From: Flavobacteriales bacterium
GTDB lineage: Bacteria; Bacteroidota; Bacteroidia; CAIKAF01
Length of the DNA stretch: 64,000 bases
Direction: 5' to 3'
NCBI GenBank assembly: GCA_025451235.1
Contig: JANWKT010000008.1
Location: 372,001-436,000 of the forward strand
The position numbers and the translations under genes are program-made. The notes below the pieces were generated by a model. The model was given only the letters and a program-made list of their open reading frames with translations. It had not been told where the DNA came from and did no database searches. How positions within the stretch are numbered: the stretch's first letter is position 1; each line of letters starts with the position of its first letter. Shown here one piece after another: positions 1 through 64,000 of the stretch.

Positions 1-32
1 ATTTATAAGCAAACTCTAAAGCGGAAGACAGG

Positions 33-78
33 TTTTCTTTTGTAAAGGCCTGAATATAAGGCTTTACAAAAGAAAGCC
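33..78. other. intergenic hairpin upstream of topA
   Basis: The left arm (34-50) and right arm (60-75) pair over about 16 bp with one bulged G, around a 9-base loop. No T-run follows on the + strand, so it is not a classical terminator for an upstream + gene. A second small stem (CGGGA at 135-139 with TCCCG near 156) lies just before the topA start codon. The role is unknown. Confidence 0.45.
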
Positions 79-162
79 CCCCGGCCCAATCCTACCCCTT
101 ATTTGGGTTTCATTACATTTTATCATTTATTTGTCGGGATTTTTAAATTTTAGTTCCCGCAA

Positions 163-2682
163 ATGGCAAAAAACCTGGTTATAGTGGAGTCGCCTGCCAA
201 GGCCAAGACAATAGAAGGATATCTCGGAAGTGATTTTACTGTGAAAAGCAGCTATGGCCATGTTCGCGACCTAGGTGAAAAAGGCATTTCTATAGATATA
301 GAAAACGGGTTTGTTCCCATGTACGAAATATCCGAGGACAAGAAAAAAGTAGTGGCTGAGCTGAAAAAGATGTCCAAAGCAGCCGACATGGTTTGGTTGG
401 CATCGGATGAAGACCGTGAAGGTGAAGCCATTGCATGGCATCTAAGCCAAAGCCTTGAATTGTCGGAAAAAAAAACCAAAAGGATTGTTTTTAACGAGAT
501 CACCAAATCGGCCATTACAAAGGCTATCCAAAATCCGAGAGGGATCAACTACGACCTGGTTAATGCCCAGCAAGCCAGAAGGATACTCGATAGATTGGTG
601 GGGTATGAGTTATCACCGGTTCTCTGGAAAAAAGTGAGACCCAGCTTAAGTGCAGGGAGAGTGCAGTCGGTGGCGGTTAGGTTGATTGTTGACCGTGAAA
701 GAGAAAGGAATAAATTTAAAGTAGACCCTTTTTTCAGGGTAAACGGTTTGTTTACCACCTCAAAGGCTACACGGGCATTTAAAGCCGAACTCAACCAGCG
801 GTTTAAAACACAAAACGAAGCTGAAAAGTTTTTAGGCGCATGTATTAGCCATTCTTTTAATGTAAATAATACGGAGACTAAACCTGCCACTAAAAGTCCG
901 GCAGCTCCTTTTACTACTTCTACCTTACAACAGGAGGCCAACAGAAAACTAGGTTTTTCGGTGGCACGTACGATGCAGTTGGCCCAGAAATTATATGAAG
1001 CGGGTAAGATTACTTATATGAGGACGGATAGTGTGAATATGAGTGATTTTGCGTTGGATGCATCGGAGAAAGCGATCCACAGTATGTTCGGAAAAGATTT
1101 TCACCAGAAAAGAAATTATACCACCAAATCAAAAGGTGCCCAGGAAGCCCACGAATGTATACGTCCTACTGATTTTAATGTACAATCCGCCGGCGAAGAT
1201 GCCAGCGCTGAGAAGTTATATGAGTTGATCTGGAAACGGGGTATTGCCTCTCAAATGAGTGATGCAAAACTTGAAAAGACCAATATATATATCAGCACTC
1301 CACAATCCGATCTGCAGTTTGTGGCTAAAGGAGAAGTGATCAAATTCGAAGGGTTCCTGAAAGTATATATGGAAAGCAGCGATGATGATGGAGATGGAAA
1401 AGAGGATGATGCCAATGACCAAACCCTACCTCCGGTGGTAAAAGGCGATGCTTTGGGATATAAAGAAATAACAGCCATTGAAAGATTTACCCAGCCTCCT
1501 TCCAGGTATACGGAAGCTTCGTTGGTGAAGAAATTGGAAGAATTAGGCATTGGAAGACCTTCAACCTATGCTCCTACCATTAGTACGATCCAGAAAAGGC
1601 AGTACGTTGTGAAGGAAGAAAGAGAAGGTACGCCAAGAAATTATGCTGTACTTACGGTTTCAGGAGGAAAAATATCGAAAGAGCAAAAGACTGAAATTAC
1701 CGGTGCTGAAAAAAATAAATTGTTCCCTACCGATATTGGTTCTGTTGTAAATGATTTCCTGGTAGATAATTTCCCCAAGATCATGGATTTTAATTTCACT
1801 GCATTGGTTGAAAAGGAATTCGATGAGATCGCTAATGGGAAAGTGGAATGGCATGCCATGATCAAGGAATTTTATGATCCTTTCCACCAAAATATTGTGA
1901 CTACTGAAAAAGAATCAAAAAGAGTTACGGGTAAAAGATTGTTAGGGGTAGATCCGGCATCCAAGAAAAATATTTATGCCCTTGTTGGCAGGTTCGGACC
2001 CATGGCCCAGATCGGTGAAATTGAGGATGAGGAAAAACCCAAATACGCAAGTATAAGAGGGAATTTAAGTATTGAATCTATTACGCTGGCCGAGGCTCTT
2101 GAATTGTTTAAACTGCCTAAACCCATTGGAACTTTTGAAGACAAGGAAATGGTGGTAGGTATTGGCCGGTTCGGCCCTTATGTAAGGCATGATAGTAAAT
2201 TTGTTTCTATTCCGAAGGGAACAGATCCGATGGAAGTAGATGCTGCCAAGGCGATCGAACTTATTAAGGCCAAAAGAGAATCCGATGCCAACCGGCTCAT
2301 CCAGGCTTTTGAGGAAGATGATATCAAAGTATTAAAAGGTAGGTTTGGAGCTTATATAGCCCAAGGCAAAGAGAATTATAAAATACCAAAAGGGGAGGAG
2401 CCTGCTGCACTTACCCTGATAAGGATCAAGGAAATTATTGCCGAGGCGGATGCAAAAGCACCTGCATCTAAAAAGGCAGCCAGTTCAAAAGCAAATAAGG
2501 CGAAGAAAGCAGGCAAAGCAAAAAAGGAGCCAGCAGCTAAGAAAAAGGCGGCACCCAAGTCCCAAAAAGCGACTTCCAAGTCTAAAAAAGCAGCTCCGGC
2601 TAAGAAAAAGCCCGTAGCCAAAGCTAAGAAGGCTGCCCCTAAAGCCAAGAAAGCAACGGCCAAGTCAAAAAAGAAGAAGTAA
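163..2682 (+). CDS. topA: DNA topoisomerase I (type IA) with lysine-rich tail
   Basis: Relaxes negatively supercoiled DNA by a transient single-strand break through a tyrosine phosphodiester. The N-terminal TOPRIM domain shows the VESPAKAKTIE start and the DEDREGEAIAWH acidic motif. The catalytic tyrosine sits in ITYMRTDS at about residue 285. Several topoisomerase C-terminal repeats follow (GRFGPYVRH, GRFGAYIAQG) in place of four-cysteine zinc ribbons. The last 70 or so residues are almost purely Lys/Ala/Pro/Ser, like a histone H1-type DNA-binding tail. At 839 aa the length fits Bacteroidota TopA proteins. The start ATG has no Shine-Dalgarno sequence, as is usual in the phylum. Confidence 0.97.
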   Translation: MAKNLVIVESPAKAKTIEGYLGSDFTVKSSYGHVRDLGEKGISIDIENGFVPMYEISEDKKKVVAELKKMSKAADMVWLASDEDREGEAIAWHLSQSLELSEKKTKRIVFNEITKSAITKAIQNPRGINYDLVNAQQARRILDRLVGYELSPVLWKKVRPSLSAGRVQSVAVRLIVDRERERNKFKVDPFFRVNGLFTTSKATRAFKAELNQRFKTQNEAEKFLGACISHSFNVNNTETKPATKSPAAPFTTSTLQQEANRKLGFSVARTMQLAQKLYEAGKITYMRTDSVNMSDFALDASEKAIHSMFGKDFHQKRNYTTKSKGAQEAHECIRPTDFNVQSAGEDASAEKLYELIWKRGIASQMSDAKLEKTNIYISTPQSDLQFVAKGEVIKFEGFLKVYMESSDDDGDGKEDDANDQTLPPVVKGDALGYKEITAIERFTQPPSRYTEASLVKKLEELGIGRPSTYAPTISTIQKRQYVVKEEREGTPRNYAVLTVSGGKISKEQKTEITGAEKNKLFPTDIGSVVNDFLVDNFPKIMDFNFTALVEKEFDEIANGKVEWHAMIKEFYDPFHQNIVTTEKESKRVTGKRLLGVDPASKKNIYALVGRFGPMAQIGEIEDEEKPKYASIRGNLSIESITLAEALELFKLPKPIGTFEDKEMVVGIGRFGPYVRHDSKFVSIPKGTDPMEVDAAKAIELIKAKRESDANRLIQAFEEDDIKVLKGRFGAYIAQGKENYKIPKGEEPAALTLIRIKEIIAEADAKAPASKKAASSKANKAKKAGKAKKEPAAKKKAAPKSQKATSKSKKAAPAKKKPVAKAKKAAPKAKKATAKSKKKK

Positions 2683-2792
2683 CTGTTGATTAGGTAATTA
2701 TAAGATCTGATATAGTGGGTACGCTATGGTTGGTAGCCACCTTCCTATAAAAAAGTAATTAATATTCCATTGTAGATATCTATTAGTACTAA

Positions 2793-2809
2793 CCTATTAT
2801 TGCAATAGG
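2793..2809 (+). other. small hairpin after topA
   Basis: CCTATT and AATAGG pair perfectly around a 5-base loop in the 173-bp gap between topA and the arginase-fold gene. There is no strong T-run, so termination is possible but unproven. The rest of the gap is AT-rich and shows no gene. Confidence 0.25.
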
Positions 2810-2855
2810 AGTATCTCTATTTTTACTTCAGAATTTACCTTATTATATAATATAT

Positions 2856-4037
2856 ATGAAGAACTGGGAAGAGCTTTTTGTGCCGATCGGCAATTTTGTG
2901 CTGGCTGATGACTTTAACCGGAGTCAGCTTTCTTCTAATATTGACTATTTCGGATTGAGCAGGGAATTTCCTGACCTAGACAATCACCTTTATCATATTG
3001 GGATTGTTGGTGTTGGATTCGATGATTCGGATCTGGCTGCCAACATTTATAATACCCCCGACAATGTGAGGTATTGGCTTTATAGGTTATTTAAAGGCAA
3101 CTATGATGTGAGTATAGCAGATTTTGGAAATTTATCAGTTAAAACCTCATTAGACGAAGTGGTGAATCAGCTATCTGATTTTTTGGTGGAGTTGTTATCA
3201 CGCAAGATCCTACCCGTTATTATTGGTGGCGGAAAAGAGTTAGTATATGCCCAGTACCTGGCGTATAAAAAGATTGGAAAATTCTGTAATCTGGTGAATG
3301 TAAGTTCAACGTTGGACTTCAAAGATGCCTCAGAGCAATTAACCGCCTGGAACTTTTTAAGCAAAGTATTGAATGACGGAGATAACTATTTATTTAATTA
3401 TAGTAACATTGGTTATCAGACCTATTTTACTCCACCTGAATTGCTGGAACTCTTCAGAGGATTCAACTTTGAAATGCATCGGTTAGGTGAAGTAAGAAGT
3501 AGGATGGAGGATTCAGAACCGGTGATCAGGGATGCAGATTTTCTTTGTCTTGACTTGGGAAGTGTAAAACATGCAGATGCACCCCATTGTACTTTTGCAA
3601 CACCCAACGGATTCAGCAGCGATGAAATTTGCCGGCTGGCACGATATAGCGGGCTCAGTTATAAAATGAGTTCTGCCGGTTTTTACGGGATCAAACCCGA
3701 TGGTAAACTGGAGTGGACAGATCATCATCTCATGGCCCAATGTATCTGGCATTTTATCGAAGGATATTATTTAAGGAAACCTGAATCATTGGAGGTAGAG
3801 GACCATCAATACACCAAATATACAGTGGCTTATCAAGGCTATCCCGAGGAAATTAGTTTTTATAAAAACAGGCTTACCGAGAAATGGTGGATGGCAGTTC
3901 CGGTAAGCGATCTGGGAATGGATAAATACAGGATCAAGGAATACCTGGTGCCCTGCAGTGAAACCGATTATGATGTGGCCAGTATGAATGAAATTCCCGA
4001 CCGCTGGTTGCGGACCTATAAAAAACTCAATCAATAA
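2856..4037 (+). CDS. Arginase/formimidoylglutamase-fold protein, metal site degenerate
   Basis: 393 aa and related by overall pattern to the ureohydrolase (arginase, agmatinase, formimidoylglutamase) superfamily: IGIVGVGFD near the start, then IIGGGKE at about residues 121-127, NVSSTLDF at about 148, and LCLDLGSVKHADAP at about 229. In active enzymes these positions read GGxHD, DAHxD and SxDxDxxDP and supply the two manganese ligands. Here His is Lys, DAH is SST, and the second Asp of the last motif is Gly. Catalysis is therefore unlikely and a structural or binding role is inferred. It sits between topA and the T9SS genes on the same strand. An annotation of formimidoylglutamase by similarity alone would be misleading. 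Codons look native. Confidence 0.75.
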   Translation: MKNWEELFVPIGNFVLADDFNRSQLSSNIDYFGLSREFPDLDNHLYHIGIVGVGFDDSDLAANIYNTPDNVRYWLYRLFKGNYDVSIADFGNLSVKTSLDEVVNQLSDFLVELLSRKILPVIIGGGKELVYAQYLAYKKIGKFCNLVNVSSTLDFKDASEQLTAWNFLSKVLNDGDNYLFNYSNIGYQTYFTPPELLELFRGFNFEMHRLGEVRSRMEDSEPVIRDADFLCLDLGSVKHADAPHCTFATPNGFSSDEICRLARYSGLSYKMSSAGFYGIKPDGKLEWTDHHLMAQCIWHFIEGYYLRKPESLEVEDHQYTKYTVAYQGYPEEISFYKNRLTEKWWMAVPVSDLGMDKYRIKEYLVPCSETDYDVASMNEIPDRWLRTYKKLNQ

Positions 4038-4170
4038 GATCTCATCACCCTAGCTGTTAATTTTTCTTCGGTTACTGTTTTTTTTTACAGTTACAGGGTT
4101 ACTTTTTGGAAATAGATACACTTACTCATGTATCCATCTTTTGGAATCCAAATTGTTTAAACTCATTGTT

Positions 4171-5154
4171 ATGAAAAGAGCTATTCTCAGTCTTATTTTC
4201 GTTGGAGGGTTATTGACGCATTCCTATGCACAGCAAGATCCTCAGTACACCATGTTCTATTTTAATAAAATGCTCTATAATCCGGCGTATGCAGGAGCGA
4301 AAGATGCCATTTGCGGAACTATGTTAGGACGTTTCCAGTGGACAGGCCTTCCAGGTGCCCCCAACACCTGGTTGGTAACGGCAGACATGCCGATTGAGCT
4401 CCAGGATAAGAACCAATTGGGGATTGGGATTACATGCATAGGCGACTACATAGGATTTCAACAGGAACAGGATTTAAAAATAGCATTGGCTTATCGTAGA
4501 AAGGACGTAGGGCCCGGACACCTGGCCATAGGGTTAGATATTGGTTTTCAGAACAAAAATATTTCCGGAGCTACCTGGATCACCCCTAACGGCTTACCTG
4601 CTAGTGTGGACCCTGGCATCCCCAGCGGAAACAATCTCAATAGTTTTGGGTTTGATTTAAGCGCTGGTGTGTATTACCATAACACCAACTTTTACGCAGG
4701 AGTTTCGATTCTTCATATCACCGGTTCAAGGTTTATTAATCTCAACATCAAACAAGCCCGGCATATGTACTTTACAGGCGGGTATACCTTTCCAATTGGG
4801 GGAAGAAGTGGCTGGAGTTTGAATCCGAATGCCATTATCCGCACGGATATGGTTACTGCCAATTTTGATGTAAACATGAATGCCATTTATGACATCAATG
4901 GCAAGGACGGAATTTTCTTCGGAACTACCTATCGTTACATCGATGCAATTGGCCTAGACATAGGCTATACCAAGGCTTTGGGAAAGGGAGTAGGGATGTT
5001 GATCGGATATAATTACGATATCAATACATCCAGGTTGAGTAGTTTTAACGGAGGTTCTCATGAGCTGATCCTCCGCTTTTGTTTCAAACCAGAAAAATAT
5101 TTCTGGAAACAGTGGGTTGTGCGTCATGGAGCCACTTTCAACGGAAGGAACTAG
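4171..5154 (+). CDS. PorP/SprF family type IX secretion outer-membrane protein (copy 1)
   Basis: 327 aa with signal peptide MKRAILSLIFVGGLLTHSYA and mature start QQDPQYTMFYFNKMLYNPAY, the hallmark opening of PorP/SprF proteins. The remainder alternates short beta strands (AIGLDIGFQ, YYHNTNFYAGVS, RYIDAIGLDIGY) as expected for an outer-membrane barrel. PorP/SprF proteins anchor T9SS components or help export and attach adhesins such as SprB; I cannot say which. An in-frame TTG thirty bases upstream is open, but the signal peptide argues for the ATG at 4171. A close paralogue follows and the gldKLMN genes lie downstream on the same strand. Confidence 0.93.
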   Translation: MKRAILSLIFVGGLLTHSYAQQDPQYTMFYFNKMLYNPAYAGAKDAICGTMLGRFQWTGLPGAPNTWLVTADMPIELQDKNQLGIGITCIGDYIGFQQEQDLKIALAYRRKDVGPGHLAIGLDIGFQNKNISGATWITPNGLPASVDPGIPSGNNLNSFGFDLSAGVYYHNTNFYAGVSILHITGSRFINLNIKQARHMYFTGGYTFPIGGRSGWSLNPNAIIRTDMVTANFDVNMNAIYDINGKDGIFFGTTYRYIDAIGLDIGYTKALGKGVGMLIGYNYDINTSRLSSFNGGSHELILRFCFKPEKYFWKQWVVRHGATFNGRN

Positions 5155-5319
5155 GTGCTTGATGGTAAAATAATCCCAAAACTAACTACCGCAATTGCGT
5201 AAGCTGATAATTTTTGACATTTACCCCCTGTTTTGTCTGGATTTTCACTTTTTTTAAAAAATTAAAGTATTGATAACCAGATTTTTGACCTATTTAATGA
5301 ACAATTGATTGTTAAACGT

Positions 5320-5353
5320 TTGGTGGATTAATTATTTTTTTTTCCTATATTTA
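5320..5353 (+). promoter_or_regulatory. putative promoter for second PorP/SprF gene and gld genes
   Basis: TTG at 5320-5322 and TATATTTA at 5346-5353, 23 bases apart, resemble the Bacteroidota promoter pattern TTG-N(17-23)-TAnnTTTG, with the final G replaced by A. It lies about 42 bases before the ATG at 5396 in an AT-rich gap of 241 bp, so the second PorP copy and gldKLMN may have their own promoter. Confidence 0.35.
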
Positions 5354-5395
5354 CACTCTTAGTCAAAATTGTATATACTAAAAAGAGCGGAAAAT

Positions 5396-6376
5396 ATGCG
5401 TAAATGTCTACTCAGCCTTGTACTTTTAACCGGATTTTTTGGCAGCTTGCGTGCCCAGCAGGACCCTCAATATACCATGTTCTATTTCAACAAAATGCTT
5501 TACAACCCAGCATACGCCGGGGCTAAAGACGGTATTTGCGGTACTATCCTGGGTCGTTTTCAGTGGAATGGTCTTCCGGGAGCTCCTAATACCTGGTTAT
5601 TTACCGCTGACATGCCTTTTAACCTCACCTCAGATGGTAAAAATCAGTTAGGTGTTGGGTTAACCGGATATGGCGATTATATTGGTTTTCAACAGGATCA
5701 TGGTTTAAAAGTAGCTGCTGCATATCGCAGGAGAGACTTGGGTCCTGGTCACTTGGCCGTGGGTATCGACATTGGTTTTTCCAATAAAAATATTGTTGCC
5801 CCTAACTGGATCTATCCTGGTCTGCCTGAACCATTACCCAATGGTCCAACTACCAGTAATTTTGGGTTTGATTTTAGTGCCGGGGTGTATTACCACAACA
5901 CGAACTTTTATGCAGGGTTTTCTGTACTTCACTTAACTGCTTCAGAATTTATCGGATTAAATGTACGTCAGGCCCGCCACATGTACTTTACAGGAGGTTA
6001 CACCTTTGATATTGGGAACACCAACTGGAAACTGAATCCGAATGCGATTATCCGTACAGACCTTGCCACGGCTAATTTTGATATCAATTTAAACGCGTTA
6101 TACGATATCAACGGAACCCATGGAATCTTCTTCGGAGCTACTTACCGCTACATTGATGCCATCGGTATCAACGTAGGTTACAATGGTTCATTCAATGGAG
6201 GTAAAATGGGTATGTTGTTTGGATACAACTACGATATCAATACTTCCAGGTTGAACTCATTCAACTCTGGATCTCATGAGATCATCCTTCGTTTCTGTTA
6301 TAAAATAGAGAAGAACAGAGAGATATATGAAAGATACGTAGTGCGTTTCGGAGATTCAATGAGAACCAGATATTAG
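5396..6376 (+). CDS. PorP/SprF family type IX secretion outer-membrane protein (copy 2)
   Basis: 326 aa, a close paralogue of the protein encoded at 4171-5154. It shares the mature start QQDPQYTMFYFNKMLYNPAY and the RQARHMYFTGGYTF, NPNAIIRTD and GYNYDINTSRL segments at equivalent positions. The signal peptide is MRKCLLSLVLLTGFFGSLRA. An upstream TTG in frame at 5369 was rejected because it lies beyond a promoter-like element and adds only a charged leader. It stands 105 bp before gldK, the position held by porP in the porPKLMN cluster of Porphyromonas, so this copy is the better candidate for the partner of GldK. Confidence 0.93.
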   Translation: MRKCLLSLVLLTGFFGSLRAQQDPQYTMFYFNKMLYNPAYAGAKDGICGTILGRFQWNGLPGAPNTWLFTADMPFNLTSDGKNQLGVGLTGYGDYIGFQQDHGLKVAAAYRRRDLGPGHLAVGIDIGFSNKNIVAPNWIYPGLPEPLPNGPTTSNFGFDFSAGVYYHNTNFYAGFSVLHLTASEFIGLNVRQARHMYFTGGYTFDIGNTNWKLNPNAIIRTDLATANFDINLNALYDINGTHGIFFGATYRYIDAIGINVGYNGSFNGGKMGMLFGYNYDINTSRLNSFNSGSHEIILRFCYKIEKNREIYERYVVRFGDSMRTRY

Positions 6377-6481
6377 TCAAGTGCCCTAAACCGTTAATAA
6401 ACAAGCAAGAACAACAAAAACATACTATTATAAATGAAGCATCGTTTATATAGATACAAATTCACCAAAAACAACAATTAT

Positions 6482-7879
6482 ATGAGGAAATCACTCGTAT
6501 TAGCAGGTATTGCCATTCTGGCACTCAGCAGCTGTAGAGAGTATTATACCGGCCAGCTGGTGGGGGTTGTAAACCGCCCCAGATGGTATCAGGAAGATCC
6601 TTACGGAATGGTTTACATGCCCATGGGTAGTTATAACATGGGAGAAAGTGACCAAGACGTTCCGCAAAACTTTGTTACTCAATCTAAAACAGTTTCTGTT
6701 CAGGCCTTTTATATGGACCAGACAGAGATCAGCAACAATGAGTACCGCCAGTTTGTATATTATGTAAGGGACTCTTTAGCCAGAACCTTGCTTGGAGAAA
6801 ATCTTTCCGAGGAAGACTACTACATTGTAGAGAATGAGTATGGCGAGGAGATTGATCCACCATTGCTGAACTGGAGAACCAGGATCGATGATGATCCGGA
6901 AACCCGTGAGGCATTGGAAGACCTTTATTATCCGGAAGATCAACGTTATTATAGAAGACGGGAGATCGACGTAAATAAATTGATCTTTGAATACACTTGG
7001 GTTGACCTGAAAGCGGCTTCTAAGTATAGCCTTTTGGACAACAAAGAAAAATATCCTGATAAGAATAACTATACTGATTTATTGGAAAAAAACCAGTATA
7101 TGAATTCAGGTGAAAAAACCTTCAAAAAACTGAATAGAAAAGATTTCTTCCGTAAGGAAAGGATCAATATCTATCCGGATACATTGGTTTGGATCCGTGA
7201 TTTCGAATATTCGTATAACGAGCCGATGACCAAAATGTACTTCTGGCATCCAGCTTATGATAACTATCCGGTGGTAGGTATCAACTGGAAACAGGCAAAT
7301 GCTTTCTGTCATTGGAGAACTGAATTGATGAATAACTTCCTTGTGAACTATGGAGACTTCCCGGTACATGATTTCCGTTTACCAACTGAAGCTGAATGGG
7401 AGTATGCAGCTCGTGGTGGTAATGGGAACATTGGGGGTGGAAATGCTTTAAGTCCATATCCTTGGGGAGGTCCTTATATCCGTAACTCCAGAGGTTGTTT
7501 CTTAGGAAACTTTAAACCAATGCGTGGTAATTATATCGACGATGGTGGTTTCCATACCGTACCTGTTGATTCTTACAATCCAAATGATTATGGTTTGTAT
7601 TGTATGGCTGGTAACGTTTCAGAGTGGTGTAGTGTTGCTTTCGAAGAGTCAGGATACAGCTTTATGCATGACCTGAATCCTGATTTGCATTACGATGCAA
7701 AAGATAGTGACCCTCCGGTATTGAAACGTAAAGTGATCCGTGGTGGAAGCTGGAAGGATATTGGTTTCTATATGCAAACCAGTGCCCGTTGGTATGAATA
7801 CCAGGATACAAGCAAAAGCTATATCGGGATCCGTAATGTGCAAACATTTATGGGCCGTGATAAGAGCGATTTTAAATAA
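6482..7879 (+). CDS. gldK: Type IX secretion/gliding lipoprotein GldK
   Basis: 465 aa lipoprotein. The signal ends in the lipobox LSSC (MRKSLVLAGIAILALSSC), so the mature protein is tethered in a membrane through its cysteine. The body is an FGE-sulfatase-type domain: a PMGSYNMG opening, MDQTEISNNEYRQFVYY, RLPTEAEWEYAARGG, GLYCMAGNVSEWC and VIRGGSWKD. GldK/PorK forms a periplasmic ring under the outer membrane with GldN/PorN. The start at 6482 is chosen over an upstream in-frame ATG at 6434 because the lipoprotein signal begins there. It is first in the gldK-L-M-N order, which is conserved in Bacteroidota with T9SS. Confidence 0.96.
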   Translation: MRKSLVLAGIAILALSSCREYYTGQLVGVVNRPRWYQEDPYGMVYMPMGSYNMGESDQDVPQNFVTQSKTVSVQAFYMDQTEISNNEYRQFVYYVRDSLARTLLGENLSEEDYYIVENEYGEEIDPPLLNWRTRIDDDPETREALEDLYYPEDQRYYRRREIDVNKLIFEYTWVDLKAASKYSLLDNKEKYPDKNNYTDLLEKNQYMNSGEKTFKKLNRKDFFRKERINIYPDTLVWIRDFEYSYNEPMTKMYFWHPAYDNYPVVGINWKQANAFCHWRTELMNNFLVNYGDFPVHDFRLPTEAEWEYAARGGNGNIGGGNALSPYPWGGPYIRNSRGCFLGNFKPMRGNYIDDGGFHTVPVDSYNPNDYGLYCMAGNVSEWCSVAFEESGYSFMHDLNPDLHYDAKDSDPPVLKRKVIRGGSWKDIGFYMQTSARWYEYQDTSKSYIGIRNVQTFMGRDKSDFK

Positions 7880-7969
7880 GGTATAATTGCTCCGGCAACT
7901 ATATATATGAGACATTTGGTGTATTAACTTAATTAATTATTCACTTAACCTAATTAAAACAGAACAGTT

Positions 7970-8770
7970 ATGAAATTCCTACACACTAGAAAAGGTAAGA
8001 TTCTTATGAATTTCGTCTACGGTATCGGCGCGTCCGTAGTAATTATTGGCGCCTGGGGAAAGATCATGCACTTTCCATGGGCCAACTTGGCGATTACCGT
8101 GGGTTTATTAACGGAGGCAGTCATTTTCGCTATTTCGGCTTTGGAGCCACCACATGAAGATGTAGATTGGTCTTTGGTTTATCCTGAATTGGCTGGTATG
8201 CCAGGAGAAGGTGGCCATGGAAAAGGTGGTAAAATCGGCAGCGGTGATGCAGTAGCGCAGGAATTAGATAAGCTGTTAAGCGATGCTAAGATCGGACCAG
8301 AGTTGATTGAATCGCTGGGTGATGGTATGCGTAAATTAAGCGATAGCACCAGCAAGTTAAGCACCATTGGTGATGCTGCAGAAGCAAATTCCGCATTTGT
8401 TACAAATATTAAAGCGGCTGCAAGTAACGTCAATAAATTATCCGAATCATATGTAAATGCGGCGAATTCATTAACCGGCATTTCTATGGAAGACGGACAA
8501 AACTATGGAGAACAATTGTCGAGAGTATCTAAAAACCTTTCTGCTTTGAACTCAGTATATGAACTTCAAATTCAGGGATCTAAAGAATATGTGGAAAGCA
8601 GTGCCAAAGCGTATTCTAGCATCAATGAAATGCTTCAGTACTTAAGTCAGTCTGTTGAAGATACTAAACGTTACAAAGAAGAAATTCACGTACTTGGCCA
8701 GAACTTAGCTGCATTGAATACCGTTTACGGTAACATGCTTTCAGCTATGAACTTCCGTCCAAACGCTTAA
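7970..8770 (+). CDS. gldL: Type IX secretion/gliding motor membrane protein GldL
   Basis: 266 aa. Two transmembrane helices near the N terminus (about 14-30 and 38-58) carry the motor signature: Lys31 in GKIMHFPW and Glu49 in GLLTEAVIFA, the position shown to be critical in Flavobacterium GldL. The long C-terminal part is a Ser/Leu-rich helical cytoplasmic domain (repeating SKLS, SLTG, SKNLSALNSVYELQ). GldL surrounds two copies of GldM and uses the proton motive force to drive secretion and gliding. It is 90 bp after gldK and 46 bp before gldM. Confidence 0.96.
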   Translation: MKFLHTRKGKILMNFVYGIGASVVIIGAWGKIMHFPWANLAITVGLLTEAVIFAISALEPPHEDVDWSLVYPELAGMPGEGGHGKGGKIGSGDAVAQELDKLLSDAKIGPELIESLGDGMRKLSDSTSKLSTIGDAAEANSAFVTNIKAAASNVNKLSESYVNAANSLTGISMEDGQNYGEQLSRVSKNLSALNSVYELQIQGSKEYVESSAKAYSSINEMLQYLSQSVEDTKRYKEEIHVLGQNLAALNTVYGNMLSAMNFRPNA

Positions 8771-8816
8771 TTTATACTTGTAATATTATTGTTTAACCTT
8801 TAAACTATAAGAAAAA

Positions 8817-10466
8817 ATGGCAGGTGGTAAATTAACCGCACGGCAGAAGATGATTAACATGATGTACCTCGTGTTAACAGCCCTTTTGGCCTTAAATATA
8901 TCAAAAGAAGTATTGCACGCCTTCGTGGTAGTAAACATTGGTTTATTGCAACAAAAGGCCAATATTGAACAGAAAAATGCGGCTACGATCGATGAGTTTC
9001 AGAATCAGGTAACCATTGCTAAAAATGATCAAAAAATAGCAGGTTATCGTGATGAGGCTTTGGAAGTAGCTAAACTGTCTAAAGAACTGAATGAGTATAT
9101 CGAGCAGATGAAAATTCAGATGGTAATGGCTACTGACGCCGTGGATGAAACCAAGGCTAAAGAAAGAGTTGAAAATCCCTTCAAAGTAGAACGAAAGGAT
9201 GATTACGATAGAACAACCAATTTCTTTGGTACCAGTGAAGCTCCCGGTGATAAAGGTAAAGCAGCTGAATTAAAAGGCAAATTAATAGAGTATAAAAAGC
9301 AATTGCTTTCTCATGTTAAAACACAAAACGCCAAAAAGAAAGCAGATGTGGAGAAAAACCTCTCTATTTTGAACCTTGATGTTCCAAAAGAAGAAGAGCA
9401 TAAAGGAAGCGAAACGCAAAGTAGCTGGGAAATGTTCTACTTCTACCACCAGCCACAATCAGCGGCCTTGGTGGAGCTTACCAAATGGCAAAACATTGTT
9501 CGTGGTGCTGAATCAGAAATCCTGACCTATTTATATGATCAGATCTCTGCTACTGCATTTAAGTTTGATGCTGTATTAGCAGCCATCATTCCAAAATCGA
9601 ACTTTGTTACTTCTGGTTCCATGTTCGAAGCAGATGTGTTTTTAGCAGCCTATTCCTCTTCTGTTAAACCTAAGATCGTTTATGGTACTTCAGTCGATTC
9701 TGCTACAGGTAATGTGGCAGGTGGCCAGGAGCTTACCCCGGATAAATTTACCGCTGATGGTAGAGGTCATATCTCTGTTCCTGCTTCAGGAGCGGGAGAA
9801 AGAACATGCGAAGGTATGATCACGATGACCCATCCAGTTACTGGTAAAGAAGACCATTATCCTTTCAGAACGAAATATAATGTAGCGCCTCCTTCTGCTA
9901 CTGTTTCTGCAACCAAAATGAACGTAATGTATCGTGGTTTGGACAATCCTATCGAGGTATCAGTACCTGGAGTTGCACCAAATAACATCAGCGTTAACAT
10001 TTCTGGTGGATCCATGAGCGGAGGTAACGGAAAATATATTGTAAAACCAGGTGCTGGAAAAGAGATCACCATTTCAGTGGGTGCAAAAAGTGTAGATGGC
10101 AAGTCCACCAGCATGGGATCTTATAAATTCAGGGTAAAATCTGTACCAACTCCTTTAATTACTTGGGCTGGTCAGAAAACCGGTGGAAAAGTAGCTGCTT
10201 CTGCAGCCAGTGGAAACCCGCTGATCCCTAAAATGGAAGACTTTGACTTCGATGTATATTCTGTGATCAACTCCTTTAGTATTGCCTTTAGTTTAAATGG
10301 ATCTTACTTCGCTAAAAATGGAGTAAATGGTAATCAAATACCAAATGATATTTCCAGCAAGATTAGGACATTACCGAAGGGAACTAAAATTTATTTCGAT
10401 GACATTAAAATAACTGTACCAGGCGGTGAGAGAAGGACTTCGTCAGCAGTATTTAGCATCCAATAA
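8817..10466 (+). CDS. gldM: Type IX secretion/gliding motor protein GldM
   Basis: 549 aa. A short N-terminal stretch with Arg9 (LTARQK) leads into one transmembrane helix (about 13-28) that pairs with GldL. The large periplasmic part holds the four known domains (D1-D4): helical D1 (NIGLLQQKANIEQ, AKERVENPF, NFFGTSEAPG), then the beta domains starting around GSMFEADVFLAAY and HPVTGKEDHYPF, with D3/D4 from about residue 355 (ATVSATKMNVMYRGLDNPI). It transmits motor rotation across the periplasm to the GldK/GldN ring. A shortened paralogue lies at 29351-30427. Confidence 0.96.
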   Translation: MAGGKLTARQKMINMMYLVLTALLALNISKEVLHAFVVVNIGLLQQKANIEQKNAATIDEFQNQVTIAKNDQKIAGYRDEALEVAKLSKELNEYIEQMKIQMVMATDAVDETKAKERVENPFKVERKDDYDRTTNFFGTSEAPGDKGKAAELKGKLIEYKKQLLSHVKTQNAKKKADVEKNLSILNLDVPKEEEHKGSETQSSWEMFYFYHQPQSAALVELTKWQNIVRGAESEILTYLYDQISATAFKFDAVLAAIIPKSNFVTSGSMFEADVFLAAYSSSVKPKIVYGTSVDSATGNVAGGQELTPDKFTADGRGHISVPASGAGERTCEGMITMTHPVTGKEDHYPFRTKYNVAPPSATVSATKMNVMYRGLDNPIEVSVPGVAPNNISVNISGGSMSGGNGKYIVKPGAGKEITISVGAKSVDGKSTSMGSYKFRVKSVPTPLITWAGQKTGGKVAASAASGNPLIPKMEDFDFDVYSVINSFSIAFSLNGSYFAKNGVNGNQIPNDISSKIRTLPKGTKIYFDDIKITVPGGERRTSSAVFSIQ

Positions 10467-10486
10467 AAACTTAATTTGCCAAAAAC

Positions 10487-11368
10487 ATGAAACAACTAAT
10501 CATCATTTTCAGCTTAGCCCTCACAGGTTTGATCAATGTATCAAGCTTTGCGCAGGGAGGTGGAATTGTATTGAATCCTGATACCCCTCGTGATGGGTAT
10601 TATGATAAGATACATTATCCAAGCCGCAGGGTAGTTCCTTATCCATACTTAAGGGAAGCCGATGTAATGTGGACCCGCAGAGTATGGAGAATCATCGACC
10701 TGAGAGAAAAAATCAATCAGCCGATGTATTATCCTACCAGGCCTACTAACTTGCGTAAAAACCTCATCTACATTTTACAGGAAGCCGTTATCGGTGGCGA
10801 AAAACCAGCGATGATCAAAGGTTATGATCCTTTTAATGGGGATGACTTCAAAGTTGAAATGACAGTGGCTGAAATCAAAGGTATCGGTGCAAGTGTCGAT
10901 TCAGGTAAAGTTACCCGTCCATACCCACCTTATGATGAGTTTGACACGGTATATACTACTGACTTCGACCCAGCCAATGTAAAGCAATACAGGGTAAAGG
11001 AAGACTGGTATTTCGATAAGCAACGTTCTATAATGGAACCACGTATTTTAGGTATTTGCCCACGGATGGCAGTGTACGATAAAAATACAGGCGAATTTCG
11101 TGATTACCAGGATATGTATTGGTTATACTTCCCTGAAGTACGTAAAGTACTTGTAAATGAGGAAGTGTACAATCCATATAACTTCGGTGCCCGTATTACT
11201 TATGATGATTTGTTCATGAAACGAATGTTTAACAGCCTTATTTATAAAGTGGATAATACCTACGATCGTCGTATTGAAGAATACGTGAAAGGTATTGATG
11301 CCTTGTTGGAGGCAGAAAATATCAAAGACATTATATTCAAGTTCGAACATGATGTCTGGGAGCAATAA
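10487..11368 (+). CDS. gldN: Type IX secretion/gliding protein GldN
   Basis: 293 aa secreted protein with signal MKQLIIIFSLALTGLINVSSFAQ. It shows the GldN/PorN signatures YLREADVMWTRRVWRIIDLR, YDPFNGDDFKVEMT, EDWYFDKQRS, RILGICPRMAVYDKNTGEF and DLFMKRMFNSLIYKVDN. GldN binds GldK to form the periplasmic ring and contacts GldM. It is 20 bp after gldM and followed within 20 bp by a strong hairpin terminator, which marks the end of this operon. Only the first 40 residues differ strongly from the second copy downstream. Confidence 0.96.
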   Translation: MKQLIIIFSLALTGLINVSSFAQGGGIVLNPDTPRDGYYDKIHYPSRRVVPYPYLREADVMWTRRVWRIIDLREKINQPMYYPTRPTNLRKNLIYILQEAVIGGEKPAMIKGYDPFNGDDFKVEMTVAEIKGIGASVDSGKVTRPYPPYDEFDTVYTTDFDPANVKQYRVKEDWYFDKQRSIMEPRILGICPRMAVYDKNTGEFRDYQDMYWLYFPEVRKVLVNEEVYNPYNFGARITYDDLFMKRMFNSLIYKVDNTYDRRIEEYVKGIDALLEAENIKDIIFKFEHDVWEQ

Positions 11369-11388
11369 TCCTAAAATCACTTAACGCT

Positions 11389-11422
11389 AAAAGCCGTCCC
11401 GTTTAAAACAGGACGGCTTTTT
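11389..11422 (+). terminator. rho-independent terminator after gldN
   Basis: AAAAGCCGTCC (11389-11399) pairs perfectly with GGACGGCTTTT (11411-11421), with further T residues after it. It ends the gldKLMN transcript and separates it from the second gldN copy. Confidence 0.88.
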
Positions 11423-11488
11423 AGTTTAACAACATTCGGATAATTTATTGACCCATTTTTTCGTTTTATAGGTTCAACTCACCAAAAT

Positions 11489-12313
11489 ATGAAACGACTG
11501 ATTTTATTTATCAGCACGGGTATTCTTCTTTTGCCCTCTCTCTATGCACAACCTGTTCTACTCCCCGGCCGACGGCTGGTTCCTTATGCCTATATCCGTG
11601 AGGCCGACGTCATGTGGTCAAAAAGGATATGGAGGATCATTGACCTCCGCGAGAAACTCAACCAAACCATGTATTATCCCCTTCAACCCAACAACCTTCG
11701 GAAAAGCCTTATTTATGTATTGCAGGAGGCCGTGATCGGAGGAGAGCAGCCACCGATGATCAAAGCATATGATCCTTTTAATGGAGATGATTTTAAAGTG
11801 GAAATGACCGTTGCAGAGCTCAAGAGCATTGGATCCAGTTTGGATTCGGGTAAGGTAACCCGACCTTATCCTCCCTATGATGAAATTGATACAGTATATG
11901 CCACCGATTTTGACCCTGCCAATGTAAAACAATACCGGATCAAGGAAGATTGGTACTTCGATATGAAGCGATCGGTGATGGAGCCCCGCATTTTAGGTAT
12001 CTGTCCACGGATGGCGGTATATGATAAAAATACCGGAGAGTTCAGGGATTATATGGATATGTATTGGTTATACTTCCCAGAAGTTCGAAAAGTGCTGCTG
12101 GATGTACGGGTATATAACCCCTACAATTTGGCGTCTACTATTACGTATGATGACCTGTTTATGAAAAGGATGTTCAGCAGCCTTATCTATAAGGTTGATA
12201 ATAATTACGATCGGCGGATCGAAGAATATGTAAAAGGGATCGATGCTTTGTTAGAAGCGGAAAGTATCAAAGACATGATCTTTAAATTTGAACATGATGT
12301 TTGGGAGCAATAG
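11489..12313 (+). CDS. GldN paralogue (GldO-like)
   Basis: 274 aa, with signal peptide ending near LLPSLYAQ. From YIREADVMWSKRIWRIIDLR to the C terminus it follows the preceding GldN almost residue for residue, including AYDPFNGDDFKVEMT, ILGICPRMAVYDKNTGEF and DLFMKRMFSSLIYKVDN. The mature N terminus is shorter by about 20 residues. In Flavobacterium johnsoniae gldN is likewise followed by a paralogue, gldO, with partly redundant function; whether this pair is the same duplication or an independent one cannot be told here. A terminator separates it from gldN, so it may be expressed separately. Confidence 0.92.
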   Translation: MKRLILFISTGILLLPSLYAQPVLLPGRRLVPYAYIREADVMWSKRIWRIIDLREKLNQTMYYPLQPNNLRKSLIYVLQEAVIGGEQPPMIKAYDPFNGDDFKVEMTVAELKSIGSSLDSGKVTRPYPPYDEIDTVYATDFDPANVKQYRIKEDWYFDMKRSVMEPRILGICPRMAVYDKNTGEFRDYMDMYWLYFPEVRKVLLDVRVYNPYNLASTITYDDLFMKRMFSSLIYKVDNNYDRRIEEYVKGIDALLEAESIKDMIFKFEHDVWEQ

Positions 12314-12320
12314 GCTTTTT

Positions 12321-12506
12321 ATGGCACCTACGCTACGGTCGTTCTGGTGGCGCAGCGTTTCACGGCTGCTTCCCTCATGCGGCCTGCTCCGGGCTCGCTG
12401 TTCGCTCGGCCTTTACCAATTGGCAATATGCAATAAACAATAGGCAACGCCATGCCGGCGTAAGCTTTGCTTATTGCATATTGTCCATTGCTAATTGGTA
12501 AAGGGC
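12321..12506. repeat. GC-rich block plus word-repeat inverted repeat
   Basis: A GC-rich stretch (about 12321-12410) precedes an inverted repeat whose outer arms CTTTACCAATT (12411-12421) and AATTGGTAAAG (12493-12503) and inner arms CAATATGCAATAA (12424-12436) and TTATTGCATATTG (12471-12483) are perfect. The right arm carries one extra copy of a 7-9-nt GCAAT word. It lies between the convergent second gldN copy and asd, so it may act as a two-way terminator. No gene fits here. Confidence 0.7.
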
Positions 12507-12535
12507 CAGACCCTTCGCAGCGCTGGTGCATTTGC

Positions 12536-13525
12536 CTATACCAATTGTTTCTCCACCAAATATTCAGCGATCTGCACAGCATTCGTGGCTGCACCTTTAC
12601 GTAAATTATCAGCAACGATCCACATATTTACCGTATTGGGTTGTGACTCATCTCTTCTGATGCGACCCACAAAAATTTCATCCCGTCCATGTGAATCGAT
12701 CGGCATTGGATATACCTGATTGGAAGGGTCATCTTTTACAATCACTCCTGGAACGGCAGACAATATATTGCGGATATCTGTTAGTGTATAATCTTTTTCG
12801 AATTCAATGTTCACTGCTTCCGAATGTCCACCTATTACCGGAATCCTAACAGTGGTGCTCGTTAACCGGATAGAATCATCTCCCAGGATCTTCTTGGTTT
12901 CATTTACCATCTTCATTTCTTCTTTGGTATAACCATTTTCCAGAAAGACATCGATTTGCGGAATTACATTCAGATCAATGGGGTATTTATAAGCCATTTC
13001 CCCTTTTATACCTTTTCGTTCATTCATGAGCTGGTCAACCGCTTTCACACCGGTTCCTGTAACTGATTGATAGGTAGATACTACCACTCTTTTTATGGAA
13101 TATTTTTTATGTAGAGGTTCCAATATCACCACCATTTGTATCGTGCTGCAATTGGGGTTGGCAATGATCTTATCATCCTTCGTCAATACATGGGCATTTA
13201 CTTCAGGGACCACTAATTTTTTAGCAGGATCCATTCTCCAGGCACTCGAATTATCTATTACTGTGATCCCTGCATCCGCAAATGCCGGGGCCCACTCCAA
13301 TGATGTACTGCCACCTGCTGAAAATAAGGCAATCGAAGGTTTGGCTTCAATGGCTTGTTGCATAGAATGTATTGTATATTCCTTTCCCTTAAAGCTGATC
13401 TTCTTACCTACGGATCTTTCACTGGCTACCGGAATAAGTTCGGTAACGGGAAAATTCCTTTCTTCCAAAACTTTAAGCATTTCAGTACCTACCAGTCCGG
13501 TAGCACCAACAACCGCTATTTTCAT
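12536..13525 (-). CDS. asd: Aspartate-semialdehyde dehydrogenase
   Basis: 329 aa. Reduces aspartyl-4-phosphate with NADPH, the branch step to lysine/diaminopimelate, threonine and methionine. The N terminus MKIAVVGATGLVGTEMLKVL is the NADP-binding glycine-rich loop. NPNCSTIQM carries the catalytic cysteine and RIPVIGGHSEAV the catalytic histidine. SAGGSTSLEWAP is the usual phosphate-binding segment. Length is normal. A TAnnTTTG element sits about 20 bases upstream of the start. Another step of the same pathway, dapB, lies elsewhere in the window and is not in this operon. Confidence 0.96.
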   Translation of the reverse strand: MKIAVVGATGLVGTEMLKVLEERNFPVTELIPVASERSVGKKISFKGKEYTIHSMQQAIEAKPSIALFSAGGSTSLEWAPAFADAGITVIDNSSAWRMDPAKKLVVPEVNAHVLTKDDKIIANPNCSTIQMVVILEPLHKKYSIKRVVVSTYQSVTGTGVKAVDQLMNERKGIKGEMAYKYPIDLNVIPQIDVFLENGYTKEEMKMVNETKKILGDDSIRLTSTTVRIPVIGGHSEAVNIEFEKDYTLTDIRNILSAVPGVIVKDDPSNQVYPMPIDSHGRDEIFVGRIRRDESQPNTVNMWIVADNLRKGAATNAVQIAEYLVEKQLV

Positions 13526-13543
13526 AATGATAATTTAATAGCA

Positions 13544-13551
13544 CAAAAGTA
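13544..13551 (-). promoter_or_regulatory. -7 promoter element for asd
   Basis: Read on the minus strand this is TACTTTTG, a perfect TAnnTTTG Bacteroidota -7 element, 18 bases before the asd start codon. No TTG is seen at the -33 spacing, so the assignment rests on the -7 box and its position. Confidence 0.5.
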
Positions 13552-13606
13552 AACCTTTACCGGTTCTATGGATATTTTTTTTAATTTTAATCGTTCAGAA
13601 CCTATC

Positions 13607-16600
13607 ATGGATAGAGTTACCAACCTCATATCTTTCATACTGCTGATCTTGATCAGTAACCATAGCTTTGGCCAGGTAAATGATAATTTTACCGATGGGA
13701 ACTATACAGCCAATCCAACCTGGAAGGGTGATAATTCAAAATTTACGGTGAATCCCTCCTTTGAATTATGGTTGAATGCACCTGTGGTTACAGATGTGGC
13801 TTTTTTAAGCACACCTTCCTCTTCCATGGTCAATGCCGAATGGCAATTTTATTCCAGGATGGACTTTAATCCCTCTTCTGCCAACTTTTGCAGGTTCTAC
13901 CTGGTAAGCGACCAAAGCAATTTTAACTCTACCCTTACCAACGGCTATTTTGTAGAATTGGGAAGAGTAAATGATGAAATTAGTTTATACAGACAAGAAG
14001 GTACCACACTTACCAAGATCATTGATGGACCCGATAATATGCTCAACCTGGTTGCCTGTACCACCCGGGTTAAAGTAACCCGGACCGGAAACCTCTGGGA
14101 GCTATTAGCTGATCCTACCGGAGGTACCAGCTTTGTTTCACTGGGTACTTTTCTTGACGGTACCATTACAGAAACCTTTTTTTTAGGAGCATACTGCAAA
14201 TATACAAGTACCCGATCAGATAAATTTTTCTTCGATGATATCATTGCCACCGGAACCGATTGGACCGATGTGGTTGCACCTAATATTACGGGTCACCAGG
14301 TAGCCGGTAATATATTGACCATTCAACTGAACGAACCGGTGCTGAGTTCTGACCTTACACCCGTTAATTTTTCACTTGATAATGGGCTGAATGTGGTAAG
14401 TGTGGTAGAAGATAGCCTGGATGCAAAAAAATTGACCATTACGGCTAGCGGGAATTTTTTGGTGGATGTATTGTATCATTTATCCATTACCAGCTTGAAC
14501 GATCTCAACGGAAACACATCAACAGCGATTAATTATCCGTTCATTATTCATATAGCTTCTCCAGGAGAAATAGTGATCAACGAATTCATGGCAGATCCAA
14601 GCCCGCAAATAGGATTACCGAATGCAGAATACATCGAACTCAGAAATAATTCCATGTATCCAGTTGATTTATTTCAATGGACCTTCCATGTAGGTGCTAC
14701 TATTAAAACACTTCCTTCACATACAATAGCTCCGGGAGGTTTTGTATTGATCGCTGATGTGAATGATACGGCCTCATTTAGCAACACTATAGAGAAGATA
14801 GGGATCAGTTCATTTCCAGGACTCAACAATAGTGGAACCAATATAGAATTATATGATTCAGCCAATACATGGATGGATCATATCAACTACGATCTTAGTT
14901 GGTATCACGATGCGGCCAAGGATGACGGAGGATATTCCATTGAGCGAATCAATCCTGAGGAGTTCTGTGTTCAAAGCTATAACTGGAAAGCGTCGAATGA
15001 TCTCAACGGAGGAACTCCCGGATCTGAAAATTCTGTTTATGACACCACTTTGATCGCTGTTGGGGTGAACTATTTTTGGATCGACTCCACTCATCTCTTA
15101 ATTACCTTCAACCAATTAATGGATACCACTGGTTTTATAACCGCCAATTTCAATTTGCAAAATCTTACCGGGGTTCAAATCCTTGCTGAAGACTCTTGCA
15201 TCCTCATTCTAAGTGCACCGTTAGCTCCAAATACTTCTTACACACTTACGATTGATTCGGTGATAACCGATTGCAATAATCTCAATCTTCCTGCACCCAT
15301 CGTGGTGGATGTGGTGAATTATTTTCCTCAGCTTTTTGATCTGTTGATCCATGAATTGATGATCGACGAAACTCCATCTATCATGCTTCCTGTGTCGGAG
15401 TATATCGAGGTCTATAACACCAAATCATTTCCTATCAATACAACAGGATGGAACCTGGTAGTAAATGGAGATGTGTATGTGCTGGGGAATTATTTTATTC
15501 CGGCAGATAGTTTTATTGTATTGGTGCATGAGAACAATGTAAATTTATTCTCTGGAGTCAATATTGCCGGCATCCCTTCCTTTGGAGGAATGACCAATGA
15601 GTCGGGCATGGTTGAACTTTATCATTCCAACGGTTCTTTGTTGCATGCCACTCCCTATGATATATCTTATTACGATATTGCCGGAAAGGATGATGGGGGA
15701 TGGTCGCTTGAAATGGTTGATCCTACGAAACCTTGTTTAAGAAATGCCAATTGGACTGCCTCTCAGGATCCAGCAGGTGGATCACCTGGGAGACGAAATT
15801 CTTATTCCGTTATTGTAAACGATTTGATAAAACCACATGCATTGAAAACCGGATTGGGGGGAATGGATACTGTTTTTGTTTACTTCGATGAAGGGATCTT
15901 ACCATCCAGCTTCGATACCACCGATATTGTATTATCAGGAGGGATGAACTTAACAGGCTTGGCATGGGAATCCCCCTTACTGGATAAATATTGGATCCAT
16001 TTACAGGATTCTATTCAAATGGATTCTCTTTATTTCATAAGTCTTCAAGGACTTACTGATTGTGAAGGAAACCTGATCATTGCAGATTCTTTACCTTTTT
16101 CATTTCCGATATTCCCCAACAATTTCGATGTGATCATCAATGAAATATTATCGGACCCAACTACGAATTGTATAGATTATGTTGAAATATATAACCGGGG
16201 TAGTAAGGCGATAGATCTTTCTCAAATGATCATAGGGGAGGGGGATACCAGTTCGTATATTTTAACCAGTTATACTCCTGTATTTTCTCAAAGTTTATTA
16301 TTACATCCGGGTGAATACCTTTATATCTCCGAAGACCACGAAAAAGTAATGAGTTGCTATCCTACTGTAGACAGTACCAGCTATTGGGACATTAGTTATC
16401 TACCGGATTTTACCAATACTTCGGGAGTTGTGGGTATATCTACCTTCAACCAGCAGTGGATCGATATGTTTGCTTATAATGATGGAATGCATTTTAGTGC
16501 ATTAGGTTCAACAGATGGAGTTTCGCTAGAAAGACTTGATCCAAATGCACCTACTCAAAATCCCATGAACTGGCATTCTGCAGCATCTACTGTTGGATAT

Positions 16601-16966
16601 GGTACTCCCGGAAATAAGAATTCTCAGTTTTCACCTGATATTATCATCAGCGATGATTTTACTATTGACCCTGAGGTTTTTTCGCCCGACAATGATGGAT
16701 ATAAAGACTATGTAACCATTTATTATCAATTAGCCTCCGCTGGTTATGTGGCTACCCTCAGGATCTTCGATCAGACTGGAAGATTGGAGAAAGTATTGGT
16801 GAACAATGAAACCCTGGGCACCTCAGGAAGTTTTGTATGGGATGGAACCGATGAAAAGGGAGGAAAAGTAAATGTGGGAATTCATATCATTTATTTTGAA
16901 CTGATAGGAACGGCTGGCGAGATACTTCATTTTAAGAAACCGGTGGTAGTTGGAACCAAATTATAA
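13607..16966 (+). CDS. Large secreted lamin-tail-domain surface protein
   Basis: About 1119 aa with signal MDRVTNLISFILLILISN..SFGQ. After an N-terminal lectin-like region, the protein alternates Ig-like SbsA modules (NEPVLSSDLTPVNFSL; NQLMDTTGFITANF; DEGILPSSFDTTDIVL) with three lamin-tail domains opening IVINEFMADP, LLIHELMIDE and VIINEILSDP, each followed by a YIEL/YIEV/YVEI strand. The C terminus (FSPDNDGYKDYVTIYY to HIIYFELIG) is a FlgD/CHU_C-type Ig domain used as a T9SS cargo tail. Likely exported by the type IX system and kept on the surface. The start at 13607 is chosen over 13568 because the signal peptide begins there. Convergent with the next gene, 6 bp apart. Confidence 0.85.
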   Translation: MDRVTNLISFILLILISNHSFGQVNDNFTDGNYTANPTWKGDNSKFTVNPSFELWLNAPVVTDVAFLSTPSSSMVNAEWQFYSRMDFNPSSANFCRFYLVSDQSNFNSTLTNGYFVELGRVNDEISLYRQEGTTLTKIIDGPDNMLNLVACTTRVKVTRTGNLWELLADPTGGTSFVSLGTFLDGTITETFFLGAYCKYTSTRSDKFFFDDIIATGTDWTDVVAPNITGHQVAGNILTIQLNEPVLSSDLTPVNFSLDNGLNVVSVVEDSLDAKKLTITASGNFLVDVLYHLSITSLNDLNGNTSTAINYPFIIHIASPGEIVINEFMADPSPQIGLPNAEYIELRNNSMYPVDLFQWTFHVGATIKTLPSHTIAPGGFVLIADVNDTASFSNTIEKIGISSFPGLNNSGTNIELYDSANTWMDHINYDLSWYHDAAKDDGGYSIERINPEEFCVQSYNWKASNDLNGGTPGSENSVYDTTLIAVGVNYFWIDSTHLLITFNQLMDTTGFITANFNLQNLTGVQILAEDSCILILSAPLAPNTSYTLTIDSVITDCNNLNLPAPIVVDVVNYFPQLFDLLIHELMIDETPSIMLPVSEYIEVYNTKSFPINTTGWNLVVNGDVYVLGNYFIPADSFIVLVHENNVNLFSGVNIAGIPSFGGMTNESGMVELYHSNGSLLHATPYDISYYDIAGKDDGGWSLEMVDPTKPCLRNANWTASQDPAGGSPGRRNSYSVIVNDLIKPHALKTGLGGMDTVFVYFDEGILPSSFDTTDIVLSGGMNLTGLAWESPLLDKYWIHLQDSIQMDSLYFISLQGLTDCEGNLIIADSLPFSFPIFPNNFDVIINEILSDPTTNCIDYVEIYNRGSKAIDLSQMIIGEGDTSSYILTSYTPVFSQSLLLHPGEYLYISEDHEKVMSCYPTVDSTSYWDISYLPDFTNTSGVVGISTFNQQWIDMFAYNDGMHFSALGSTDGVSLERLDPNAPTQNPMNWHSAASTVGYGTPGNKNSQFSPDIIISDDFTIDPEVFSPDNDGYKDYVTIYYQLASAGYVATLRIFDQTGRLEKVLVNNETLGTSGSFVWDGTDEKGGKVNVGIHIIYFELIGTAGEILHFKKPVVVGTKL

Positions 16967-16972
16967 AGCCTC

Positions 16973-19369
16973 TTATATTGGATCTGTTTCGGGGTCTTCA
17001 GCCTTTTCCGGATCTTCATGCACATCATCATCGTCGATCACTGCATATTTATCGTAATCCTTATCGATCTGTTTACGATTCAAAGTAAGTAACAAGGCAG
17101 GCAATAAAGTAAGGTTACAGAAGAAGCCCATGAGCAATGTAAAGGAAAGAAGGATCCCTAATGCTTTGGTCCCTCCAAAATCCGATGCGATAAATACGGA
17201 GAATCCAAAAAACAAAACCAAAGAAGTATAGGCCATACTTAACGCCGTTTCCCTGATGGAAGAATATGTGGAGGTTTTGATGTCTCCTTTATAATATTTA
17301 AGCTCCTGTAAGTATTTGGCCAAAAAGTGAATGGTGGAGTCGACCGTTATACCAAAAGCAATTCCATAAATAATGATGGTGGATGCCTTTAAGGGAATAT
17401 CAAAAAATCCCATGGCTCCTGCGGTAAAGATAAGTGGAAGTACATTCGGAATCAAAGAAATGAGTACCATTTTAAATTTCTTGAACATAGAGGCCATCAT
17501 TAAAGCAATGATAATAATGGCCACCGAAATAGATGATAATAAATTCCGGAGTAAATATTGGGTGCCTTTTAAGATCACTACACTGGCACCAGTAATGGTA
17601 ACATCTACATCTTCATCGGCAAAAATGGTTTTGGTTTGTTGTTGGATCCGTTTAACGATGGCATCCATTTCATACGTACCCATATCTTTTACCTGCGCCC
17701 TTATTCTTATATAGCGCCACGAGGTATCAATATAGGATTGATTCGAAACATCGTCTTTACCTTCAAGTCCACGTCTAAAATACTCCAACACCTTTGTTTT
17801 GTCGAACTGATTGGGAACCATGTATTGTTTAGTAGACCCGTTATAAAATGCCTGATTTCCATACTTCATTACCTCCACGATAGAAACGGGATGAGAGAAC
17901 ATGTTCAAGGAAGAAATAGAATCCTGCAACTGATCTACTTTTTTCCATAGATTACCACTTAGGATCACCCTGTTTTTTTTCTTGGTATCAATCATTACCT
18001 CAAATGGCATTACTCCAGTAAAATTGTTTTCAAAAAACATGAGATCGGCATAAGTTTCAGAATGCTTTGGTACATCATCCGCTACTTTACCAGAAGGTTT
18101 GATCCTGAACATGCCAATTACAGAAGCAACCAATAAGATGGCAGAAACAATATAAATAACAGCCCGGTATTTTTGAACCACTTTTACTTGCAGCTCTATA
18201 AATAGATTACTTCTTTTATTGGTAAGGTGACGGGTATGCCTTTTAGTTGGATTGGGTAAATAACTAAATAGAATAGGATTTAATACCAATGAAAGAAAGA
18301 ATAACAACATGCAATTGATGGTGGCTACTACACCAAATTCCATCAACATTTGACCCGGAGTAATAATAAGGGTGGCAAACCCCACCGCTGTTGTAATATT
18401 AATGAGGAACATCGCCCTGCCGGTCTTTTCCATCATCCTGCTCAACGCCTTTATTTTATTACCCACTTTTAAAAATTCCTGCTGATACTTGGTGACCATA
18501 TAAATGGCATTGGGAATACCTATAACGATCAGCAATGGAGGAATAATTCCGGTTACAGAGGTAATATCATAGCCCAGCATACCCATGGTACCCCATGACC
18601 AAATGACACCAATGGTTACTTGTAATAAGGTGACGGTTAAAACCCTGATCGATTTAAAAAAGATCATTAATATGATAGAAGAAACAACGGCAGCCAATAA
18701 AGTGAACAACAATGTTTCTTTTCTTGCGGTTTTAACGATCGCCGTTCGGATAAATGGTAATCCAGAGAGATGAACATCTTTGCCTTGTGCTTTTTCAAAG
18801 ATCTGAACCTTTGTTTGAATAGAATCTACAATCTCACTTCTTTTCTTTTTATGGATTACTTCTTTATTTAATCCGGCGAGCATGATATAGGCATTGGAAT
18901 CGGGATTCCATAGAACACCTTTATAGAATGGCAGCGATGCAAATTTGGCAGCGATGCTATCCGCTTCTGCATTTGTTTCGGGGACTTTTGAAATGAGAGG
19001 TATATTTTCAAATTTCTTGAGGGAATCGTTGAGCGTTAATGTAAAACTGCTGGCGGGTGAAAGGGTCCATTCCACAAAAGGAATTTGCTGGATCGATTTT
19101 TCGAATTTCATCCAGGCGTCCAGGTTGGTCTTATTAAAAAATGCCGGATCTTTAATGGCCAGGATAATTACATTGGCCTCTTCTCCGAAAACTGCACGAA
19201 AAGATTTATAATCCTGGTAAGTTTTATCGGAAGGAGGAAGTATTTGGGCCATCTGATAGCTCATTTCTACCCGACGGGAAAAATAAAACATCACGGCCGT
19301 AATGATAGCAACAATACTGAGGATCAGTATGCGGTTACGCAATATGATAGATGAAATCTTAGCCCACAT
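16973..19369 (-). CDS. MMPL/RND-superfamily membrane transporter
   Basis: 798 aa. Two repeated halves each start with one transmembrane helix, then a large periplasmic loop, then a block of five helices. The first half shows ITAVMFYFSRRVEMSY and GVIWSWGTMGMLGYDITSVT; the second shows IPNVLPLIFTAGAMGFFDIP and ITVDSTIHFLAKYL. Asp residues in GYDITS and TVDST are at positions where RND pumps relay protons. The C-terminal tail is very acidic. Such Patched-like MMPL proteins export lipids or hopanoids; the substrate here cannot be told from sequence. Not linked in an operon to an RND membrane-fusion protein or TolC. Confidence 0.85.
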   Translation of the reverse strand: MWAKISSIILRNRILILSIVAIITAVMFYFSRRVEMSYQMAQILPPSDKTYQDYKSFRAVFGEEANVIILAIKDPAFFNKTNLDAWMKFEKSIQQIPFVEWTLSPASSFTLTLNDSLKKFENIPLISKVPETNAEADSIAAKFASLPFYKGVLWNPDSNAYIMLAGLNKEVIHKKKRSEIVDSIQTKVQIFEKAQGKDVHLSGLPFIRTAIVKTARKETLLFTLLAAVVSSIILMIFFKSIRVLTVTLLQVTIGVIWSWGTMGMLGYDITSVTGIIPPLLIVIGIPNAIYMVTKYQQEFLKVGNKIKALSRMMEKTGRAMFLINITTAVGFATLIITPGQMLMEFGVVATINCMLLFFLSLVLNPILFSYLPNPTKRHTRHLTNKRSNLFIELQVKVVQKYRAVIYIVSAILLVASVIGMFRIKPSGKVADDVPKHSETYADLMFFENNFTGVMPFEVMIDTKKKNRVILSGNLWKKVDQLQDSISSLNMFSHPVSIVEVMKYGNQAFYNGSTKQYMVPNQFDKTKVLEYFRRGLEGKDDVSNQSYIDTSWRYIRIRAQVKDMGTYEMDAIVKRIQQQTKTIFADEDVDVTITGASVVILKGTQYLLRNLLSSISVAIIIIALMMASMFKKFKMVLISLIPNVLPLIFTAGAMGFFDIPLKASTIIIYGIAFGITVDSTIHFLAKYLQELKYYKGDIKTSTYSSIRETALSMAYTSLVLFFGFSVFIASDFGGTKALGILLSFTLLMGFFCNLTLLPALLLTLNRKQIDKDYDKYAVIDDDDVHEDPEKAEDPETDPI

Positions 19370-19696
19370 GGTCTCTCCCCAAAGTTTTAAGGGGTACGAA
19401 AGTATGAAATTCTAGGTAAAAGGCAAATAGGAACATGTCGAATCATCAGTATTATAGAGGGATATCGGGACATAACCGCAAAAAATAGGTTAAAGAATCT
19501 AAATGGGTATCGATAGCGCCAGCGGGTGAAGCGTCATTCTTTTTAGTTGTTGGTTGATCGTTATTGGTTGTTAGCATCGATGGTTGGACAACCAATAACT
19601 AACAACAGACAACCAACAACTAAAAAGATATAGCGAAATACGCGGTGCTCTCGGTGGACTGCGCAATAGCAAGTGGGAAGGAGGGCAGGCGCCCAA
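19370..19696. other. gene-free gap with inverted repeat
   Basis: 327 bp between the DoxX-like gene (upstream on the minus strand) and the MMPL transporter. It contains the inverted repeat listed at 19540-19626 and otherwise shows no credible coding frame. The short open frames here overlap the repeat and have no homology I recognise. Confidence 0.6.
19540..19626. repeat. word-repeat inverted repeat (TTGGTTGTTAG words)
   Basis: The first 17 bases of the left arm (19540-19556, TTTTTAGTTGTTGGTTG) pair perfectly with 19610-19626. Inside, both arms continue with differently ordered GTTATTGGTTGTTAG words, so the inner pairing is imperfect. The run of T on one side and A on the other means it could terminate in both directions. 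Confidence 0.75.
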
Positions 19697-20125
19697 TTAA
19701 TGAGCTTGAGGAGAAACTTTGAATAAGAAAAGGAGAATGAGGATAACAAAGGCAAAATATCCCATAAGAGTAGCAGCTCCTCCGTAATCCTTGGCTAACC
19801 GCTGTCCTAAAAACAAGGAAGTTAATGAAACCAATGAAAGACAGCATGCCAGGTAGACCAATTCTACCGAATCGTATATCCACATTTGAAACACGCTTAA
19901 GAGGGCAGTTATGCCGGCACTTAATTCAAAAATGGTGATCAAAATAAACAGCAGGGGAACTATATTTTTCAGCATGCTTTTGGAAAAATGCCCTTTCAGC
20001 CAATCGAGATTTCCCCGGCTGTCAAGTACTTTATCAAGGCCTGATTGCATCCATAAAATAACTAATACAATCATGCAAATGCTCAAGATTATATACACGT
20101 AGTTTTCAGCGAACAGTTTTACCAT
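19697..20125 (-). CDS. DoxX-like four-helix membrane protein
   Basis: 142 aa with four hydrophobic helices. The opening segment VILWMQSGLDKVLDSRGNLDWLKGHFSKS and the AGITALL helix match the DoxX/DoxD-like pattern. The function of this group is not defined; some are linked to redox or thiosulfate metabolism. It is 16 bp downstream of the FMN reductase gene on the same strand, so the two are likely co-transcribed. Confidence 0.6.
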   Translation of the reverse strand: MVKLFAENYVYIILSICMIVLVILWMQSGLDKVLDSRGNLDWLKGHFSKSMLKNIVPLLFILITIFELSAGITALLSVFQMWIYDSVELVYLACCLSLVSLTSLFLGQRLAKDYGGAATLMGYFAFVILILLFLFKVSPQAH

Positions 20126-20141
20126 TGTACTTTAATATTTA

Positions 20142-20675
20142 TTAAAACTGGATAAATTTATCAATTTGCTTGGTAATGGCTTGTAGGGTCTCTTCTTCTG
20201 TTATGATCTGATCCTCATTGATCAACGTTTTGATCTTTGACACAGGAACTTTCTGTGGAAGCACATGCATTTCCAAATGTTCGAAAATAGACGTGAGGTG
20301 GTCCATTCCTCTTAAGTTGCCCGCCCTGCCTGTTGAAGCTCCAACCAGAGCTACCTTTTTCCCTTCGAACCATTTGGGTTCGCAAATATCGATGAAAGCC
20401 TTTACTATACCGGGAAAGCTTCCATTATACTCAGGTGTGATGAAAATAAATTTATCTGCTTGAATGATATATCTTTTCAACAAGTTATCAACCTCTTCAG
20501 ATGGATTTCCAAATATTTCATTTTCATACAAAAAGCTAACAGGAAGGGTTCTGAAATCTAAAAGCTGAAAAGCCTGATTTTTTTGTTCAAGGATGCTTGC
20601 ATAAATGTTTGATAATGATATTGTTAAATTATCTTTTCTATAACTGCCCGAAACGATTGTAATCATATTATTCAT
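20142..20675 (-). CDS. NADPH-dependent FMN reductase family protein
   Basis: 177 aa flavodoxin-like fold. GSYRKDNLTISLS near the N terminus is the FMN phosphate loop, ITPEYNGSFPGIVKAFID is the family signature around the isoalloxazine ring, and GASTGRAGNLRGMDHL is the second loop. Family members reduce FMN, quinones, azo dyes or chromate using NAD(P)H; the physiological substrate is unknown. Divergent from parA with a 129-bp shared upstream region. Confidence 0.88.
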   Translation of the reverse strand: MNNMITIVSGSYRKDNLTISLSNIYASILEQKNQAFQLLDFRTLPVSFLYENEIFGNPSEEVDNLLKRYIIQADKFIFITPEYNGSFPGIVKAFIDICEPKWFEGKKVALVGASTGRAGNLRGMDHLTSIFEHLEMHVLPQKVPVSKIKTLINEDQIITEEETLQAITKQIDKFIQF

Positions 20676-20741
20676 GATTTATGAGTTGGTCGTGTTCAAA
20701 AATTGCAAGGTCCAAAACGTAATTTGCAGGTCCCAATACCG

Positions 20742-20749
20742 TAATTTTG
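20742..20749 (+). promoter_or_regulatory. -7 promoter element for parA operon
   Basis: TAATTTTG matches TAnnTTTG exactly, 55 bases before the parA ATG. The nearest TTG (20724-20726) is 15 bases upstream, slightly closer than the usual 17-23. Confidence 0.45.
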
Positions 20750-20771
20750 AATTCTGAAAAACACAACGGAG

Positions 20772-20779
20772 CAAATTTA
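20772..20779 (-). promoter_or_regulatory. possible -7 element for FMN reductase/DoxX operon
   Basis: On the minus strand this reads TAAATTTG, a perfect TAnnTTTG, with a TTG at the 23-base spacing overlapping the parA start. It would give a leader of about 90 bases for the FMN reductase gene. Confidence 0.35.
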
Positions 20780-20804
20780 GCTTTTAAAAACCACAAGATA
20801 AGCA

Positions 20805-21623
20805 ATGGGAAAAGTAATTTCAATAGCCAACCAAAAAGGAGGAGTAGGAAAAACCACCACAGCCATTAACCTGAGTGCAGGTCTGGCCGTTTTAGAATAC
20901 AAAACACTTATTATAGATGCGGATCCCCAAGCGAATGCTACCAGCGGAGTTGGGTTTGACCATAAAACCATTAAGAACAGCATTTATGAATGTGTATTGA
21001 ATGAAGTAGAACCTTCTGAAATTATTTTAAAAACCAAAACGCCAAACCTGGATATTATGCCGGCTCATATTGACCTGGTAGGTGCAGAGATCGAACTGAT
21101 CAACCTGCCTAACCGGGAACATATGATGAAAGAAGTGATCAATAAGATCAAAGCGGATTATGACTTTATTATTATTGACTGTTCTCCGTCTTTGGGATTG
21201 ATCACCGTTAATTCCCTTACCGCATCAGATTCAGTAATTGTTCCGGTTCAATGTGAATATTTCGCATTGGAAGGATTAGGAAAACTATTGAATACTATTA
21301 AGATCGTTCAAAGCCGATTAAATACCAATCTTGAAATTGAAGGGATCCTGCTCACCATGTACGATAAACGTTTGCGTTTATCCAATCAGGTGGTGGAAGA
21401 TGTACGTACCCATTTCCAGGATATGGTGTTTGATACCATTGTGGCTCGTAACACCACCTTAGGTGAAGCTCCCAGCTTTGGTGAATCAGTGATCATGTTT
21501 GATGCTGAATCGAAAGGTGCTCAAAGTTACCTGAACCTGGCCAGGGAAGTACTACAAAAGAACAATTTACTGAAAACAGAAACAACCAAAAAAAAATTAG
21601 TGGATTTAGAAGATGGCAACTAA
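20805..21623 (+). CDS. parA: Chromosome partitioning ATPase ParA (Soj)
   Basis: 272 aa. Deviant Walker A motif KGGVGKTTTAINLSAGLA (Lys11 and Lys16), Walker B IIIDCSPSLGLITVN and the DADPQANATSG switch region. The N terminus is short, without the DNA-binding HTH of plasmid type Ia proteins, so it is the chromosomal Soj type. With ParB and parS sites it segregates the replication origin. The parB ATG lies inside its last codons (11-bp overlap), which implies translational coupling. Confidence 0.96.
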   Translation: MGKVISIANQKGGVGKTTTAINLSAGLAVLEYKTLIIDADPQANATSGVGFDHKTIKNSIYECVLNEVEPSEIILKTKTPNLDIMPAHIDLVGAEIELINLPNREHMMKEVINKIKADYDFIIIDCSPSLGLITVNSLTASDSVIVPVQCEYFALEGLGKLLNTIKIVQSRLNTNLEIEGILLTMYDKRLRLSNQVVEDVRTHFQDMVFDTIVARNTTLGEAPSFGESVIMFDAESKGAQSYLNLAREVLQKNNLLKTETTKKKLVDLEDGN

Positions 21624-22536
21624 CAAAAGACAAGCATTGGGACGTGGCTTGAATGCGCTGCTCAATGGAGGAAATGAAGATGTATTGGAAATACCAAAAG
21701 CAAAAGTAACCACCAATGGTGTAAATGGCTCGGTAGCCATGATACCTGTAAAGCAAATTGAGGCAAATCCATTTCAACCCAGAAATGAATTTGAACTGGA
21801 AGCTTTACAAGAATTAGCGGAATCCATTCAAACTTTCGGTATCATTCAACCGGTGACCTTAAGAAAAACCGGTGACAATAAATATCAGCTTATTTCGGGA
21901 GAAAGAAGATTCAGGGCATCACAGATGGCCGGACTTACTGAAATTCCCGCTTATATCCGAACAGCGGATGACCAATCCATGCTGGAGATGGCGTTGGTAG
22001 AAAATATTCAACGTGAAGACCTAAATGCCATTGATGTGGCCTTAAGTTACCAGCGTTTGATCGACGAATGCAGTCTTACCCAGGAAAAACTGGGTGAAAG
22101 GATCGCCAAAAACAGGAGCACGGTTACCAATTATCTTCGTTTATTGAAACTGCCTACTGAAGTGCAGGTAGCGATCAAAAAAGGAAAGATCACCATGGGA
22201 CATGCCCGTGCCATTATCAATGCAGGAACGGAAGAGCAGCAGTTGGAAATACTTACTCAGATCTTGAATGAAGACCTTTCTGTACGCCAGGTAGAGGAAA
22301 TTGCCAAGACCATGGCCGGAAAGAAAGGAAAAAACATAGAATCCCATACTAAAGATACCCATACCTCCGTTAGTAGCGAGTGGAACGAAAAATATACCAT
22401 TCATAGCCAGAAGTTAACGGATATCCTTAAAAAGAAGGTAAGTATCCAGCCTGGTAAGAATGGCAGTGGCAAGATCCTGATCGATTTTTTAAATGAAAAG
22501 GAGCTTGAAAAGATTATAGAATGTTTTGAAAAATAA
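21613..22536 (+). CDS. parB: Chromosome partitioning protein ParB
   Basis: 307 aa. KRQALGRGLNALL opening, then the ParB/Srx CTP-binding core IEANPFQPR, LAESIQTFGIIQPVTLR and ISGERRFRAS, followed by the HTH region LTQEKLGERIAKNRSTVTNYLRLL that binds parS, and a C-terminal dimer domain (GSGKILIDFLNEKELEKII). Overlaps parA upstream and the DUF5683 gene downstream by 11 bp each. I saw no perfect parS palindrome of the Bacillus type near these genes. Confidence 0.96.
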   Translation: MATNKRQALGRGLNALLNGGNEDVLEIPKAKVTTNGVNGSVAMIPVKQIEANPFQPRNEFELEALQELAESIQTFGIIQPVTLRKTGDNKYQLISGERRFRASQMAGLTEIPAYIRTADDQSMLEMALVENIQREDLNAIDVALSYQRLIDECSLTQEKLGERIAKNRSTVTNYLRLLKLPTEVQVAIKKGKITMGHARAIINAGTEEQQLEILTQILNEDLSVRQVEEIAKTMAGKKGKNIESHTKDTHTSVSSEWNEKYTIHSQKLTDILKKKVSIQPGKNGSGKILIDFLNEKELEKIIECFEK

Positions 22537-23155
22537 TCCTTATAAGGTATTTTTTGGTTTCCTGTTTGTGATCTTTTTGCAAACAGGAAATTTTTTATTG
22601 GCCCAAACCAGTGATACACTTACCACGTCTACAGATACTCTTCTCATATCTTCTGATTCAACAGCTACCAACAAGAAAAAAGGACCCAAGGTACGTAAGC
22701 CTACTATTCCATGGAAAGCAGCAGTTATGAGTGCTTGTTTACCTGGACTTGGACAGATCTATAACCGTAAATACTGGAAACTACCGATTGTTTGGGGTGC
22801 ATTGGGAACCACCGGTTATTTCCTGGTGGATTCGCATATCCAATATGTGAAATACAGAGATGCCTACCGATCCTTCGTGAATGATTCCCTGGTGTTGCCA
22901 GGTTTTGAGGCCTATGCCTCTAATTCCGGTGGTTTAAAATCACAAAGGGATAATTACGAACGGACCCGCAATATTCTTACCATCGTGGCTGCCGCTTTGT
23001 GGACCCTCAATATTATTGATGCGGTGGTGGATGCACATTTGTCAAGCTTTGATGTGGGGCCGAACCTGAGCATGAAACTGGCTCCTGCCACTATGTTCAA
23101 TGTGTACAATCACCAGCCAGCCGTTGGCCTTTCGCTTACGCTCAGCTTTAAATAG
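22526..23155 (+). CDS. DUF5683 domain-containing membrane protein
   Basis: 209 aa. A signal or first helix (VFFGFLFVIFLQTGNFLLAQ) is followed by a Thr/Ser-rich linker. Then comes the conserved DUF5683 core AAVMSACLPGLGQIYNRKYWKLP with two further hydrophobic helices. The first codon appears to be TTG, overlapping the end of parB by 11 bp; no ATG gives a complete leader. The gene is found with parA, parB and dapB in many Bacteroidota, but its job is not known. Confidence 0.82.
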   Translation: MKNNPYKVFFGFLFVIFLQTGNFLLAQTSDTLTTSTDTLLISSDSTATNKKKGPKVRKPTIPWKAAVMSACLPGLGQIYNRKYWKLPIVWGALGTTGYFLVDSHIQYVKYRDAYRSFVNDSLVLPGFEAYASNSGGLKSQRDNYERTRNILTIVAAALWTLNIIDAVVDAHLSSFDVGPNLSMKLAPATMFNVYNHQPAVGLSLTLSFK

Positions 23156-23220
23156 TTTGAGGTTTGAAAGGTTTGAAGTTTGACTTCAAACTTCAAACTG
23201 TGAAGCGTCGAACCTCAAAC
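23155..23220. repeat. nested inverted repeat of TTTGAAG words before dapB
   Basis: Inner arms GTTTGAAGTTTGA (23171-23183) and its exact complement (23186-23198) leave a 2-base gap. Outer arms GTTTGAGGTTTGA (23155-23167) and 23208-23220 pair with one G:U-type change. The left outer arm starts at the stop codon region of the preceding gene and the repeat ends 10 bases before the dapB -7 box. Confidence 0.75.
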
Positions 23221-23229
23221 TTATTTTTA

Positions 23230-23237
23230 TAGATTTG
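23230..23237 (+). promoter_or_regulatory. -7 promoter element for dapB
   Basis: TAGATTTG is an exact TAnnTTTG, ending 4 bases before the dapB ATG. If used, the transcript would be nearly leaderless. No TTG occurs at the -33 spacing. Confidence 0.4.
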
Positions 23238-23241
23238 TTAT

Positions 23242-23967
23242 ATGAAAATAGGTCTACTGGGTTATGGTAAAATGGGTAAAGAGATCGAAGCGATCTGTCT
23301 TCAGAGAGGTCATGAGGTCCCTTTAAAAATTGATGAGCATAACCGCGATTCGATCACCGGAAAAGATCTTCAGTTATGTGAGGTGATGATCGATTTTACT
23401 ACTCCACTTTCGGTGATCAGCAATATTGAGCTGGTAATGAATGCAGGCATCCCATTGGTAGTAGGTACTACAGGTTGGCATGACCAGCTGGAGAAAGTAT
23501 CGACCCTATGTAAAGAAAAAAACGGAAGTTTGATTTATGGAAGTAATTTTAGTGTAGGTGTAAATATTTTCTTTGCATTGAATAAATATATGGCCGGGAT
23601 CATGAACCAATATCCTGACTATGAACCAAGCATTCACGAGATCCATCATACCCAGAAACTGGATGCACCTAGCGGAACGGCGATTACATTGGGCAAGGAT
23701 ATATTGGAAAAGCTCGACCGTAAGACCCAGTGGGTGGATGAAAAATCAACACCTGCGGATCTTTTAATTACCGCCGATAGAATAGAACATGTTCCGGGAA
23801 CGCATATCGTTACTTATTCGAGTGATATAGATCTGATCGAATTAAAACATATTGCCCATAACCGCCAGGGATTTGCGTTGGGTGCAGTGATCGCAGCCGA
23901 ATGGATCGTTGGGAAAAAAGGATTTTTTGAGGTAAAGCAGATGTTTGACTTTAACAAAGATTTTTAA
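23242..23967 (+). CDS. dapB: 4-Hydroxy-tetrahydrodipicolinate reductase
   Basis: 241 aa. Reduces hydroxy-tetrahydrodipicolinate in the lysine/diaminopimelate pathway. GLLGYGKMGKEIE is the dinucleotide loop, VVGTTGWHD and YGSNFSVGVN line the active site, and HEIHHTQKLDAPSGTA contains the catalytic His and Lys. The short length with a compact N-terminal domain is typical of Bacteroidota DapB. It follows the parAB-DUF5683 set; the lepB gene that often comes next in the phylum is not there. A strong terminator follows 15 bp after the stop. Confidence 0.96.
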   Translation: MKIGLLGYGKMGKEIEAICLQRGHEVPLKIDEHNRDSITGKDLQLCEVMIDFTTPLSVISNIELVMNAGIPLVVGTTGWHDQLEKVSTLCKEKNGSLIYGSNFSVGVNIFFALNKYMAGIMNQYPDYEPSIHEIHHTQKLDAPSGTAITLGKDILEKLDRKTQWVDEKSTPADLLITADRIEHVPGTHIVTYSSDIDLIELKHIAHNRQGFALGAVIAAEWIVGKKGFFEVKQMFDFNKDF

Positions 23968-23982
23968 ATAAACAGGTAGTAG

Positions 23983-24010
23983 GGACGGACGATTGTCCGT
24001 CCTTTTTTTT
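23983..24010 (+). terminator. rho-independent terminator after dapB
   Basis: GGACGGAC (23983-23990) pairs perfectly with GTCCGTCC (23995-24002) around a 4-base loop and is followed by eight T residues. Confidence 0.93.
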
Positions 24011-24021
24011 ACACCCAACTC

Positions 24022-24387
24022 CTACTTCTTCGGCTGTTGCACTCCCAATAAATTCTCCAATATACTCGTAGTAAATGCAATCAATAAACTGAAAACAATT
24101 CCCATCAAGAAATTACGTACACTAAAAAACTGGTCGGGCACCAACCAATCAGCAATAAAAATGATCACCCCATTGATCACGAATAAAAACAGACCCAATG
24201 TAAAAACCGTTGCAGGAATGGTGAGTAAAATCAATAAGGGTTTTACAAACCGGTTCAGCAAAGCCAGGATAGCAGCCAATACCATGGCCACCCATACATT
24301 CGCCACATCTACTCCTGGCAATAACATACCCGAAATAAAAACCGCCAGGGCTGTTACGAGGAACTTGATCAATTGCTGGTCTCTCAT
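24022..24387 (-). CDS. Phage-holin-family IV (DUF360) membrane protein
   Basis: 121 aa with four hydrophobic helices. ALNRFVKPLLILLTIPATVFTLGLFLFVIN matches the widespread Mycobacterial 4-TMS holin superfamily IV pattern (NxxxKP followed by LPxTxxTLGLFxxxIN). Despite the name these are mostly chromosomal inner-membrane proteins of unknown role, and no phage genes are nearby. Convergent with dapB. Confidence 0.82.
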   Translation of the reverse strand: MRDQQLIKFLVTALAVFISGMLLPGVDVANVWVAMVLAAILALLNRFVKPLLILLTIPATVFTLGLFLFVINGVIIFIADWLVPDQFFSVRNFLMGIVFSLLIAFTTSILENLLGVQQPKK

Positions 24388-24412
24388 TCTTTTGGTGATT
24401 GGTAATTACTAT

Positions 24413-24901
24413 TTACGGTTTACTAGATATAAATTTGGCAGTCACTAATAGTAATTTCAATAAATTCTTGAGTCGTACATTCAGTCTTAACTTTTTTTCA
24501 TTGAAGGCATCATACAATTCAACACTTCTTTTTAGTTCATTGATCTTGATATGGATCTTTCTATAAAGTTTTTCCATATCATCCTCTTTGAACTTGAGGT
24601 AATATTCATCTTTAGGTAAGAGGTCGGCCTTTATTTTCCCTTTTTTGATCTTGGTAAAATCAAAATCTTTATCGAAGGCTGATTGAATGGCACTGAGTTT
24701 TAATTGTTCGATCGTAGTTTTTTCATCCAGTCCATTTTCAATATAGTCGTAAACAAGTAAGGAAATATTTAATTCCAGTTCGATCAACAGTAAGCTTCTA
24801 ACCCCCGACTTTTCGGATTTCAAACCTTTGATCTTGGCCAGCCCTTCAATGATCTCTTTTATGCTGCCAAAACCACTTTGTAATATCGACAAATATGCCA
24901 T
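24413..24901 (-). CDS. Hypothetical cytoplasmic protein
   Basis: 162 aa, no family recognised. Highly charged and predicted to be helical: IKGLKSEKSGVRSLLLIELELN in the first third, a Lys-rich middle and KKLRLNVRLKNLLKLLLVTAKF near the end. No signal peptide or clear membrane helix. It is flanked by inverted-repeat words TTGGTAATTGGTAA on both sides (about 24391-24425 and 24905-24935), so it sits between related repeat sequences. Confidence 0.6.
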   Translation of the reverse strand: MAYLSILQSGFGSIKEIIEGLAKIKGLKSEKSGVRSLLLIELELNISLLVYDYIENGLDEKTTIEQLKLSAIQSAFDKDFDFTKIKKGKIKADLLPKDEYYLKFKEDDMEKLYRKIHIKINELKRSVELYDAFNEKKLRLNVRLKNLLKLLLVTAKFISSKP

Positions 24902-24912
24902 CTGCTTGGTAA

Positions 24913-24982
24913 TTGGTAAATAGTAACTGGTAATCAGGAAGGATAATAAAAAGGCCTTAGTTTACCGGTTAGTATTTACCAA
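24913..24982. repeat. inverted repeat (TTGGTAAATAGTAA words)
   Basis: 24913-24933 pairs with 24961-24982 at 19 of 21 positions. Similar words (GGTGATTGGTAATTACTATTTACGG-like) occur at 24391-24420 beyond the other end of the neighbouring hypothetical gene. A GGCC centre lies in the loop. Confidence 0.65.
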
Positions 24983-24989
24983 AAATAGC

Positions 24990-24997
24990 TATGTTTG
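24990..24997 (+). promoter_or_regulatory. -7 promoter element for the SDR gene
   Basis: TATGTTTG matches TAnnTTTG exactly, 26 bases before the ATG at 25024, a normal leader length. The -33 position has TTA rather than TTG. Confidence 0.5.
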
Positions 24998-25023
24998 TCT
25001 AAACAAAAAATTTTAAAACCATC

Positions 25024-25914
25024 ATGCCAACTTATACTGAACCCATGCTCAAGGAAGGAAGCCTCAAAGGCCGCACCATATTGGTTACCGGCGGAGGAAG
25101 CGGATTGGGTAAATCTATGTCGAAATATTTTTTACAACTAGGGGCCAACGTCATTATTTGCAGCCGAAAACTGGAGAAGATCAACAAGGCGGTGGAGGAA
25201 CTTCATGCCGAGACCGGAGGAAATATTACAGGATATGCCTGTGATGTTCGTAATTACGAAGAGGTGGAAAATGTGATCAAACAAGGAGTGGAAAAATATG
25301 GTGAGATCAATGGATTGGTGAACAATGCGGCCGGGAATTTCATTAGTCCAACCGAACGGTTGAGTCACCGGGCATTTGATACAGTAGTGGACATTGTTTT
25401 AAAAGGATCTTATAATTGCTCTTTAGCCTTGGGAAAATATTGGATTGAAAAAAACATCAAGGCATCCGTGTTGAGCATAGTAACTACCTATGCATGGGTA
25501 GGGAGTGGATATGTGGTTCCTTCGGCCTGTGCGAAGGCGGGAGTATTGGCCATGACCAAATCATTGGCAGTGGAATGGGGAAAATATGGATTAAGGTTCA
25601 ATGCCGTTGCACCCGGACCTTTCCCCACCAAAGGAGCATGGGATCGTTTATTTCCTAAAGAATTCATGGATGCATTGGACATCAACAATAAAATTCCGGT
25701 AGGCAGGGTAGGGGAACACCAGGAATTGGCCAATCTTGCCGCCTATTTAATGAGTGATTATTCAGCCTATATCAATGGAGATGTGATCACCATCGATGGG
25801 GGAGAATGGATGCAGAATGGGGGAGAATTTACCTGGGTGGGCAATATGATCCCCAAGGAAATGTGGGATATGGTGGAAGCATCCATCAAAGGAAAATCTA
25901 AAGAGAAAGAATAA
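25024..25914 (+). CDS. 2,4-Dienoyl-CoA reductase-like SDR oxidoreductase
   Basis: 296 aa short-chain dehydrogenase. TGGGSGLGKSMSKYF is the NADP-binding loop and CDVRNYEEV and NNAAGNF follow. The usual catalytic Tyr of YxxxK is absent: the site reads SACAKAGVLAMTKSLAVEWG. Loss of that Tyr with a retained Ser/Lys is characteristic of mitochondrial/peroxisomal-type 2,4-dienoyl-CoA reductases, which reduce unsaturated fatty acyl-CoA during beta-oxidation. The C-terminal PFPTKGAWDRLFP segment is also typical of that group. It is monocistronic; the acyl-CoA dehydrogenase at 38.8 kb could supply the same pathway. Confidence 0.85.
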   Translation: MPTYTEPMLKEGSLKGRTILVTGGGSGLGKSMSKYFLQLGANVIICSRKLEKINKAVEELHAETGGNITGYACDVRNYEEVENVIKQGVEKYGEINGLVNNAAGNFISPTERLSHRAFDTVVDIVLKGSYNCSLALGKYWIEKNIKASVLSIVTTYAWVGSGYVVPSACAKAGVLAMTKSLAVEWGKYGLRFNAVAPGPFPTKGAWDRLFPKEFMDALDINNKIPVGRVGEHQELANLAAYLMSDYSAYINGDVITIDGGEWMQNGGEFTWVGNMIPKEMWDMVEASIKGKSKEKE

Positions 25915-26283
25915 TAAAGAAGTTAGACCGCTGCACTTTTAGACATCAGACTTTATCTAACATCTAAGGTCTAACATCTCAAGTCTTTCTTTGGGTGTCA
26001 TCATCTGGCTACTTGCTCCTATCTGGGCCGCTAGATCTTGACGAAAGGCTCTTCTCAGCCGTTCCAACGAATGTGGAAATCAGAGCGGTGTTACGATCAG
26101 AGGGAGTGACGGAGAGGGAATAAATTGAAAGATCAGCCCATTCCAACATTCCTGTCAACCTGTTCATAAATGATTTTTTGATTTTTCAACCGGTTTTGAA
26201 CAAAACTAATTTGATCAACCTCTTGAAATGATAAGAATTAGCGTAAATTTAGGTACTGCAATCGGTAGTTAGCTAACACCTAA
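25915..26283. other. gene-free gap before the cassette cluster
   Basis: 369 bp with no credible gene. The first 75 bases form a loose inverted repeat of TTAGACATCTAAC words (GTTAGAC at 25922, GTCTAAC at 25969). A more GC-balanced stretch follows (26000-26150) with no recognisable feature. The last part is AT-rich and ends in the core site at 26268, where the cassette-like region begins. Confidence 0.5.
26268..26274 (+). other. left cassette boundary, GTTAGCT core site
   Basis: GTTAGCT lies 16 bases before the ATG of the first cassette gene. The nine bases after its G (TTAGCTAAC) are complementary to the start of the site found after that gene at 27005-27014, as expected when both ends derive from one circular cassette. 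Upstream I see no inverted partner, so this may be attI-like, a decayed attC or a secondary insertion site. Confidence 0.45.
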
Positions 26284-26988
26284 ATGTCAACAAGAAAAAA
26301 ACTGACAAAAAAAGAAGTTCAAGCAATTATTGACTTGGAAGGCAAACTTCATGAGGAGTATTCGAACTTTTTTACGAGGACTTATCCTTCGGGACTTGTT
26401 GAAGAAAATCTCATTTATGAATTGCCTGGTGACAGATTTCTTTTCGTGCTGGCTCCTAATGAAAAATTTGGAGGAAAAGGATTTGTATATGCCAAAGACG
26501 AATTATTGAGGTCAATAAACTGGAACAAGCGACTACAAAAAGATAATGAACTTGGCATAAATGGATCTGTACCTCACTGGCGCCATTATTCGAAGCACAA
26601 AGCAACCCTTATTGACAAGATTGATGACCTTATTTTAGACTTATCAATCGACTTAAAGATAGACCCTAAGATTCTTGATAAAAGTTATGAGAGTTTAGAC
26701 ATATTATCCGACATGACTGAAAAGTATAATGTGGACAAGGCCGTTGAAAACATATATGACAATCTTGTTGCTTATATCGGAGAGGTGCTTAGACTTCGTG
26801 TAAAAGGGAACTGGCAAATTAACGAAAAGTTTTACGGTGGAGACTATCCCTACATTGACATAGGAAATGAACGAATTCAACTTATGCCTATCAATATTGT
26901 TTGGGAATGCCTTAGCGGACTGAACCCTGTGAATTTTAGAAAAGAAGTAGGAAACGAAGTTAGGCGTGGAAAAATTAAAATGATGTGA
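26284..26988 (+). CDS. Hypothetical protein, integron-type cassette gene 1
   Basis: 234 aa, no family recognised. The N-terminal third has KEVQAIIDLEGKLHEEY and ELPGDRFLFVLAPN. The C-terminal third contains NLVAYIGEVLRLRVKGNW followed by YPYIDIGNERIQLMPIN, a pattern seen in uncharacterised bacterial proteins but to which I can assign no function. No signal peptide, soluble. It fills a cassette-sized unit (26269-27171) with only 15 bases of leader and no visible promoter. Its stop is 19 bases before the attC-like site. Confidence 0.7.
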   Translation: MSTRKKLTKKEVQAIIDLEGKLHEEYSNFFTRTYPSGLVEENLIYELPGDRFLFVLAPNEKFGGKGFVYAKDELLRSINWNKRLQKDNELGINGSVPHWRHYSKHKATLIDKIDDLILDLSIDLKIDPKILDKSYESLDILSDMTEKYNVDKAVENIYDNLVAYIGEVLRLRVKGNWQINEKFYGGDYPYIDIGNERIQLMPINIVWECLSGLNPVNFRKEVGNEVRRGKIKMM

Positions 26989-27007
26989 TGAATTTTGAAG
27001 AGGCGTT

Positions 27008-27177
27008 AGCTAACTCCAATTTTATAAAATTGCCTACAACCATTATATATCAAAGCTTTCAGCACTTCACCCGCTTGGGCGTATTAAAATAATTTACGCC
27101 TTGCTGGTCTTTTTAGATATGATTAAAGTTTTGTACCTTTAATACCGGCAACTTTATAAAATTTGGTTTCGTTAGCT
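27008..27177 (+). other. attC-like recombination site 1 (170 bp)
   Basis: Begins AGCTAAC (matching RYYYAAC except at one base) and ends GTTAGCT (near GTTRRRY). The segments next to the ends are inverted partners: AATTTTATAAAATTGCC (27018-27034) and GGCAACTTTATAAAATT (27147-27163), separated from the cores by short unpaired spacers. Inside, GGCGTA and TACGCC form a second stem. About 110 bases of the interior (from GCACTT at 27062) closely match the second site at 27893-28005. This is the layout of an integron attC, longer than most known ones. Confidence 0.72.
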
Positions 27178-27191
27178 GCAAGCTGAAAAAA

Positions 27192-27848
27192 ATGATTGAC
27201 TACAACAAAATATTTGAAATCTCAGATTGGCTTTCTAATAGACCATTTAGAGGTGAAATTGCAAAGTATGCCTTGGCTGAGCCTGAAATTTCACGAGGAG
27301 AAAAAGATGTAAAGGGAATTGTTACTATAAAGCATGCAATGGGTGGAAAAACCCTGTATGATATTATATGGACTACCAATGCATACCCGTTGGTCGTAAG
27401 CGAAAGAATAATAGACTTGTTTAAGTCAAACGGAATTACTGGTTGGAAAACTTATAAGGTTCAAATCCGCTCAAAAAAGAACGAGTTGATCGACCAAAAA
27501 TATTTTGGACTGATTATAACAGGGCGTTGTGGATATAGAGATTATTCTAAAAGCTCAATAGTTTTGGACAAAATTGGTATATATATTGAACCTCATATCA
27601 AAGGTTTTTACTTTGACAAAGATTATTGGGATGGTTCTGACTTATTTATGAGTAACCCAGATCAAAACGGCGATACGACAATGTATCGTTTTTGTACTCA
27701 AAAAGTTGTAGATCTATTCGAAAAAGAAAAAATAAAGAACATTCTTTTTGAGAATCTAAATGATTCTACATTGGCAATTGAATTGTATGACGTACCACTG
27801 ACTGCTAAACAAAAATCTGAAATGAAGATATTAAAAGCCAGCAGCTAA
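27192..27848 (+). CDS. Cassette gene 2: possible Imm11/Imm43-like immunity protein
   Basis: 218 aa soluble protein. YPLVVSERIIDLFKSNGITG followed by TYKVQIRSKK resembles the DUF1629/Imm11-type immunity pattern (a central domain found beside polymorphic toxins), but the match is by eye and weak. No toxin gene is adjacent. It starts 15 bases after the GTTAGCTGC core of site 1 and its TAA stop codon overlaps the start of site 2 (GCAGCTAAC). The first eight bases of its unit, TTAGCTGC, are exactly complementary to GCAGCTAA at its far end, the sign of a once-circular cassette. Confidence 0.65.
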   Translation: MIDYNKIFEISDWLSNRPFRGEIAKYALAEPEISRGEKDVKGIVTIKHAMGGKTLYDIIWTTNAYPLVVSERIIDLFKSNGITGWKTYKVQIRSKKNELIDQKYFGLIITGRCGYRDYSKSSIVLDKIGIYIEPHIKGFYFDKDYWDGSDLFMSNPDQNGDTTMYRFCTQKVVDLFEKEKIKNILFENLNDSTLAIELYDVPLTAKQKSEMKILKASS

Positions 27849-28012
27849 CTTACAACTTACAAAATCTCCTAGATCCCTCTAAAATCAATACTTCTGCACT
27901 TAACCCGCTTGGGCCTTTTTAAATAATTTAAGCCCTGCTAGTCTTTTTAGATTTGATTAAAGTTTTGTACATTTAAAGTCCGGCCACTTTGTAAAATTTG
28001 AGGTCGTTAGGT
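27843..28012 (+). other. attC-like recombination site 2 (170 bp)
   Basis: Starts AGCTAAC and ends GTTAGGT, which matches GTTRRRY exactly. It is the same length as site 1 and shares long identical stretches with it (for example CCCGCTTGGGC, TAGTCTTTTTAGAT with one change, TGATTAAAGTTTTGTAC). Its inner hairpin differs in sequence from that of site 1 but stays paired (GGGC-TT with AAGCCC versus GGCGTA with TACGCC), suggesting that folding is conserved. Confidence 0.72.
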
Positions 28013-28025
28013 GTAACTATAATTC

Positions 28026-28634
28026 ATGAATCGAATCTTCTACGTAATAATAATTCTTCTGGCCGCATGCGGAAAGTCGGCTGAAAAATCAGTCGATTCA
28101 CCAGTACTGAATGATAAAGAGAAAATGGTAGACCCGGGTCAAAAAAAGGAAGTTAAACAAGAATCCCAAATTAACAAGGATGAGTTTGACATTAAGCTAC
28201 TCATCGAAGCTGATGGTGATAAATATTATGATCCTGAGTCCGAGTTTTATTATAACGTCGGTTATGACAATGAGGTGTATTTTGTTCCTGGTGACAAGCC
28301 TGTTGTAAAGATTCCGGGCTGGGACCTATTGATATCTGAAAACGCTGTTGAATTCAAAAAAGCAAAGACCCCTAACAAAGCTCCGTTGAATTACAAAATG
28401 GATGAAAAGCTTGATACGTTTCATGTCAAAGTTATTGATACAGGAATGGCTTGTGATGATACCCGCGAAAATAAGGTGATCATTGAGAATGCCAAACAGT
28501 ATAGCGTTATTGAAAAGTTAGCTAAGGTGGCAATATTTAAGAATTGTATCGGTAATAAACAGGAATTATATATTGTTTCTTATCATCAATGCCTACTGCC
28601 AGATCTTAAAATTCACCGAATTCGATGTAAATAG
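28026..28634 (+). CDS. Cassette gene 3: hypothetical lipoprotein
   Basis: 202 aa. MNRIFYVIIILLAAC is a lipoprotein signal with lipobox LAAC, followed by a Lys/Glu/Ser-rich linker and a domain of unknown family (FYYNVGYDNEVYFVPGDKP, KVIDTGMACDDTRENKVII, LYIVSYHQCLLPDLKIHRIRC). Four cysteines in the mature part could form disulfides. It starts 14 bases after the core of site 2. The expected matching end, something like CACCTAAC, is not found downstream, so its right boundary may be lost. Confidence 0.65.
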   Translation: MNRIFYVIIILLAACGKSAEKSVDSPVLNDKEKMVDPGQKKEVKQESQINKDEFDIKLLIEADGDKYYDPESEFYYNVGYDNEVYFVPGDKPVVKIPGWDLLISENAVEFKKAKTPNKAPLNYKMDEKLDTFHVKVIDTGMACDDTRENKVIIENAKQYSVIEKLAKVAIFKNCIGNKQELYIVSYHQCLLPDLKIHRIRCK

Positions 28635-28856
28635 AATGGATCCATTAGACAGTTTTTTGTAAAAAATATGGAACAGGACATAATTATCAGCTCAAACTGG
28701 CGAAATATGGTGGCGTCTAACATATTCTGCAAATATCCCCATTCTGCCAGGATTTTTTAAAATTTTGAAACCAATCAACCGCCTCACCGTATGAATGGAA
28801 AGTTTCTATATTTATAACTAACCCTATTTACAAATCCTGTTCCATTGATCTATAAA

Positions 28857-29324
28857 ATGCTCTTTGCACTTGCGGTACTCTTTGGAGTATACCAGCTGTT
28901 TCAAACGAAGGACATTTTTTCGCTTGTCATTCTGGGTGCACAAGTAATTGCACTTGTGCTCACCTTTATTACTGTGAAGCAAATCAAATTTGCAGGAGGA
29001 CTGGTTTTTGGATTGACACTGGTGATGAGTATCATTTACGGCTTCGTAAAAAATGACATCAGAATATCAAAACGAGTGCTGATCCTTTTTTCGGCAGGTT
29101 GGGTCCTGTTCATATACCTGGTTCCTGTATTTCATCGGAACGATTTAAGGATCCTGGGGCTGGCCATGATCATTCCGATTGGAGCATATATTGTGCTGCT
29201 GGCAAAAGATCTTAAAAGCTATAGAAATGAACTGGGATTCCTAACGATTATTTTAATTGCTGGACTTTCACAATTCATAGAAAGTTTAGAAATTTTCGAT
29301 ATCATTAGGTTACCATTTACCTAA
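28857..29324 (+). CDS. Hypothetical multi-pass membrane protein
   Basis: 155 aa, almost entirely hydrophobic with about six possible helices (FALAVLFGVYQLF, SLVILGAQVIALVLTF, GLVFGLTLVMSIIYGFV, VLILFSAGWVLFIYLV, LAMIIPIGAYIVLLA, ILIAGLSQFI). No family recognised. It has no resemblance to GldL, although the next gene is a GldM paralogue. The ATG at 28857 is preferred over an upstream TTG. First of four + genes with gaps of 18-27 bp. The 222-bp gap before it contains TTAGAC (28645) and GTCTAAC (28715), possible remnants of cassette ends, and nothing else recognised. Confidence 0.6.
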   Translation: MLFALAVLFGVYQLFQTKDIFSLVILGAQVIALVLTFITVKQIKFAGGLVFGLTLVMSIIYGFVKNDIRISKRVLILFSAGWVLFIYLVPVFHRNDLRILGLAMIIPIGAYIVLLAKDLKSYRNELGFLTIILIAGLSQFIESLEIFDIIRLPFT

Positions 29325-29350
29325 AACAACGAACCATTTAAAATTATTTT

Positions 29351-30427
29351 TTGATGAATAACTCAACCAATACTAAAAGCAGGCTAGTCCGCATCGTTAT
29401 CTTGTCCATTTTAAGTATCGTAGTTTGTATATATATATACGATGCACATCAAAGGTCGTTGGAAAGAAGCAGGGGTTTACGGTCTTTCGCCGTCATTAAC
29501 ATAGGATTGATGCAACAAAAGGAAAATACCGAAGAATCGAATATGGGGATCATCCATGAATTGTCGAATCAAACCGTCATATCTCCCAAGGATGCAAGGA
29601 TCAAGAATCTCCAGCAAAATGCGTTGGAGGTCGGGACCTTAGCCAAAGAGCTGAATGATTGGATCGAGGAGATGAAGATTGAGCTGGTGGCAACGACTGA
29701 TGGTTGTGATCAAGCCAAAGCTAAGGAAAGGGTCTTGAATCCCTTAACGGTAGTGAGAAAAGGAAATTCCAGCAGACCTACCCACTTCTTTGGAACGGAT
29801 CATCCTCCTGGAACCACTGGAAAAGCACATGAACTAAAAGATAGACTTGAAAAGTATCGAGAAAAACTATTATCCTTTGTGGTATCGAAATACCATAAAG
29901 AAAAAATGAAAAAGAAACTTTCCACCCTTTACTTTGATTCATCAGATGACGCAGAATCCGCTGCATGGGAAATGTTCCATTTTTACGACCTGCCACTTTC
30001 GGCGGCATTGGTTGAGCTAACCAGGTGGCAAATCATCGTACGAAGTGCGGAGAATGAAGTGCTAGGTTATTTTTTGGACCAGACATCGGCTACCTCCTTT
30101 AAATTTGATGCTGTAATGGCGGTTATTGTACCCAAATCCACCGTTGTCAATGCTGGTTCTATGTTTGAAGCGGATGTAATTTTAGCAGCATACAGTACTC
30201 ATGTCAAACCCCTCATCATATATGGAACCTCTGTTGATACTATCGCAGGTGAAGTGAGGGGAGGCGTACAGCTACCACCAGAAAAATTCAGCAATGGCAG
30301 GGGGCATATTTCCATTCCAACATCAGGAACGGGTACAAGAACTTGTGCTGGGGTGGTCAGGCTGGTGAATCCTGTTACAGGACAGTTAATCAATTATACT
30401 TTCAGTACAAACTATCAAGTTAAATAA
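29351..30427 (+). CDS. Truncated GldM paralogue with a different membrane anchor
   Basis: 358 aa. From FAVINIGLMQQK to the C terminus it aligns without large gaps to residues 36-354 of GldM in this window (shared KELN, MKIE/MKIQ, AKAKERV/TKAKERV, HFFGT/NFFGT, WEMF, SAALVELT, FKFDAV, GSMFEADV, KP.IYGTSVD, GRGHIS, NPVTG/HPVTG), roughly half identical by eye. D3 and D4 (about 195 residues) are absent. The N terminus is unlike GldM: Arg9 and the GldL-pairing helix are replaced by SRLVRIVILSILSIVVCIYIY and an Arg-rich loop. It therefore should not pair with GldL or reach the GldKN ring. It lies in a four-gene row beside the cassette cluster; function unknown. Confidence 0.85.
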   Translation: MMNNSTNTKSRLVRIVILSILSIVVCIYIYDAHQRSLERSRGLRSFAVINIGLMQQKENTEESNMGIIHELSNQTVISPKDARIKNLQQNALEVGTLAKELNDWIEEMKIELVATTDGCDQAKAKERVLNPLTVVRKGNSSRPTHFFGTDHPPGTTGKAHELKDRLEKYREKLLSFVVSKYHKEKMKKKLSTLYFDSSDDAESAAWEMFHFYDLPLSAALVELTRWQIIVRSAENEVLGYFLDQTSATSFKFDAVMAVIVPKSTVVNAGSMFEADVILAAYSTHVKPLIIYGTSVDTIAGEVRGGVQLPPEKFSNGRGHISIPTSGTGTRTCAGVVRLVNPVTGQLINYTFSTNYQVK

Positions 30428-30453
30428 AGGCTGAAATATATTAAATTCATACC

Positions 30454-30861
30454 ATGAAAATATTCTATATATGTATCTTTTCTTTGATAGCCGCACCTTT
30501 ATTTGGACAAAATATTGTGTTTCACGATCCATCTTCAAAACTTCCCCAGACCATTCAGGTTCAAGGAACCATTGTGGGTATTTCTAAAGGTTATTGCGGG
30601 GTTTTTTGTACTGGGGGTGTGATCAAGGTTGAGCTGGATAAAAAAATAGAAGGTTATACGGACTCCTTTGTGTATTTAGTGACTGCCTGCTTGTCCATGG
30701 ATGTGAAGACCAAAACGGTGGTGAATGTAACTGCCACCCAATTGACCGGTGACGAAACGGAATGTTATTATGAATCTATTAGTAATCATTTTGATTCTAA
30801 GGGGACACCTTTTTATAAATTATCAGAATCTGAGACAAGAAAGATTAATTCAGTAAAGTAG
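30454..30861 (+). CDS. Hypothetical secreted protein
   Basis: 135 aa with signal peptide MKIFYICIFSLIAAPLFGQ. The mature part has YCGVFCTGGVIKVEL and VTACLSMDVKTKTVVNVTATQL, with four cysteines and beta-rich composition, and resembles a small OB-like or sandwich domain, though I recognise no family. It lies 26 bp after the truncated GldM paralogue and 18 bp before the next gene, probably in one transcript. Confidence 0.6.
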   Translation: MKIFYICIFSLIAAPLFGQNIVFHDPSSKLPQTIQVQGTIVGISKGYCGVFCTGGVIKVELDKKIEGYTDSFVYLVTACLSMDVKTKTVVNVTATQLTGDETECYYESISNHFDSKGTPFYKLSESETRKINSVK

Positions 30862-30879
30862 CCCCTATCTTATATTTCA

Positions 30880-31458
30880 ATGAGCACCAACATAGAAAAA
30901 ATAAAACAATTAGGAAGGGACCATATGATCCAGATGGGGATCCGCATTATTCAGGAACATATCGATGCTAAAATTGACATAAACGCATTTGATCGGATCA
31001 TGGTAAAGGCCAATACCACCCGTATCATGGTTGAATTTTCCAACCCCGTAAAATTTATACCCTTCAATTCGTCTCATTTTTACGATGTAGAGGTGGATAT
31101 CATAGGTGGAGGAATTTCCTATAGCATATTTTCTAATCCTTCCGACCTTGAATCGGGATCTTTGACTGATCCTTTTTATTTCATGACCAAGGAAGCAGAA
31201 CAACATATCCAATTCGTGATAGATGCCCTGAATGGAGAAAATGTGCAGGAGGATAGAAAAACCTTTGGGCAATACATGGATGGATATCTTATCATTCGTG
31301 ATAAGGAAGGACATTACCAAATTGAAAGGACTTCGGATTACCAGGAATCATGGTATAAAATAGATAAAATGTCGGGCGAAATTTACGATGCCGGGCATTG
31401 TCATTTAGAACCCTATCCGGATGATGAAGAGGATAAATATGTTGAAATAAAAGAATAG
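30880..31458 (+). CDS. Hypothetical soluble protein
   Basis: 192 aa, no signal or membrane helix, no family recognised. Features: MVKANTTRIMVEFSNPVKFIPF, GGGISYSIFSNPSDL, and an acidic C-terminal end (EPYPDDEEDKYVEIKE). Last of the four-gene + row. It ends 4 bp from the convergent lipoprotein gene, with no terminator visible between them. Confidence 0.55.
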   Translation: MSTNIEKIKQLGRDHMIQMGIRIIQEHIDAKIDINAFDRIMVKANTTRIMVEFSNPVKFIPFNSSHFYDVEVDIIGGGISYSIFSNPSDLESGSLTDPFYFMTKEAEQHIQFVIDALNGENVQEDRKTFGQYMDGYLIIRDKEGHYQIERTSDYQESWYKIDKMSGEIYDAGHCHLEPYPDDEEDKYVEIKE

Positions 31459-31462
31459 AGGG

Positions 31463-31873
31463 TTACGGAATTCTTTCGAACGTTACCGCTGCATCACCAG
31501 AGGCCGCCATATTATCTACCAACTGAATGATATGATCTGTCCTGTTTTCCTGCTGCCAATCATGTAGCAGCATAAACAGTTGGAAATGTCCACCAAAATC
31601 CAGGAGCACCTTGGGATTATCCTGACTTGCGTTGGTCCTGTACCAGGTACCATGGAAGGTGGAATCGGGTCTGATGGCATGTACTACCTCGTTCCCTTCG
31701 AAATTGAAAGTATATAAAGCAAAAGTGGGGGTTTCATCCACATTCGCATGTTTCATATAGGTGATCTTCCAGTTATATGCCAGTAAATGATCTTCCAAAG
31801 GGGCATGGGCGCCTGGAGCGCAGGATGCTAGCAAAATGAGCAGGGATACTATAATAAATATCTTATTTTTCAT
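31463..31873 (-). CDS. Hypothetical lipoprotein
   Basis: 136 aa with lipobox LASC (MKNKIFIIVSLLILLASC). The remainder (LLAYNWKITYMKH, YTFNFEGNEVVHA, GTWYRTNASQDNPKVLLDFG) has the look of the lipocalin-like small outer-layer lipoproteins common in Bacteroidota (a W-x-I opening and a late ILLDFG strand). Function unknown. Confidence 0.6.
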   Translation of the reverse strand: MKNKIFIIVSLLILLASCAPGAHAPLEDHLLAYNWKITYMKHANVDETPTFALYTFNFEGNEVVHAIRPDSTFHGTWYRTNASQDNPKVLLDFGGHFQLFMLLHDWQQENRTDHIIQLVDNMAASGDAAVTFERIP

Positions 31874-31980
31874 ATTTGTTGAGATTAAAACACTACAAGT
31901 TAATGAAATCCGTTTACTAAGTCAGGCTTTTTTGAACTAACCACTCCCTTTTTTGCATAATTTGGCTTTTGGTTTACAAC

Positions 31981-32922
31981 ATGATCAAGCACTTGATACT
32001 TTTATTTTTCTCTTTGGCGGCATTGAACCTGTTTGCCCAATATACCATTTGTGATTGTTGTACCTATGCCCCTCTTGAATTCAGAGATGATTTTGAGAAC
32101 CTATTCCCTCCGGAGATCATTCAAAAGAACCATATCCATGAACTTACCATCTATACTACTTCTAAAAGAGAATCGAAAAACTCATGGGATACCATATTAA
32201 AAACAGTTGACTACGAATTCAAGGAAATGGCCTTTCAATTTAATGAAGATGGATACGTGATGTCGCAGACCCTCTTTGGTGATTTTGGAAAACCCCATAT
32301 TATCTATGAATATACCCGAAATAAAAAGAACCATATTTTAGCCAAAAACTTCTACTACTTAGACAGCCTGGGAACTAAATACGATTTTATGCAACAAAAA
32401 TGGATCTATACCCAAGCGAAAGGAAGGATCGTAAAAGTAAAAGAGCTCGGCCCAAAATTTGTCAAAATGCCAGATGCTAAGAGTAATTATTCATCTTATA
32501 AGTACAATAAACTAGGGCGACCCATTGAAGAAGTACAGCAGTATTATTTTGGAGAGAACAACATATCCTATTATAAATCAGAAATTGTATATAACGATTC
32601 AATGGATTCTTCCTTAACCACAACCAAAAGGAAAGACCTTCTTCATTCTTCCACTCAAATTGCTTATAATCGAAACAATCAGCCCACGAACGAAAAATAT
32701 TTTGACGGCGAGACAGGGACCCTTTTACAGGAAAAAATATGGAACTATGATCCAAACAACCGATTGGTGAGGTATCAAGTGATCAGCACTGGCATGGGAA
32801 CTGAATGCCCCGATGGAGGAAGTTTTACGGATGTATATACCTATTCTTTCTTGAACCTGATAGAAACCATTACACATAGTTATACAAATGTAACCTGTGT
32901 ATTGAGATTTGAATATAAATGA
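31981..32922 (+). CDS. Secreted protein with YD/RHS-like repeats
   Basis: 313 aa with signal MIKHLILLFFSLAALNLFAQ and a cysteine cluster CDCC right after it. Several segments follow the YD-repeat pattern (YEYTRNKKNHIL, YKYNKLGRPIEEVQQYYFG, IAYNRNNQPTNEKYFDG, WNYDPNNRLVRYQV). Likely a small surface or periplasmic beta-structure protein; no toxin domain is attached. An upstream in-frame TTG at 31969 was rejected in favour of the ATG. Convergent with the FadL-type porin across an inverted repeat. Confidence 0.6.
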   Translation: MIKHLILLFFSLAALNLFAQYTICDCCTYAPLEFRDDFENLFPPEIIQKNHIHELTIYTTSKRESKNSWDTILKTVDYEFKEMAFQFNEDGYVMSQTLFGDFGKPHIIYEYTRNKKNHILAKNFYYLDSLGTKYDFMQQKWIYTQAKGRIVKVKELGPKFVKMPDAKSNYSSYKYNKLGRPIEEVQQYYFGENNISYYKSEIVYNDSMDSSLTTTKRKDLLHSSTQIAYNRNNQPTNEKYFDGETGTLLQEKIWNYDPNNRLVRYQVISTGMGTECPDGGSFTDVYTYSFLNLIETITHSYTNVTCVLRFEYK

Positions 32923-32962
32923 AGGGTTGCGCCAGGTATAGGAGTGATATCCTATTTGTTGG

Positions 32963-33080
32963 CACCGAAGTACGAACTCCTGCCTGCTGGCAGACAGGTT
33001 TTGCGAACCTACGAACTACGAACCGCACGATTGATGGCTTGTAGTTTGTAAGTTCGTATTGTTTTATTCGTACTTCGGTG
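32963..33080. repeat. inverted repeat element, CACCGAAGTACGAA arms
   Basis: 14-base arms at 32963-32976 and 33067-33080 are perfectly inverted. Between them are variants of a TACGAAC word and a small palindrome (CCTGCCTGCTGGCAGACAGG). The right arm, 33052-33080, recurs on the opposite strand at 41378-41406 with one mismatch in 29. It lies between two convergent genes, so it may serve as a terminator. Confidence 0.8.
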
Positions 33081-33120
33081 AAAATAAAAAGAGAGCCGCC
33101 CTAAAATCATCAATTGAAAC

Positions 33121-34617
33121 CTATCTTTTCAAATAATAGGTATACCCAATGATGAGCGAAATAGAATGCACATTCGCCCGGATGGTTTCATCCTGCAAAC
33201 CTTGTAAGGCTAAATAATCTCCCTCAGGTGTAATGGAGATCTGTGGTTCCGTTAAATTAATGAGCTGACGTTTGAAAGCGGTTGCACCTACACCATAATT
33301 TAAACCGAAGGTAATATCGCTACCCCCTTTTTTATAGGTTATTCCCCCGCTAAAGTGCAGGTAATGGTTATAGGCCTGGTTGAGTCGGTTGGAGATGATC
33401 GCTTTGTTATTGGCTGCTTGGAATCCATTGTTAAAATCGGTTCTTGCACCTAAATACAAGGTGGTCCTTTTACCAATCTTTTGTTCGAAGCCAAGTCCAA
33501 CATTCAGCACCGGCGAATGACTGGCATTCAATTCCATAAAAGGTTGTTTGTAGGGGAGGTTGTTATATTGATCCGTAGGTCTGATAAGTACTGTATCGTC
33601 GCTTTGGGCGATCCTATAATCGGGGACGGGGAAAAAATATTCTCCAGTAAAAGTGATCTTTGAATTGGTCTTTGGAAAATCATATTCCATTCCAAAACTA
33701 ATGCTGAAGGGGCTCCGCATTTGTGTTCTCAAATTGTTCTTATCATCCGAAACCAACCAACTGGGAAATCTTCCTATAGGAAGTGAGTCAGGGAGAAAAC
33801 GGTCCTGGTTATTGTATTCAAGTGTTCTTCCAATTCTTGTAAATCCAAACAAAGAAATATTGGGAGTGGTAAGTGTAATACCCAGTTTAAATTTCTCCCA
33901 GTTAAACTGGAAACCCAGTTTCCATAAAAGTCCGAAATGATCTACATTATTGTATTCATAGCTGCTGAATTTTGCCATATATACTGAATCCGGATCAGGA
34001 TGGTCTACATCGGCCGTAGCAAAAGTTTTCCTGAATCCATCGTAATGCGAATAGGATACAAAGGTGGTAACACCAAATGCAAAGAAAGGAGTGAATTTAT
34101 ATCCGATCGCGAATCCTCCCCATTGAGTAATGGAACTGAGTTCATAATCAAAAGTTCCATAATAATATTGGGCGGTATCGTAAGGAGTAACGATGATGGG
34201 ATAATTCGGATAGGTCATATCCGCATGCATTTTTACTTCGCTCCTATACCTGGTAAGCAGACCATAGGCCAGTTTTAATTTGGGAACGAACTTAAATTTC
34301 ACCATACCCGAAATGAACTGGGGATATACCAGGATCTTCATAGAATTCAGGTCGAGATTGGTACCCGCCCCGTTTTTCAACTGCATAAAATCCATTCCAT
34401 ATGCGTTGGCAGATACATTTAAATGAGAGCTATCAATATAGGCAATACCACCTGGATTATAATATAAGGCCGAATTATCCTGCACTCCACCAACTACGCA
34501 TCCACCCATTAATGAAGAACGGGAGCCATATTGCTGTGACCAATAGTTGCTTTGGGAGAAGCCATTCATCCCAATGAAAGCTAAACATAAACTAAAAAGT
34601 ACAGTGATTCTTTTCAT
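33121..34617 (-). CDS. OmpP1/FadL-family outer-membrane transport protein
   Basis: 498 aa. Signal MKRITVLFSLCLAFIGMNGFSQ. RSSLMGGCVVGGVQDNSALYYNPGGIA is the hallmark N-terminal hatch region of the FadL/OmpP1/TodX group, and the protein ends in a tyrosine-rich strand (IGYTYYLKR) as barrels do. Members import long-chain fatty acids or hydrocarbons across the outer membrane. The fatty-acid genes at 25 and 38.8 kb make a lipid substrate plausible. A TAnnTTTG element lies 29 bases before the start. Confidence 0.9.
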   Translation of the reverse strand: MKRITVLFSLCLAFIGMNGFSQSNYWSQQYGSRSSLMGGCVVGGVQDNSALYYNPGGIAYIDSSHLNVSANAYGMDFMQLKNGAGTNLDLNSMKILVYPQFISGMVKFKFVPKLKLAYGLLTRYRSEVKMHADMTYPNYPIIVTPYDTAQYYYGTFDYELSSITQWGGFAIGYKFTPFFAFGVTTFVSYSHYDGFRKTFATADVDHPDPDSVYMAKFSSYEYNNVDHFGLLWKLGFQFNWEKFKLGITLTTPNISLFGFTRIGRTLEYNNQDRFLPDSLPIGRFPSWLVSDDKNNLRTQMRSPFSISFGMEYDFPKTNSKITFTGEYFFPVPDYRIAQSDDTVLIRPTDQYNNLPYKQPFMELNASHSPVLNVGLGFEQKIGKRTTLYLGARTDFNNGFQAANNKAIISNRLNQAYNHYLHFSGGITYKKGGSDITFGLNYGVGATAFKRQLINLTEPQISITPEGDYLALQGLQDETIRANVHSISLIIGYTYYLKR

Positions 34618-34645
34618 GTATAACTATAGACTATCAAATGCCCTA

Positions 34646-34653
34646 CAAATTTA
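34646..34653 (-). promoter_or_regulatory. -7 promoter element for the FadL-type gene
   Basis: Reads TAAATTTG on the minus strand, an exact TAnnTTTG, 28 bases before the start codon. No TTG at the normal -33 spacing. Confidence 0.42.
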
Positions 34654-34684
34654 ATCATTCGTGGCAATTTTTATACCGGAATCT

Positions 34685-35839
34685 TTAAACTTGCTGCATC
34701 AGCTCTTTCTGGTTCACCGGAATGAGGTTGACCTTGTATTTTTTAATGATTAGGTTCATGATGATATCATTCTGAAGTTTCTTCATCATTCTGGCGGTAT
34801 CCTCTGTATGATAGCCCATTACCATCCAGTCGGTCAACTGTAGATTGACCACTGCATAATAAAAACCTGTAATTACATAGGGGCCAAAGGGGCTGCCTGG
34901 AATATCAAAAGAGGAGCCGGAGAAATTAAAAATAGTATTGGGAAGATAATCTTCCTGGCTTTCCATGTTCTTTAAGGATAGATAATAATCCGCTGCCAGG
35001 CTTCGGCTTCTCATCCACGGGTCCGTTAAACAAAATAAGCCGGCCAGCGGCTTTTGCTTTTCCGATTGTTTGATCAGGATCTCTTCCTTGCTTCTTTCGT
35101 TGATACTATGTTCATGCAAATAGGCTTGCACATCATACCAGAAAGGAACATGAGGCTGACCACCATCGGTGCGGATATAATTATGGATTGAATAATCGTT
35201 GATGGCAGCAGTGATCTGGATATTTAATCTCCGGAGCTCCGGGTCTTTCTCGATGATCTTGTTGAGAATGGTGCGTTGTTTCCGGGGATGTGCTCTTAAA
35301 TTATCGATGCTGGTGATCCAGTCACCGGCAAGATATCCATCGTAGGCATAATATTCTTTTAAGAGGAGACGTAACTCTTCTTCCGTATCAATAATTTCCA
35401 ACTTGCCATTCAGCAATAATTCCGGTTTTTCTTCGAGGATCATTTTTTCGATCTCGATAGCTACTTCAGTAGCATGAAGCATACCACAGTTGAGAGGAGA
35501 ATCTTTTACAATACTCAGGTCGTAAATATGATCTGCCGGCCCTCCTTTCGAATCGCGGGTCAAATGTCCATGTGATAAAATATGTACATAGAAATGAATG
35601 TCCTTTAATCCATAGCTGGAATCCCGGAGGGTATTTTCAATAACTCTCTTGATATCACCAATTACATCAGAGGTTAAAAAACTGCCGGCGGCTCTGATGG
35701 TATGAAACTCACAATAGATTTTTTTTTCTTCTTTATACCGGTCGATGGTATTCTGAATGGCATCCAAATGCACCTGGCTAAAATCGCGGGCATCAGCACA
35801 ACCAATCATAATATGTACGTGGTGCTCTTTTAATTGCAT
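34685..35839 (-). CDS. Beta-carbonic-anhydrase-like protein of unknown function
   Basis: 384 aa, much longer than beta-carbonic anhydrases (about 200). The first 120 residues follow that fold's motif order: GCADAR (13-18) for the zinc-binding CxDxR, RAAGSFLTSDVIGDI (49-63) for RNAGNxVxxDVLxSL, and VHILSHGHL (85-93) for the histidine-bearing GHxxCG. The cysteine normally three after the histidine is missing; Cys118 in NCGM is the nearest substitute. The remaining 260 residues (HYIRTDGGQPHVPFWYDVQ-like and FYYAVVNLQLTDWMVMGYHTE) are unfamiliar. CO2 hydration cannot be asserted. Monocistronic. Confidence 0.5.
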   Translation of the reverse strand: MQLKEHHVHIMIGCADARDFSQVHLDAIQNTIDRYKEEKKIYCEFHTIRAAGSFLTSDVIGDIKRVIENTLRDSSYGLKDIHFYVHILSHGHLTRDSKGGPADHIYDLSIVKDSPLNCGMLHATEVAIEIEKMILEEKPELLLNGKLEIIDTEEELRLLLKEYYAYDGYLAGDWITSIDNLRAHPRKQRTILNKIIEKDPELRRLNIQITAAINDYSIHNYIRTDGGQPHVPFWYDVQAYLHEHSINERSKEEILIKQSEKQKPLAGLFCLTDPWMRSRSLAADYYLSLKNMESQEDYLPNTIFNFSGSSFDIPGSPFGPYVITGFYYAVVNLQLTDWMVMGYHTEDTARMMKKLQNDIIMNLIIKKYKVNLIPVNQKELMQQV

Positions 35840-35965
35840 GGGAGAAATATTTTTTTTGTTTTCAAGGCTAAATATAATATATTATGAAAGAAAGATTGAC
35901 AAGTTTTTTAGAATTTCTCAATTTCTCAGGAAAACCAAGTAAAACCAAATTAATGAAAGAATACA

Positions 35966-37237
35966 GTGAAAGAAGAGTTTTTACAATTTATCTGGCAGAC
36001 CTCTCTGTTTAAATCAGAGGATCTTCAAACTGTTGATGGACAGTCTATTAAACTGATCAGACCCGGATCTCAAAACAAGGATGCCGGTCCTGATTTCTTC
36101 AATTCAAAACTCATGATCGATGATACACTTTGGGTTGGAAACATAGAGGTCCATTATTCCTCCTCCGAATGGATGCAACATGGGCATCAATTCGATCCTG
36201 CCTATAACAATGTGGTGCTTCATGTGGTCTATGAACATGACGAAGAAATTGTGAACCAGTTAGGATATGTAATACCTACCCTGGAGTTAAGGCCCTTGAT
36301 CTCACCTTCGGTGATCGCAAAATACAATAACCTGCTGATGGGTAAAAAATGGATCTCTTGCGAAAACATGTTAGCAGGTGTGGATAAACAAAAGATCATT
36401 CCCTTTATACATCGGTTATATATAGAACGGCTGGAAGACAAGACCCGATATATCCACCAGGACCTCCTGCTCAATCAGAACAATTGGGAGCAAACATTTT
36501 ACGAATACATGGCCCGTAATTTCGGATTCAAGACCAATTCGCTTCCATTTCATATCCTGGCCAAAAGCCTTCCCTTGCAAATACTGGCCAAGCATAAACC
36601 CAATATTTTACAACTGGAGGCTTTGTTGTTTGGTCAGGCAGGTATGTTGAACAATAGTTTTGAGGAAGAATATCCTAACCAATTGAAGAAAGAATATGGC
36701 TACTTAAAAAAAGCCTATCAATTAGAGCCCATCAATGAATCCCTTTGGAAATTTGCCACCATGCGTCCTGCGAATTTCCCAACGCTGCGCATTGCAGAGT
36801 TTGCGGCACTGCTACATGGTTCTACTTCTTTGTTTTCAAGGTGCATGGAAGTAGGATCAAAAAAGGAAGTAGAAGCCTTATTCGAGATTACATTGCATGA
36901 TTATTGGAAGACCCATTACCAATTTGATCAGGTGGCGATGGCTCAGAAAAAAAAGTTAGGGACTTCATCCATAGAAAATATATTTATCAATACCATAGCA
37001 CCGTTCATGTTTGCCTACGGGAAGGAAAAATTGAATGAAAATCTTTGTGAACGAAGTATCCGAATGATGCAAGAACTTCATGCTGAATCGAACGGGATTG
37101 TTAAAAAATGGGAGGAGATGGGATTTGATATAAAGCATGCCTTTCATTCACAAGCATTTATACAGCTAAAAAACATGTATTGCACACCTAAAAAATGTTT
37201 ATCTTGCAGTATAGGAAATCAGCTGCTGATGTGCTGA
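35966..37237 (+). CDS. DUF2851 family protein
   Basis: 423 aa. The start MKEEFLQFIWQ followed by the GNIEVHYSSSEWMQHGHQFDPAYNNVVLHVV segment is characteristic of DUF2851, common in Bacteroidota and of unknown function. C-terminal CTPKKCLSCSIGNQLL contains four closely spaced cysteines, typical of this group. The likely start is GTG. No signal peptide. The next gene follows 39 bp downstream. Confidence 0.85.
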   Translation: MKEEFLQFIWQTSLFKSEDLQTVDGQSIKLIRPGSQNKDAGPDFFNSKLMIDDTLWVGNIEVHYSSSEWMQHGHQFDPAYNNVVLHVVYEHDEEIVNQLGYVIPTLELRPLISPSVIAKYNNLLMGKKWISCENMLAGVDKQKIIPFIHRLYIERLEDKTRYIHQDLLLNQNNWEQTFYEYMARNFGFKTNSLPFHILAKSLPLQILAKHKPNILQLEALLFGQAGMLNNSFEEEYPNQLKKEYGYLKKAYQLEPINESLWKFATMRPANFPTLRIAEFAALLHGSTSLFSRCMEVGSKKEVEALFEITLHDYWKTHYQFDQVAMAQKKKLGTSSIENIFINTIAPFMFAYGKEKLNENLCERSIRMMQELHAESNGIVKKWEEMGFDIKHAFHSQAFIQLKNMYCTPKKCLSCSIGNQLLMC

Positions 37238-37276
37238 TCCGATTTTCGAAAATTTCTTTATTTAGCCTTTTTGTCT

Positions 37277-38173
37277 ATGAAAAAATTCTTCAGGGATTAT
37301 TTTTCATTTAATCAGGTTGAGTTGAAAGGTATTCGTGTATTGTTGATCATCCTGGTTGCTTTAGTAGTCATTTATTTTCTGATGCCTGTATTTTTGAACA
37401 GAAAAGAAAAATTTGATTTTACCCTGTATAAAACGGAGGTGGATTCATTTATGGCTTCTGCTACGATCGATTCGATCGATGAAAAAAAGGAATATAAAAA
37501 GTATAACCGTTACAGGTCGGAAAGAACTTCATATAGTGATTTCCAGATGAAACCGTTTGATCCCAACGGCTTACCGCTGGAGATCTGGATAGAAATGGGT
37601 CTGTCCGAAAAACAAGCGCAGGTGATCAAGAACTATGAGGCCAAGGGAGGCAAGTTCAGGAAAAAAGAAGATGTGAAAAAACAATTTGTTATATCCGATA
37701 AGTTCTATCAAAAGATTGAACCCTATTTGATATTTGCAGAAATGAACGATGAGGTTAATCCGGAACATACACCTTTGAGCATCGATATCAACCATGCACC
37801 CAAAGAAGATTGGGTCTTGTTGAATGGGATTGGGGATAAGCTGGCCGACAGGATCATTCAATACAGGGACCAGTTAGGTGGTTTTCATTCGGTAGATCAG
37901 TTAAAGGAGGTATGGGGTTTGAAGGAGGAAACGTTTAACACCATCCAATCACATTGTTTCATCACTACCTATTCATTAAAAAAGATCCCTATCAACCTGG
38001 CGGATAACAATGAGTTGTATCAGCATCCTTATATTCGCAAGTTAGCTTCGTCCATTATCGACTACCGTAAAAAACATGGGATATTTAACAGTGCTGAAGA
38101 TTTTAAGAGATCCGGTTTGGTAGATGAGACCTTATATGTTAAACTTGTACCCTATTTAAGTTTTATCCACTAA
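37277..38173 (+). CDS. ComEA-like helix-hairpin-helix membrane protein
   Basis: 298 aa. One N-terminal transmembrane helix (IRVLLIILVALVVIYFLMPVFL) and a Lys-rich linker are followed by three helix-hairpin-helix modules: LSEKQAQVIKNYEAKGGKF, LNGIGDKLADRIIQYRDQLG and YIRKLASSIIDYRKKHGIF, each followed by a turn and a second helix. The domain binds DNA non-specifically in ComEA, which captures incoming DNA. Whether this protein serves DNA uptake is not known. The start at 37277 removes two residues of a TTG-initiated extension. Confidence 0.82.
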   Translation: MKKFFRDYFSFNQVELKGIRVLLIILVALVVIYFLMPVFLNRKEKFDFTLYKTEVDSFMASATIDSIDEKKEYKKYNRYRSERTSYSDFQMKPFDPNGLPLEIWIEMGLSEKQAQVIKNYEAKGGKFRKKEDVKKQFVISDKFYQKIEPYLIFAEMNDEVNPEHTPLSIDINHAPKEDWVLLNGIGDKLADRIIQYRDQLGGFHSVDQLKEVWGLKEETFNTIQSHCFITTYSLKKIPINLADNNELYQHPYIRKLASSIIDYRKKHGIFNSAEDFKRSGLVDETLYVKLVPYLSFIH

Positions 38174-38179
38174 GAAAAC

Positions 38180-38707
38180 ATGGTGTCTTTTAAACTTTCT
38201 TCCATTATCAGGGATGTTCCTGATTTTCCCAAACCTGGTATCCTTTTTAAAGATATTACGCCTCTATATTCCAATCCTGCCATTCTGGAAGAATGTGTGG
38301 AAGAGATCCGTTCGCAGTTTAAGCATGTCAAGCTGGATGCTGTAGCAGGCATTGAAGCACGGGGGTTCCTAACGGGGATCCTGCTGGCCCGGGCCCTTCA
38401 ACTCCCTTTTATACCGATCCGCAAAGCCGGAAAACTCCCCGGCGAAAAAATATCCACCACCTATGACCTGGAATATGGGACAGCGACCATAGAAATGCAT
38501 GTGGACTGCACTTCCCCGGGAATGCAGGTGCTGATCCATGATGATGTGTTGGCAACCGGTGGCTCAGCAACTGCTGCAGCCCATTTGATCAAACAAAACG
38601 GCGCTCAGGTGGCCGGGTTTTCTTTCCTGGTGAGCCTTTCCTTTTTAGGTGGGGACCAGAAACTTCAGAGTTTTGGAAAACCTGTGCATAGTTTAATCAG
38701 TTTTTAG
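38180..38707 (+). CDS. apt: Adenine phosphoribosyltransferase
   Basis: 175 aa. Converts adenine and PRPP to AMP. IRDVPDFPKPGILFKDITPL is the family's N-terminal signature; IEARGFLTG, FIPIRKAGKLPGE and the PRPP loop VLIHDDVLATGGSATAA are all intact. Six bp after the HhH protein gene, so probably on the same transcript. Confidence 0.95.
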   Translation: MVSFKLSSIIRDVPDFPKPGILFKDITPLYSNPAILEECVEEIRSQFKHVKLDAVAGIEARGFLTGILLARALQLPFIPIRKAGKLPGEKISTTYDLEYGTATIEMHVDCTSPGMQVLIHDDVLATGGSATAAAHLIKQNGAQVAGFSFLVSLSFLGGDQKLQSFGKPVHSLISF

Positions 38708-38772
38708 GTATATATTAGCAACGAAAATGAGTCTGCTGCATGTATAACGAAACCGTATTAACAGAAAAGAGA

Positions 38773-39912
38773 ATGGATTTTTCCCTCAATGAAAATCAGG
38801 AAATGATAGCCAAAATGATCAAAGATTTTGGCGAAAAAGAAATAAAACCCCATGTATTCAGATGGGACCACGAAGAATATTTTCCTGTTGAAGTAATGAA
38901 AAAACTAGGGGAGATGGGATTACTGGGAATTTTTATCCCTGAAAAATACGGAGGAAGTGGGTTTGGATATTTTGAATATGTAACTGCCTTAACGGAGTTG
39001 GGTAAATTTTGCGGTGGGCTTTGTTTATCCGTTGCAGCCCATAATTCCTTATGTGTAGGACATATTTATTACCATGCAAGTGAAGAGCAGAAACAAAAAT
39101 ATTTGCCTAAACTGGCAAGCGGAGAATGGATTGGTGCCTGGGGATTAACGGAGGCCAATACCGGTTCGGATGCTATGCGGATGAAGTGTACTGCCCGTAA
39201 AGAGGGAAATGAATGGGTGATCAACGGAACTAAAAACTGGATCACACATGGATTATCTGGTGATGTAGCTGTGGTGTTAATCCGTACAGGTGATCTATTG
39301 GATTCTAATGGGATCACTGCTTTTATTATCGAAAAAGGAACACCTGGATTTTCCGCGGTAAAGATCAAAGATAAATTAGGAGTTCGTGCCAGCGAAACAG
39401 CTGAATTGATATTTGACAATGTACGTATACCTGATGCCAATGTGATTGGTGAGGTAGGTAAAGGATTTAAGCAAGCCATGCAAGTATTGGATGGGGGGCG
39501 TATTTCCATTGCATCGGTATCTTTGGGTATTGCCCGTGGAGCTTTTGAGGCGTCGGTAAAATATGCAAAAGAAAGAGAACAGTTTGGAGAACCTATTGCT
39601 AATTTCCAGGCTATCGCATTTAAGTTAGCTGATATGGCTACCGAGATCGAAGCAGCTGAGTTATTAACCATGAAGGCCGCTGATTTAAAGAATAGGGGAC
39701 AAAGAGTAACCAAAGAAGGGGCCTTTGCAAAATATTTTGCTTCAGAAGTTTCGGTAAAATGCGGAAATGAGGCTGTGCAGATCATGGGTGGGTATGGTTA
39801 TACCAAAGAATTCCCTGCCGAAAAATACTTACGTGATTCGAAGTTGATGACGATCGGTGAAGGAACTTCGGAAATTCAAAAAATTGTGATCGCCAGAAGT
39901 ATATTGTCATAA
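38773..39912 (+). CDS. Acyl-CoA dehydrogenase
   Basis: 379 aa, the standard length of the family, with FAD-dependent oxidation of acyl-CoA at the alpha-beta bond. WGLTEANTGSDAMRMK and NGTKNWITHG contact FAD, VLDGGRISIASVSLGIARG and QIMGGYGYTKEFP are the family signatures, and Glu in TIGEGTSEIQK is the catalytic base of the short-chain subgroup. The ATG at 38740 is in frame, but the normal N terminus MDFSLNENQEMI starts at 38773. Could be a butyryl- or short-chain-specific enzyme; specificity is not readable. Confidence 0.93.
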   Translation: MDFSLNENQEMIAKMIKDFGEKEIKPHVFRWDHEEYFPVEVMKKLGEMGLLGIFIPEKYGGSGFGYFEYVTALTELGKFCGGLCLSVAAHNSLCVGHIYYHASEEQKQKYLPKLASGEWIGAWGLTEANTGSDAMRMKCTARKEGNEWVINGTKNWITHGLSGDVAVVLIRTGDLLDSNGITAFIIEKGTPGFSAVKIKDKLGVRASETAELIFDNVRIPDANVIGEVGKGFKQAMQVLDGGRISIASVSLGIARGAFEASVKYAKEREQFGEPIANFQAIAFKLADMATEIEAAELLTMKAADLKNRGQRVTKEGAFAKYFASEVSVKCGNEAVQIMGGYGYTKEFPAEKYLRDSKLMTIGEGTSEIQKIVIARSILS

Positions 39913-39989
39913 CATCAACCAAGCCTAAATAAAAGGGGGAGAAAATTTTGGCCCTTTTATTGTATTTGAAAATTGAAACCAATCAATTC

Positions 39990-41345
39990 ATGAAACGCAG
40001 ATCCTTTTTACAAGCCACCGGACTAGCCGCTGTTGGAACAGCGCTTACACCTAACACACTACTAGCAAGTAATTTACCGAAGAAAAAACCGTTTACCATT
40101 ATTTTGGGCAGCGGCTTTTCAGGGTTGGGTGCCGCCAAACAATTGAAAGAAGCTGGTTACGATTATATCATACTGGAAGCAAGAAAAAGAGTGGGTGGTC
40201 GTGTATTTACTTATGCGATGGATGGACTTACCTGTGAATTAGGTGCCGAATGGATAGGAAAGAGTCATACTGAATTACAAAAACTCAACGATGACGCCAA
40301 GCTTACTATGTTGGATCATACCTACGAGACCCGTTTATTCATGGACGAAAAATATTCCGAAGTGGGCCAATGGGGTTACGATGAATCTATCAGTAAATTC
40401 CAGGCTGCACTTCAATATATGAAGGACAATGAAACGAAGGCCCTTCAGCCATTGGACAAGATCGACTACTGGCGTTATTTGCAGAAAATTGGGATGTCAG
40501 AAAAAAATATTGAGCTGCGCGAATTGATCGACAGTACAGATTTTGGCGAAACAATTCGTAATGTTTCTGCTTATGTTGCTTTGGGAGAATACGCTTTTTC
40601 ATCCGAAAAAAATGAAATGGATTATTGGACCCAGGGAGGAAATACGGGTATGATCAATGTCTTGGCCAAAAATGCCGGCGAGGATAAGATCAAACTCGAA
40701 CATGTGGTAACCGTGGTCAGTCAGAACAAGAAAAAAATGAAAGTAACTTGTTCCAATGGGGCTACATTCGAAGGGGATAGGATCATATGTTGCCTGCCTA
40801 CTTTTGCCATGTCGAAAATTAAATGGGAACCAGGCTTTGCCTCTTCGAAAAAAGATGCCCTGGATCAGTTACAATATTGCCGCATTGTAAAAACGAGCAT
40901 GTTGTTTTCAGAAAGATTCTGGAAAGATGAATCATTCGATATGATGACAGACACCCTGGGTCATTATTTTTTCCATTCCTCCAAATTACAGGAGAACAAA
41001 AAAGGAATTCTCACCTCTTATGCCATAGGAGACAAAGCGTATGTATTGTCGAAAATGCCGAAAGAGAAAAAAATGAAAGAGTTGGCCCATTGCCTCCAAC
41101 CCATCTTTGGTGATATCAAGCCAATGATGAATGACCTGATCAGTTATTATTGGGGTGGGGATACACATACACAAGGAGCTTATGCGATCTACGATACTGC
41201 ACAATGGTTCGGTCATCGTGAAGAGCTGATCGAAAGATCAGGTAATATATTTTTCGCCGGTGAGCATTTAGCCGAATGGCAAGGATTTATGGAAGGAGCG
41301 TATATCTCAGGCATGGATGCTGCCAAAGCAGTGATGAAAAGTTAA
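39990..41345 (+). CDS. Tat-exported flavin amine oxidase family protein
   Basis: 451 aa. The N terminus KRRSFLQATGLAAVGTALTP is a twin-arginine (RRxFL) signal, so it is exported folded with its cofactor. GSGFSGLGAAKQLKEAG is the FAD-binding loop, ARKRVGGRVFTY and LGAEWIG follow, and FFAGEHLAEWQGFMEGAYISG is the C-terminal FAD signature. This is the monoamine oxidase/phytoene desaturase superfamily; substrates may be amines, L-amino acids or others. The start at 39990 is set by the Tat signal; the upstream extension from 39948 has no feature. Confidence 0.85.
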   Translation: MKRRSFLQATGLAAVGTALTPNTLLASNLPKKKPFTIILGSGFSGLGAAKQLKEAGYDYIILEARKRVGGRVFTYAMDGLTCELGAEWIGKSHTELQKLNDDAKLTMLDHTYETRLFMDEKYSEVGQWGYDESISKFQAALQYMKDNETKALQPLDKIDYWRYLQKIGMSEKNIELRELIDSTDFGETIRNVSAYVALGEYAFSSEKNEMDYWTQGGNTGMINVLAKNAGEDKIKLEHVVTVVSQNKKKMKVTCSNGATFEGDRIICCLPTFAMSKIKWEPGFASSKKDALDQLQYCRIVKTSMLFSERFWKDESFDMMTDTLGHYFFHSSKLQENKKGILTSYAIGDKAYVLSKMPKEKKMKELAHCLQPIFGDIKPMMNDLISYYWGGDTHTQGAYAIYDTAQWFGHREELIERSGNIFFAGEHLAEWQGFMEGAYISGMDAAKAVMKS

Positions 41346-41377
41346 GGTGACTTTCCGACGCTATATCTTTTTATTTC

Positions 41378-41447
41378 CACCGAAGTACGAATAAAACCAT
41401 ACGAACCTGCGAACCACGAACCGGTTCTGTCAAGATTCGTAGTTCGT
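41378..41447. repeat. second copy of the CACCGAAGTACGAA repeat element
   Basis: 41378-41406 matches the reverse complement of 33052-33080 at 28 of 29 positions. It continues with further CGAAC words (TACGAACC, GCGAACC, CACGAACC) and a right part with ACTACGAAT on the other strand. Again between two convergent genes. Confidence 0.75.
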
Positions 41448-41449
41448 TG

Positions 41450-41779
41450 TTAATGATTCGAAACCATTTTCAATCCCACGATCGATCCGATCAAGGTGGC
41501 AATGAAAAATACCCTCCAGAAAGTAACCGGTTCCCTAAAAAAGAAAATTCCTATTAACACTGTTCCTACTGCTCCAATCCCTGTCCATACTGCATAGGCA
41601 GTTCCCATGGGCAATTGCTGGGTAGCTTTGTATAATAGATACATGCTAATAGCAAGGCTGATAAAAAAACCAATGATCCATAAAATAGAAGTGGTACCGC
41701 TGGTTTCTTTGGCTTTACCAAGACAGGTAGTAAAACCTACTTCAAATAAACCGGCAACAACAAGGATGATCCAATGCAT
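41450..41779 (-). CDS. SMR-family multidrug/guanidinium exporter (SugE/Gdx-like)
   Basis: 109 aa with four helices, the normal size. Glu13 in VVAGLFEVGF is the transport-coupling glutamate, and GTAYAVWTGIGAVGTVLIGIFFFRE is the signature of the SugE/Gdx branch, which exports guanidinium or quaternary ammonium ions by proton antiport. A longer in-frame start at 41806 was rejected because the TAnnTTTG promoter element occupies 41804-41811. No guanidine riboswitch was recognised in the very short leader. Confidence 0.9.
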   Translation of the reverse strand: MHWIILVVAGLFEVGFTTCLGKAKETSGTTSILWIIGFFISLAISMYLLYKATQQLPMGTAYAVWTGIGAVGTVLIGIFFFREPVTFWRVFFIATLIGSIVGLKMVSNH

Positions 41780-41803
41780 ATGTTTTGTATTTAATCTGCA
41801 AAA

Positions 41804-41811
41804 CAAAAGTA
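41804..41811 (-). promoter_or_regulatory. -7 promoter element for the SMR gene
   Basis: TACTTTTG on the minus strand, an exact TAnnTTTG, 24 bases before the start at 41779. The same 8-mer serves asd. Confidence 0.5.
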
Positions 41812-41825
41812 CATTATTCGTGATT

Positions 41826-42800
41826 CTATTGACCTATTTCCAGGAAAACAGGTGATTGTTGATAGGTATAGATAGTATCGGTAAGTATTTTGAGCTCTTT
41901 GGTTTGCCAATTCATCAATCCTATCTGGTATTTTTTTGTCTGCTTGTCCAGCAAATCCATGGCAAGCCATTTTCCATCACTGCTCCAATCATGCCAACCT
42001 TCATCCTGCTTGGTTTCGGTGAGCCTCCATTGTTTTTTTCCATCTGGAGTAACGGCATACAAACTGTTTTTCCCATTTTGGTATGAATGATAGGAGACGA
42101 AATTTTCTGTTGGATGCCATTTTGGAGGACCGGCTTTATAATGATGAGTATACAAACCTGAATCATTTTCCGGATAATGGGTCAATTGAACCATGTTGGT
42201 CCCGTCTGCATTCATGATATACAATTCCTCATGCTGGCTTTTATCCCTTTTGTTTTTCTGATAAGCACAAACAATTTGTTTTCCGTCAGGAGAAAATACT
42301 GGATCACGAAAGAATGCTGCAGTATCATCGGTAATTTGCCGATAGGTGCCATCCTCTGTATTCACTAAATATAATTGGTACCTGATGTTCTTATCTACCC
42401 TTCCTGAAACCACCAATTCCTTTCCATCGTTCCTGCAACTCATCCATGAATCTTCCAGCCTCAGGTCAGTTACCTTTTTAATATCATTACCGTTGGCATC
42501 CATTGTATATAGAAGATAGTTCCTGTAAGCGGTATCGCGGTCGCTGATAAAATAGAGCCTGTCTTTATATGCGTAATAAGTCCAGGCTACATCTTTATGA
42601 TGGGTGATATTCTTGTTGTCACTTCCGTCTGTATTCATACAGAATATCTCATAATTATCTGGTGCAGCGCTATCGGGGGCCCATACATTATAGGCGATCT
42701 TGTATTTTTTTTCTTTGTTTTCCTGTTCACTGGCGGTCTTTTTTGAACCACAGGCACTGATCCATATAACAATGGGAAGGAGATAGAAGATTCTTTTCAT
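41826..42800 (-). CDS. TolB-like beta-propeller lipoprotein
   Basis: 324 aa. Signal MKRIFYLLPIVIWISACG with lipobox ISAC. The rest repeats WD40-like/PD40 blades: NYEIFCMNTDGSDNKNIT, YLLYTMDANGNDIKKVT, ELYIMNADGTNMVQLT and SLYAVTPDGKKQWRLT, each with a YxxxxDGxxxxxLT core. Similar repeat proteins associate with peptidoglycan or outer-membrane partners; role unknown. One base separates it from the next upstream gene (42802), so the two are probably cotranscribed. Confidence 0.82.
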   Translation of the reverse strand: MKRIFYLLPIVIWISACGSKKTASEQENKEKKYKIAYNVWAPDSAAPDNYEIFCMNTDGSDNKNITHHKDVAWTYYAYKDRLYFISDRDTAYRNYLLYTMDANGNDIKKVTDLRLEDSWMSCRNDGKELVVSGRVDKNIRYQLYLVNTEDGTYRQITDDTAAFFRDPVFSPDGKQIVCAYQKNKRDKSQHEELYIMNADGTNMVQLTHYPENDSGLYTHHYKAGPPKWHPTENFVSYHSYQNGKNSLYAVTPDGKKQWRLTETKQDEGWHDWSSDGKWLAMDLLDKQTKKYQIGLMNWQTKELKILTDTIYTYQQSPVFLEIGQ

Positions 42801-42801
42801 T

Positions 42802-43377
42802 TTACGAATTTACTTTTTTATAGGATTCGGTGATCGCATCCATGATCCCTTTATTCAACTGGTTCTTTTCGGTAATGATCACCATATGCGAAATCCGGGG
42901 CATGGGGCCAGTTAGTTTTGATTTTTCAATAGGGGCTTTAAAGGGTTGGGTGCCCAGGTCCATACCAAGCCTGATCTCTTTGGGTTTTACATTGATGGCT
43001 GCAAATTCCCGCTTCGCGGTAAATGAAATATAGGTTTTTTTGGCAATCATTTGGGTTCCGGGAAATTTTTCCAATAGCTGCGCCGATATATATTCAAACA
43101 AGGGTCGGAGATCTTTGCATTTTTCCAATTGTATCTCCAGCAGGTTCTCTTCGTTCGAATAAAAAGGCTTACCCTTATTATTATGGATACCCGTAAGAAG
43201 AGTAGCTTGAAGATGGTTCAATGAATATTCCTTTTTAAAATGGTCCACCATTTCTTTATGTTTTGAAATGCCCGACTTTTTAGCTATTGAAAGCCATTGA
43301 TCCAGGGTTTTTCCGGTTTTTTCCTTTACCGAACTGATGAATTCCTGTTCGTATTCTGCGGGTGTTTTATTAGCCAT
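42802..43377 (-). CDS. DUF4287/DUF5655 domain protein
   Basis: 191 aa. N-terminal DUF4287-like part (KTGKTLDQWLSIAKKSGISKHKEMVDHFKKEYSLNHLQATLL with the usual KxxGxxxHxExVxxLK-like spacing) followed by a DUF5655-like part (KFPGTQMIAKKTYISFTAKREFAAINVKPKEIRLGMDL). Both domains are common in Bacteroidota and of unknown function. Soluble, no signal. Confidence 0.75.
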   Translation of the reverse strand: MANKTPAEYEQEFISSVKEKTGKTLDQWLSIAKKSGISKHKEMVDHFKKEYSLNHLQATLLTGIHNNKGKPFYSNEENLLEIQLEKCKDLRPLFEYISAQLLEKFPGTQMIAKKTYISFTAKREFAAINVKPKEIRLGMDLGTQPFKAPIEKSKLTGPMPRISHMVIITEKNQLNKGIMDAITESYKKVNS

Positions 43378-43460
43378 AAGATATCAAAATTGATCGGTTG
43401 CAATAATACAGATGTTTTTTTGAAAATGATTGGAAAAATTTTACCTCGGCCATCCATTCC

Positions 43461-44279
43461 TCACTTCACGGGCACATAATTGAGCATATGGTTCTTCATC
43501 AGCATATATTCTTTTGGAGTAAAACCTGAGAAATTCTTAAAATCCGAAATAAAATGTGCCTGGTCATAATAGCCCGTGTCAATAGCTAACCTGCTCCAAT
43601 GTATTGGGTTCTTTCTTTCGATTTCCTCGATGACTTTCTGAAACCTGATCACCTTTAAAAATGATTTTGGGGTTAATCCCACATGCTTTTTAAACATATG
43701 GATCATATGTTTCTGAGAATAACCCACTTTTCGGCAGATCGAATCTATGCTGGTAATGTCAGGGGCAGCGATGATTTGTTGGACCGCATAATGGATGAAA
43801 GGATTTTCCTCAAAGTATTTGCCAAAAGCATGGAGAAAGTTTTTTTCTGCAATGGCAAATTTTTTGAATGGATCTGGTTCTTCCAATAACAATTCCCTTA
43901 ACTCTAATATCTGGCTGGTAAGTACGAGCTCTCCGTCTACCACATGATCTGTCAATTCATATAAGGGTGTCCTGGCAAAAGAATACGCTTTGCCTTTTAA
44001 GAAGTTAACAATGAACATTTCACTGTCCCTTCCAGATGGAATAGTAATAAAATGATTTCTTATTCCTGAGAACCACACTTTTTTGCAAGCTTGAATCTCT
44101 TTCAGTGTATGGTTATCATAAATATATTGAGGTTCTTCTTTCAGATCGATCACCAGGTTAATATTCCCATCAGGCAAGAACCTGTCAATTGAATGTTCGG
44201 GCTGGTAATTTTTATAATAAATAAAGCTTTCTACAAACTGGTTGAGTGGAAAAGATGGAATATGTAGATGAAATACCAT
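43461..44279 (-). CDS. AraC-family transcriptional regulator
   Basis: 272 aa. An N-terminal sensor domain of the DUF6597 type (FLPDGNINLVIDLKE, RNHFITIPSG) precedes a C-terminal double helix-turn-helix of the AraC type: ICRKVGYSQKHMIHMFKKHVGLTPKSFLKVIRF and IDTGYYDQAHFISDFKNFSGFTPKEY. Start taken at the ATG 44279, because a -7 element (44295-44302) lies between it and the upstream in-frame start at 44354. Ligand and targets unknown. It is divergent from the choice-anchor V protein gene. Confidence 0.88.
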   Translation of the reverse strand: MVFHLHIPSFPLNQFVESFIYYKNYQPEHSIDRFLPDGNINLVIDLKEEPQYIYDNHTLKEIQACKKVWFSGIRNHFITIPSGRDSEMFIVNFLKGKAYSFARTPLYELTDHVVDGELVLTSQILELRELLLEEPDPFKKFAIAEKNFLHAFGKYFEENPFIHYAVQQIIAAPDITSIDSICRKVGYSQKHMIHMFKKHVGLTPKSFLKVIRFQKVIEEIERKNPIHWSRLAIDTGYYDQAHFISDFKNFSGFTPKEYMLMKNHMLNYVPVK

Positions 44280-44294
44280 TACGTCAGTTAAACC

Positions 44295-44302
44295 CAAAGT
44301 TA
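44295..44302 (-). promoter_or_regulatory. -7 promoter element for the AraC regulator
   Basis: TAACTTTG on the minus strand, an exact TAnnTTTG, 15 bases before the ATG at 44279. Confidence 0.45.
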
Positions 44303-44423
44303 ATCTTTTTCCTTTTCTGTTCTTCATGTACAAAACAGCCCAAAATTTGTACATGTATTGATTTTTTTAATTGTAAATATTTGAATATCAGTAATTAGTA
44401 CATAAATTCCTAAAAATACAATT

Positions 44424-44455
44424 TTGGAACAGAGCAACCCACACCTATATATTTG
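44424..44455 (+). promoter_or_regulatory. promoter of the choice-anchor V/T9SS gene
   Basis: TTG at 44424-44426 and TATATTTG at 44448-44455 with 21 bases between: a complete Bacteroidota promoter. The start site falls near 44462, well before the ATG at 44490, and rules out the longer frame that begins at the TTG itself. Confidence 0.75.
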
Positions 44456-44489
44456 CGTTGTTAATAGTGAATTGAAAATGATTTCTTCC

Positions 44490-45329
44490 ATGAAAAAAAG
44501 AATGGCATTTATATTGTTCCTGATCGTCAACATTGGGTTGTTGAGTTTTACTTTTCTTGCTAAAAGTGGAAAGGCTGGTTATACGGGTTCACCAGGAGAA
44601 AATACTTGTAATAATTGTCACAACTCTTATCCCTTAAATTCCGGGACAGGAAGCATAAATATTCGCACTAATATGCCCAATGATCAATATGAACCTGATT
44701 CAACATATCAGATCTCGGTGGTTGTTGCCAAACCGGGCACCAGCCTTTTTGGTTTTGGATTGGAAGCATTGAACACGGGCAATTCCAATACTGGAACGTT
44801 TATTGTGACTGACGGCTTACGGACCCAGCAGCTCACTGCATCCAATGGTAGAAAGAACATGACCCATAAGTTAAACGGGGGAGCATTTGCAGATTCAGCA
44901 ATCTTTACTTTTAATTGGAAGGCTCCAACAACTAACGTAGGCAACATTACATTTTATTTTACCGGTGTTTGTGCCAATGGGAACAATGCCAACTCCCTGG
45001 ATTATGTATACAAAAATTCGTTGATGATTTCATCTACCAGCGCGGCAAGTATTGATGAATCAAAAGAACCATATGCTGATTTAGAGGTTCGTCCTTTTCC
45101 ATTGGGGCAATTCGTTGATGTCCAATTCGAACTGGAGGAAAGAGCGGATATTCAATTCAAGTTAATCACCCTTGACGGAAAAATAGTTCAGCATACATTG
45201 TATGAAAACCAGGATCCCGGAAGCAGGTCTTATACTATTTATACTTCCGGATTGAACGCAGGTATTTATATTTTAAATGCACGGATCAATGAGGTATCAG
45301 TATCGAGAAAGTTTTTCCTAATGCAATAA
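44490..45329 (+). CDS. Choice-anchor V domain protein with T9SS type A tail and CxxCH motif
   Basis: 279 aa secreted protein. Signal MKKRMAFILFLIVNIGLLSFTF. KAGYTGSPGENTCNNCHNS opens a choice-anchor V (Reeler-like) domain; the CNNCH within it is a c-type haem-binding motif. The beta domain follows, and the C terminus (VQFELEERADIQFKLITLDG to YILNARINEVSVSRKFFL) is a T9SS type A sorting domain, so export by the Gld/Por system at the start of the window is expected. Strong own promoter and terminator. Confidence 0.85.
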   Translation: MKKRMAFILFLIVNIGLLSFTFLAKSGKAGYTGSPGENTCNNCHNSYPLNSGTGSINIRTNMPNDQYEPDSTYQISVVVAKPGTSLFGFGLEALNTGNSNTGTFIVTDGLRTQQLTASNGRKNMTHKLNGGAFADSAIFTFNWKAPTTNVGNITFYFTGVCANGNNANSLDYVYKNSLMISSTSAASIDESKEPYADLEVRPFPLGQFVDVQFELEERADIQFKLITLDGKIVQHTLYENQDPGSRSYTIYTSGLNAGIYILNARINEVSVSRKFFLMQ

Positions 45330-45357
45330 TCTTCGTTAATTTTCCTTGTGTGTGTAG

Positions 45358-45386
45358 AAAAGGTCCTGGATATCCAGGGCCTTTTT
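45358..45386 (+). terminator. terminator of the choice-anchor V gene
   Basis: AAAAGGTCCTGG pairs with CCAGGGCCTTTT (one mismatch) around ATAT, followed by T residues. Confidence 0.85.
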
Positions 45387-45426
45387 CTCTTTTGAGAACC
45401 GCAGGTCAGGTCTCACCGATACCACA

Positions 45427-45466
45427 AAAAAATTCCGGCCTCACCATGGGTGGGCCGGAATTTTTT
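45427..45466 (-). terminator. terminator after the 26-residue cysteine-rich gene (also symmetric)
   Basis: AAAAAATTCCGGCC and GGCCGGAATTTTTT form a perfect stem of about 14 bp, with poly-T on either strand. It lies 6 bases past the stop codon of the tiny minus-strand gene and would also stop any + transcript. Confidence 0.85.
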
Positions 45467-45471
45467 ACTTT

Positions 45472-45552
45472 TTAGCAGCAGCCACAACCGCAGCTACAAA
45501 CGATGGCAGCAGCAACCAAAGTTGCTCCAAGCCCTAAAGCTAATTTTATCAT
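45472..45552 (-). CDS. 26-residue cysteine-tailed membrane peptide
   Basis: Codes for 26 aa: ATG, a hydrophobic segment (LALGLGATLVAAAIV), then CSCGCGCC with five cysteines in the last eight residues, and stop. It is too short for ordinary gene finders but ends 6 bases before a perfect terminator and lies next to another cysteine-rich gene on the same strand, which supports a real gene. The hydrophobic stretch could be a membrane anchor or a lipoprotein-like signal (AIVC); the tail could bind metal ions or form disulfides. I know no named family for it. Confidence 0.6.
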   Translation of the reverse strand: MIKLALGLGATLVAAAIVCSCGCGCC

Positions 45553-45597
45553 TTTTTGAAAGATTATTGATTAATAAATAGTTTAATATCACTTGAT

Positions 45598-45942
45598 TTA
45601 AACCATCTCTGGCGGATGCCAGCAATCAGATAAATATCCAGCTAACGACCCTTCATTCTCTGGGTGTATTTTTAATATATCCGTCAATGGATTTACAATT
45701 TGGATAGAAGAGGGAGGGGAATAGCAACACATGCAAATATTACAGCAAATACCATAAGGACAACATCCGGTTGAGGCATTTTTTTCAGAAGTTTGTATAG
45801 GGCAATCCTCCTTCGAGCTAATACAGCAGGTTTCTTTTTTTGCTTCGGCTGTGCAGGAAGTAGCGCATGTAAATTGCTTTAAAACCGGAGCAACCGCCAA
45901 CAAGCATAGAAATGATAATAGGAAGATGACGATGATGCGCAT
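45598..45942 (-). CDS. Cysteine-rich exported small protein (DUF6660/HYC_CC_PP-like)
   Basis: 114 aa. A signal or anchor helix (IIVIFLLSFLCLLAVAPVL) is followed by a mature part with 14 cysteines, including TCATSC, ETCCISSKEDC and TGCCPYGICCNICMCC, then SPPSSIQIV. The layout recalls small Bacteroidota proteins encoded near metal uptake genes (DUF6660 or HYC_CC_PP types), which suggests copper or other metal binding, but the match is by eye only. The start is the ATG at 45942; a longer frame needs a TTG. No TonB receptor follows here. Confidence 0.6.
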   Translation of the reverse strand: MRIIVIFLLSFLCLLAVAPVLKQFTCATSCTAEAKKETCCISSKEDCPIQTSEKNASTGCCPYGICCNICMCCYSPPSSIQIVNPLTDILKIHPENEGSLAGYLSDCWHPPEMV

Positions 45943-46012
45943 AACCTTACGAATATACAAAAGAAAACCTTCAAATTCCTATAAATAACAATTATTAATC
46001 AGTTAAATGCGT

Positions 46013-46540
46013 TTAGCTCTGCTTGCCATTCAGGAGTGCTTCGCCGGTTTTTTTTAACTGGTTGTAAATACAGTAAAGTGAAATAAAAATAATGAGTGCC
46101 GCTATAAATCCTGCTAAAAAGTCAAAAGACTTTGCTTGTACAACGGTTTGGTAGCCCTTGTTATTACCTTTCCAAATCTCAATCACGAAATGAATGAAAA
46201 GGTATCCCGCTCCGGCAAAAATAATCGCCAGGATATAATTGATGGTACCTAAAATGGCTTTGCCCATCTTTTTATTGGGATCAGCATTGATCATTGCCTC
46301 ATATTCCTGGTTGATGCTGGCTCTTATATTTTCACTCCTGATGATTGCAGGGTCCGTTTGCAAAATATGTTCAATGAGTTTTTCGTGCTCAGTTGTCTTC
46401 TTTTTTTTTGATAAATGTTCTTTTAGACCCTCATGCCATTCTGAATCCAAGGCAGAAGTTTCCATTCGATGATCTACCAGTAAGATCATCAGTTCATAAA
46501 TGTTTTTTTTTTCGTAATACTCGTCAAATTTATTTTTCAT
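46013..46540 (-). CDS. Hypothetical two-helix membrane protein
   Basis: 175 aa. A charged helical N-terminal half (EYYEKKNIYELMILLVDHRME, LSKKKKTTEHEKLIEHIL) is followed by two transmembrane helices (INYILAIIFAGAGYLFIHFVIEI and FLAGFIAALIIFISLYCIYNQL). Family not recognised. Monocistronic. Confidence 0.6.
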   Translation of the reverse strand: MKNKFDEYYEKKNIYELMILLVDHRMETSALDSEWHEGLKEHLSKKKKTTEHEKLIEHILQTDPAIIRSENIRASINQEYEAMINADPNKKMGKAILGTINYILAIIFAGAGYLFIHFVIEIWKGNNKGYQTVVQAKSFDFLAGFIAALIIFISLYCIYNQLKKTGEALLNGKQS

Positions 46541-46612
46541 AGGAAGATATTAGGCGGATCTATTAGAGAAAGATAAAAATAAGATTTTTGGGTTGAAATA
46601 TTTAATTCTGAT

Positions 46613-47002
46613 TTAAATAGGTCCTATTAAATCCCATAGATTGCCATACAGGTCTTTAAAAACAGCTACTGTTCCCCATTCTTCTTTTACTGGTTCCCTG
46701 ATAAATTCAATTCCATTTCCTTGCATGTCTTGATAATCCCTCCAGAAATCATCGGTACGTAGAAAAAGAAATACCCTGCCACCCGTTTGATCACCCACTC
46801 TGAATGCCTGTTCTTCGTTAGCTGCTTTTGCTAATAATAGCTGGCAACCTTTGGATCCGGGTGGTGAAATGAGTACCCATCGTTTGGTTTCGCTTAGCTG
46901 GGTATCTTCTACCAAATCAAAATGGAGTTTTTGGGTATAGAATTGAATGGCTTCATCATAATCTTTTACTACCAGGGCAATATAAGCAAGTTCCTGTTTC
47001 AT
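46613..47002 (-). CDS. VOC (glyoxalase/bleomycin-resistance) family protein
   Basis: 129 aa. The two beta-alpha-beta-beta-beta modules of the vicinal oxygen chelate fold are visible: YIALVVKDYDEAIQFYTQKLHFDLVED then VFLFLRTDDFWRDYQDMQGNGIEFIREP and AVFKDLYGNLWDLI. A metal-ligand Glu near the end is not obvious (the usual E is D in LWDLI), so catalysis is uncertain. Its ATG overlaps the stop codon of the upstream lipoprotein gene by one base, indicating coupling. Confidence 0.85.
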   Translation of the reverse strand: MKQELAYIALVVKDYDEAIQFYTQKLHFDLVEDTQLSETKRWVLISPPGSKGCQLLLAKAANEEQAFRVGDQTGGRVFLFLRTDDFWRDYQDMQGNGIEFIREPVKEEWGTVAVFKDLYGNLWDLIGPI

Positions 47003-47814
47003 TATTGGATTGCTTCCATCATTTCTACATAGATCATACCAGCTGCATCTACGTTTTCAGGGTTCATATAGTTGGCCCATATACCAAACAGTCGCAGTTT
47101 TTTCCCTTCGGTCGATTCACCGTTCTTGTCCCTTATATTCCTATTAGCCTGGTCAAAGTTATTCACCAACACCTCCGCCTGGTTGGGTTTGGTTCCACTT
47201 TTAATATAGAGGACGATGTCCTTTTTTACTCCTGAACCATCTATTTGTAAATATTGATATTCACCACGAAAACCTAAGGGGTCCGTTTTAATGTATCCTT
47301 CAACGTATACCCGATCACCATCCGTAGGAGAAGCACTGATATATTCATTATCAATTTTCTGATATCCCGAATTCATATAATCAGGGTACGAATATTCCGC
47401 CAGATCAAACCTGTCGATGATAGCCACTTCCTGATTATTAACGGAGGCAGTTACTTTAGCCAATCTCCATTGGCCCTTGCGGCTATTGTTTTCTATGGTA
47501 GTATCTTCTATTTCTGATATCTTCAAAGGGATTTCGGTATATACCTTCACTTCTCCGCATTGGTAGCAATTGGGTCTTTCGTATATGGTATATGAGCCTT
47601 TTGGCAGCTCATCTGTAATAGTATCCATCCAGATAAAACCGTACACAGCTATTTTTTTTTTATAATAATAGGACATTTCTTTCGACCAATTATATTCATA
47701 AATGGTAAGATCTTTTTGAATGATTGTATTTTTTTTCTGTTTTTTACTGGAGCTGTTATTACCACAAGCTGTCAGAAAAGCAATGGCCATAAAGAATAAA
47801 AAAAACTTTTTCAT
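47002..47814 (-). CDS. Hypothetical lipoprotein
   Basis: 270 aa. Start placed at the ATG 47814, where MKKFFLFFMAIAFLTAC gives a lipobox LTAC; a 27-residue upstream extension is in frame but without meaning. A CYQCGEVKVYTEIPLK segment and several beta strands (YVEGYIKTDPLGFRGEYQYLQI) follow. No family recognised. Coupled with the downstream VOC gene. Confidence 0.6.
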   Translation of the reverse strand: MKKFFLFFMAIAFLTACGNNSSSKKQKKNTIIQKDLTIYEYNWSKEMSYYYKKKIAVYGFIWMDTITDELPKGSYTIYERPNCYQCGEVKVYTEIPLKISEIEDTTIENNSRKGQWRLAKVTASVNNQEVAIIDRFDLAEYSYPDYMNSGYQKIDNEYISASPTDGDRVYVEGYIKTDPLGFRGEYQYLQIDGSGVKKDIVLYIKSGTKPNQAEVLVNNFDQANRNIRDKNGESTEGKKLRLFGIWANYMNPENVDAAGMIYVEMMEAIQ

Positions 47815-47857
47815 TTCAATCTTTTTCCTTGACAAATATAGTTGATGTATCCGGATT

Positions 47858-48439
47858 CTAATAAGGAGCAGGCCGGCCACATTGTTTTCCCGCAATCAAA
47901 CAAACTCCATCCAGCCCAACATATTGTTCTATGGATGCACAAAATCGAATGGTCATGGTGTCGGACCTGGCAATGAATTGGTAGCATCCCTTTTCCCAGG
48001 TATATTGGGTTTTATCATCCGGACTGGTATAAGCCAATTCACCGTCAATAAATATATATATACCCACAGGATCTTTAAAGATGGTGGACCCTGGGATCTC
48101 TATACCTTGGGCGGCATATTCAAAACGGATGGTATAGGCTTCTCCTTTGGTCACATACACGGTTTGTTCAAGGTATTCCCGCTGACTATAAAGATTCTGC
48201 CATGTACCTCCATCAAAAGAGGGGAGTGGTTTACCTATCCATTGATATCCAGATGTAGTATGCAGAGTAGCGGAAGTATCATTCACATCCGGAGTGGAAC
48301 CGGTACTCCATTCTTCCGGATGGACATCTTCTCCAACGGCATGGGTGAATGATCCGCTCTTGAACAGGTTTCCCGAACATTGAGCTTTCAGTAAAGTGCC
48401 CAAGAACAATAAGAATATTATAAGCAACCAGTATCTCAT
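47858..48439 (-). CDS. Hypothetical secreted protein
   Basis: 193 aa with signal MRYWLLIIFLLFLGTLLKAQ. Beta-sandwich look: NLFKSGSFTHAVGEDVHPEEW, EAYTIRFEYAAQG, DPVGIYIFIDGELAYTS, CYQFIARSDTMTIRFCAS. Resembles carbohydrate-binding-type (discoidin/jelly-roll) sandwiches in composition, but no motif confirms it. It has four cysteines in the mature part. Confidence 0.55.
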   Translation of the reverse strand: MRYWLLIIFLLFLGTLLKAQCSGNLFKSGSFTHAVGEDVHPEEWSTGSTPDVNDTSATLHTTSGYQWIGKPLPSFDGGTWQNLYSQREYLEQTVYVTKGEAYTIRFEYAAQGIEIPGSTIFKDPVGIYIFIDGELAYTSPDDKTQYTWEKGCYQFIARSDTMTIRFCASIEQYVGLDGVCLIAGKQCGRPAPY

Positions 48440-48443
48440 TCTT

Positions 48444-49100
48444 TTATGTGCATATCACGAATCTTTTTCCAAACCTGAATTTCACCAAAATTCCATTCTC
48501 AAAATAATAATCACCATAATTAAACCCGTTGTATTCCTGATAGGAATACTTTTTTGTATTTTTGGTAATAGCCGTTTCATTTGGTTTTCCGAACAAACCA
48601 ACCACTTCTTTTTCAGTCATTCCCAGTTTTATTCCCTTGCCGGTTATAAATTCTTCGTCATTAATTGACAATGTTTTATTACCGGCAATCCCGGGATCAC
48701 AATATTCGATTTGAACTTCCTTTAATGGAACCCCAAATCCCTCAAAAAAATAAATCGTTAGCATTTGGCTATTTGATTTGGTGAGAATCCTTGTACGTAA
48801 ACAATTCTCCGGGAAATCCATTTTTTCGGCACCTGCGATTTTTGGAGGATTGGTTCCAATTTTTTGGGCTATGGAAGCACTATCTCCTAATATCATTCCA
48901 TTCACAAGGGTATCACAAAATCTGATCACATATTTACAGCCGCTTGGATGAATAATGCCCATTGAGCCCATTTTGGGTTGAAGGTCCTTTTTGGTATAAT
49001 AAGTTTTGGTACTATCCCATTGGTCTACCTCGTTTTTTTGAGGTGACCCGCAAGAAACGATCAATGCTGTAAAAACAAGGACCAGCCAATTATTTTTCAT
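48444..49100 (-). CDS. Hypothetical lipoprotein
   Basis: 218 aa. MKNNWLVLVFTALIVSC ends in a lipobox IVSC. KLGMTEKEVVGLFGKPNETAI in the C-terminal part is typical of the SmpA/BamE-like fold (G-x-T-x-x-E-V-x-x-x-x-G-x-P), followed by YSYQEYNGFNYGDYYFENG. A function in outer-membrane biogenesis cannot be asserted. It has its own promoter-like element and lies 4 bp upstream of the secreted protein gene ending the run. Confidence 0.65.
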   Translation of the reverse strand: MKNNWLVLVFTALIVSCGSPQKNEVDQWDSTKTYYTKKDLQPKMGSMGIIHPSGCKYVIRFCDTLVNGMILGDSASIAQKIGTNPPKIAGAEKMDFPENCLRTRILTKSNSQMLTIYFFEGFGVPLKEVQIEYCDPGIAGNKTLSINDEEFITGKGIKLGMTEKEVVGLFGKPNETAITKNTKKYSYQEYNGFNYGDYYFENGILVKFRFGKRFVICT

Positions 49101-49127
49101 CAGGGTTACTTAACCAGGTTTGTATAC

Positions 49128-49161
49128 CAAATATACAGTTTGCAACTGAAAAGGTTCACAA
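49128..49161 (-). promoter_or_regulatory. promoter for the 48444-49100 lipoprotein
   Basis: TATATTTG on the minus strand (49128-49135) with TTG 23 bases upstream (49159-49161). Confidence 0.5.
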
Positions 49162-49166
49162 ACTTC

Positions 49167-51692
49167 TTAACTCCCTATAAGGATTTTTATGGAAAAGGCG
49201 CGGTTCTGTTGGATGAACCGGATATAGTAGATCCCATTGGCCAATTTTTGCCCGTTAGCATTTCTGCAGTTCCAATCAATTAAATAGCTTCCTTCCCCAT
49301 GTTTTGAATTTGCCAATTGATTTACTTCTTGGCCTAACTGATTAAGCACTTTTATATTTACGATGCCCGGATGATTAACTGTATAGGAAATGGTGGTATG
49401 ATCGATGGATGGATTGGGATATATGGATATATCCATGTTAGTTGGTAGATCAACCTCTTCAACCGAAATAATGGTTGGATCTGCTGCTTTTGTTTTCCAG
49501 ATACCCCTTCCATGTGTTCCGCATCTTAATGTACTATCCGGAGCGTAATAATGCATATCCTGAACAATTACATTCGGAAGATTATCATTATAACTATCCC
49601 AGGTAGAACCTCCATCTATAGAAAGATAAACCCCCAGATCAGTACCCACATAAATATGATCATGGTTATGTGAACTAATGGCGATGGTGTTCACCGGTAT
49701 CTGAGGAAAATTATCGGCTATCGTGGTCCAGGTATTCCCGAAATCTACAGATTTAAATAATTGTTGGTATGGGGAATGTTTTGATCTGGAGGCGTACAAT
49801 GTACCAGATGTAAGAGGGTCAGCTTCAATATCGGTAACTTTATTTCCCGGATTGGCTATTTGAATCCATGAGGCTCCAGCATTAGTAGAACGATAAATAT
49901 AAGATACACTTACGGCAGGATCGATGCAACCATATATAATATCGGGATTAACAGGATCTATTTCAAATATGGTAATATAGGGAGCTGTATATACCGGATT
50001 CCAATTTGTCCCTGCATTGGTTGATTTATATATTCTATAATCTGTGGCTGTATACAATACCTGGTTATTGATCGGATCTAATACCAGAGGTGTTACAAAA
50101 GTGGTTGCTTCTGTTAATCCAGTATTGATTAGATTGTAACTTAATCCCCCATTGGTGCTTTTCATTCTGCCACTATATAATTCTGTTGCATAAATAATAG
50201 AAGGGTCCGTGGGATCAAATTCACAAGCAAATCCATCTCCCCTTTCAAATTGATTGTAAACTGTTGACGTGTTGAAATTATTATTGTACCAGAGTCCGTT
50301 GTCCTGTGTTCCACCGATTACCCTGTTAGGATCAGATGGTGCTGACGAGGTATAATAAAACTGCGTGGTCATCAAACCATCATTTTTATTTGTCCAACTT
50401 GTTCCGGCATTTGTTGATCTGAAAATACCTCCATCATGTAGTGAATACATAATATTGGTATTCATTGGGTCAATGGCCAGATAATGATGGTCAGGATGCA
50501 TCCAGGGAGGATCTTCCAAGGGTGCATCATCTCCATAATTCCAGCTGATACCCCCATCTGTTGATTTATACAAAAATATTCCTCCTGCCCAAACTGTATT
50601 GGTATCGATAGGAGAAACTTTGGTAACATTGGCATACCAACCTTGGCATACATCACTCGGAGTTGGATAACAGTAAAAATCAACCGAGAAAGGCAACAAA
50701 TTCCATGTATTTCCTCCATCCGTTGTTTTATACAATCCTTGCAACTGTCCAGATTCGCTGCTCGTTGCAGATTCTGATATCCCGGCATAGATCGTATTCG
50801 GAAAACTATCACACATACTTAGGGTAGTAAATCCAATCGAATCGGAAGGAGGCAAATTACTTCCCAGCATTTGCCATGTCTGCCCATAATCAGTGGATTT
50901 ATGAATTCCACCTGCCGAAGTTTGATAATCCTGCAAAGAGGCATACACCATATTCGGACTTTGCTTATTGATCTCAATAGATGTTCCTACTCCGGGTAAT
51001 TCCAATGTCCAGTTATCACCATAATCCTGCGATACATATATGCCATCCGTGGTTGCTAAGTATACATTGGCCGGATTCACCGGGTCCCATTCAAGATCCA
51101 AAGAAGCAAATTGAAGTGAATCAGCAACAGCCAGGGAGGTGGGGTTCCATGTTAGACCAGCATCTGTAGATTTAAGCACACCAATACCGTATTGGAACCA
51201 GGTACTTAATAAAAATCCTTCACCGGTTCCAATCAACAACATATTGTTGTCTTGTGGATTTATGGAAACCGCACCTATGCCAAGGGAAGGAAGATTATCG
51301 GTAAGAGGTAACCAGGAATTACCGCTGTTGGTAGTTTTCCATAAACCTCCGGTTGAAGATCCTGCATATATCGTGGAACTATTGATTGGATCGAATGCCA
51401 AGGTTAACATTCTTCCAGCTTGATGGCTAGGTCCGCACGTTTGCCAATCGGCTACCAGTGTTAATCGTTGAGATTTTAGCAGTTCTGTTTTTGTATTTTC
51501 AAAAGCTCTCCATCTGGCAGTTTCAATATTTACTACAGAAGAATCATGCTTCACTTTATAAAACCATTCCTGGCGTTTCTTTTGTTTTTTTTCATCTGCA
51601 GGACTATTATCCAGGATCCGAACTTGCATTTGCTGCGGAAATATGCCAACGCAAATAAATAAAGCGTAGAACACGAATAAACATTGTCTCAT
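49167..51692 (-). CDS. Asp-box (sortilin/BNR-like) repeat protein with T9SS type A tail
   Basis: 841 aa. Signal MRQCLFVFYALFICVGIFPQ. The body is a beta-propeller of at least twelve SxDxGxTW-type Asp-boxes (STDAGLTWN, TTDGGNTWN, STDGGISWN, STNAGTSWT, STNAGASWI, SVDFGNTWT, SIDGGSTWD and others), the sortilin/VPS10 or photosystem-stability style of repeat. The last 85 residues (YPNPSIDHTTISYTVNHPG to FIQQNRAFSIKIL) are a T9SS type A sorting domain. The start at 51692 is chosen because the -7 box at 51715-51722 leaves no room for the ATG at 51710. Confidence 0.88.
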   Translation of the reverse strand: MRQCLFVFYALFICVGIFPQQMQVRILDNSPADEKKQKKRQEWFYKVKHDSSVVNIETARWRAFENTKTELLKSQRLTLVADWQTCGPSHQAGRMLTLAFDPINSSTIYAGSSTGGLWKTTNSGNSWLPLTDNLPSLGIGAVSINPQDNNMLLIGTGEGFLLSTWFQYGIGVLKSTDAGLTWNPTSLAVADSLQFASLDLEWDPVNPANVYLATTDGIYVSQDYGDNWTLELPGVGTSIEINKQSPNMVYASLQDYQTSAGGIHKSTDYGQTWQMLGSNLPPSDSIGFTTLSMCDSFPNTIYAGISESATSSESGQLQGLYKTTDGGNTWNLLPFSVDFYCYPTPSDVCQGWYANVTKVSPIDTNTVWAGGIFLYKSTDGGISWNYGDDAPLEDPPWMHPDHHYLAIDPMNTNIMYSLHDGGIFRSTNAGTSWTNKNDGLMTTQFYYTSSAPSDPNRVIGGTQDNGLWYNNNFNTSTVYNQFERGDGFACEFDPTDPSIIYATELYSGRMKSTNGGLSYNLINTGLTEATTFVTPLVLDPINNQVLYTATDYRIYKSTNAGTNWNPVYTAPYITIFEIDPVNPDIIYGCIDPAVSVSYIYRSTNAGASWIQIANPGNKVTDIEADPLTSGTLYASRSKHSPYQQLFKSVDFGNTWTTIADNFPQIPVNTIAISSHNHDHIYVGTDLGVYLSIDGGSTWDSYNDNLPNVIVQDMHYYAPDSTLRCGTHGRGIWKTKAADPTIISVEEVDLPTNMDISIYPNPSIDHTTISYTVNHPGIVNIKVLNQLGQEVNQLANSKHGEGSYLIDWNCRNANGQKLANGIYYIRFIQQNRAFSIKILIGS

Positions 51693-51714
51693 TAGATTCC
51701 ACCTCTTCATCCTA

Positions 51715-51722
51715 CAAATATA
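51715..51722 (-). promoter_or_regulatory. -7 promoter element for the Asp-box protein
   Basis: TATATTTG on the minus strand, an exact TAnnTTTG, 22 bases before the ATG at 51692. Confidence 0.5.
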
Positions 51723-51737
51723 TTTAATTATTTACGA

Positions 51738-52349
51738 CTATTGGTTCAGCGTTGATTGCTTTTTAGAGCTGAAGGTCATATAGATAGTATAGAAAACAAG
51801 AAATGGGATTAACACGATAGAAAGAGTGGAAACCAACAGCCCCCAAAAAGCAAATAGAGAAAACAAAAGGAAATCAACCAAAGTTGGCCGGCAGTCTTTA
51901 GGATGTTGGTCCAATAATAAATAGGATCTTAATGCATCCATCTTCATATCAAGTGCTTCATCATTCGACAGTGTATCGTGGTATAAACATTTGGTTCTTC
52001 TCCCTCTTGCAAATGCCTTGAGGAGATTTCGAAAATTGAGTGGGATCCCTAACATAAATCCACTTGTATCAATTAAAAAGGCTGCCCAATATTTTCTACA
52101 TCCTGAAGCAATCTCCCATGCACTTATTTCACTTTCCCCGGCCAGAGAGGAGGCCGAATAGCCTGTCACCAAATGATGGATATCATGTTTGATCAACGCT
52201 TTTCTCCTGGCGTCAAAATTCGGAAAATAAAAATAAATTTTTTTTGACATTTCTATCCGAACACTTGAACTCCTTTGACCTCCATCCAATTCCAGGTGAT
52301 TGTCTTTGTAAAACTGTTCGAGTATTTCTCTGGGTGTTTTTTCTTCCAC
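51738..52349 (-). CDS. Coq4-like HDxxH membrane-associated protein
   Basis: 203 aa. KHDIHHLVTGYSASSLAGESE carries an HDxxH...E arrangement like the zinc site of Coq4 (ubiquinone biosynthesis), though the gap to the Glu is one residue longer than usual. A C-terminal hydrophobic pair of helices (FLLFSLFAFWGLLVSTLSIVLIPFLVFYTIYM) anchors it to the membrane. Bacteroidota use menaquinone, so a Coq4 role is only a suggestion. Starts with GTG. Confidence 0.5.
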   Translation of the reverse strand: MEEKTPREILEQFYKDNHLELDGGQRSSSVRIEMSKKIYFYFPNFDARRKALIKHDIHHLVTGYSASSLAGESEISAWEIASGCRKYWAAFLIDTSGFMLGIPLNFRNLLKAFARGRRTKCLYHDTLSNDEALDMKMDALRSYLLLDQHPKDCRPTLVDFLLFSLFAFWGLLVSTLSIVLIPFLVFYTIYMTFSSKKQSTLNQ

Positions 52350-52594
52350 AGCTTTTGTTTTTTATTGCTGGCGTTGCCGAAGTTACTTATAATTAATTTA
52401 CTATTTCGGTTTAGGTAATTCTGGAGGTACAACTTTTCCTTGATAATTGAGGTGTTTGAAAAGTCTTCATATCTAAATCTTTAAATAAAGATTAAAAATA
52501 CCTACATTAGAGCAGTCCATTATTACACTGTTTTGATTTACCATGACCTCATTGTATTAGGACCCGAAGTATTAAACTGAATAATCAATTTAGT

Positions 52595-54391
52595 ATGAAA
52601 AGGAAATTATTTTTGCTGGGATGCCTATTGGCCATCTCACAAGTTGCGCAAGCACAAATGACCTATACCATTAATGCCTGCGGATATGCACCTATTGCCG
52701 GTGTGGGAACCCCACTTCCAACTGGGGATGATATCGTATCAGGAGCCGTACCCCTGGGATTTACCTTTAACTTTTATGCCACCAATTATACCCAATGTTA
52801 TGTAAGCTCCAATGGTTTTTTAAGTTTTAATGCTGTCGGGAGTGGTTGCTGTTCAGGTCAGTTATTGCCTGCAGCTGGCTTTCCTAACATGATCGCCTGG
52901 AGCTGGGATGATATGTATACGGTTGGTGGAACGGTGGATTATTTCACAAGTGGAGTTGCACCCAATAGAATTTTTGTATTGAATTATAACAATGTTGGAT
53001 ATTGCTGTACATCGAATAATATGGCAAGTGTACAAGTTCAATTATATGAGACCTCAAATGAGATCAGGATCTTATCGGCGAATAACAATCATATAGGCAG
53101 AACAGCAACCATGGGAATTTTTGATCAGATCCAGGGAGCAACTCCGGTTCCTGGAAGACATTCCCAAAGCTGGGCAACACCCGCCAATGATTGTCAATTG
53201 TTTATTCCAGGCCCACTTCCTCCACCTCCTCCACCCTTCTGTTATTCGGGGGGAGCGATTCCCTATGCTCCCGATCCTGTGGGTGGAACTTTTCTGGTTT
53301 TGGGTGATGATCAATATTCACCGGTAGTCAATATCGGCTTTAGTTTTTGCATGGATGGGACCAACTACACCCAATTACTTATTTCCTCGAATAGTTATGT
53401 AGATTTCGATCTTGGATTAGCATCCGGTTTTTCACCTTATTGGATTACTGCACCTATTCCTACCAATAACCCAGCTGAGATCATGAGAGGCTTGTTATCT
53501 CCATGGCAGGATATTTATCCTCCTGGAGGCGGCACTGTGAGTTACCAAACATTAGGCATAGCGCCTAACCGAAGGTTTGTAGTTACCTGGAACAATGTAC
53601 CTATGTATTCCTGCACCGGAATGTTATTCACGGGTCAGTTAAAGTTATTCGAAACTACTAATTGCGCTGAAATACATATTGGCAGCAAACCTATTTGTGC
53701 AGGTTGGAATGGTGGTCAGGCAATTGAAGGATACAATAATGTAACAGGAACCAACGCATGGGCACAAGCGGGAAGAAATGCACCCACCCAGTGGACAGTA
53801 ACCAATGATGCCATCCGCATGGTTCCGAATTGCACACCTTGCAGTACTGCGGTTACATGCACTCCTCCATTACCTATTGAACTTTTATCTTTTGATGGAA
53901 TTTGCAGTAACGATCAAGTGGACTTGTTTTGGGCAACCTCCTCCGAGATCAACAACAATTATTTTAGCGTAGAAAGAAGCAACGATCTTGTTCAGTTCGA
54001 AACACTGGGAACCATCCAAGGGGCTATCAATAGCAATGTTATTCAGGAATATTCCTTTACGGATCATACACCCCGCTCAGGAAATACCTATTATCGCTTA
54101 AGGCAGACCGATATAAATGGCGACTTTAAATATTTCGATCCGATCTCTGTGAATTGCGCCGGTATGAATCTTACCATCTATCCGAATCCTAACCTGGGAA
54201 TATTTAAGATCCTTGGTGCAGATGCCTATAGCGATCTGATGGTAACAGATATATTTGGAAAAGTAGTTTACCAGATGAACAATTTAGCAACCTCAAATGA
54301 TATAGACCTGTCTCACTTGAAAAGTGGAGTTTATTTCATCACTATTCAATCTAACAACCAAAGTTGGGTGAAGAAAGTTGTGATTAACTAA
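52595..54391 (+). CDS. Secreted two-domain protein with T9SS type A tail
   Basis: 598 aa. Signal MKRKLFLLGCLLAISQVAQA. Two related beta domains: YTINACGYAPIAG...LGFTFNFYATNYTQCYVSSNGFLSFN and, after a Pro linker (GPLPPPPPPF), IPYAPDPVGG...IGFSFCMDGTNYTQLLISSNSYVDF. Each continues with an APNRxFVxxxNNV strand, as in NIDO-like extracellular modules. A fibronectin-like part (ELLSFDGICSNDQVDLFWATS) leads to the type A sorting domain (YPNPNLGIFKILG to HLKSGVYFITIQS). Cell-surface or secreted cargo. In the 245-bp gap before it I recognise no site. Confidence 0.85.
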   Translation: MKRKLFLLGCLLAISQVAQAQMTYTINACGYAPIAGVGTPLPTGDDIVSGAVPLGFTFNFYATNYTQCYVSSNGFLSFNAVGSGCCSGQLLPAAGFPNMIAWSWDDMYTVGGTVDYFTSGVAPNRIFVLNYNNVGYCCTSNNMASVQVQLYETSNEIRILSANNNHIGRTATMGIFDQIQGATPVPGRHSQSWATPANDCQLFIPGPLPPPPPPFCYSGGAIPYAPDPVGGTFLVLGDDQYSPVVNIGFSFCMDGTNYTQLLISSNSYVDFDLGLASGFSPYWITAPIPTNNPAEIMRGLLSPWQDIYPPGGGTVSYQTLGIAPNRRFVVTWNNVPMYSCTGMLFTGQLKLFETTNCAEIHIGSKPICAGWNGGQAIEGYNNVTGTNAWAQAGRNAPTQWTVTNDAIRMVPNCTPCSTAVTCTPPLPIELLSFDGICSNDQVDLFWATSSEINNNYFSVERSNDLVQFETLGTIQGAINSNVIQEYSFTDHTPRSGNTYYRLRQTDINGDFKYFDPISVNCAGMNLTIYPNPNLGIFKILGADAYSDLMVTDIFGKVVYQMNNLATSNDIDLSHLKSGVYFITIQSNNQSWVKKVVIN

Positions 54392-54411
54392 GTTTCTGAT
54401 TTCACTATTTC

Positions 54412-54819
54412 TTATTTGGCTTTCATCTTATTTCCTTTGGCTTCGTGGGTCACCTCTGCCAGACCCAAGGCTTCCATTAAGGGGGGGATATACATTCCAA
54501 ATCTTCCGCGAAGTCCTTTCTTTAAACCATACCACCCACCCACTGGATTTTTAGGGGATCGTCCCCATGCTTCCACGGTTCCATCTTTGGCTGGTTTTTG
54601 TTCGTCTGCACTCCCCAGTTCCATCCAATCCCCATGCTTTTTTAACATGGCATGAAGATCAGTAAGGCAACGATAATCATAATGCAAAACAGTTTTACCT
54701 ACCGTACATACCAATATTTCTTTGCCATCTTTTTCGTCCACATGCATGGTATATTCTGATGATAGAGGAGGTGTTTTTAAAACCAACGGTTTTTCTTTTG
54801 TTCCGATCTTATTTTTCAT
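54412..54819 (-). CDS. Conserved hypothetical protein
   Basis: 135 aa, soluble and basic. Features: YTMHVDEKDGKEILVCTVG, LHYDYRCLTDLHAMLKKHG and WGRSPKNPVGGWYGLKKGLRGRFGMYIPPLMEALGLAEV, a Gly/Trp-rich block that looks strongly conserved. I know of no function. Last gene of the sigma-factor row, 12 bp after its neighbour. Confidence 0.6.
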   Translation of the reverse strand: MKNKIGTKEKPLVLKTPPLSSEYTMHVDEKDGKEILVCTVGKTVLHYDYRCLTDLHAMLKKHGDWMELGSADEQKPAKDGTVEAWGRSPKNPVGGWYGLKKGLRGRFGMYIPPLMEALGLAEVTHEAKGNKMKAK

Positions 54820-54831
54820 TGTTCAAATAGT

Positions 54832-55146
54832 TTATGAGTTAAAAATATTACAGGATGAGCCCACTAAAGATAATAATTCTTGTTTTGGTGGCATTTCCGG
54901 GCCACTGGCTTTCAGTTCTTCCTGAAAATATTTGAATGAAGGGAGTTCAAAGAGAATCTTATTGTCATCTTCCGAGTTAAAAAATGCTGTATGGATAAAT
55001 GTCTTTCCATCCGCCAGCAGGCAGGCATTGTAATTGATACCAGGATGATTTAATTTTTGCAGATCTGCCATTACCTGGCGAATATTGACTTGATTCTGAT
55101 CTGCAAATTCAGCCTTGGTAGTATACGTTACTTTTACGGTTTTCAT
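54832..55146 (-). CDS. Small ABM/Dabb-like hypothetical protein
   Basis: 104 aa. MKTVKVTYTTKAEFADQN, then KLNHPGINYNACLLADGKTFIHTAFF and SFKYFQEELKASGPEMPP: a beta-alpha-beta ferredoxin-like outline similar to antibiotic-monooxygenase (ABM)-like or Dabb-like proteins. No catalytic residues are evident. In a row with the sigma factor and START-like genes, gaps of 8-12 bp. Confidence 0.5.
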   Translation of the reverse strand: MKTVKVTYTTKAEFADQNQVNIRQVMADLQKLNHPGINYNACLLADGKTFIHTAFFNSEDDNKILFELPSFKYFQEELKASGPEMPPKQELLSLVGSSCNIFNS

Positions 55147-55154
55147 TTGGTTGA

Positions 55155-55628
55155 TTATTTAGAGTTCATAATGAGTTCGGCTTCTTTCTTCAGATCGGCA
55201 GCAAATTGCTCAAAGGATGCATCAAAAGGGGGGATCATTTTACCATACAAGGGAAACATGAATCCGCCGATCCTTTCAATCATAGAAAATTTCACCATTC
55301 CATTTTCACTTTTTGTTAGCGTATAAACCCTGTTTCCTTGCCCATCGCCCCAAACCAATCTTTTTTCGGGTTCAAATTCTTTTACTTTTAATGTAAAGGT
55401 CCGTTTAGCATCAAGCACCGATTTCAATTTGAGTTTTTCATTCAAAACAATATTCCCTTCTATAGAGGTTACCGTCGAGTTCCACCGGGTATAATCTGAT
55501 GCTTTGGTTAACAAGGCCCATATAATGGCCGGATCAGCTTTGATCTCCGTACTTATACGGGTTTCACGATGAAAGGTGGTTTTTACAGTGGTGGCTTTTC
55601 CATCTGGTTTTTCTGTTGTTGACATCAT
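55155..55628 (-). CDS. SRPBCC (START-like) family protein
   Basis: 157 aa. RISTEIKADPAIIWALLTKASDYTRWNSTVTSIEG, LKLKSVLDAKRTFTLKVKEFEPEKRLVWGDGQG and a final helix (FDASFEQFAADLKKEAELIMN) match the polyketide-cyclase/START hydrophobic-cavity fold. Ligand unknown. Sits 69 bp after the sigma factor gene, probably on one transcript, and may be one of its targets or partners. Confidence 0.85.
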   Translation of the reverse strand: MMSTTEKPDGKATTVKTTFHRETRISTEIKADPAIIWALLTKASDYTRWNSTVTSIEGNIVLNEKLKLKSVLDAKRTFTLKVKEFEPEKRLVWGDGQGNRVYTLTKSENGMVKFSMIERIGGFMFPLYGKMIPPFDASFEQFAADLKKEAELIMNSK

Positions 55629-55697
55629 AGGAATGTTTTAACTTCTATTTTTTGTTTGATACTCTTTTGACGATTGGGTCAAACAAAACGATAGGAT

Positions 55698-56495
55698 TTA
55701 ATCCGGATATTTTTCCATAACCTTCCTATTATGCTCTAAATGATGTAGTTGTAGTTCTGCTGCTTTCGATTGAAAGGGGTCGATTTCTTTCAAGATTCGC
55801 ATTCTCAGGTCAAATAAATGTTCCTTTTCACCCTTCTCAGCTTCTTTTACCAGGTCAATTTTCATCAGCTCCTCCTGGGTATTTTGCTTGGGATTAAAGA
55901 TGCCGTTCAATTCAGAACATTGATGACAAATTCCTTCTTTATTGATCAAGGCACATCTACCATCAAAAATATGGATCATTTTGGATCTCCCGGTATGCAA
56001 ATAATATTTTACCATGGCTTCTGTAGTATCCAATATAGTAGTGATCTCATTCACTTTAAATTCATATACCTCTTTCAGGAATATACAGAGCTGCTGTTCC
56101 AGTGGTAATGATTTTGAAATACATGTAAAACAAAAAGCAATATGTTCCTTGGCTTCAAATTGACCTTGAGGTGAGGTCATTCTTATCTGCATAGCCTCCT
56201 TAAAAAAATCCGGATTCGACATAGCAGCTGCTTTGGTAATATCGGTTACATTTTCTGTCCAGCGTTTTTGTGCCTTCAAATTATCCTTGGCCAGGTTCGA
56301 TGCAATGGTAAATAACCATGTTTTCAGGGAAGATTCCCCTCTGAACGTATTTATTTTTTCTACACCTTTTAAATAAGTGTCCTGTGCAATATCTTCAGCA
56401 TCCGCCACACTGGCGGTAATTCTTACCAAATATGATTTGAGCTGAGCAAGGTGCCCTTCAAATTCCTTGTTAAAAAGTTCTACGGTCATAGTCAA
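55698..56495 (-). CDS. ECF-type sigma-70 factor with C-terminal extension
   Basis: 265 aa. Region 2: FEGHLAQLKSYLVRITASVADAEDIAQDTYLKG and GESSLKTWLFTIASNLAKDNLK. Region 4: LPLEQQLCIFLKEVYEFKVNEITTILDTTEAMVKYYLHTGRSKM. After it comes a 90-residue tail with C..C...CHQCSELNGIFNP, a cysteine cluster that could bind zinc, and an acidic helical end. Most ECF sigma factors end soon after region 4 (about 190 aa). No anti-sigma factor is adjacent; the downstream row is a START-like, an ABM-like and a hypothetical gene. Confidence 0.88.
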   Translation of the reverse strand: MTMTVELFNKEFEGHLAQLKSYLVRITASVADAEDIAQDTYLKGVEKINTFRGESSLKTWLFTIASNLAKDNLKAQKRWTENVTDITKAAAMSNPDFFKEAMQIRMTSPQGQFEAKEHIAFCFTCISKSLPLEQQLCIFLKEVYEFKVNEITTILDTTEAMVKYYLHTGRSKMIHIFDGRCALINKEGICHQCSELNGIFNPKQNTQEELMKIDLVKEAEKGEKEHLFDLRMRILKEIDPFQSKAAELQLHHLEHNRKVMEKYPD

Positions 56496-56812
56496 AGATT
56501 CGATATGGAATTAAAAGCAAGATAATAACATTTTAATAAGACCTACGAGAATTACCGTTATAGATTTGTGTCTTAAATCACAAGTCCCGTATTTCTAAGT
56601 TTTTTTTGGGGCCCCTACGCCAGGCATCCATCACCCCAGGTAAGTTGTGCATGACCTCTGGTATCTGAAACTCAGGACTGCTTAGCAGTGGGGTGCAAGT
56701 TGATGAACCCCGCATTACATTTAGCTACATGGATAGTGATTTTCTCCATGATATTTTTACATTTACCATAGAAAATACCCATGATGAGTCCACACATTCC
56801 ATACATATTTAT
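56496..56812. other. divergent intergenic region, sigma factor and cyclase
   Basis: 317 bp between divergent genes. A GC-rich part (about 56605-56710) contains several short C- and G-runs but no strong hairpin. I find no exact TAnnTTTG box on either side. The open frame that begins at 56693 and runs into the cyclase is not a credible N-terminal extension because a signal peptide starts at 56813. Confidence 0.5.
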
Positions 56813-58684
56813 ATGAAGTTATTTTCGATATTTTTTTTCCTATTCCTTATCATACAACCCGCTTTCTCTCAGGATCCGAATATGGAGTCTTTGATGGATA
56901 TAGCGTATAGCAATAAATTTTCACCTGATGAAAGAGTGAAGGCCTTACATGAGGTCGCTATTATTTTAAATAATACCAATCCCGATAGTGCCTTTCAGGT
57001 GCTGAATGCTGCCACTGCTTTGTTGGAAAATATGAATGATGAGGAGTTAAAAGCAAAGAACCATTTATTGAAAGCCACCGTGTTGCAACATACCGGCAAC
57101 TATCCCCAGGCATTGGAAGAAGCCCATTTTGCATTAAAAATAGCCACTGCAGCGGCCGATTCCGCTGATATTGCAGATTGCTATAATAACATCGGACAAA
57201 TTTATGAGCACCAGGGAGACTATAACAAGGCATTGATTTATCATTCGGATGCACTTCGGATCAATTATAAAATAAACGAACCTTCCAGGATAGCCAAATC
57301 CATGTCCTTGTTGGGGAATATATATGCCTCCTTGTTCCAATATGACAAGGCCATTGATATTTACGAGGAAAGTATGTTGTATATCGATACCGTGAATAAC
57401 CGTTTACAGCTGGGAATTGCGTTGGGTAACATTGGATTTGTGTATTATGAGAAAGGGATAGAATATGAAAATAGAGGGCAGGTAGATTCTGCTTTCAATG
57501 TTTTATATCCCTTGTCCATTAATATTACCCAAAAAGCCATCGATATTTTTGAAGGATTACAATCTAGGCGATATTCCATTATTGGTTATCTGAATAAAGG
57601 ACTTGCCTATAACCGGCTCCGGAATTATTCGGTTTCTGAAAAATTGTGTATGCAGGCATTGGACCTGGCCACTCAAATGAAGCTTCCGCCTTTGATCCGG
57701 GATGCTTGTGAATGTATGTACCTGAGTAAAAAAGGAAGTGGAGCATATCCCGAGGCCTTAAAATTTTATGAGAATTTTGTGCATCTCCGTGATTCTTTGG
57801 TGAACAAGGACCGGGAGCGACTTATGGTGGAAAAGGAATTGGGATTCAATTATGAGAAGGAGCAATTGGCAGATAGCTTGGAGCACGAACAGGAACAGGC
57901 AGCCAAGGAATACCATATCCAAAACCAGCGGATCGGGTTATTTGCTGTGGCAGGAATATTAATTCTATTAGGTGTTTTGGTGCTGGTGGTTTTTAGAGGA
58001 AAGAAACGTTCAGATGAGTTGCTGTTAAATATTCTTCCCTACGAAACAGCGATGGAATTAAAGAAGAAGGGGAGTGCCGAAGCCAAACAATTTGAACATG
58101 TAACTGTATTGTTTACCGATTTCAAAGGATTCACCACTTTTGCTGAAAAATTATCACCTAAAGAGTTGGTGGCTGAGATCGACCAATGTTTTAAAGGGAT
58201 TGATCATATCATGGAAAAACATAATATTGAAAAGATCAAGACCATTGGTGATGCCTATATGGCTGTAGGAGGTTTACCGGTGAGTAATACCTCCAATGCG
58301 ATTGATGTACTCAAGGCGGCGTTTGATATTCTCACCTTTATGAATAAGTTACGGGCAGAAAAAGAAGCAACCGGAAAACCATTTTTTGAAATTCGCATTG
58401 GGATCCATTCCGGACCTGTGATTGCTGGAATCGTTGGGGTCAGAAAATTCGCATATGATATCTGGGGTGATACGGTAAATGTGGCCTCCAGGATGGAATC
58501 CAATAGTGAAGCTGGCAAAATAAATATTTCAGGAGACACGTATGCCCTGGTGAAAAATCTATGTGTTTGTACTTACCGTGGGAAAATAGAAGCCAAGGGT
58601 AAGGGAGAAATTGATATGTATTTTGTAGAGAGCCTGAAGGATCTACCACCCGGTGGTAAGTTCAACTTCCTTCAGTTTCTTTAA
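56813..58684 (+). CDS. TPR-containing membrane adenylate/guanylate cyclase
   Basis: 623 aa. Signal MKLFSIFFFLFLIIQPAFSQ, then about six tetratricopeptide repeats in the periplasm (ALEEAHFALKIA, NNIGQIYEHQGDYNKALIYH, SLLGNIYASLFQYDKAIDIY, NIGFVYYEKG and others). One transmembrane helix follows (FAVAGILILLGVLVLVVF), and a cytoplasmic class III cyclase domain ends the protein: VLFTDFKGFTTFAEKL (metal Asp), IKTIGDAYMAVGG (second Asp), RIGIHSGPVIAGIVG and DIWGDTVNVASRME. The FAYDIWGDTVN pattern fits adenylate rather than guanylate cyclase. Probably couples a periplasmic signal to cAMP. Its last 42 bp overlap the 3' end of the convergent gene. Confidence 0.92.
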   Translation: MKLFSIFFFLFLIIQPAFSQDPNMESLMDIAYSNKFSPDERVKALHEVAIILNNTNPDSAFQVLNAATALLENMNDEELKAKNHLLKATVLQHTGNYPQALEEAHFALKIATAAADSADIADCYNNIGQIYEHQGDYNKALIYHSDALRINYKINEPSRIAKSMSLLGNIYASLFQYDKAIDIYEESMLYIDTVNNRLQLGIALGNIGFVYYEKGIEYENRGQVDSAFNVLYPLSINITQKAIDIFEGLQSRRYSIIGYLNKGLAYNRLRNYSVSEKLCMQALDLATQMKLPPLIRDACECMYLSKKGSGAYPEALKFYENFVHLRDSLVNKDRERLMVEKELGFNYEKEQLADSLEHEQEQAAKEYHIQNQRIGLFAVAGILILLGVLVLVVFRGKKRSDELLLNILPYETAMELKKKGSAEAKQFEHVTVLFTDFKGFTTFAEKLSPKELVAEIDQCFKGIDHIMEKHNIEKIKTIGDAYMAVGGLPVSNTSNAIDVLKAAFDILTFMNKLRAEKEATGKPFFEIRIGIHSGPVIAGIVGVRKFAYDIWGDTVNVASRMESNSEAGKINISGDTYALVKNLCVCTYRGKIEAKGKGEIDMYFVESLKDLPPGGKFNFLQFL

Positions 58685-59287
58685 TTTTCTGGAGGTAAGG
58701 ATCGTATTATTTATTTCCTTTTTGAATCTGACTGCGTCATGGGTCATTTCTTTGAGTTTTCTTACACAGGATTTGAGTTCCTCGAACCATTCAACCTCAT
58801 AATCATCCGCCAGCAAGTGCTCAAAATAATGATTAAGCCCATCCAGATCTCCTGTTATCCCACAAATAACTCCCTTATGAAAATAGCCCCATTGTTCTTC
58901 ACTTGTAAAGGTGTAGTTGAGGATGGTTTGTTTGGCTTGTTCTGGATCCGATAACTGTTCACGATAAGCCAATACTTTATCTAACGCCAATTGTACCATG
59001 GGTTCTATTCTTCCTACAAACTGCTCAGCACTTTCAAATTTTTCAAAACCCGTTTCCCGGTATCCCATGTCAAATGATTCATAATCCTGTTCGTACCAAT
59101 GAAAATTTACACCTACATTCAAAAATGCCCCATGCTCCCATTTATGAGGTTGAAATTCAACAATAGTGGTATACCAACCATGGTCATCGTACCAGGTCCT
59201 TGACTGCCCTTTTCGCACCAAGCCATGTGGCTTTAGAATTTTGCTGGCTACTTGATGGATGATTTTTGAATGTTCAGGTTGTGCCAT
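58643..59287 (-). CDS. DUF4304-like hypothetical protein
   Basis: 214 aa. KILKPHGLVRKGQSRTWYDDHGWYTTIVEFQPHKWEHGAFLNVGVNFHWY resembles the DUF4304 opening (plus-strand basic patch, then WxxxxEFQxxKxxxxxFxxNLGV). The rest is helical and charged. Function unknown. It overlaps the end of the cyclase gene by 42 bp tail to tail and starts 3 bp after the stop of the WD40-like gene upstream on its strand. Confidence 0.6.
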   Translation of the reverse strand: MAQPEHSKIIHQVASKILKPHGLVRKGQSRTWYDDHGWYTTIVEFQPHKWEHGAFLNVGVNFHWYEQDYESFDMGYRETGFEKFESAEQFVGRIEPMVQLALDKVLAYREQLSDPEQAKQTILNYTFTSEEQWGYFHKGVICGITGDLDGLNHYFEHLLADDYEVEWFEELKSCVRKLKEMTHDAVRFKKEINNTILTSRKLKKLKEVELTTGW

Positions 59288-59290
59288 GGC

Positions 59291-61282
59291 TTATATTTTA
59301 ATATCATACACGCTGAAATTTCCGTTGCCGAACATGAAATATTTACCGTTGAATTCATGCACTTCATAGAGATATTCCGTGTAAGATTCTCTTCTTTCTA
59401 CTTCCATGGTGTCCGCATCCAGGAAGAGGATCTCCCCCTCGTTCTCATTAGAAATGATCACCTGGTTATTGATGGCACTATAATGCTTGACCATAATTGG
59501 GGTTTCAAATTCTACCCCGGTAATCACATTCAGGTCTTTATCCAGCACGATAGCTTCATAGCTGGGTGGAGTAGCGACCACATAATTTCCCTTTGTGGTT
59601 GCATATAAACGATTGATCCCATCTTCAAATCCATATTCTGAAAGAAGAAATCCTCCTGAAGCTATGTCCCATTTGGCGATCTCACCCGTTGAATATCCTG
59701 CAACAATAGTATCCTGGTTAAAAATGGCATGGTGTGCATAGAGATCCTCCTCATCATCTTCATAACCGGCAAAACAATTATCTGCTGCAAACCAGAATTC
59801 TTTTAAAAAGGTTTTTGAATTCAAGTCAAACAAAACCAAAGGAGCCTCTACCAGGCTATCATCTTTACGTTTCCCCCGGAACTTTTTAGTAAACTCATCA
59901 GGCACCGACGTATATCCACAATAAATCAATTGGCCATTTATTATTTGGGAAGAGTCGTATAAAGCTGTTTTAAATGGAACTTCACTCAGTTTCCAGGTTT
60001 TTAAATTCAGGATCCTTGGGTAGTTGGATACCGAGGAGATGTACAATTCATCCCCATACAGGAAACTACCTTCATAAGTAAAATATTTCCCTAATTTCAC
60101 TTGCCTGGTAATTTCCATGGATTGAATGTTCAACACTTTTGCATATGTATCGTCAATGATCACTATTTCTTCTTTGGATAGAAAACAACACACCCCAATT
60201 TCCCTTTCTATTCCAAAATACCGTTTTACCGGCTTACAGGTTTTATCCCATACAATAATAGATTTATCATCTGCTGCAGTGATCATGTATTCATCATTGG
60301 AAATAACAAATTTTACAGAGCCACTGTGTGCCATGGGTATTTCCTTCTTCTCCAAACTTCCCATGTCCCAGACAGATATTTCACCCTCTGCATGACCTGT
60401 AAGAAGCATGTTGTTATGATCATGGGAAATACTATAAATAGATGATTTGATATTTTGGGAAAATATTTCTTTCCAAGTACCCAGTTCCCATCCCTTCAAA
60501 TAATTGGAGCCTCCCCAAAGAATACCGTTCATAATGGTCATCCCCATTGGACTATGGGGTAATCCTTTTATTTGATGGATCTTTTTAAACTCGTGGTCAT
60601 ATATTTCGATGGTTTCGTTGCCAAGGATGAGGTACTCATCGGTCCAACAAACTGAATTAGCACCATATTGAAGAATGCCGGCTACGTAAACCCCTTTTTT
60701 ATCGGTCAGTTCTTTGATCACTTTTAGCTTCTCCATATCCCATACAATGGTCCTTCCCTCCATGTCGTTGGTTACTGCGATTTCCTTTTGGGGATGTATG
60801 GCGATGGCATCCACCGCTGCCTTATGCTTCTTAAACATTTTCATCTTACCATTCTCCACATTCCATATACCCACTTGCCCCGAATTGGCAGACACCAGGA
60901 TGTTTCCGTTGTTAGAAAAGACGGCTTTCCTTACCCCTGAATCATCCATACCATCCAATTGATATAATCTGGAAAAATGCACCGTTTCATATACATATAC
61001 CTTTCCGTCATCACAACAGGCAAGAAGTAAGGTTTTGTCCTGGTTGAGTGAAATAAAATTAATGGGAAGATCGAATTCAGCGATGATCTTTATCTCTCCA
61101 TTCATGGAAGTAGAGCGAATGCTTCCGTCTTCACTGGAAGAGATGATCATATTATTGTGAAATGCTAAGCCACCTATGAGCCGGTCAATTTCAACTAATT
61201 CCATTTTTTCATCATCTGATAATTGATCCCACTTGGATTTATCTAGGCTATGGCTCCCAAAAACATGTGCTGGTTTAGTCAT
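59291..61282 (-). CDS. Large WD40-type beta-propeller protein
   Basis: 663 aa with no signal peptide. WD40-like blades run through the whole length: IISSSEDGSIRSTSMNGE, LACCDDGKVYVYET, VSANSGQVGIWNVENG, VTNDMEGRTIVWDMEKL, LTGHAEGEISVWDMGSL, TAADDKSIIVWDKTC and VAGYSTGEIAKWDIASG. Possibly two stacked propellers. Such cytoplasmic propellers scaffold protein complexes. The next two minus-strand genes are adjacent (3 and 1 bp), so they may share a transcript. Confidence 0.8.
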   Translation of the reverse strand: MTKPAHVFGSHSLDKSKWDQLSDDEKMELVEIDRLIGGLAFHNNMIISSSEDGSIRSTSMNGEIKIIAEFDLPINFISLNQDKTLLLACCDDGKVYVYETVHFSRLYQLDGMDDSGVRKAVFSNNGNILVSANSGQVGIWNVENGKMKMFKKHKAAVDAIAIHPQKEIAVTNDMEGRTIVWDMEKLKVIKELTDKKGVYVAGILQYGANSVCWTDEYLILGNETIEIYDHEFKKIHQIKGLPHSPMGMTIMNGILWGGSNYLKGWELGTWKEIFSQNIKSSIYSISHDHNNMLLTGHAEGEISVWDMGSLEKKEIPMAHSGSVKFVISNDEYMITAADDKSIIVWDKTCKPVKRYFGIEREIGVCCFLSKEEIVIIDDTYAKVLNIQSMEITRQVKLGKYFTYEGSFLYGDELYISSVSNYPRILNLKTWKLSEVPFKTALYDSSQIINGQLIYCGYTSVPDEFTKKFRGKRKDDSLVEAPLVLFDLNSKTFLKEFWFAADNCFAGYEDDEEDLYAHHAIFNQDTIVAGYSTGEIAKWDIASGGFLLSEYGFEDGINRLYATTKGNYVVATPPSYEAIVLDKDLNVITGVEFETPIMVKHYSAINNQVIISNENEGEILFLDADTMEVERRESYTEYLYEVHEFNGKYFMFGNGNFSVYDIKI

Positions 61283-61528
61283 TTATTTAATTTTATTGGA
61301 TTTATTTTTTTTGATCAACCGATAGCGCCATCTGCACCCCAGCCATAGTAGCAGCATGCAGGTCCAGAATATACCTACATTGGTTGCCATTTTATGATCT
61401 GCTTGCGGATCGGTGAACACCGAGTGCATGATGAAAAAGAAAACCAAACTGATCAGCCCAAAAACAATGAATACGCTTTGGCTAATGCTCTTCCAGTTCT
61501 TTTCCTTACTCACCTCAAACATGTTCAT
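61283..61528 (-). CDS. Small two-helix membrane protein
   Basis: 81 aa. Two helices (VFIVFGLISLVFFFIMHSVF and VGIFWTCMLLLWLGCRW) and a strongly basic C terminus (RYRLIKKNKSNKIK). Start 61528 and the stop abuts the start of the propeller gene. No family recognised. Confidence 0.6.
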   Translation of the reverse strand: MNMFEVSKEKNWKSISQSVFIVFGLISLVFFFIMHSVFTDPQADHKMATNVGIFWTCMLLLWLGCRWRYRLIKKNKSNKIK

Positions 61529-61665
61529 AGGCGATCGGTTGTTGATTTCAAATATAAGAGGATTTATATAATTAGAAAACCCTGCAACAATAAGAAAAAC
61601 GGTGCAGGAAGCGACCTGATTTTTATCAGATGGTAGGGTTGAATGATCCGTTGGATGAAGGGCCT

Positions 61666-61953
61666 CTATTTATTGGACGGGCATTTTTGAGATAATTTAA
61701 AATACCGGTGATCATCCATATCTTTATGCAGCTGGATGCATTTGTCATACGCTGCCTTATTCTCATCCATTACTTTGGTATGGGCATCTTCGGTCGACAT
61801 TTGATCATTGAGCCTATAGTTGATCTCCTGCTCCTTCATATTTGCAAATAAAGCTTCACATGCACAAACCTCTTTCATGCTGCCTTTACCGCCGCACGAA
61901 AAGGTAAACAAGGATATGGAGAACATGATATAAATTCCGATTTTTTTCATCAT
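61666..61953 (-). CDS. Hypothetical small lipoprotein
   Basis: 95 aa. MMKKIGIYIMFSISLFTFSCGG has a lipobox FTFSC. The mature part is helical with MKEVCACEALFANMKE near its start and AYDKCIQLHKDMDDHRYFKLSQKCP at its end: four cysteines that could pair. Function unknown. About 137 bp separate it from the membrane protein gene. Confidence 0.6.
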   Translation of the reverse strand: MMKKIGIYIMFSISLFTFSCGGKGSMKEVCACEALFANMKEQEINYRLNDQMSTEDAHTKVMDENKAAYDKCIQLHKDMDDHRYFKLSQKCPSNK

Positions 61954-61983
61954 ATATGCTGTTTGGTTATCGTGTTCTTTTAT

Positions 61984-62403
61984 TTATTGGCCTGATTCAA
62001 CGTATTTTTTAAAATTATTCAGGATGGATTGCCAACCCGATCTTTGCATTTCTTCAGAATTTTGATTCTCCGGATCAAATACCTCGGTCACCTTGGTTGC
62101 ATCTCCATTTTTTTCGAAGGATATATGCACTTGTCTCCCATCACTCATAGAGTAGGAAATTTTCTGCTGGTCAATTACTTCGTCATAGATCCCTTCAAAA
62201 TCAAAACTCATTTTTCCATCCTTTGAAGCCATCGTTGCTTTGAATTTTCCCCCGGTTCTTGGATCATTCTCTGCCTTTGGACAATGCCAGTCGTCGGAGG
62301 CAAAATTCCAATTCACAATATGCTCTGGCAAGGTCCAATAGTCCCAGGCTTTTTTCAGGTCGGCATTCACGTTTGTTTCAATGGTTATTTTTGATGTGCT
62401 CAT
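61984..62403 (-). CDS. AHSA1/SRPBCC family protein
   Basis: 139 aa. TIETNVNADLKKAWDYWTLPEHIVNWNFASDDWHCPKAENDPRTGGKF is the Aha1-type N-terminal signature, followed by DFEGIYDEVIDQQKISY and KVTEVFDPENQNSEEMQRSGWQSILNNFKKYVE. Ligand or partner unknown; members bind hydrophobic ligands or assist Hsp90. Small genes of this type cluster here without an obvious common pathway. Confidence 0.88.
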   Translation of the reverse strand: MSTSKITIETNVNADLKKAWDYWTLPEHIVNWNFASDDWHCPKAENDPRTGGKFKATMASKDGKMSFDFEGIYDEVIDQQKISYSMSDGRQVHISFEKNGDATKVTEVFDPENQNSEEMQRSGWQSILNNFKKYVESGQ

Positions 62404-62490
62404 ATAATAATTGTTCTATTTATCACTAAAGTGGGACTGCACAAAAATGCAGATTAAATATATAAAAAAATGATTTTTTTTCATCTTACC

Positions 62491-62886
62491 TTACTTTAAT
62501 CTTTCCAATTTCCCTTTTCGTTTTACTATGTTTTTATAATCCCATTGAATGTCATTTGATTTTTTAAGCCATCGTTTGAGATCTTTTGGGTTGATTTGAT
62601 TGGACGAAGTATACATAACAGAAGCATCTTTGAATTTTCCACTTTTACCAGGGATAAGCAGTTCTTCTTCAAAACTCACACCACTCCAGAACATCAATTG
62701 TATACCAGCTTTTAATTTGCCATAACCCACAATGGGGTTTCCATCCAGGAACCAAACTGGATGTGCATGCCAGATCTTGTTTTCTGCCTTGGGCAAATGC
62801 CGGTTGATCTCCTGTGAAAGCAGATCGCAAATTTCTTTCTCCGCAGGTAACTGAGTGTCATTATATGCTTGAATATCGTTGTTCAT
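62491..62886 (-). CDS. DUF1801 domain-containing protein
   Basis: 131 aa. The pattern HLPKAENKIWHAHPVWFLDGNPIVGYGKLKAGIQLMFWSGVSFEE is the DUF1801 core (W-x-H-P-x-W/F, then a strand and aromatic residues), followed by KGKFKDASVMYTSSNQINPKDLKRWLKKS. Function unknown; widespread in Bacteroidota. The next gene upstream on the strand is 11 bp away. Confidence 0.8.
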   Translation of the reverse strand: MNNDIQAYNDTQLPAEKEICDLLSQEINRHLPKAENKIWHAHPVWFLDGNPIVGYGKLKAGIQLMFWSGVSFEEELLIPGKSGKFKDASVMYTSSNQINPKDLKRWLKKSNDIQWDYKNIVKRKGKLERLK

Positions 62887-62897
62887 AGCATTAGGGA

Positions 62898-63347
62898 TTA
62901 AATTTTAAGATCCTTAATACCCAGCTCAAAAAGGGTTCCAAACCCATTGTCCTGAATAACGGATATAGAAATATCGTCCCAGGCAATTTCAGCATTCTTT
63001 TTTTTCAATACCTTATTTTTAGAAAAGGTTAGTTTTATTTTTAAACCTCGAGACTTGGTCTTATAGAAGGAAATCAATGCCTCGCTATTGTTGAATGGAG
63101 TAGTTAAATGGGATCGAATTTCAAGATCGATTTTCCCGTTAACCAGTGGTGCTTCTATATAGGACCGTTTTGAATGTGCATTTCCCAATCCATGCAAATA
63201 GGCGATTGTGGGCAATTGAATGCTCACTATGTCCAATGAGTCGGATATAATGAGTCCACTATATTTAATGCGGTAAATTCCACAGGCTTGCCCATATGAC
63301 CAATGGGTATTCAGTGTTAATAGCAAAATAAGGAAGAGTTGTTTCAT
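62898..63347 (-). CDS. Hypothetical secreted protein
   Basis: 149 aa with signal MKQLFLILLLTLNTHWSYGQ. Mature part: CGIYRIKYSGLIISDSLDIVSIQLPTIAYLHG, then a beta-rich, Lys-rich stretch (LKIKLTFSKNKVLKKKNAEIAW) and a final strand. Family not recognised. Confidence 0.55.
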   Translation of the reverse strand: MKQLFLILLLTLNTHWSYGQACGIYRIKYSGLIISDSLDIVSIQLPTIAYLHGLGNAHSKRSYIEAPLVNGKIDLEIRSHLTTPFNNSEALISFYKTKSRGLKIKLTFSKNKVLKKKNAEIAWDDISISVIQDNGFGTLFELGIKDLKI

Positions 63348-63499
63348 TTTTTGCGTTTATAATAACCATTCAGCTAATTTAAACAAAAATTGATGAGTTA
63401 ATTACCAAAAAAACCATTCTCCACCTCATATCTTATGAATTTCATCGTGGGAATGGTATTCTTTGATTTTATTTCTTTCCATGGTAAACGATCTTGGGC

Positions 63500-64000
63500 C
63501 TATCCACCCTTCTCCGTTAGGTACTGTAATAATTGTGTTGCAGTGTTCAATGCAGGACTAGCTAACTCATCGCTGAACAGAACATCTATAGGAGCTTCTC
63601 CAAAATACAATCCGTCGGAAACCAGGAAAGTGATCCGGACATCTCCGGCTGTGGGGTGAGGTCGCCTGGGTTGATCCCAGGGACCGATCTGATGTATGAT
63701 ATTTTCACTCTTTACAAATAGATCTTGTACCAATTGGTTGGAGTTGGGGTCTTGGGTTTCCCATACCAGGATCTTTCCGGAATAATTGATATATCGGGCA
63801 GTACCATCCTTAAAAGCGGCCAATACATCCAGGCCCTCCTCCAGAGCCACTTCTACAATTACCGCCAGCAATTCTTTTTTTGCAGGTGTATGCCCGGCTG
63901 CGAGTTGTTGATTGCAGGCCAGTATTTTCATCCTAGACTCGGTGGAGTTATCATTTATGATCTTTTGAAGATCAGCTACTGTGCTTGTTGCTGAAAATAA
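63500..64000 (-). CDS. Hypothetical protein, truncated by the window end
   Basis: The frame is open from the window edge (64000) to the stop at 63500, 166 residues visible. An internal ATG at 63931 gives 143 aa, but 23 codons upstream of it (LFSATSTVADLQKIINDN) are in frame and read as a normal protein, so the true start is probably outside. KKELLAVIVEVALEEGLDVLAAFKDGTARYINYSGKILVWET and APIDVLFSDELASPALNTATQLLQYLTEKG are well-defined segments; no family recognised. Confidence 0.6.
   Translation of the reverse strand, partial: LFSATSTVADLQKIINDNSTESRMKILACNQQLAAGHTPAKKELLAVIVEVALEEGLDVLAAFKDGTARYINYSGKILVWETQDPNSNQLVQDLFVKSENIIHQIGPWDQPRRPHPTAGDVRITFLVSDGLYFGEAPIDVLFSDELASPALNTATQLLQYLTEKGG

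Follow-up and report, generated by a model that had tools for sequence, protein, structure and literature searches.

Integron-type gene cassettes behind homologous attI-like leaders at many loci of a Flavobacteriales genome without a detectable integrase

We describe a Flavobacteriales genome with many short, dispersed arrays of gene cassettes, to which we assign attC-type sites with confidence. New here are the homologous attI-like leaders, which occur at many loci of a lineage where no integrase was detected. These are very probably genuine integron-type gene cassettes, organised as CALINs, and the likeliest recombinase is an IntI that acted in trans or has been lost. Since no integrase was found, we infer the way in which the cassettes were moved from the DNA alone. 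The array described below lies in a window of 64,000 nucleotides, part of an assembly of 4.28 Mb in 46 contigs (98% complete), where a preliminary description had read two repeated sites as belonging to a CALIN. That reading is supported by our analysis, which adds three elements missed earlier: an eroded third attC, an attI-like leader, and the membership of this array among at least eight in the genome.

All elements of the window array are on the plus strand. Ahead of the first cassette lies an attI-like leader of subfamily B (about 26158..26272), homologous to the leader at C8:2367 with an alignment z of about 16 against shuffles that preserve single-base composition alone. Its conserved core, AGGTACTGCAATCGGTAGTTAG (26251-26272), is common to seven other leaders of the source genome and one of the sister species, and contains the putative leader cut, G26268^T26269. 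Cassette 1 (26269..27171) extends from TTAGCTAAC to the G of R' in its attC and encodes a protein of 234 aa (26284..26988) without match in Pfam or PADLOC. Its attC-like site (27008..27177, from R'' GCTAAC to R' GTTAGCT) includes an internal hairpin that is conserved and covarying (27073..27104) and a second conserved box, TTAAAGTTTTGTACCTTTAA (27123..27142), made of invariant alignment columns. Cassette 2 (27172..28006) encodes a protein of 218 aa (27192..27848) with a weak match to Imm11 immunity proteins (20.6 bits, under the cut-off of 22.1), and its attC-like site (27843..28012) runs from R'' GCAGCTAAC to R' GTTAGGTG, with an internal hairpin at 27907..27938. The arms of this second site resemble two different subfamilies of the genome, so that it looks like a hybrid. 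The two sites were correctly placed in the preliminary description, as were the CTAAC (27010-27014 and 27845-27849) and GTTAG (27171-27175 and 28006-28010) boxes and the stop codon of gene 2 within its own site (TAA at 27846-27848, inside R''). The nearly identical interior also holds, with 85 nt at 88% identity or 175 nt at 78%.

The third cassette (28007..28854, right boundary approximate) encodes a protein of 202 aa (28026..28634) that is a probable lipoprotein from its N-terminal sequence and has no match in Pfam or PADLOC; none of the three window genes could be given a confident family. This cassette had been said to lack a recognisable end. Instead, it appears to end in an eroded attC (28715..28854), composed of an R''-like GTCTAAC, the first half of the hairpin, and then AAAGTTTCTATATTTATAA, with R' and the second hairpin half lost. 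The match to our model (28732-28854, adjoined by the GTCTAAC at 28715-28721) is marginal by score, at 20.5 bits, with E 0.21 over the whole window and 0.0013 over 28600-29000 (401 bp), and it owes its credibility to its position. Two kilobases downstream of the array, a gene for a 192-aa protein (30880-31458) has a 72% identical relative in the tail of an array of the sister species (L148:3078-3662), with no other synteny between that locus and the window; this gene could have belonged to an old cassette with an attC now eroded.

The sites of the window belong to a family found across the genome. Used as a query, the DNA of site 1 found 18 places in the source genome. We then used R1, a covariance model of 21 copies built from the genome's own sites as a substitute for the published IntegronFinder attC model, which at E<=0.01 matched 25 copies in the source genome, beside many unrelated genes, six in a genome of the same genus, and five in one of another genus of the family. 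These counts include the training copies, which match by construction; this applies to the window's site 1 (154 bits) and site 2 (133 bits). Under the strict filters in use, these three were the only R1-positive genomes among 395 sampled from the class, and copies outside the source genome were found in two of the 15 sampled family members: Flavobacteriales bacterium CRAIB_MAG97 (G015, same genus) and Candidatus Competibacteraceae bacterium BA4 (G003, same family). The title of the latter's contig JACSSC010000005.1 (L043) names Competibacteraceae, yet the genome groups in the family of the window genome, and the title looks wrong. Comparison of the window with Rfam gave no match, plasmid and phage collections gave no DNA match, and viral contigs gave none for the hairpin pattern.

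A number of arguments favour the cassette nature of these units. First, the start of each cassette is complementary to its own trailing site, as the preliminary description had noted for cassette 1 (start GTTAGCTAACACCT against GTTAGCTAACGCCT; 13 of 14 bases pair with its own R'') and cassette 2 (GTTAGCTGCAAGCT against GTTAGCTGCTGGCT; 12 of 14). Among the 20 cassettes whose start is known independently, via the preceding R' or leader, the four variable bases following GTTAG agree with the R'' of the same cassette at 73 of 80 positions; re-paired partners give a mean of 34.8 (sd 4.3) and a maximum of 55, and none of 200,000 shuffles reached 73. Positions 12 and 13 each match in 20 of 22 cassettes (about 7 expected for swapped partners) and position 14 in 14 of 22 (6 expected), in a set where two starts were located partly through the end match itself. 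At position 11, where the reverse complement of R'' has G, the start nearly always has A; this gives a T.G wobble on the bottom strand and, on the top one, an A.C mismatch. The resulting pattern is one of 9 paired nt, an interruption of 2 nt, and about 3 more pairs. Since self-pairing of 9-11 nt in attC has already been described (PMC2727003), we regard this complementarity as the known hallmark, somewhat extended. R''/R' boxes of the form CTAAC...GTTAG are present in nearly all sites. The junctions of both cassettes and leaders lie at G^TTAG, which points to exchange at G^TT.

Second, the sites fold as attC sites do, the L''/L' inverted repeats forming a hairpin in which the bottom strand is favoured. 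The bottom strand of site 1 forms a cruciform (z -3.8; none of 200 shuffles equally stable); the integrated form of site 2 folds poorly (z 0.4) and improves once the start of its own cassette completes the stem. In the circle form, the bottom strand has the greater stability in 16 of 17 sites (DNA parameters; Wilcoxon p 5e-4), and in the L arms, under symmetric scoring, G.T wobbles number 28 for the bottom strand and 4 for the top one; the sites being mutually related, the strand-bias p-values are optimistic and the wobble counts less independent, and the direction is uniform. Compared with the integrated form, the circle form has the higher stability in 15 of 17 sites (p 7e-4). The extrahelical base that is canonical in the L'' of attC is seen in part of the sites: a single-base excess is present in some (C13c, G015, G003b), and absent in others.

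Third, the central hairpin covaries. The compensated internal stem reported earlier has modest support from the two window copies, as site 2 requires a mismatch or bulge, and becomes firm over 21 copies, with five of nine pairs changed on both sides, 94.7% of cells pairing, and no equal on any measure among 500 shuffles. RNAalifold on the full MAFFT alignment recovered the central hairpin alone because the arms differ among subfamilies, and the arms were compared pairwise instead. The second box, TTAAAGTT...TTTA, is conserved in sequence. A promoter reading of this box is not supported, since TAnnTTTA, the form found in attC, is not enriched upstream of ordinary genes (14 against 11.7 expected); the host-type motif TAnnTTTG occurs there 18 times against 6 expected. 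Sites are about 165-172 nt long, or as much as about 220 nt where a hairpin is inserted, and thus exceed the 57-142 nt given for attC (PMC2727003), which is a reported range and not a mechanistic requirement. The inserted hairpin (26-28 nt, like AGCGTAGCGGACCTAGGTGGCCTAGCG) sits at one position of the L' arm in L029:4905-5082, L059:222-425, L036:1673-1851, L144:3766-3915, and L148:8482-8630. L059 has it twice in tandem, and L036 carries a matching insert in the L'' arm, so that its stem is lengthened.

At least eight arrays of the source genome are headed by homologous leaders: in the window, at C8:76368, C8:2367, C7:373619, C26:4257, and C13:136527, and on C5 and C12, at or near contig ends. 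One leader was found in the sister genome. Over about 100 bp they form three subfamilies (C5, C12, and G015; the window and C8:2367; C8:76368, C26, C7, and C13). From their position and homology, these leaders appear to occupy the place of attI. Behind them, cassettes lie in tandem, head to tail, with genes mostly in the same orientation; several cassettes contain between two and five genes, with lengths of up to 4 kb. The array on C14 has seven attC sites, and in the window two intact sites and an eroded one are clustered as in CALINs. At one locus, the contents of arrays can be compared between species: L042, a sister contig that carries a leader and cassettes, shares synteny with C26 over several genes, two of which, adjacent to the array, have 74-75% protein identity. 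Past this point, the leader subfamily and all the cassettes differ, and in the source genome about 580 bp with another reading frame separate the flank from the leader. The contents of this locus have therefore turned over, which means replacement or independent insertion once the species had separated. An empty-site comparison via the neighbouring SDR gene was uninformative, because synteny downstream is not conserved among relatives, and the contig from the same genus stops inside the gene. A DUF1801-like gene lies downstream of an attC in both the source (L060:5794-6213) and the sister (L149:1560-1982), with wider flanks that cannot be aligned.

The cargo outside the window includes an AbiV domain, an FRG/PDC-S15 protein, ArsR regulators, DUF6428, and a protein of the LMWPc family, which from its context we read as an arsenate reductase. 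A cassette at L144 (source genome G000, C13:126000-138000; 10528-8056, minus strand), about 2.5 kb long and with a leader ahead and an attC behind, seems to contain a complete type III-A retron made of a phosphoribosyltransferase, an HTH protein, and a reverse transcriptase. The reverse transcriptase and the phosphoribosyltransferase score 441 and 292 bits with the PADLOC type III-A retron models; a comparison of this cassette with Rfam gave no ncRNA match.

The absence of IntI from the window, noted in the preliminary description, extends to the entire genome. No protein of the source genome, of G015 or G003, or of the 16 family genomes (the entire sampled order) passes the cut-off of the curated integron-integrase family TIGR02249. 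The search is able to detect IntI, since it found a full-length one (422 bits) in one of the 395 genomes of the class (L151:3592-4530, on contig C40 of G155). The hits in the source genome lack most of profile positions 182-244, which we take to be the IntI-specific insertion region. No intI adjoins a leader, as it would in a complete integron. The XerD (348 bits, over its cut-off) and XerC (310 bits, just below) of the source genome look ordinary, with no inserted IntI patch, and G003, rated 100% complete, has just two tyrosine recombinases, both of ordinary Xer size. The other candidates are not IntI either: a 352-aa relative, an adjacent pair and a third gene on C40, and one protein on C14. 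The 352-aa relative, present in both genomes of the genus (L038:1973-3031 on C1; L046:1246-2304 in the sister), appears to lack the usual HxxR and catalytic tyrosine and is probably inactive. The two overlapping recombinase genes at L040 (C40:16000-21000) and the third one nearby (C40:22589-23107) are possibly a separate mobile element.

The mechanism that best fits these observations is that of integrons. Genes, each trailed by an attC of about 170 nt, would be recombined as a folded bottom strand: the free circular cassette would fold its attC, its own first bases completing the R''/R' stem, and a tyrosine recombinase would join it at G^TT into the leader, in the role of attI. Further cassettes could be inserted at the leader or at an attC site already in place. 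The recombinase would come from outside the assembled genome, as an IntI supplied in trans by an unassembled or extrachromosomal element or as one since lost. A functional IntI can mobilise CALINs in trans, as stated in PMC9668308 and PMC12444791. Since the assembled genome does not encode this recombinase, the arrays are CALINs, with an unusual spread over many homologous attI-like platforms.

This explanation could take several forms. In one, which we hold tentatively as a possibility, intI is present in the organism and missing from the assemblies because of broken contigs or an unbinned plasmid or phage. Arrays do run off contig ends at C5, C8, C12, C13, C14, C26, and C34, and draft assemblies are known to inflate CALIN counts (PMC9024848). 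Against this, the eight assembled leaders all have upstream sequence, none with intI beside it in a search of the whole assembly; the leaderless pieces at the ends of C13, C14, and C34 could be joined to the open downstream ends of C5, C8, C12, and C26; and intI is absent from three separate genomes. In another form, which seems rather doubtful, the arrays are fossils on which an integrase acted long ago and where nothing moves now. This would account for the failure to find an integrase and for the eroded sites, such as that at 28732-28854 in the window and several other matches of 20-45 bits, but most cassette ends are still complementary to their own partner over 9-14 bases, and a syntenic locus has entirely different contents in two species of one genus.

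A different view is that cassettes move among the many homologous attI-like platforms without IntI, by the action of another tyrosine recombinase, possibly the host XerC/XerD pair, on the folded attC-like sites and leaders. The repeated, homologous leaders resemble a dedicated target, IntI is absent in all three attC-bearing genomes, and G003, rated complete, has Xer-sized tyrosine recombinases alone. However, these Xer proteins look ordinary and are devoid of the IntI patch, a lost or unsampled IntI accounts for the same facts, and we know of no Xer protein that recombines folded single strands of this kind. We thus consider it unlikely. Finally, it is highly improbable that the sites are a MITE or other interspersed repeat lying between genes by chance, as their dispersal over many loci with similar sequence might suggest, because ends that vary and, wherever this could be assessed, nearly always fit their own partner, beside many unrelated genes, are inexplicable by a fixed-end repeat, and the leaders, the head-to-tail tandems of mostly co-oriented genes, and the structural covariation also argue against it.

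Integron-type cassettes behind homologous leaders, our preferred reading, can be compared with known systems. CALINs as defined by IntegronFinder (PMC9024848) consist, like these, of cassettes with two or more attC-like sites and without a neighbouring intI; they are common and possibly mobilised in trans. Here, in contrast, at least eight arrays per genome start from homologous attI-like leaders, IntI is missing from the assembly and the sampled family, and an internal hairpin of the attC is conserved and covaries. Sedentary chromosomal integrons, e.g., that of Vibrio with its VCR, share uniform attC sites within a genome and cassettes of mostly unknown function, but form one large array beside intI (PMC8618304) whereas these arrays are many, short, and dispersed. 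The CALINs of Xanthomonas also occupy several chromosomal loci, which are conserved, in addition to or without intI; there, intI is kept downstream of ilvD in many genomes, and the available portions of that study (PMC12444791) mention no shared leader. Insertions at attG sites likewise place cassettes at chromosomal positions away from intI, but attG sites are divergent and broadly distributed, according to PMC12444791 and PMC12901181 on Loot et al. 2024, whereas the leaders here are homologous over about 100 bp within subfamilies. Integrons have rarely been reported in Bacteroidota; PMC9024848 records for this phylum In0 elements and a single complete integron in Salinibacter.

In a lineage where arrays are numerous, attI-like landing sites recur, and no integrase is detected, it becomes possible to test the origin and persistence of CALINs, and also whether folded attC sites can be used by a non-IntI recombinase. 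The idea that defence systems are moved by cassettes gains support from the phage-defence genes found in these arrays, among which a type III-A retron appears to be complete.

Follow-up and report, generated by a model that had tools for sequence, protein, structure and literature searches.

The window studied here, a stretch of 64,000 nucleotides, encodes in addition to a canonical GldM a short copy that comprises only a membrane anchor and the first two periplasmic domains, D1 and D2. We propose, with a probability of roughly 0.6, that this short copy is a retained GldM paralogue uncoupled from both the GldL motor and the GldKN ring, which would work by binding, as a periplasmic D1-D2 dimer anchored in the inner membrane. 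We know of no natural negative regulator and no D1-D2 form of GldM, and a search of the open-access literature found neither. The weight of the finding is limited because this is a single-genome case; the short copy nevertheless offers a ready tool for finding out on which GldM regions dimerisation and torque depend, and is useful for asking about the re-use of GldM domains outside the T9SS.

Domain content and membrane anchor

The frame is listed from a TTG at 29351 (ORF 29351-30427), immediately followed by an ATG at 29354, which is the likelier start (Table 1). Pfam recognises GldM_1st (2.3e-27) and GldM_2nd (9.8e-14) in the short copy and gives no match to D3 or D4; GldM1, the canonical GldM of the window, matches all four domains. 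The NCBIfam model TIGR03517 scores 138.9 bits against a family cut-off of 180, which is not reached because the match covers only profile positions 33-319 of 524. In the alignment the short copy ends with NYQVK and a stop codon, against KYNVAPPSATV in GldM, and the frame therefore terminates at the D2/D3 border. No remnants of D3-D4 or of the GldM transmembrane segment were found by tblastn in any frame of 28600-32000. Truncation by a frameshift or a contig end was rejected, given that the frame stops at a domain border and lies inside a 502-kb contig. Both GC and GC3 are native to the genome.

Table 1. Positions in the window of the short copy, its parts and related or adjoining genes
Feature	Position	Strand	Basis and remarks
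GldM paralogue (short copy), TM anchor, D1 and D2 only, 357 aa	29354..30427	+	ORF, Pfam, alignment, fold
N-terminal transmembrane helix of short copy, LVRIVILSILSIVVCIYIY	29384..29440	+	Hydropathy; unrelated to GldM TM helix
D1 (GldM_1st) of short copy	29477..30076	+	Pfam PF12081, residues 43-242 (numbered from TTG)
D2 (GldM_2nd) of short copy	30092..30421	+	Pfam PF21601, residues 248-357; includes strands swapped between GldM dimer chains (PMC5790014)
Canonical full-length GldM (GldM1), 549 aa, four domains	8817..10466	+	Pfam, TIGR03517, tree
GldL, only strong GldL in the genome	7970..8770	+	Profile match
Hydrophobic 159-aa protein upstream, with several TM segments by eye	28845..29324	+	29 bp before short copy
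Downstream secreted-looking protein	30454..30861	+	26 bp after short copy; no family found

The hydropathy of the short copy peaks at 2.58 over 19 residues (residues 11-29), with K and R ahead of the stretch, and no signal-peptidase or lipobox motif is seen by eye at this anchor. Over 32 columns the N-terminus is 12.5% identical to that of GldM, whereas GldMs of the family share 80-86% with one another over their first 35 residues. The alignment places in the short copy no counterpart of the conserved MAGG...RQKMINMMYLVLTALLALN..SKE segment, in which R9 and the E31 position lie. GldL and GldM contact each other through their transmembrane helices only (PMC8986121), whereas the output side lies distally, with PorN binding located in D4 and PorK binding requiring D2-D3 plus D4 (PMC5790014). 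Judged from these homologues, both the drive and the output contacts would be absent from the short copy, and since the parts for contacting GldL, PorN and PorK are missing, it would not be a normal motor subunit.

The short copy could perceivably still belong to the T9SS motor if its D1-D2 paired with a full-length GldM, either as a stator part or as a length variant with its anchor outside the GldL ring. The conserved D2 swap region is in keeping with such a role, as are the extra T9SS copies of this genome (a second full-length GldM, two gldN and two porP-like genes); however, the GldLM complex, as cited in PMC8986121, places two GldM helices within five GldL, and the anchor of the short copy carries no GldM transmembrane sequence, which makes this role quite unlikely. 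Pfam, TIGR03517, alignment and tblastn confirm the description given in the first-pass annotation, a GldM paralogue truncated before D3 with an unrelated N-terminal helix that lacks Arg9. Its statement that D1/D2 are kept closely holds in the sense of 53% identity to the GldM of the same window (50% for D1, 62% for D2), and the homologue data (PMC8986121, PMC5790014) support its view that the protein is unfit as a normal motor subunit.

Origin and distribution

In the D1-D2 tree the short copy clusters with the operon-type GldM1s of its own and of one same-genus genome (support 97/92) and falls outside the pair formed by these two GldM1s (support 90/83). The duplication predates the split of the two species in the best tree; a later duplication, with the short copy as sister of one GldM1 alone, is not rejected by the AU test (p 0.16-0.17). 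On the strength of these sequences, the short copy descends from the GldM1 lineage. After duplication of the canonical gldM in this genus, one copy would have lost D3-D4 and exchanged its motor helix for an ordinary signal-anchor helix.

Four D1 proteins are encoded in the genome itself. Apart from GldM1 and the short copy, these are a full-length GldM2 (contig C7) and a lipoprotein that has D1 only (contig C44). In the same-genus genome (77% complete), GldM1 and GldM2 are the sole proteins to pass the family cut-off. No orthologue of the short copy was found in 60 relatives (15 of them from the same family) and 16 genomes of the order, nor among 79 named GldM loci or in 27 D2-bearing genomes; in the class-wide search only the best-scoring matches are listed, so that a distant short copy could escape. 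Phages yielded no relatives, and plasmids only one gldM, 22% identical. Several other short GldM frames were considered and set aside, those of G001 (C144), G115, L117, L133 and the like lying at contig ends and that of G022 resembling a frameshift. The short copy is the sole D1-D2-only frame in the genomes and loci searched for which neither explanation applies.

Purifying selection or decay

One competing view is that the short copy is a formerly working GldM variant, now silenced and drifting towards loss. This would be consistent with its long branch (0.57; those of the GldM1s, at 0.21-0.25, are about half as long), with the failure to find an orthologue in the searched genomes, and with the alteration of four invariant residues (H213D, N228I, F277I and E329T). 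Against it, the frame is open and GC3 native, the stop lies precisely where D2 gives way to D3 and nothing of the lost part is left, and most family-invariant residues are still there. Across 18 GldMs of the family, 44 columns are invariant; the short copy retains 40 of these residues, compared with 130 out of 268 elsewhere (Fisher p 4.5e-8). When half of the 350 observed nucleotide differences were placed randomly on GldM1 as the starting sequence, the open frame survived in only 2 of 1000 runs (0.2%), and a mean of 29 and a maximum of 39 of the 44 invariant residues were left. There are no stop codons within the actual frame. The loss of constraint at conserved sites that marks a decaying gldM pseudogene was thus not found, and we consider silencing to be very unlikely.

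Since dS is saturated, pN/pS and residue conservation were used instead of a codon-level dN/dS. For the short copy pN/pS is 0.37-0.45 and, because the synonymous sites are saturated, the true ratio is expected to be lower; measured against the GldM1s alone pN/pS is 0.37-0.41, and between the two GldM1s it is 0.31. As the short copy is without an orthologue and dS is saturated, constraint is deduced on a single branch. With this scope, its sequence identifies the short copy as a retained, folded protein under purifying selection on one branch. The earlier claim that it is not decaying agrees with the invariant residues, the neutral simulation and pN/pS alike. The same annotation had named, as what would overturn it, the combination of no orthologues with a dN/dS near one; the former was encountered in everything searched, the latter was not.

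Genomic neighbourhood

The T9SS operon of the window runs in the order of two porP/sprF-like genes, gldK, gldL, gldM and two gldN; the porP/sprF-like genes (4141-5154 and 5369-6376) and the gldN genes (10487-11368 and 11489-12313) each form a tandem pair. The gldKLMN operon (6434-12313) holds its own gldM, and the short copy begins some 17 kb past its end. A partner GldL for the short copy was sought and dismissed, the genome having one strong GldL and a weak GldL_N-like protein on contig C44. A 161-aa protein with a GldL_N-like hairpin (FKILHWSFANLTL), encoded at L082:1180-1665 (-), adjoins a methionyl-tRNA synthetase-like frame.

The 159-aa protein encoded immediately upstream matched no known family in the profile search. 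It was rejected as a conserved operon partner, as its one clear relative (32%) sits in an unrelated setting and keeps no link to GldM. The number of sites returned by promoter scans of the interval did not exceed the chance expectation.

The short copy is located in a variable interval of accessory genes (25914-33121) that extends from an SDR gene to an outer-membrane protein gene, and this setting away from a T9SS operon speaks against our preferred reading. The syntenic interval of the same-genus genome has a wholly different content: the short copy is absent, and the genes there encode a hydrolase, a PPIase and further secreted proteins. This difference, together with a weak Imm11-like gene at 27192-27848, 1.5 kb upstream, would fit a variable island of the immunity or cargo type with the short copy as one of its accessory genes, a GldM look-alike that shields against, or titrates, a GldM-targeting agent. 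The Imm11 match stays under its cut-off (20.6 vs 22.1 bits), however, PADLOC finds nothing in the interval, and neither phages nor plasmids offer a relative closer than the single gldM mentioned above. A mobile or defence gene is thus unsupported, and we regard the island origin as highly improbable.

Predicted fold and mode of action

An AlphaFold2 monomer built from a 10-row alignment (mean pLDDT 77.7, pTM 0.57) shows a helical D1 and a beta-type D2, with a single long helix that connects the anchor to D1 and continues into it. Foldseek retrieves PorM (7cmg, 1.6e-11) and GldM (6ey4, 1.2e-9) with this model, as well as chains of GldLM and PorLM, and a sequence search also returns the GldM family. 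GldM dimers pack via helix 1 of D1 and swap strands of D2 (PMC5790014), and the sequence of both regions is retained in the short copy. The similarity of its D2 strands 1-2 to those of GldM1 is 69%, compared with 72% for GldMs of other genera, and across the individual structural elements the short copy resembles GldM1 about as much as a GldM from another genus does.

Our preferred reading, that of a retained paralogue uncoupled from motor and ring, can be put in mechanistic terms as follows. The anatomy would place the short copy at the inner membrane, its D1-D2 part facing the periplasm, where it would very probably dimerise by way of helix 1 of D1 and by swapping D2 strands. GldL would be unable to turn it and GldN and GldK would be out of its reach; being neither driven nor able to reach the ring, the dimer would act only by binding near the inner membrane. 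This binding can perceivably take two forms. First, mixed dimers with GldM1 or GldM2 would put motors out of use. Second, the short copy could serve as a short homodimeric scaffold. The two options are near even, with a slight preference on our part for the scaffold, given that self-pairing is the more frequent outcome in an obligate dimer that has half diverged; a D1-D2 duplicate diverged to this extent may be incapable of mixed dimers. That the short copy is a natural, selected brake of T9SS or gliding motors, a GldM stub acting from the inner-membrane side in mixed strand-swapped dimers with GldM, is an idea that we consider unlikely.

Comparison with known systems

With GldM/PorM, the T9SS motor shaft (TIGR03517; PF12081, PF21601, PF21602, PF12080), the short copy shares D1 and D2, the fold and a single N-terminal inner-membrane helix. 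It differs in lacking the D3/D4 part that reaches GldN/GldK, in its unrelated anchor with the R9 and E31 positions unmatched, in its location outside the gldKLMN operon and in scoring below the equivalog cut-off.

GldM2 (L037:6775-8433, -) is likewise a GldM paralogue of this genus encoded off the operon, and is distant from any gldL; unlike the short copy, it has four domains and a normal anchor with R9 and occurs in the same-genus genome too. The D1-only lipoprotein (L036:7458-8213, -), which carries a diverged GldM D1 (PF12081, 4.5e-5), resembles the short copy as a GldM-derived periplasmic domain on another anchor without the distal domains, but it has D1 alone with a lipobox-like signal, is about 28% identical to the short copy, and is independent and far more diverged.

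D1 without D2-D4 also occurs in single-chain proteins encoded at L038:3590-4693 (-), L039:3758-5038 (-), L040:3687-4937 (-) and L041:2752-4896 (+), in which, in contrast to the short copy, two GldL-like transmembrane hairpins bearing the FKxxHWPGA motif are fused ahead of D1 (PF22827 and PF12081), and D1 is followed in one of them, L041, by a SpoIIE-type phosphatase domain. The L040 protein finds matches at E<=1e-10 in 35 of 119 sampled genomes of the class, some of them to the hairpins alone. By their sequences these proteins resemble a family of GldL-GldM single chains that may have a role in signalling.
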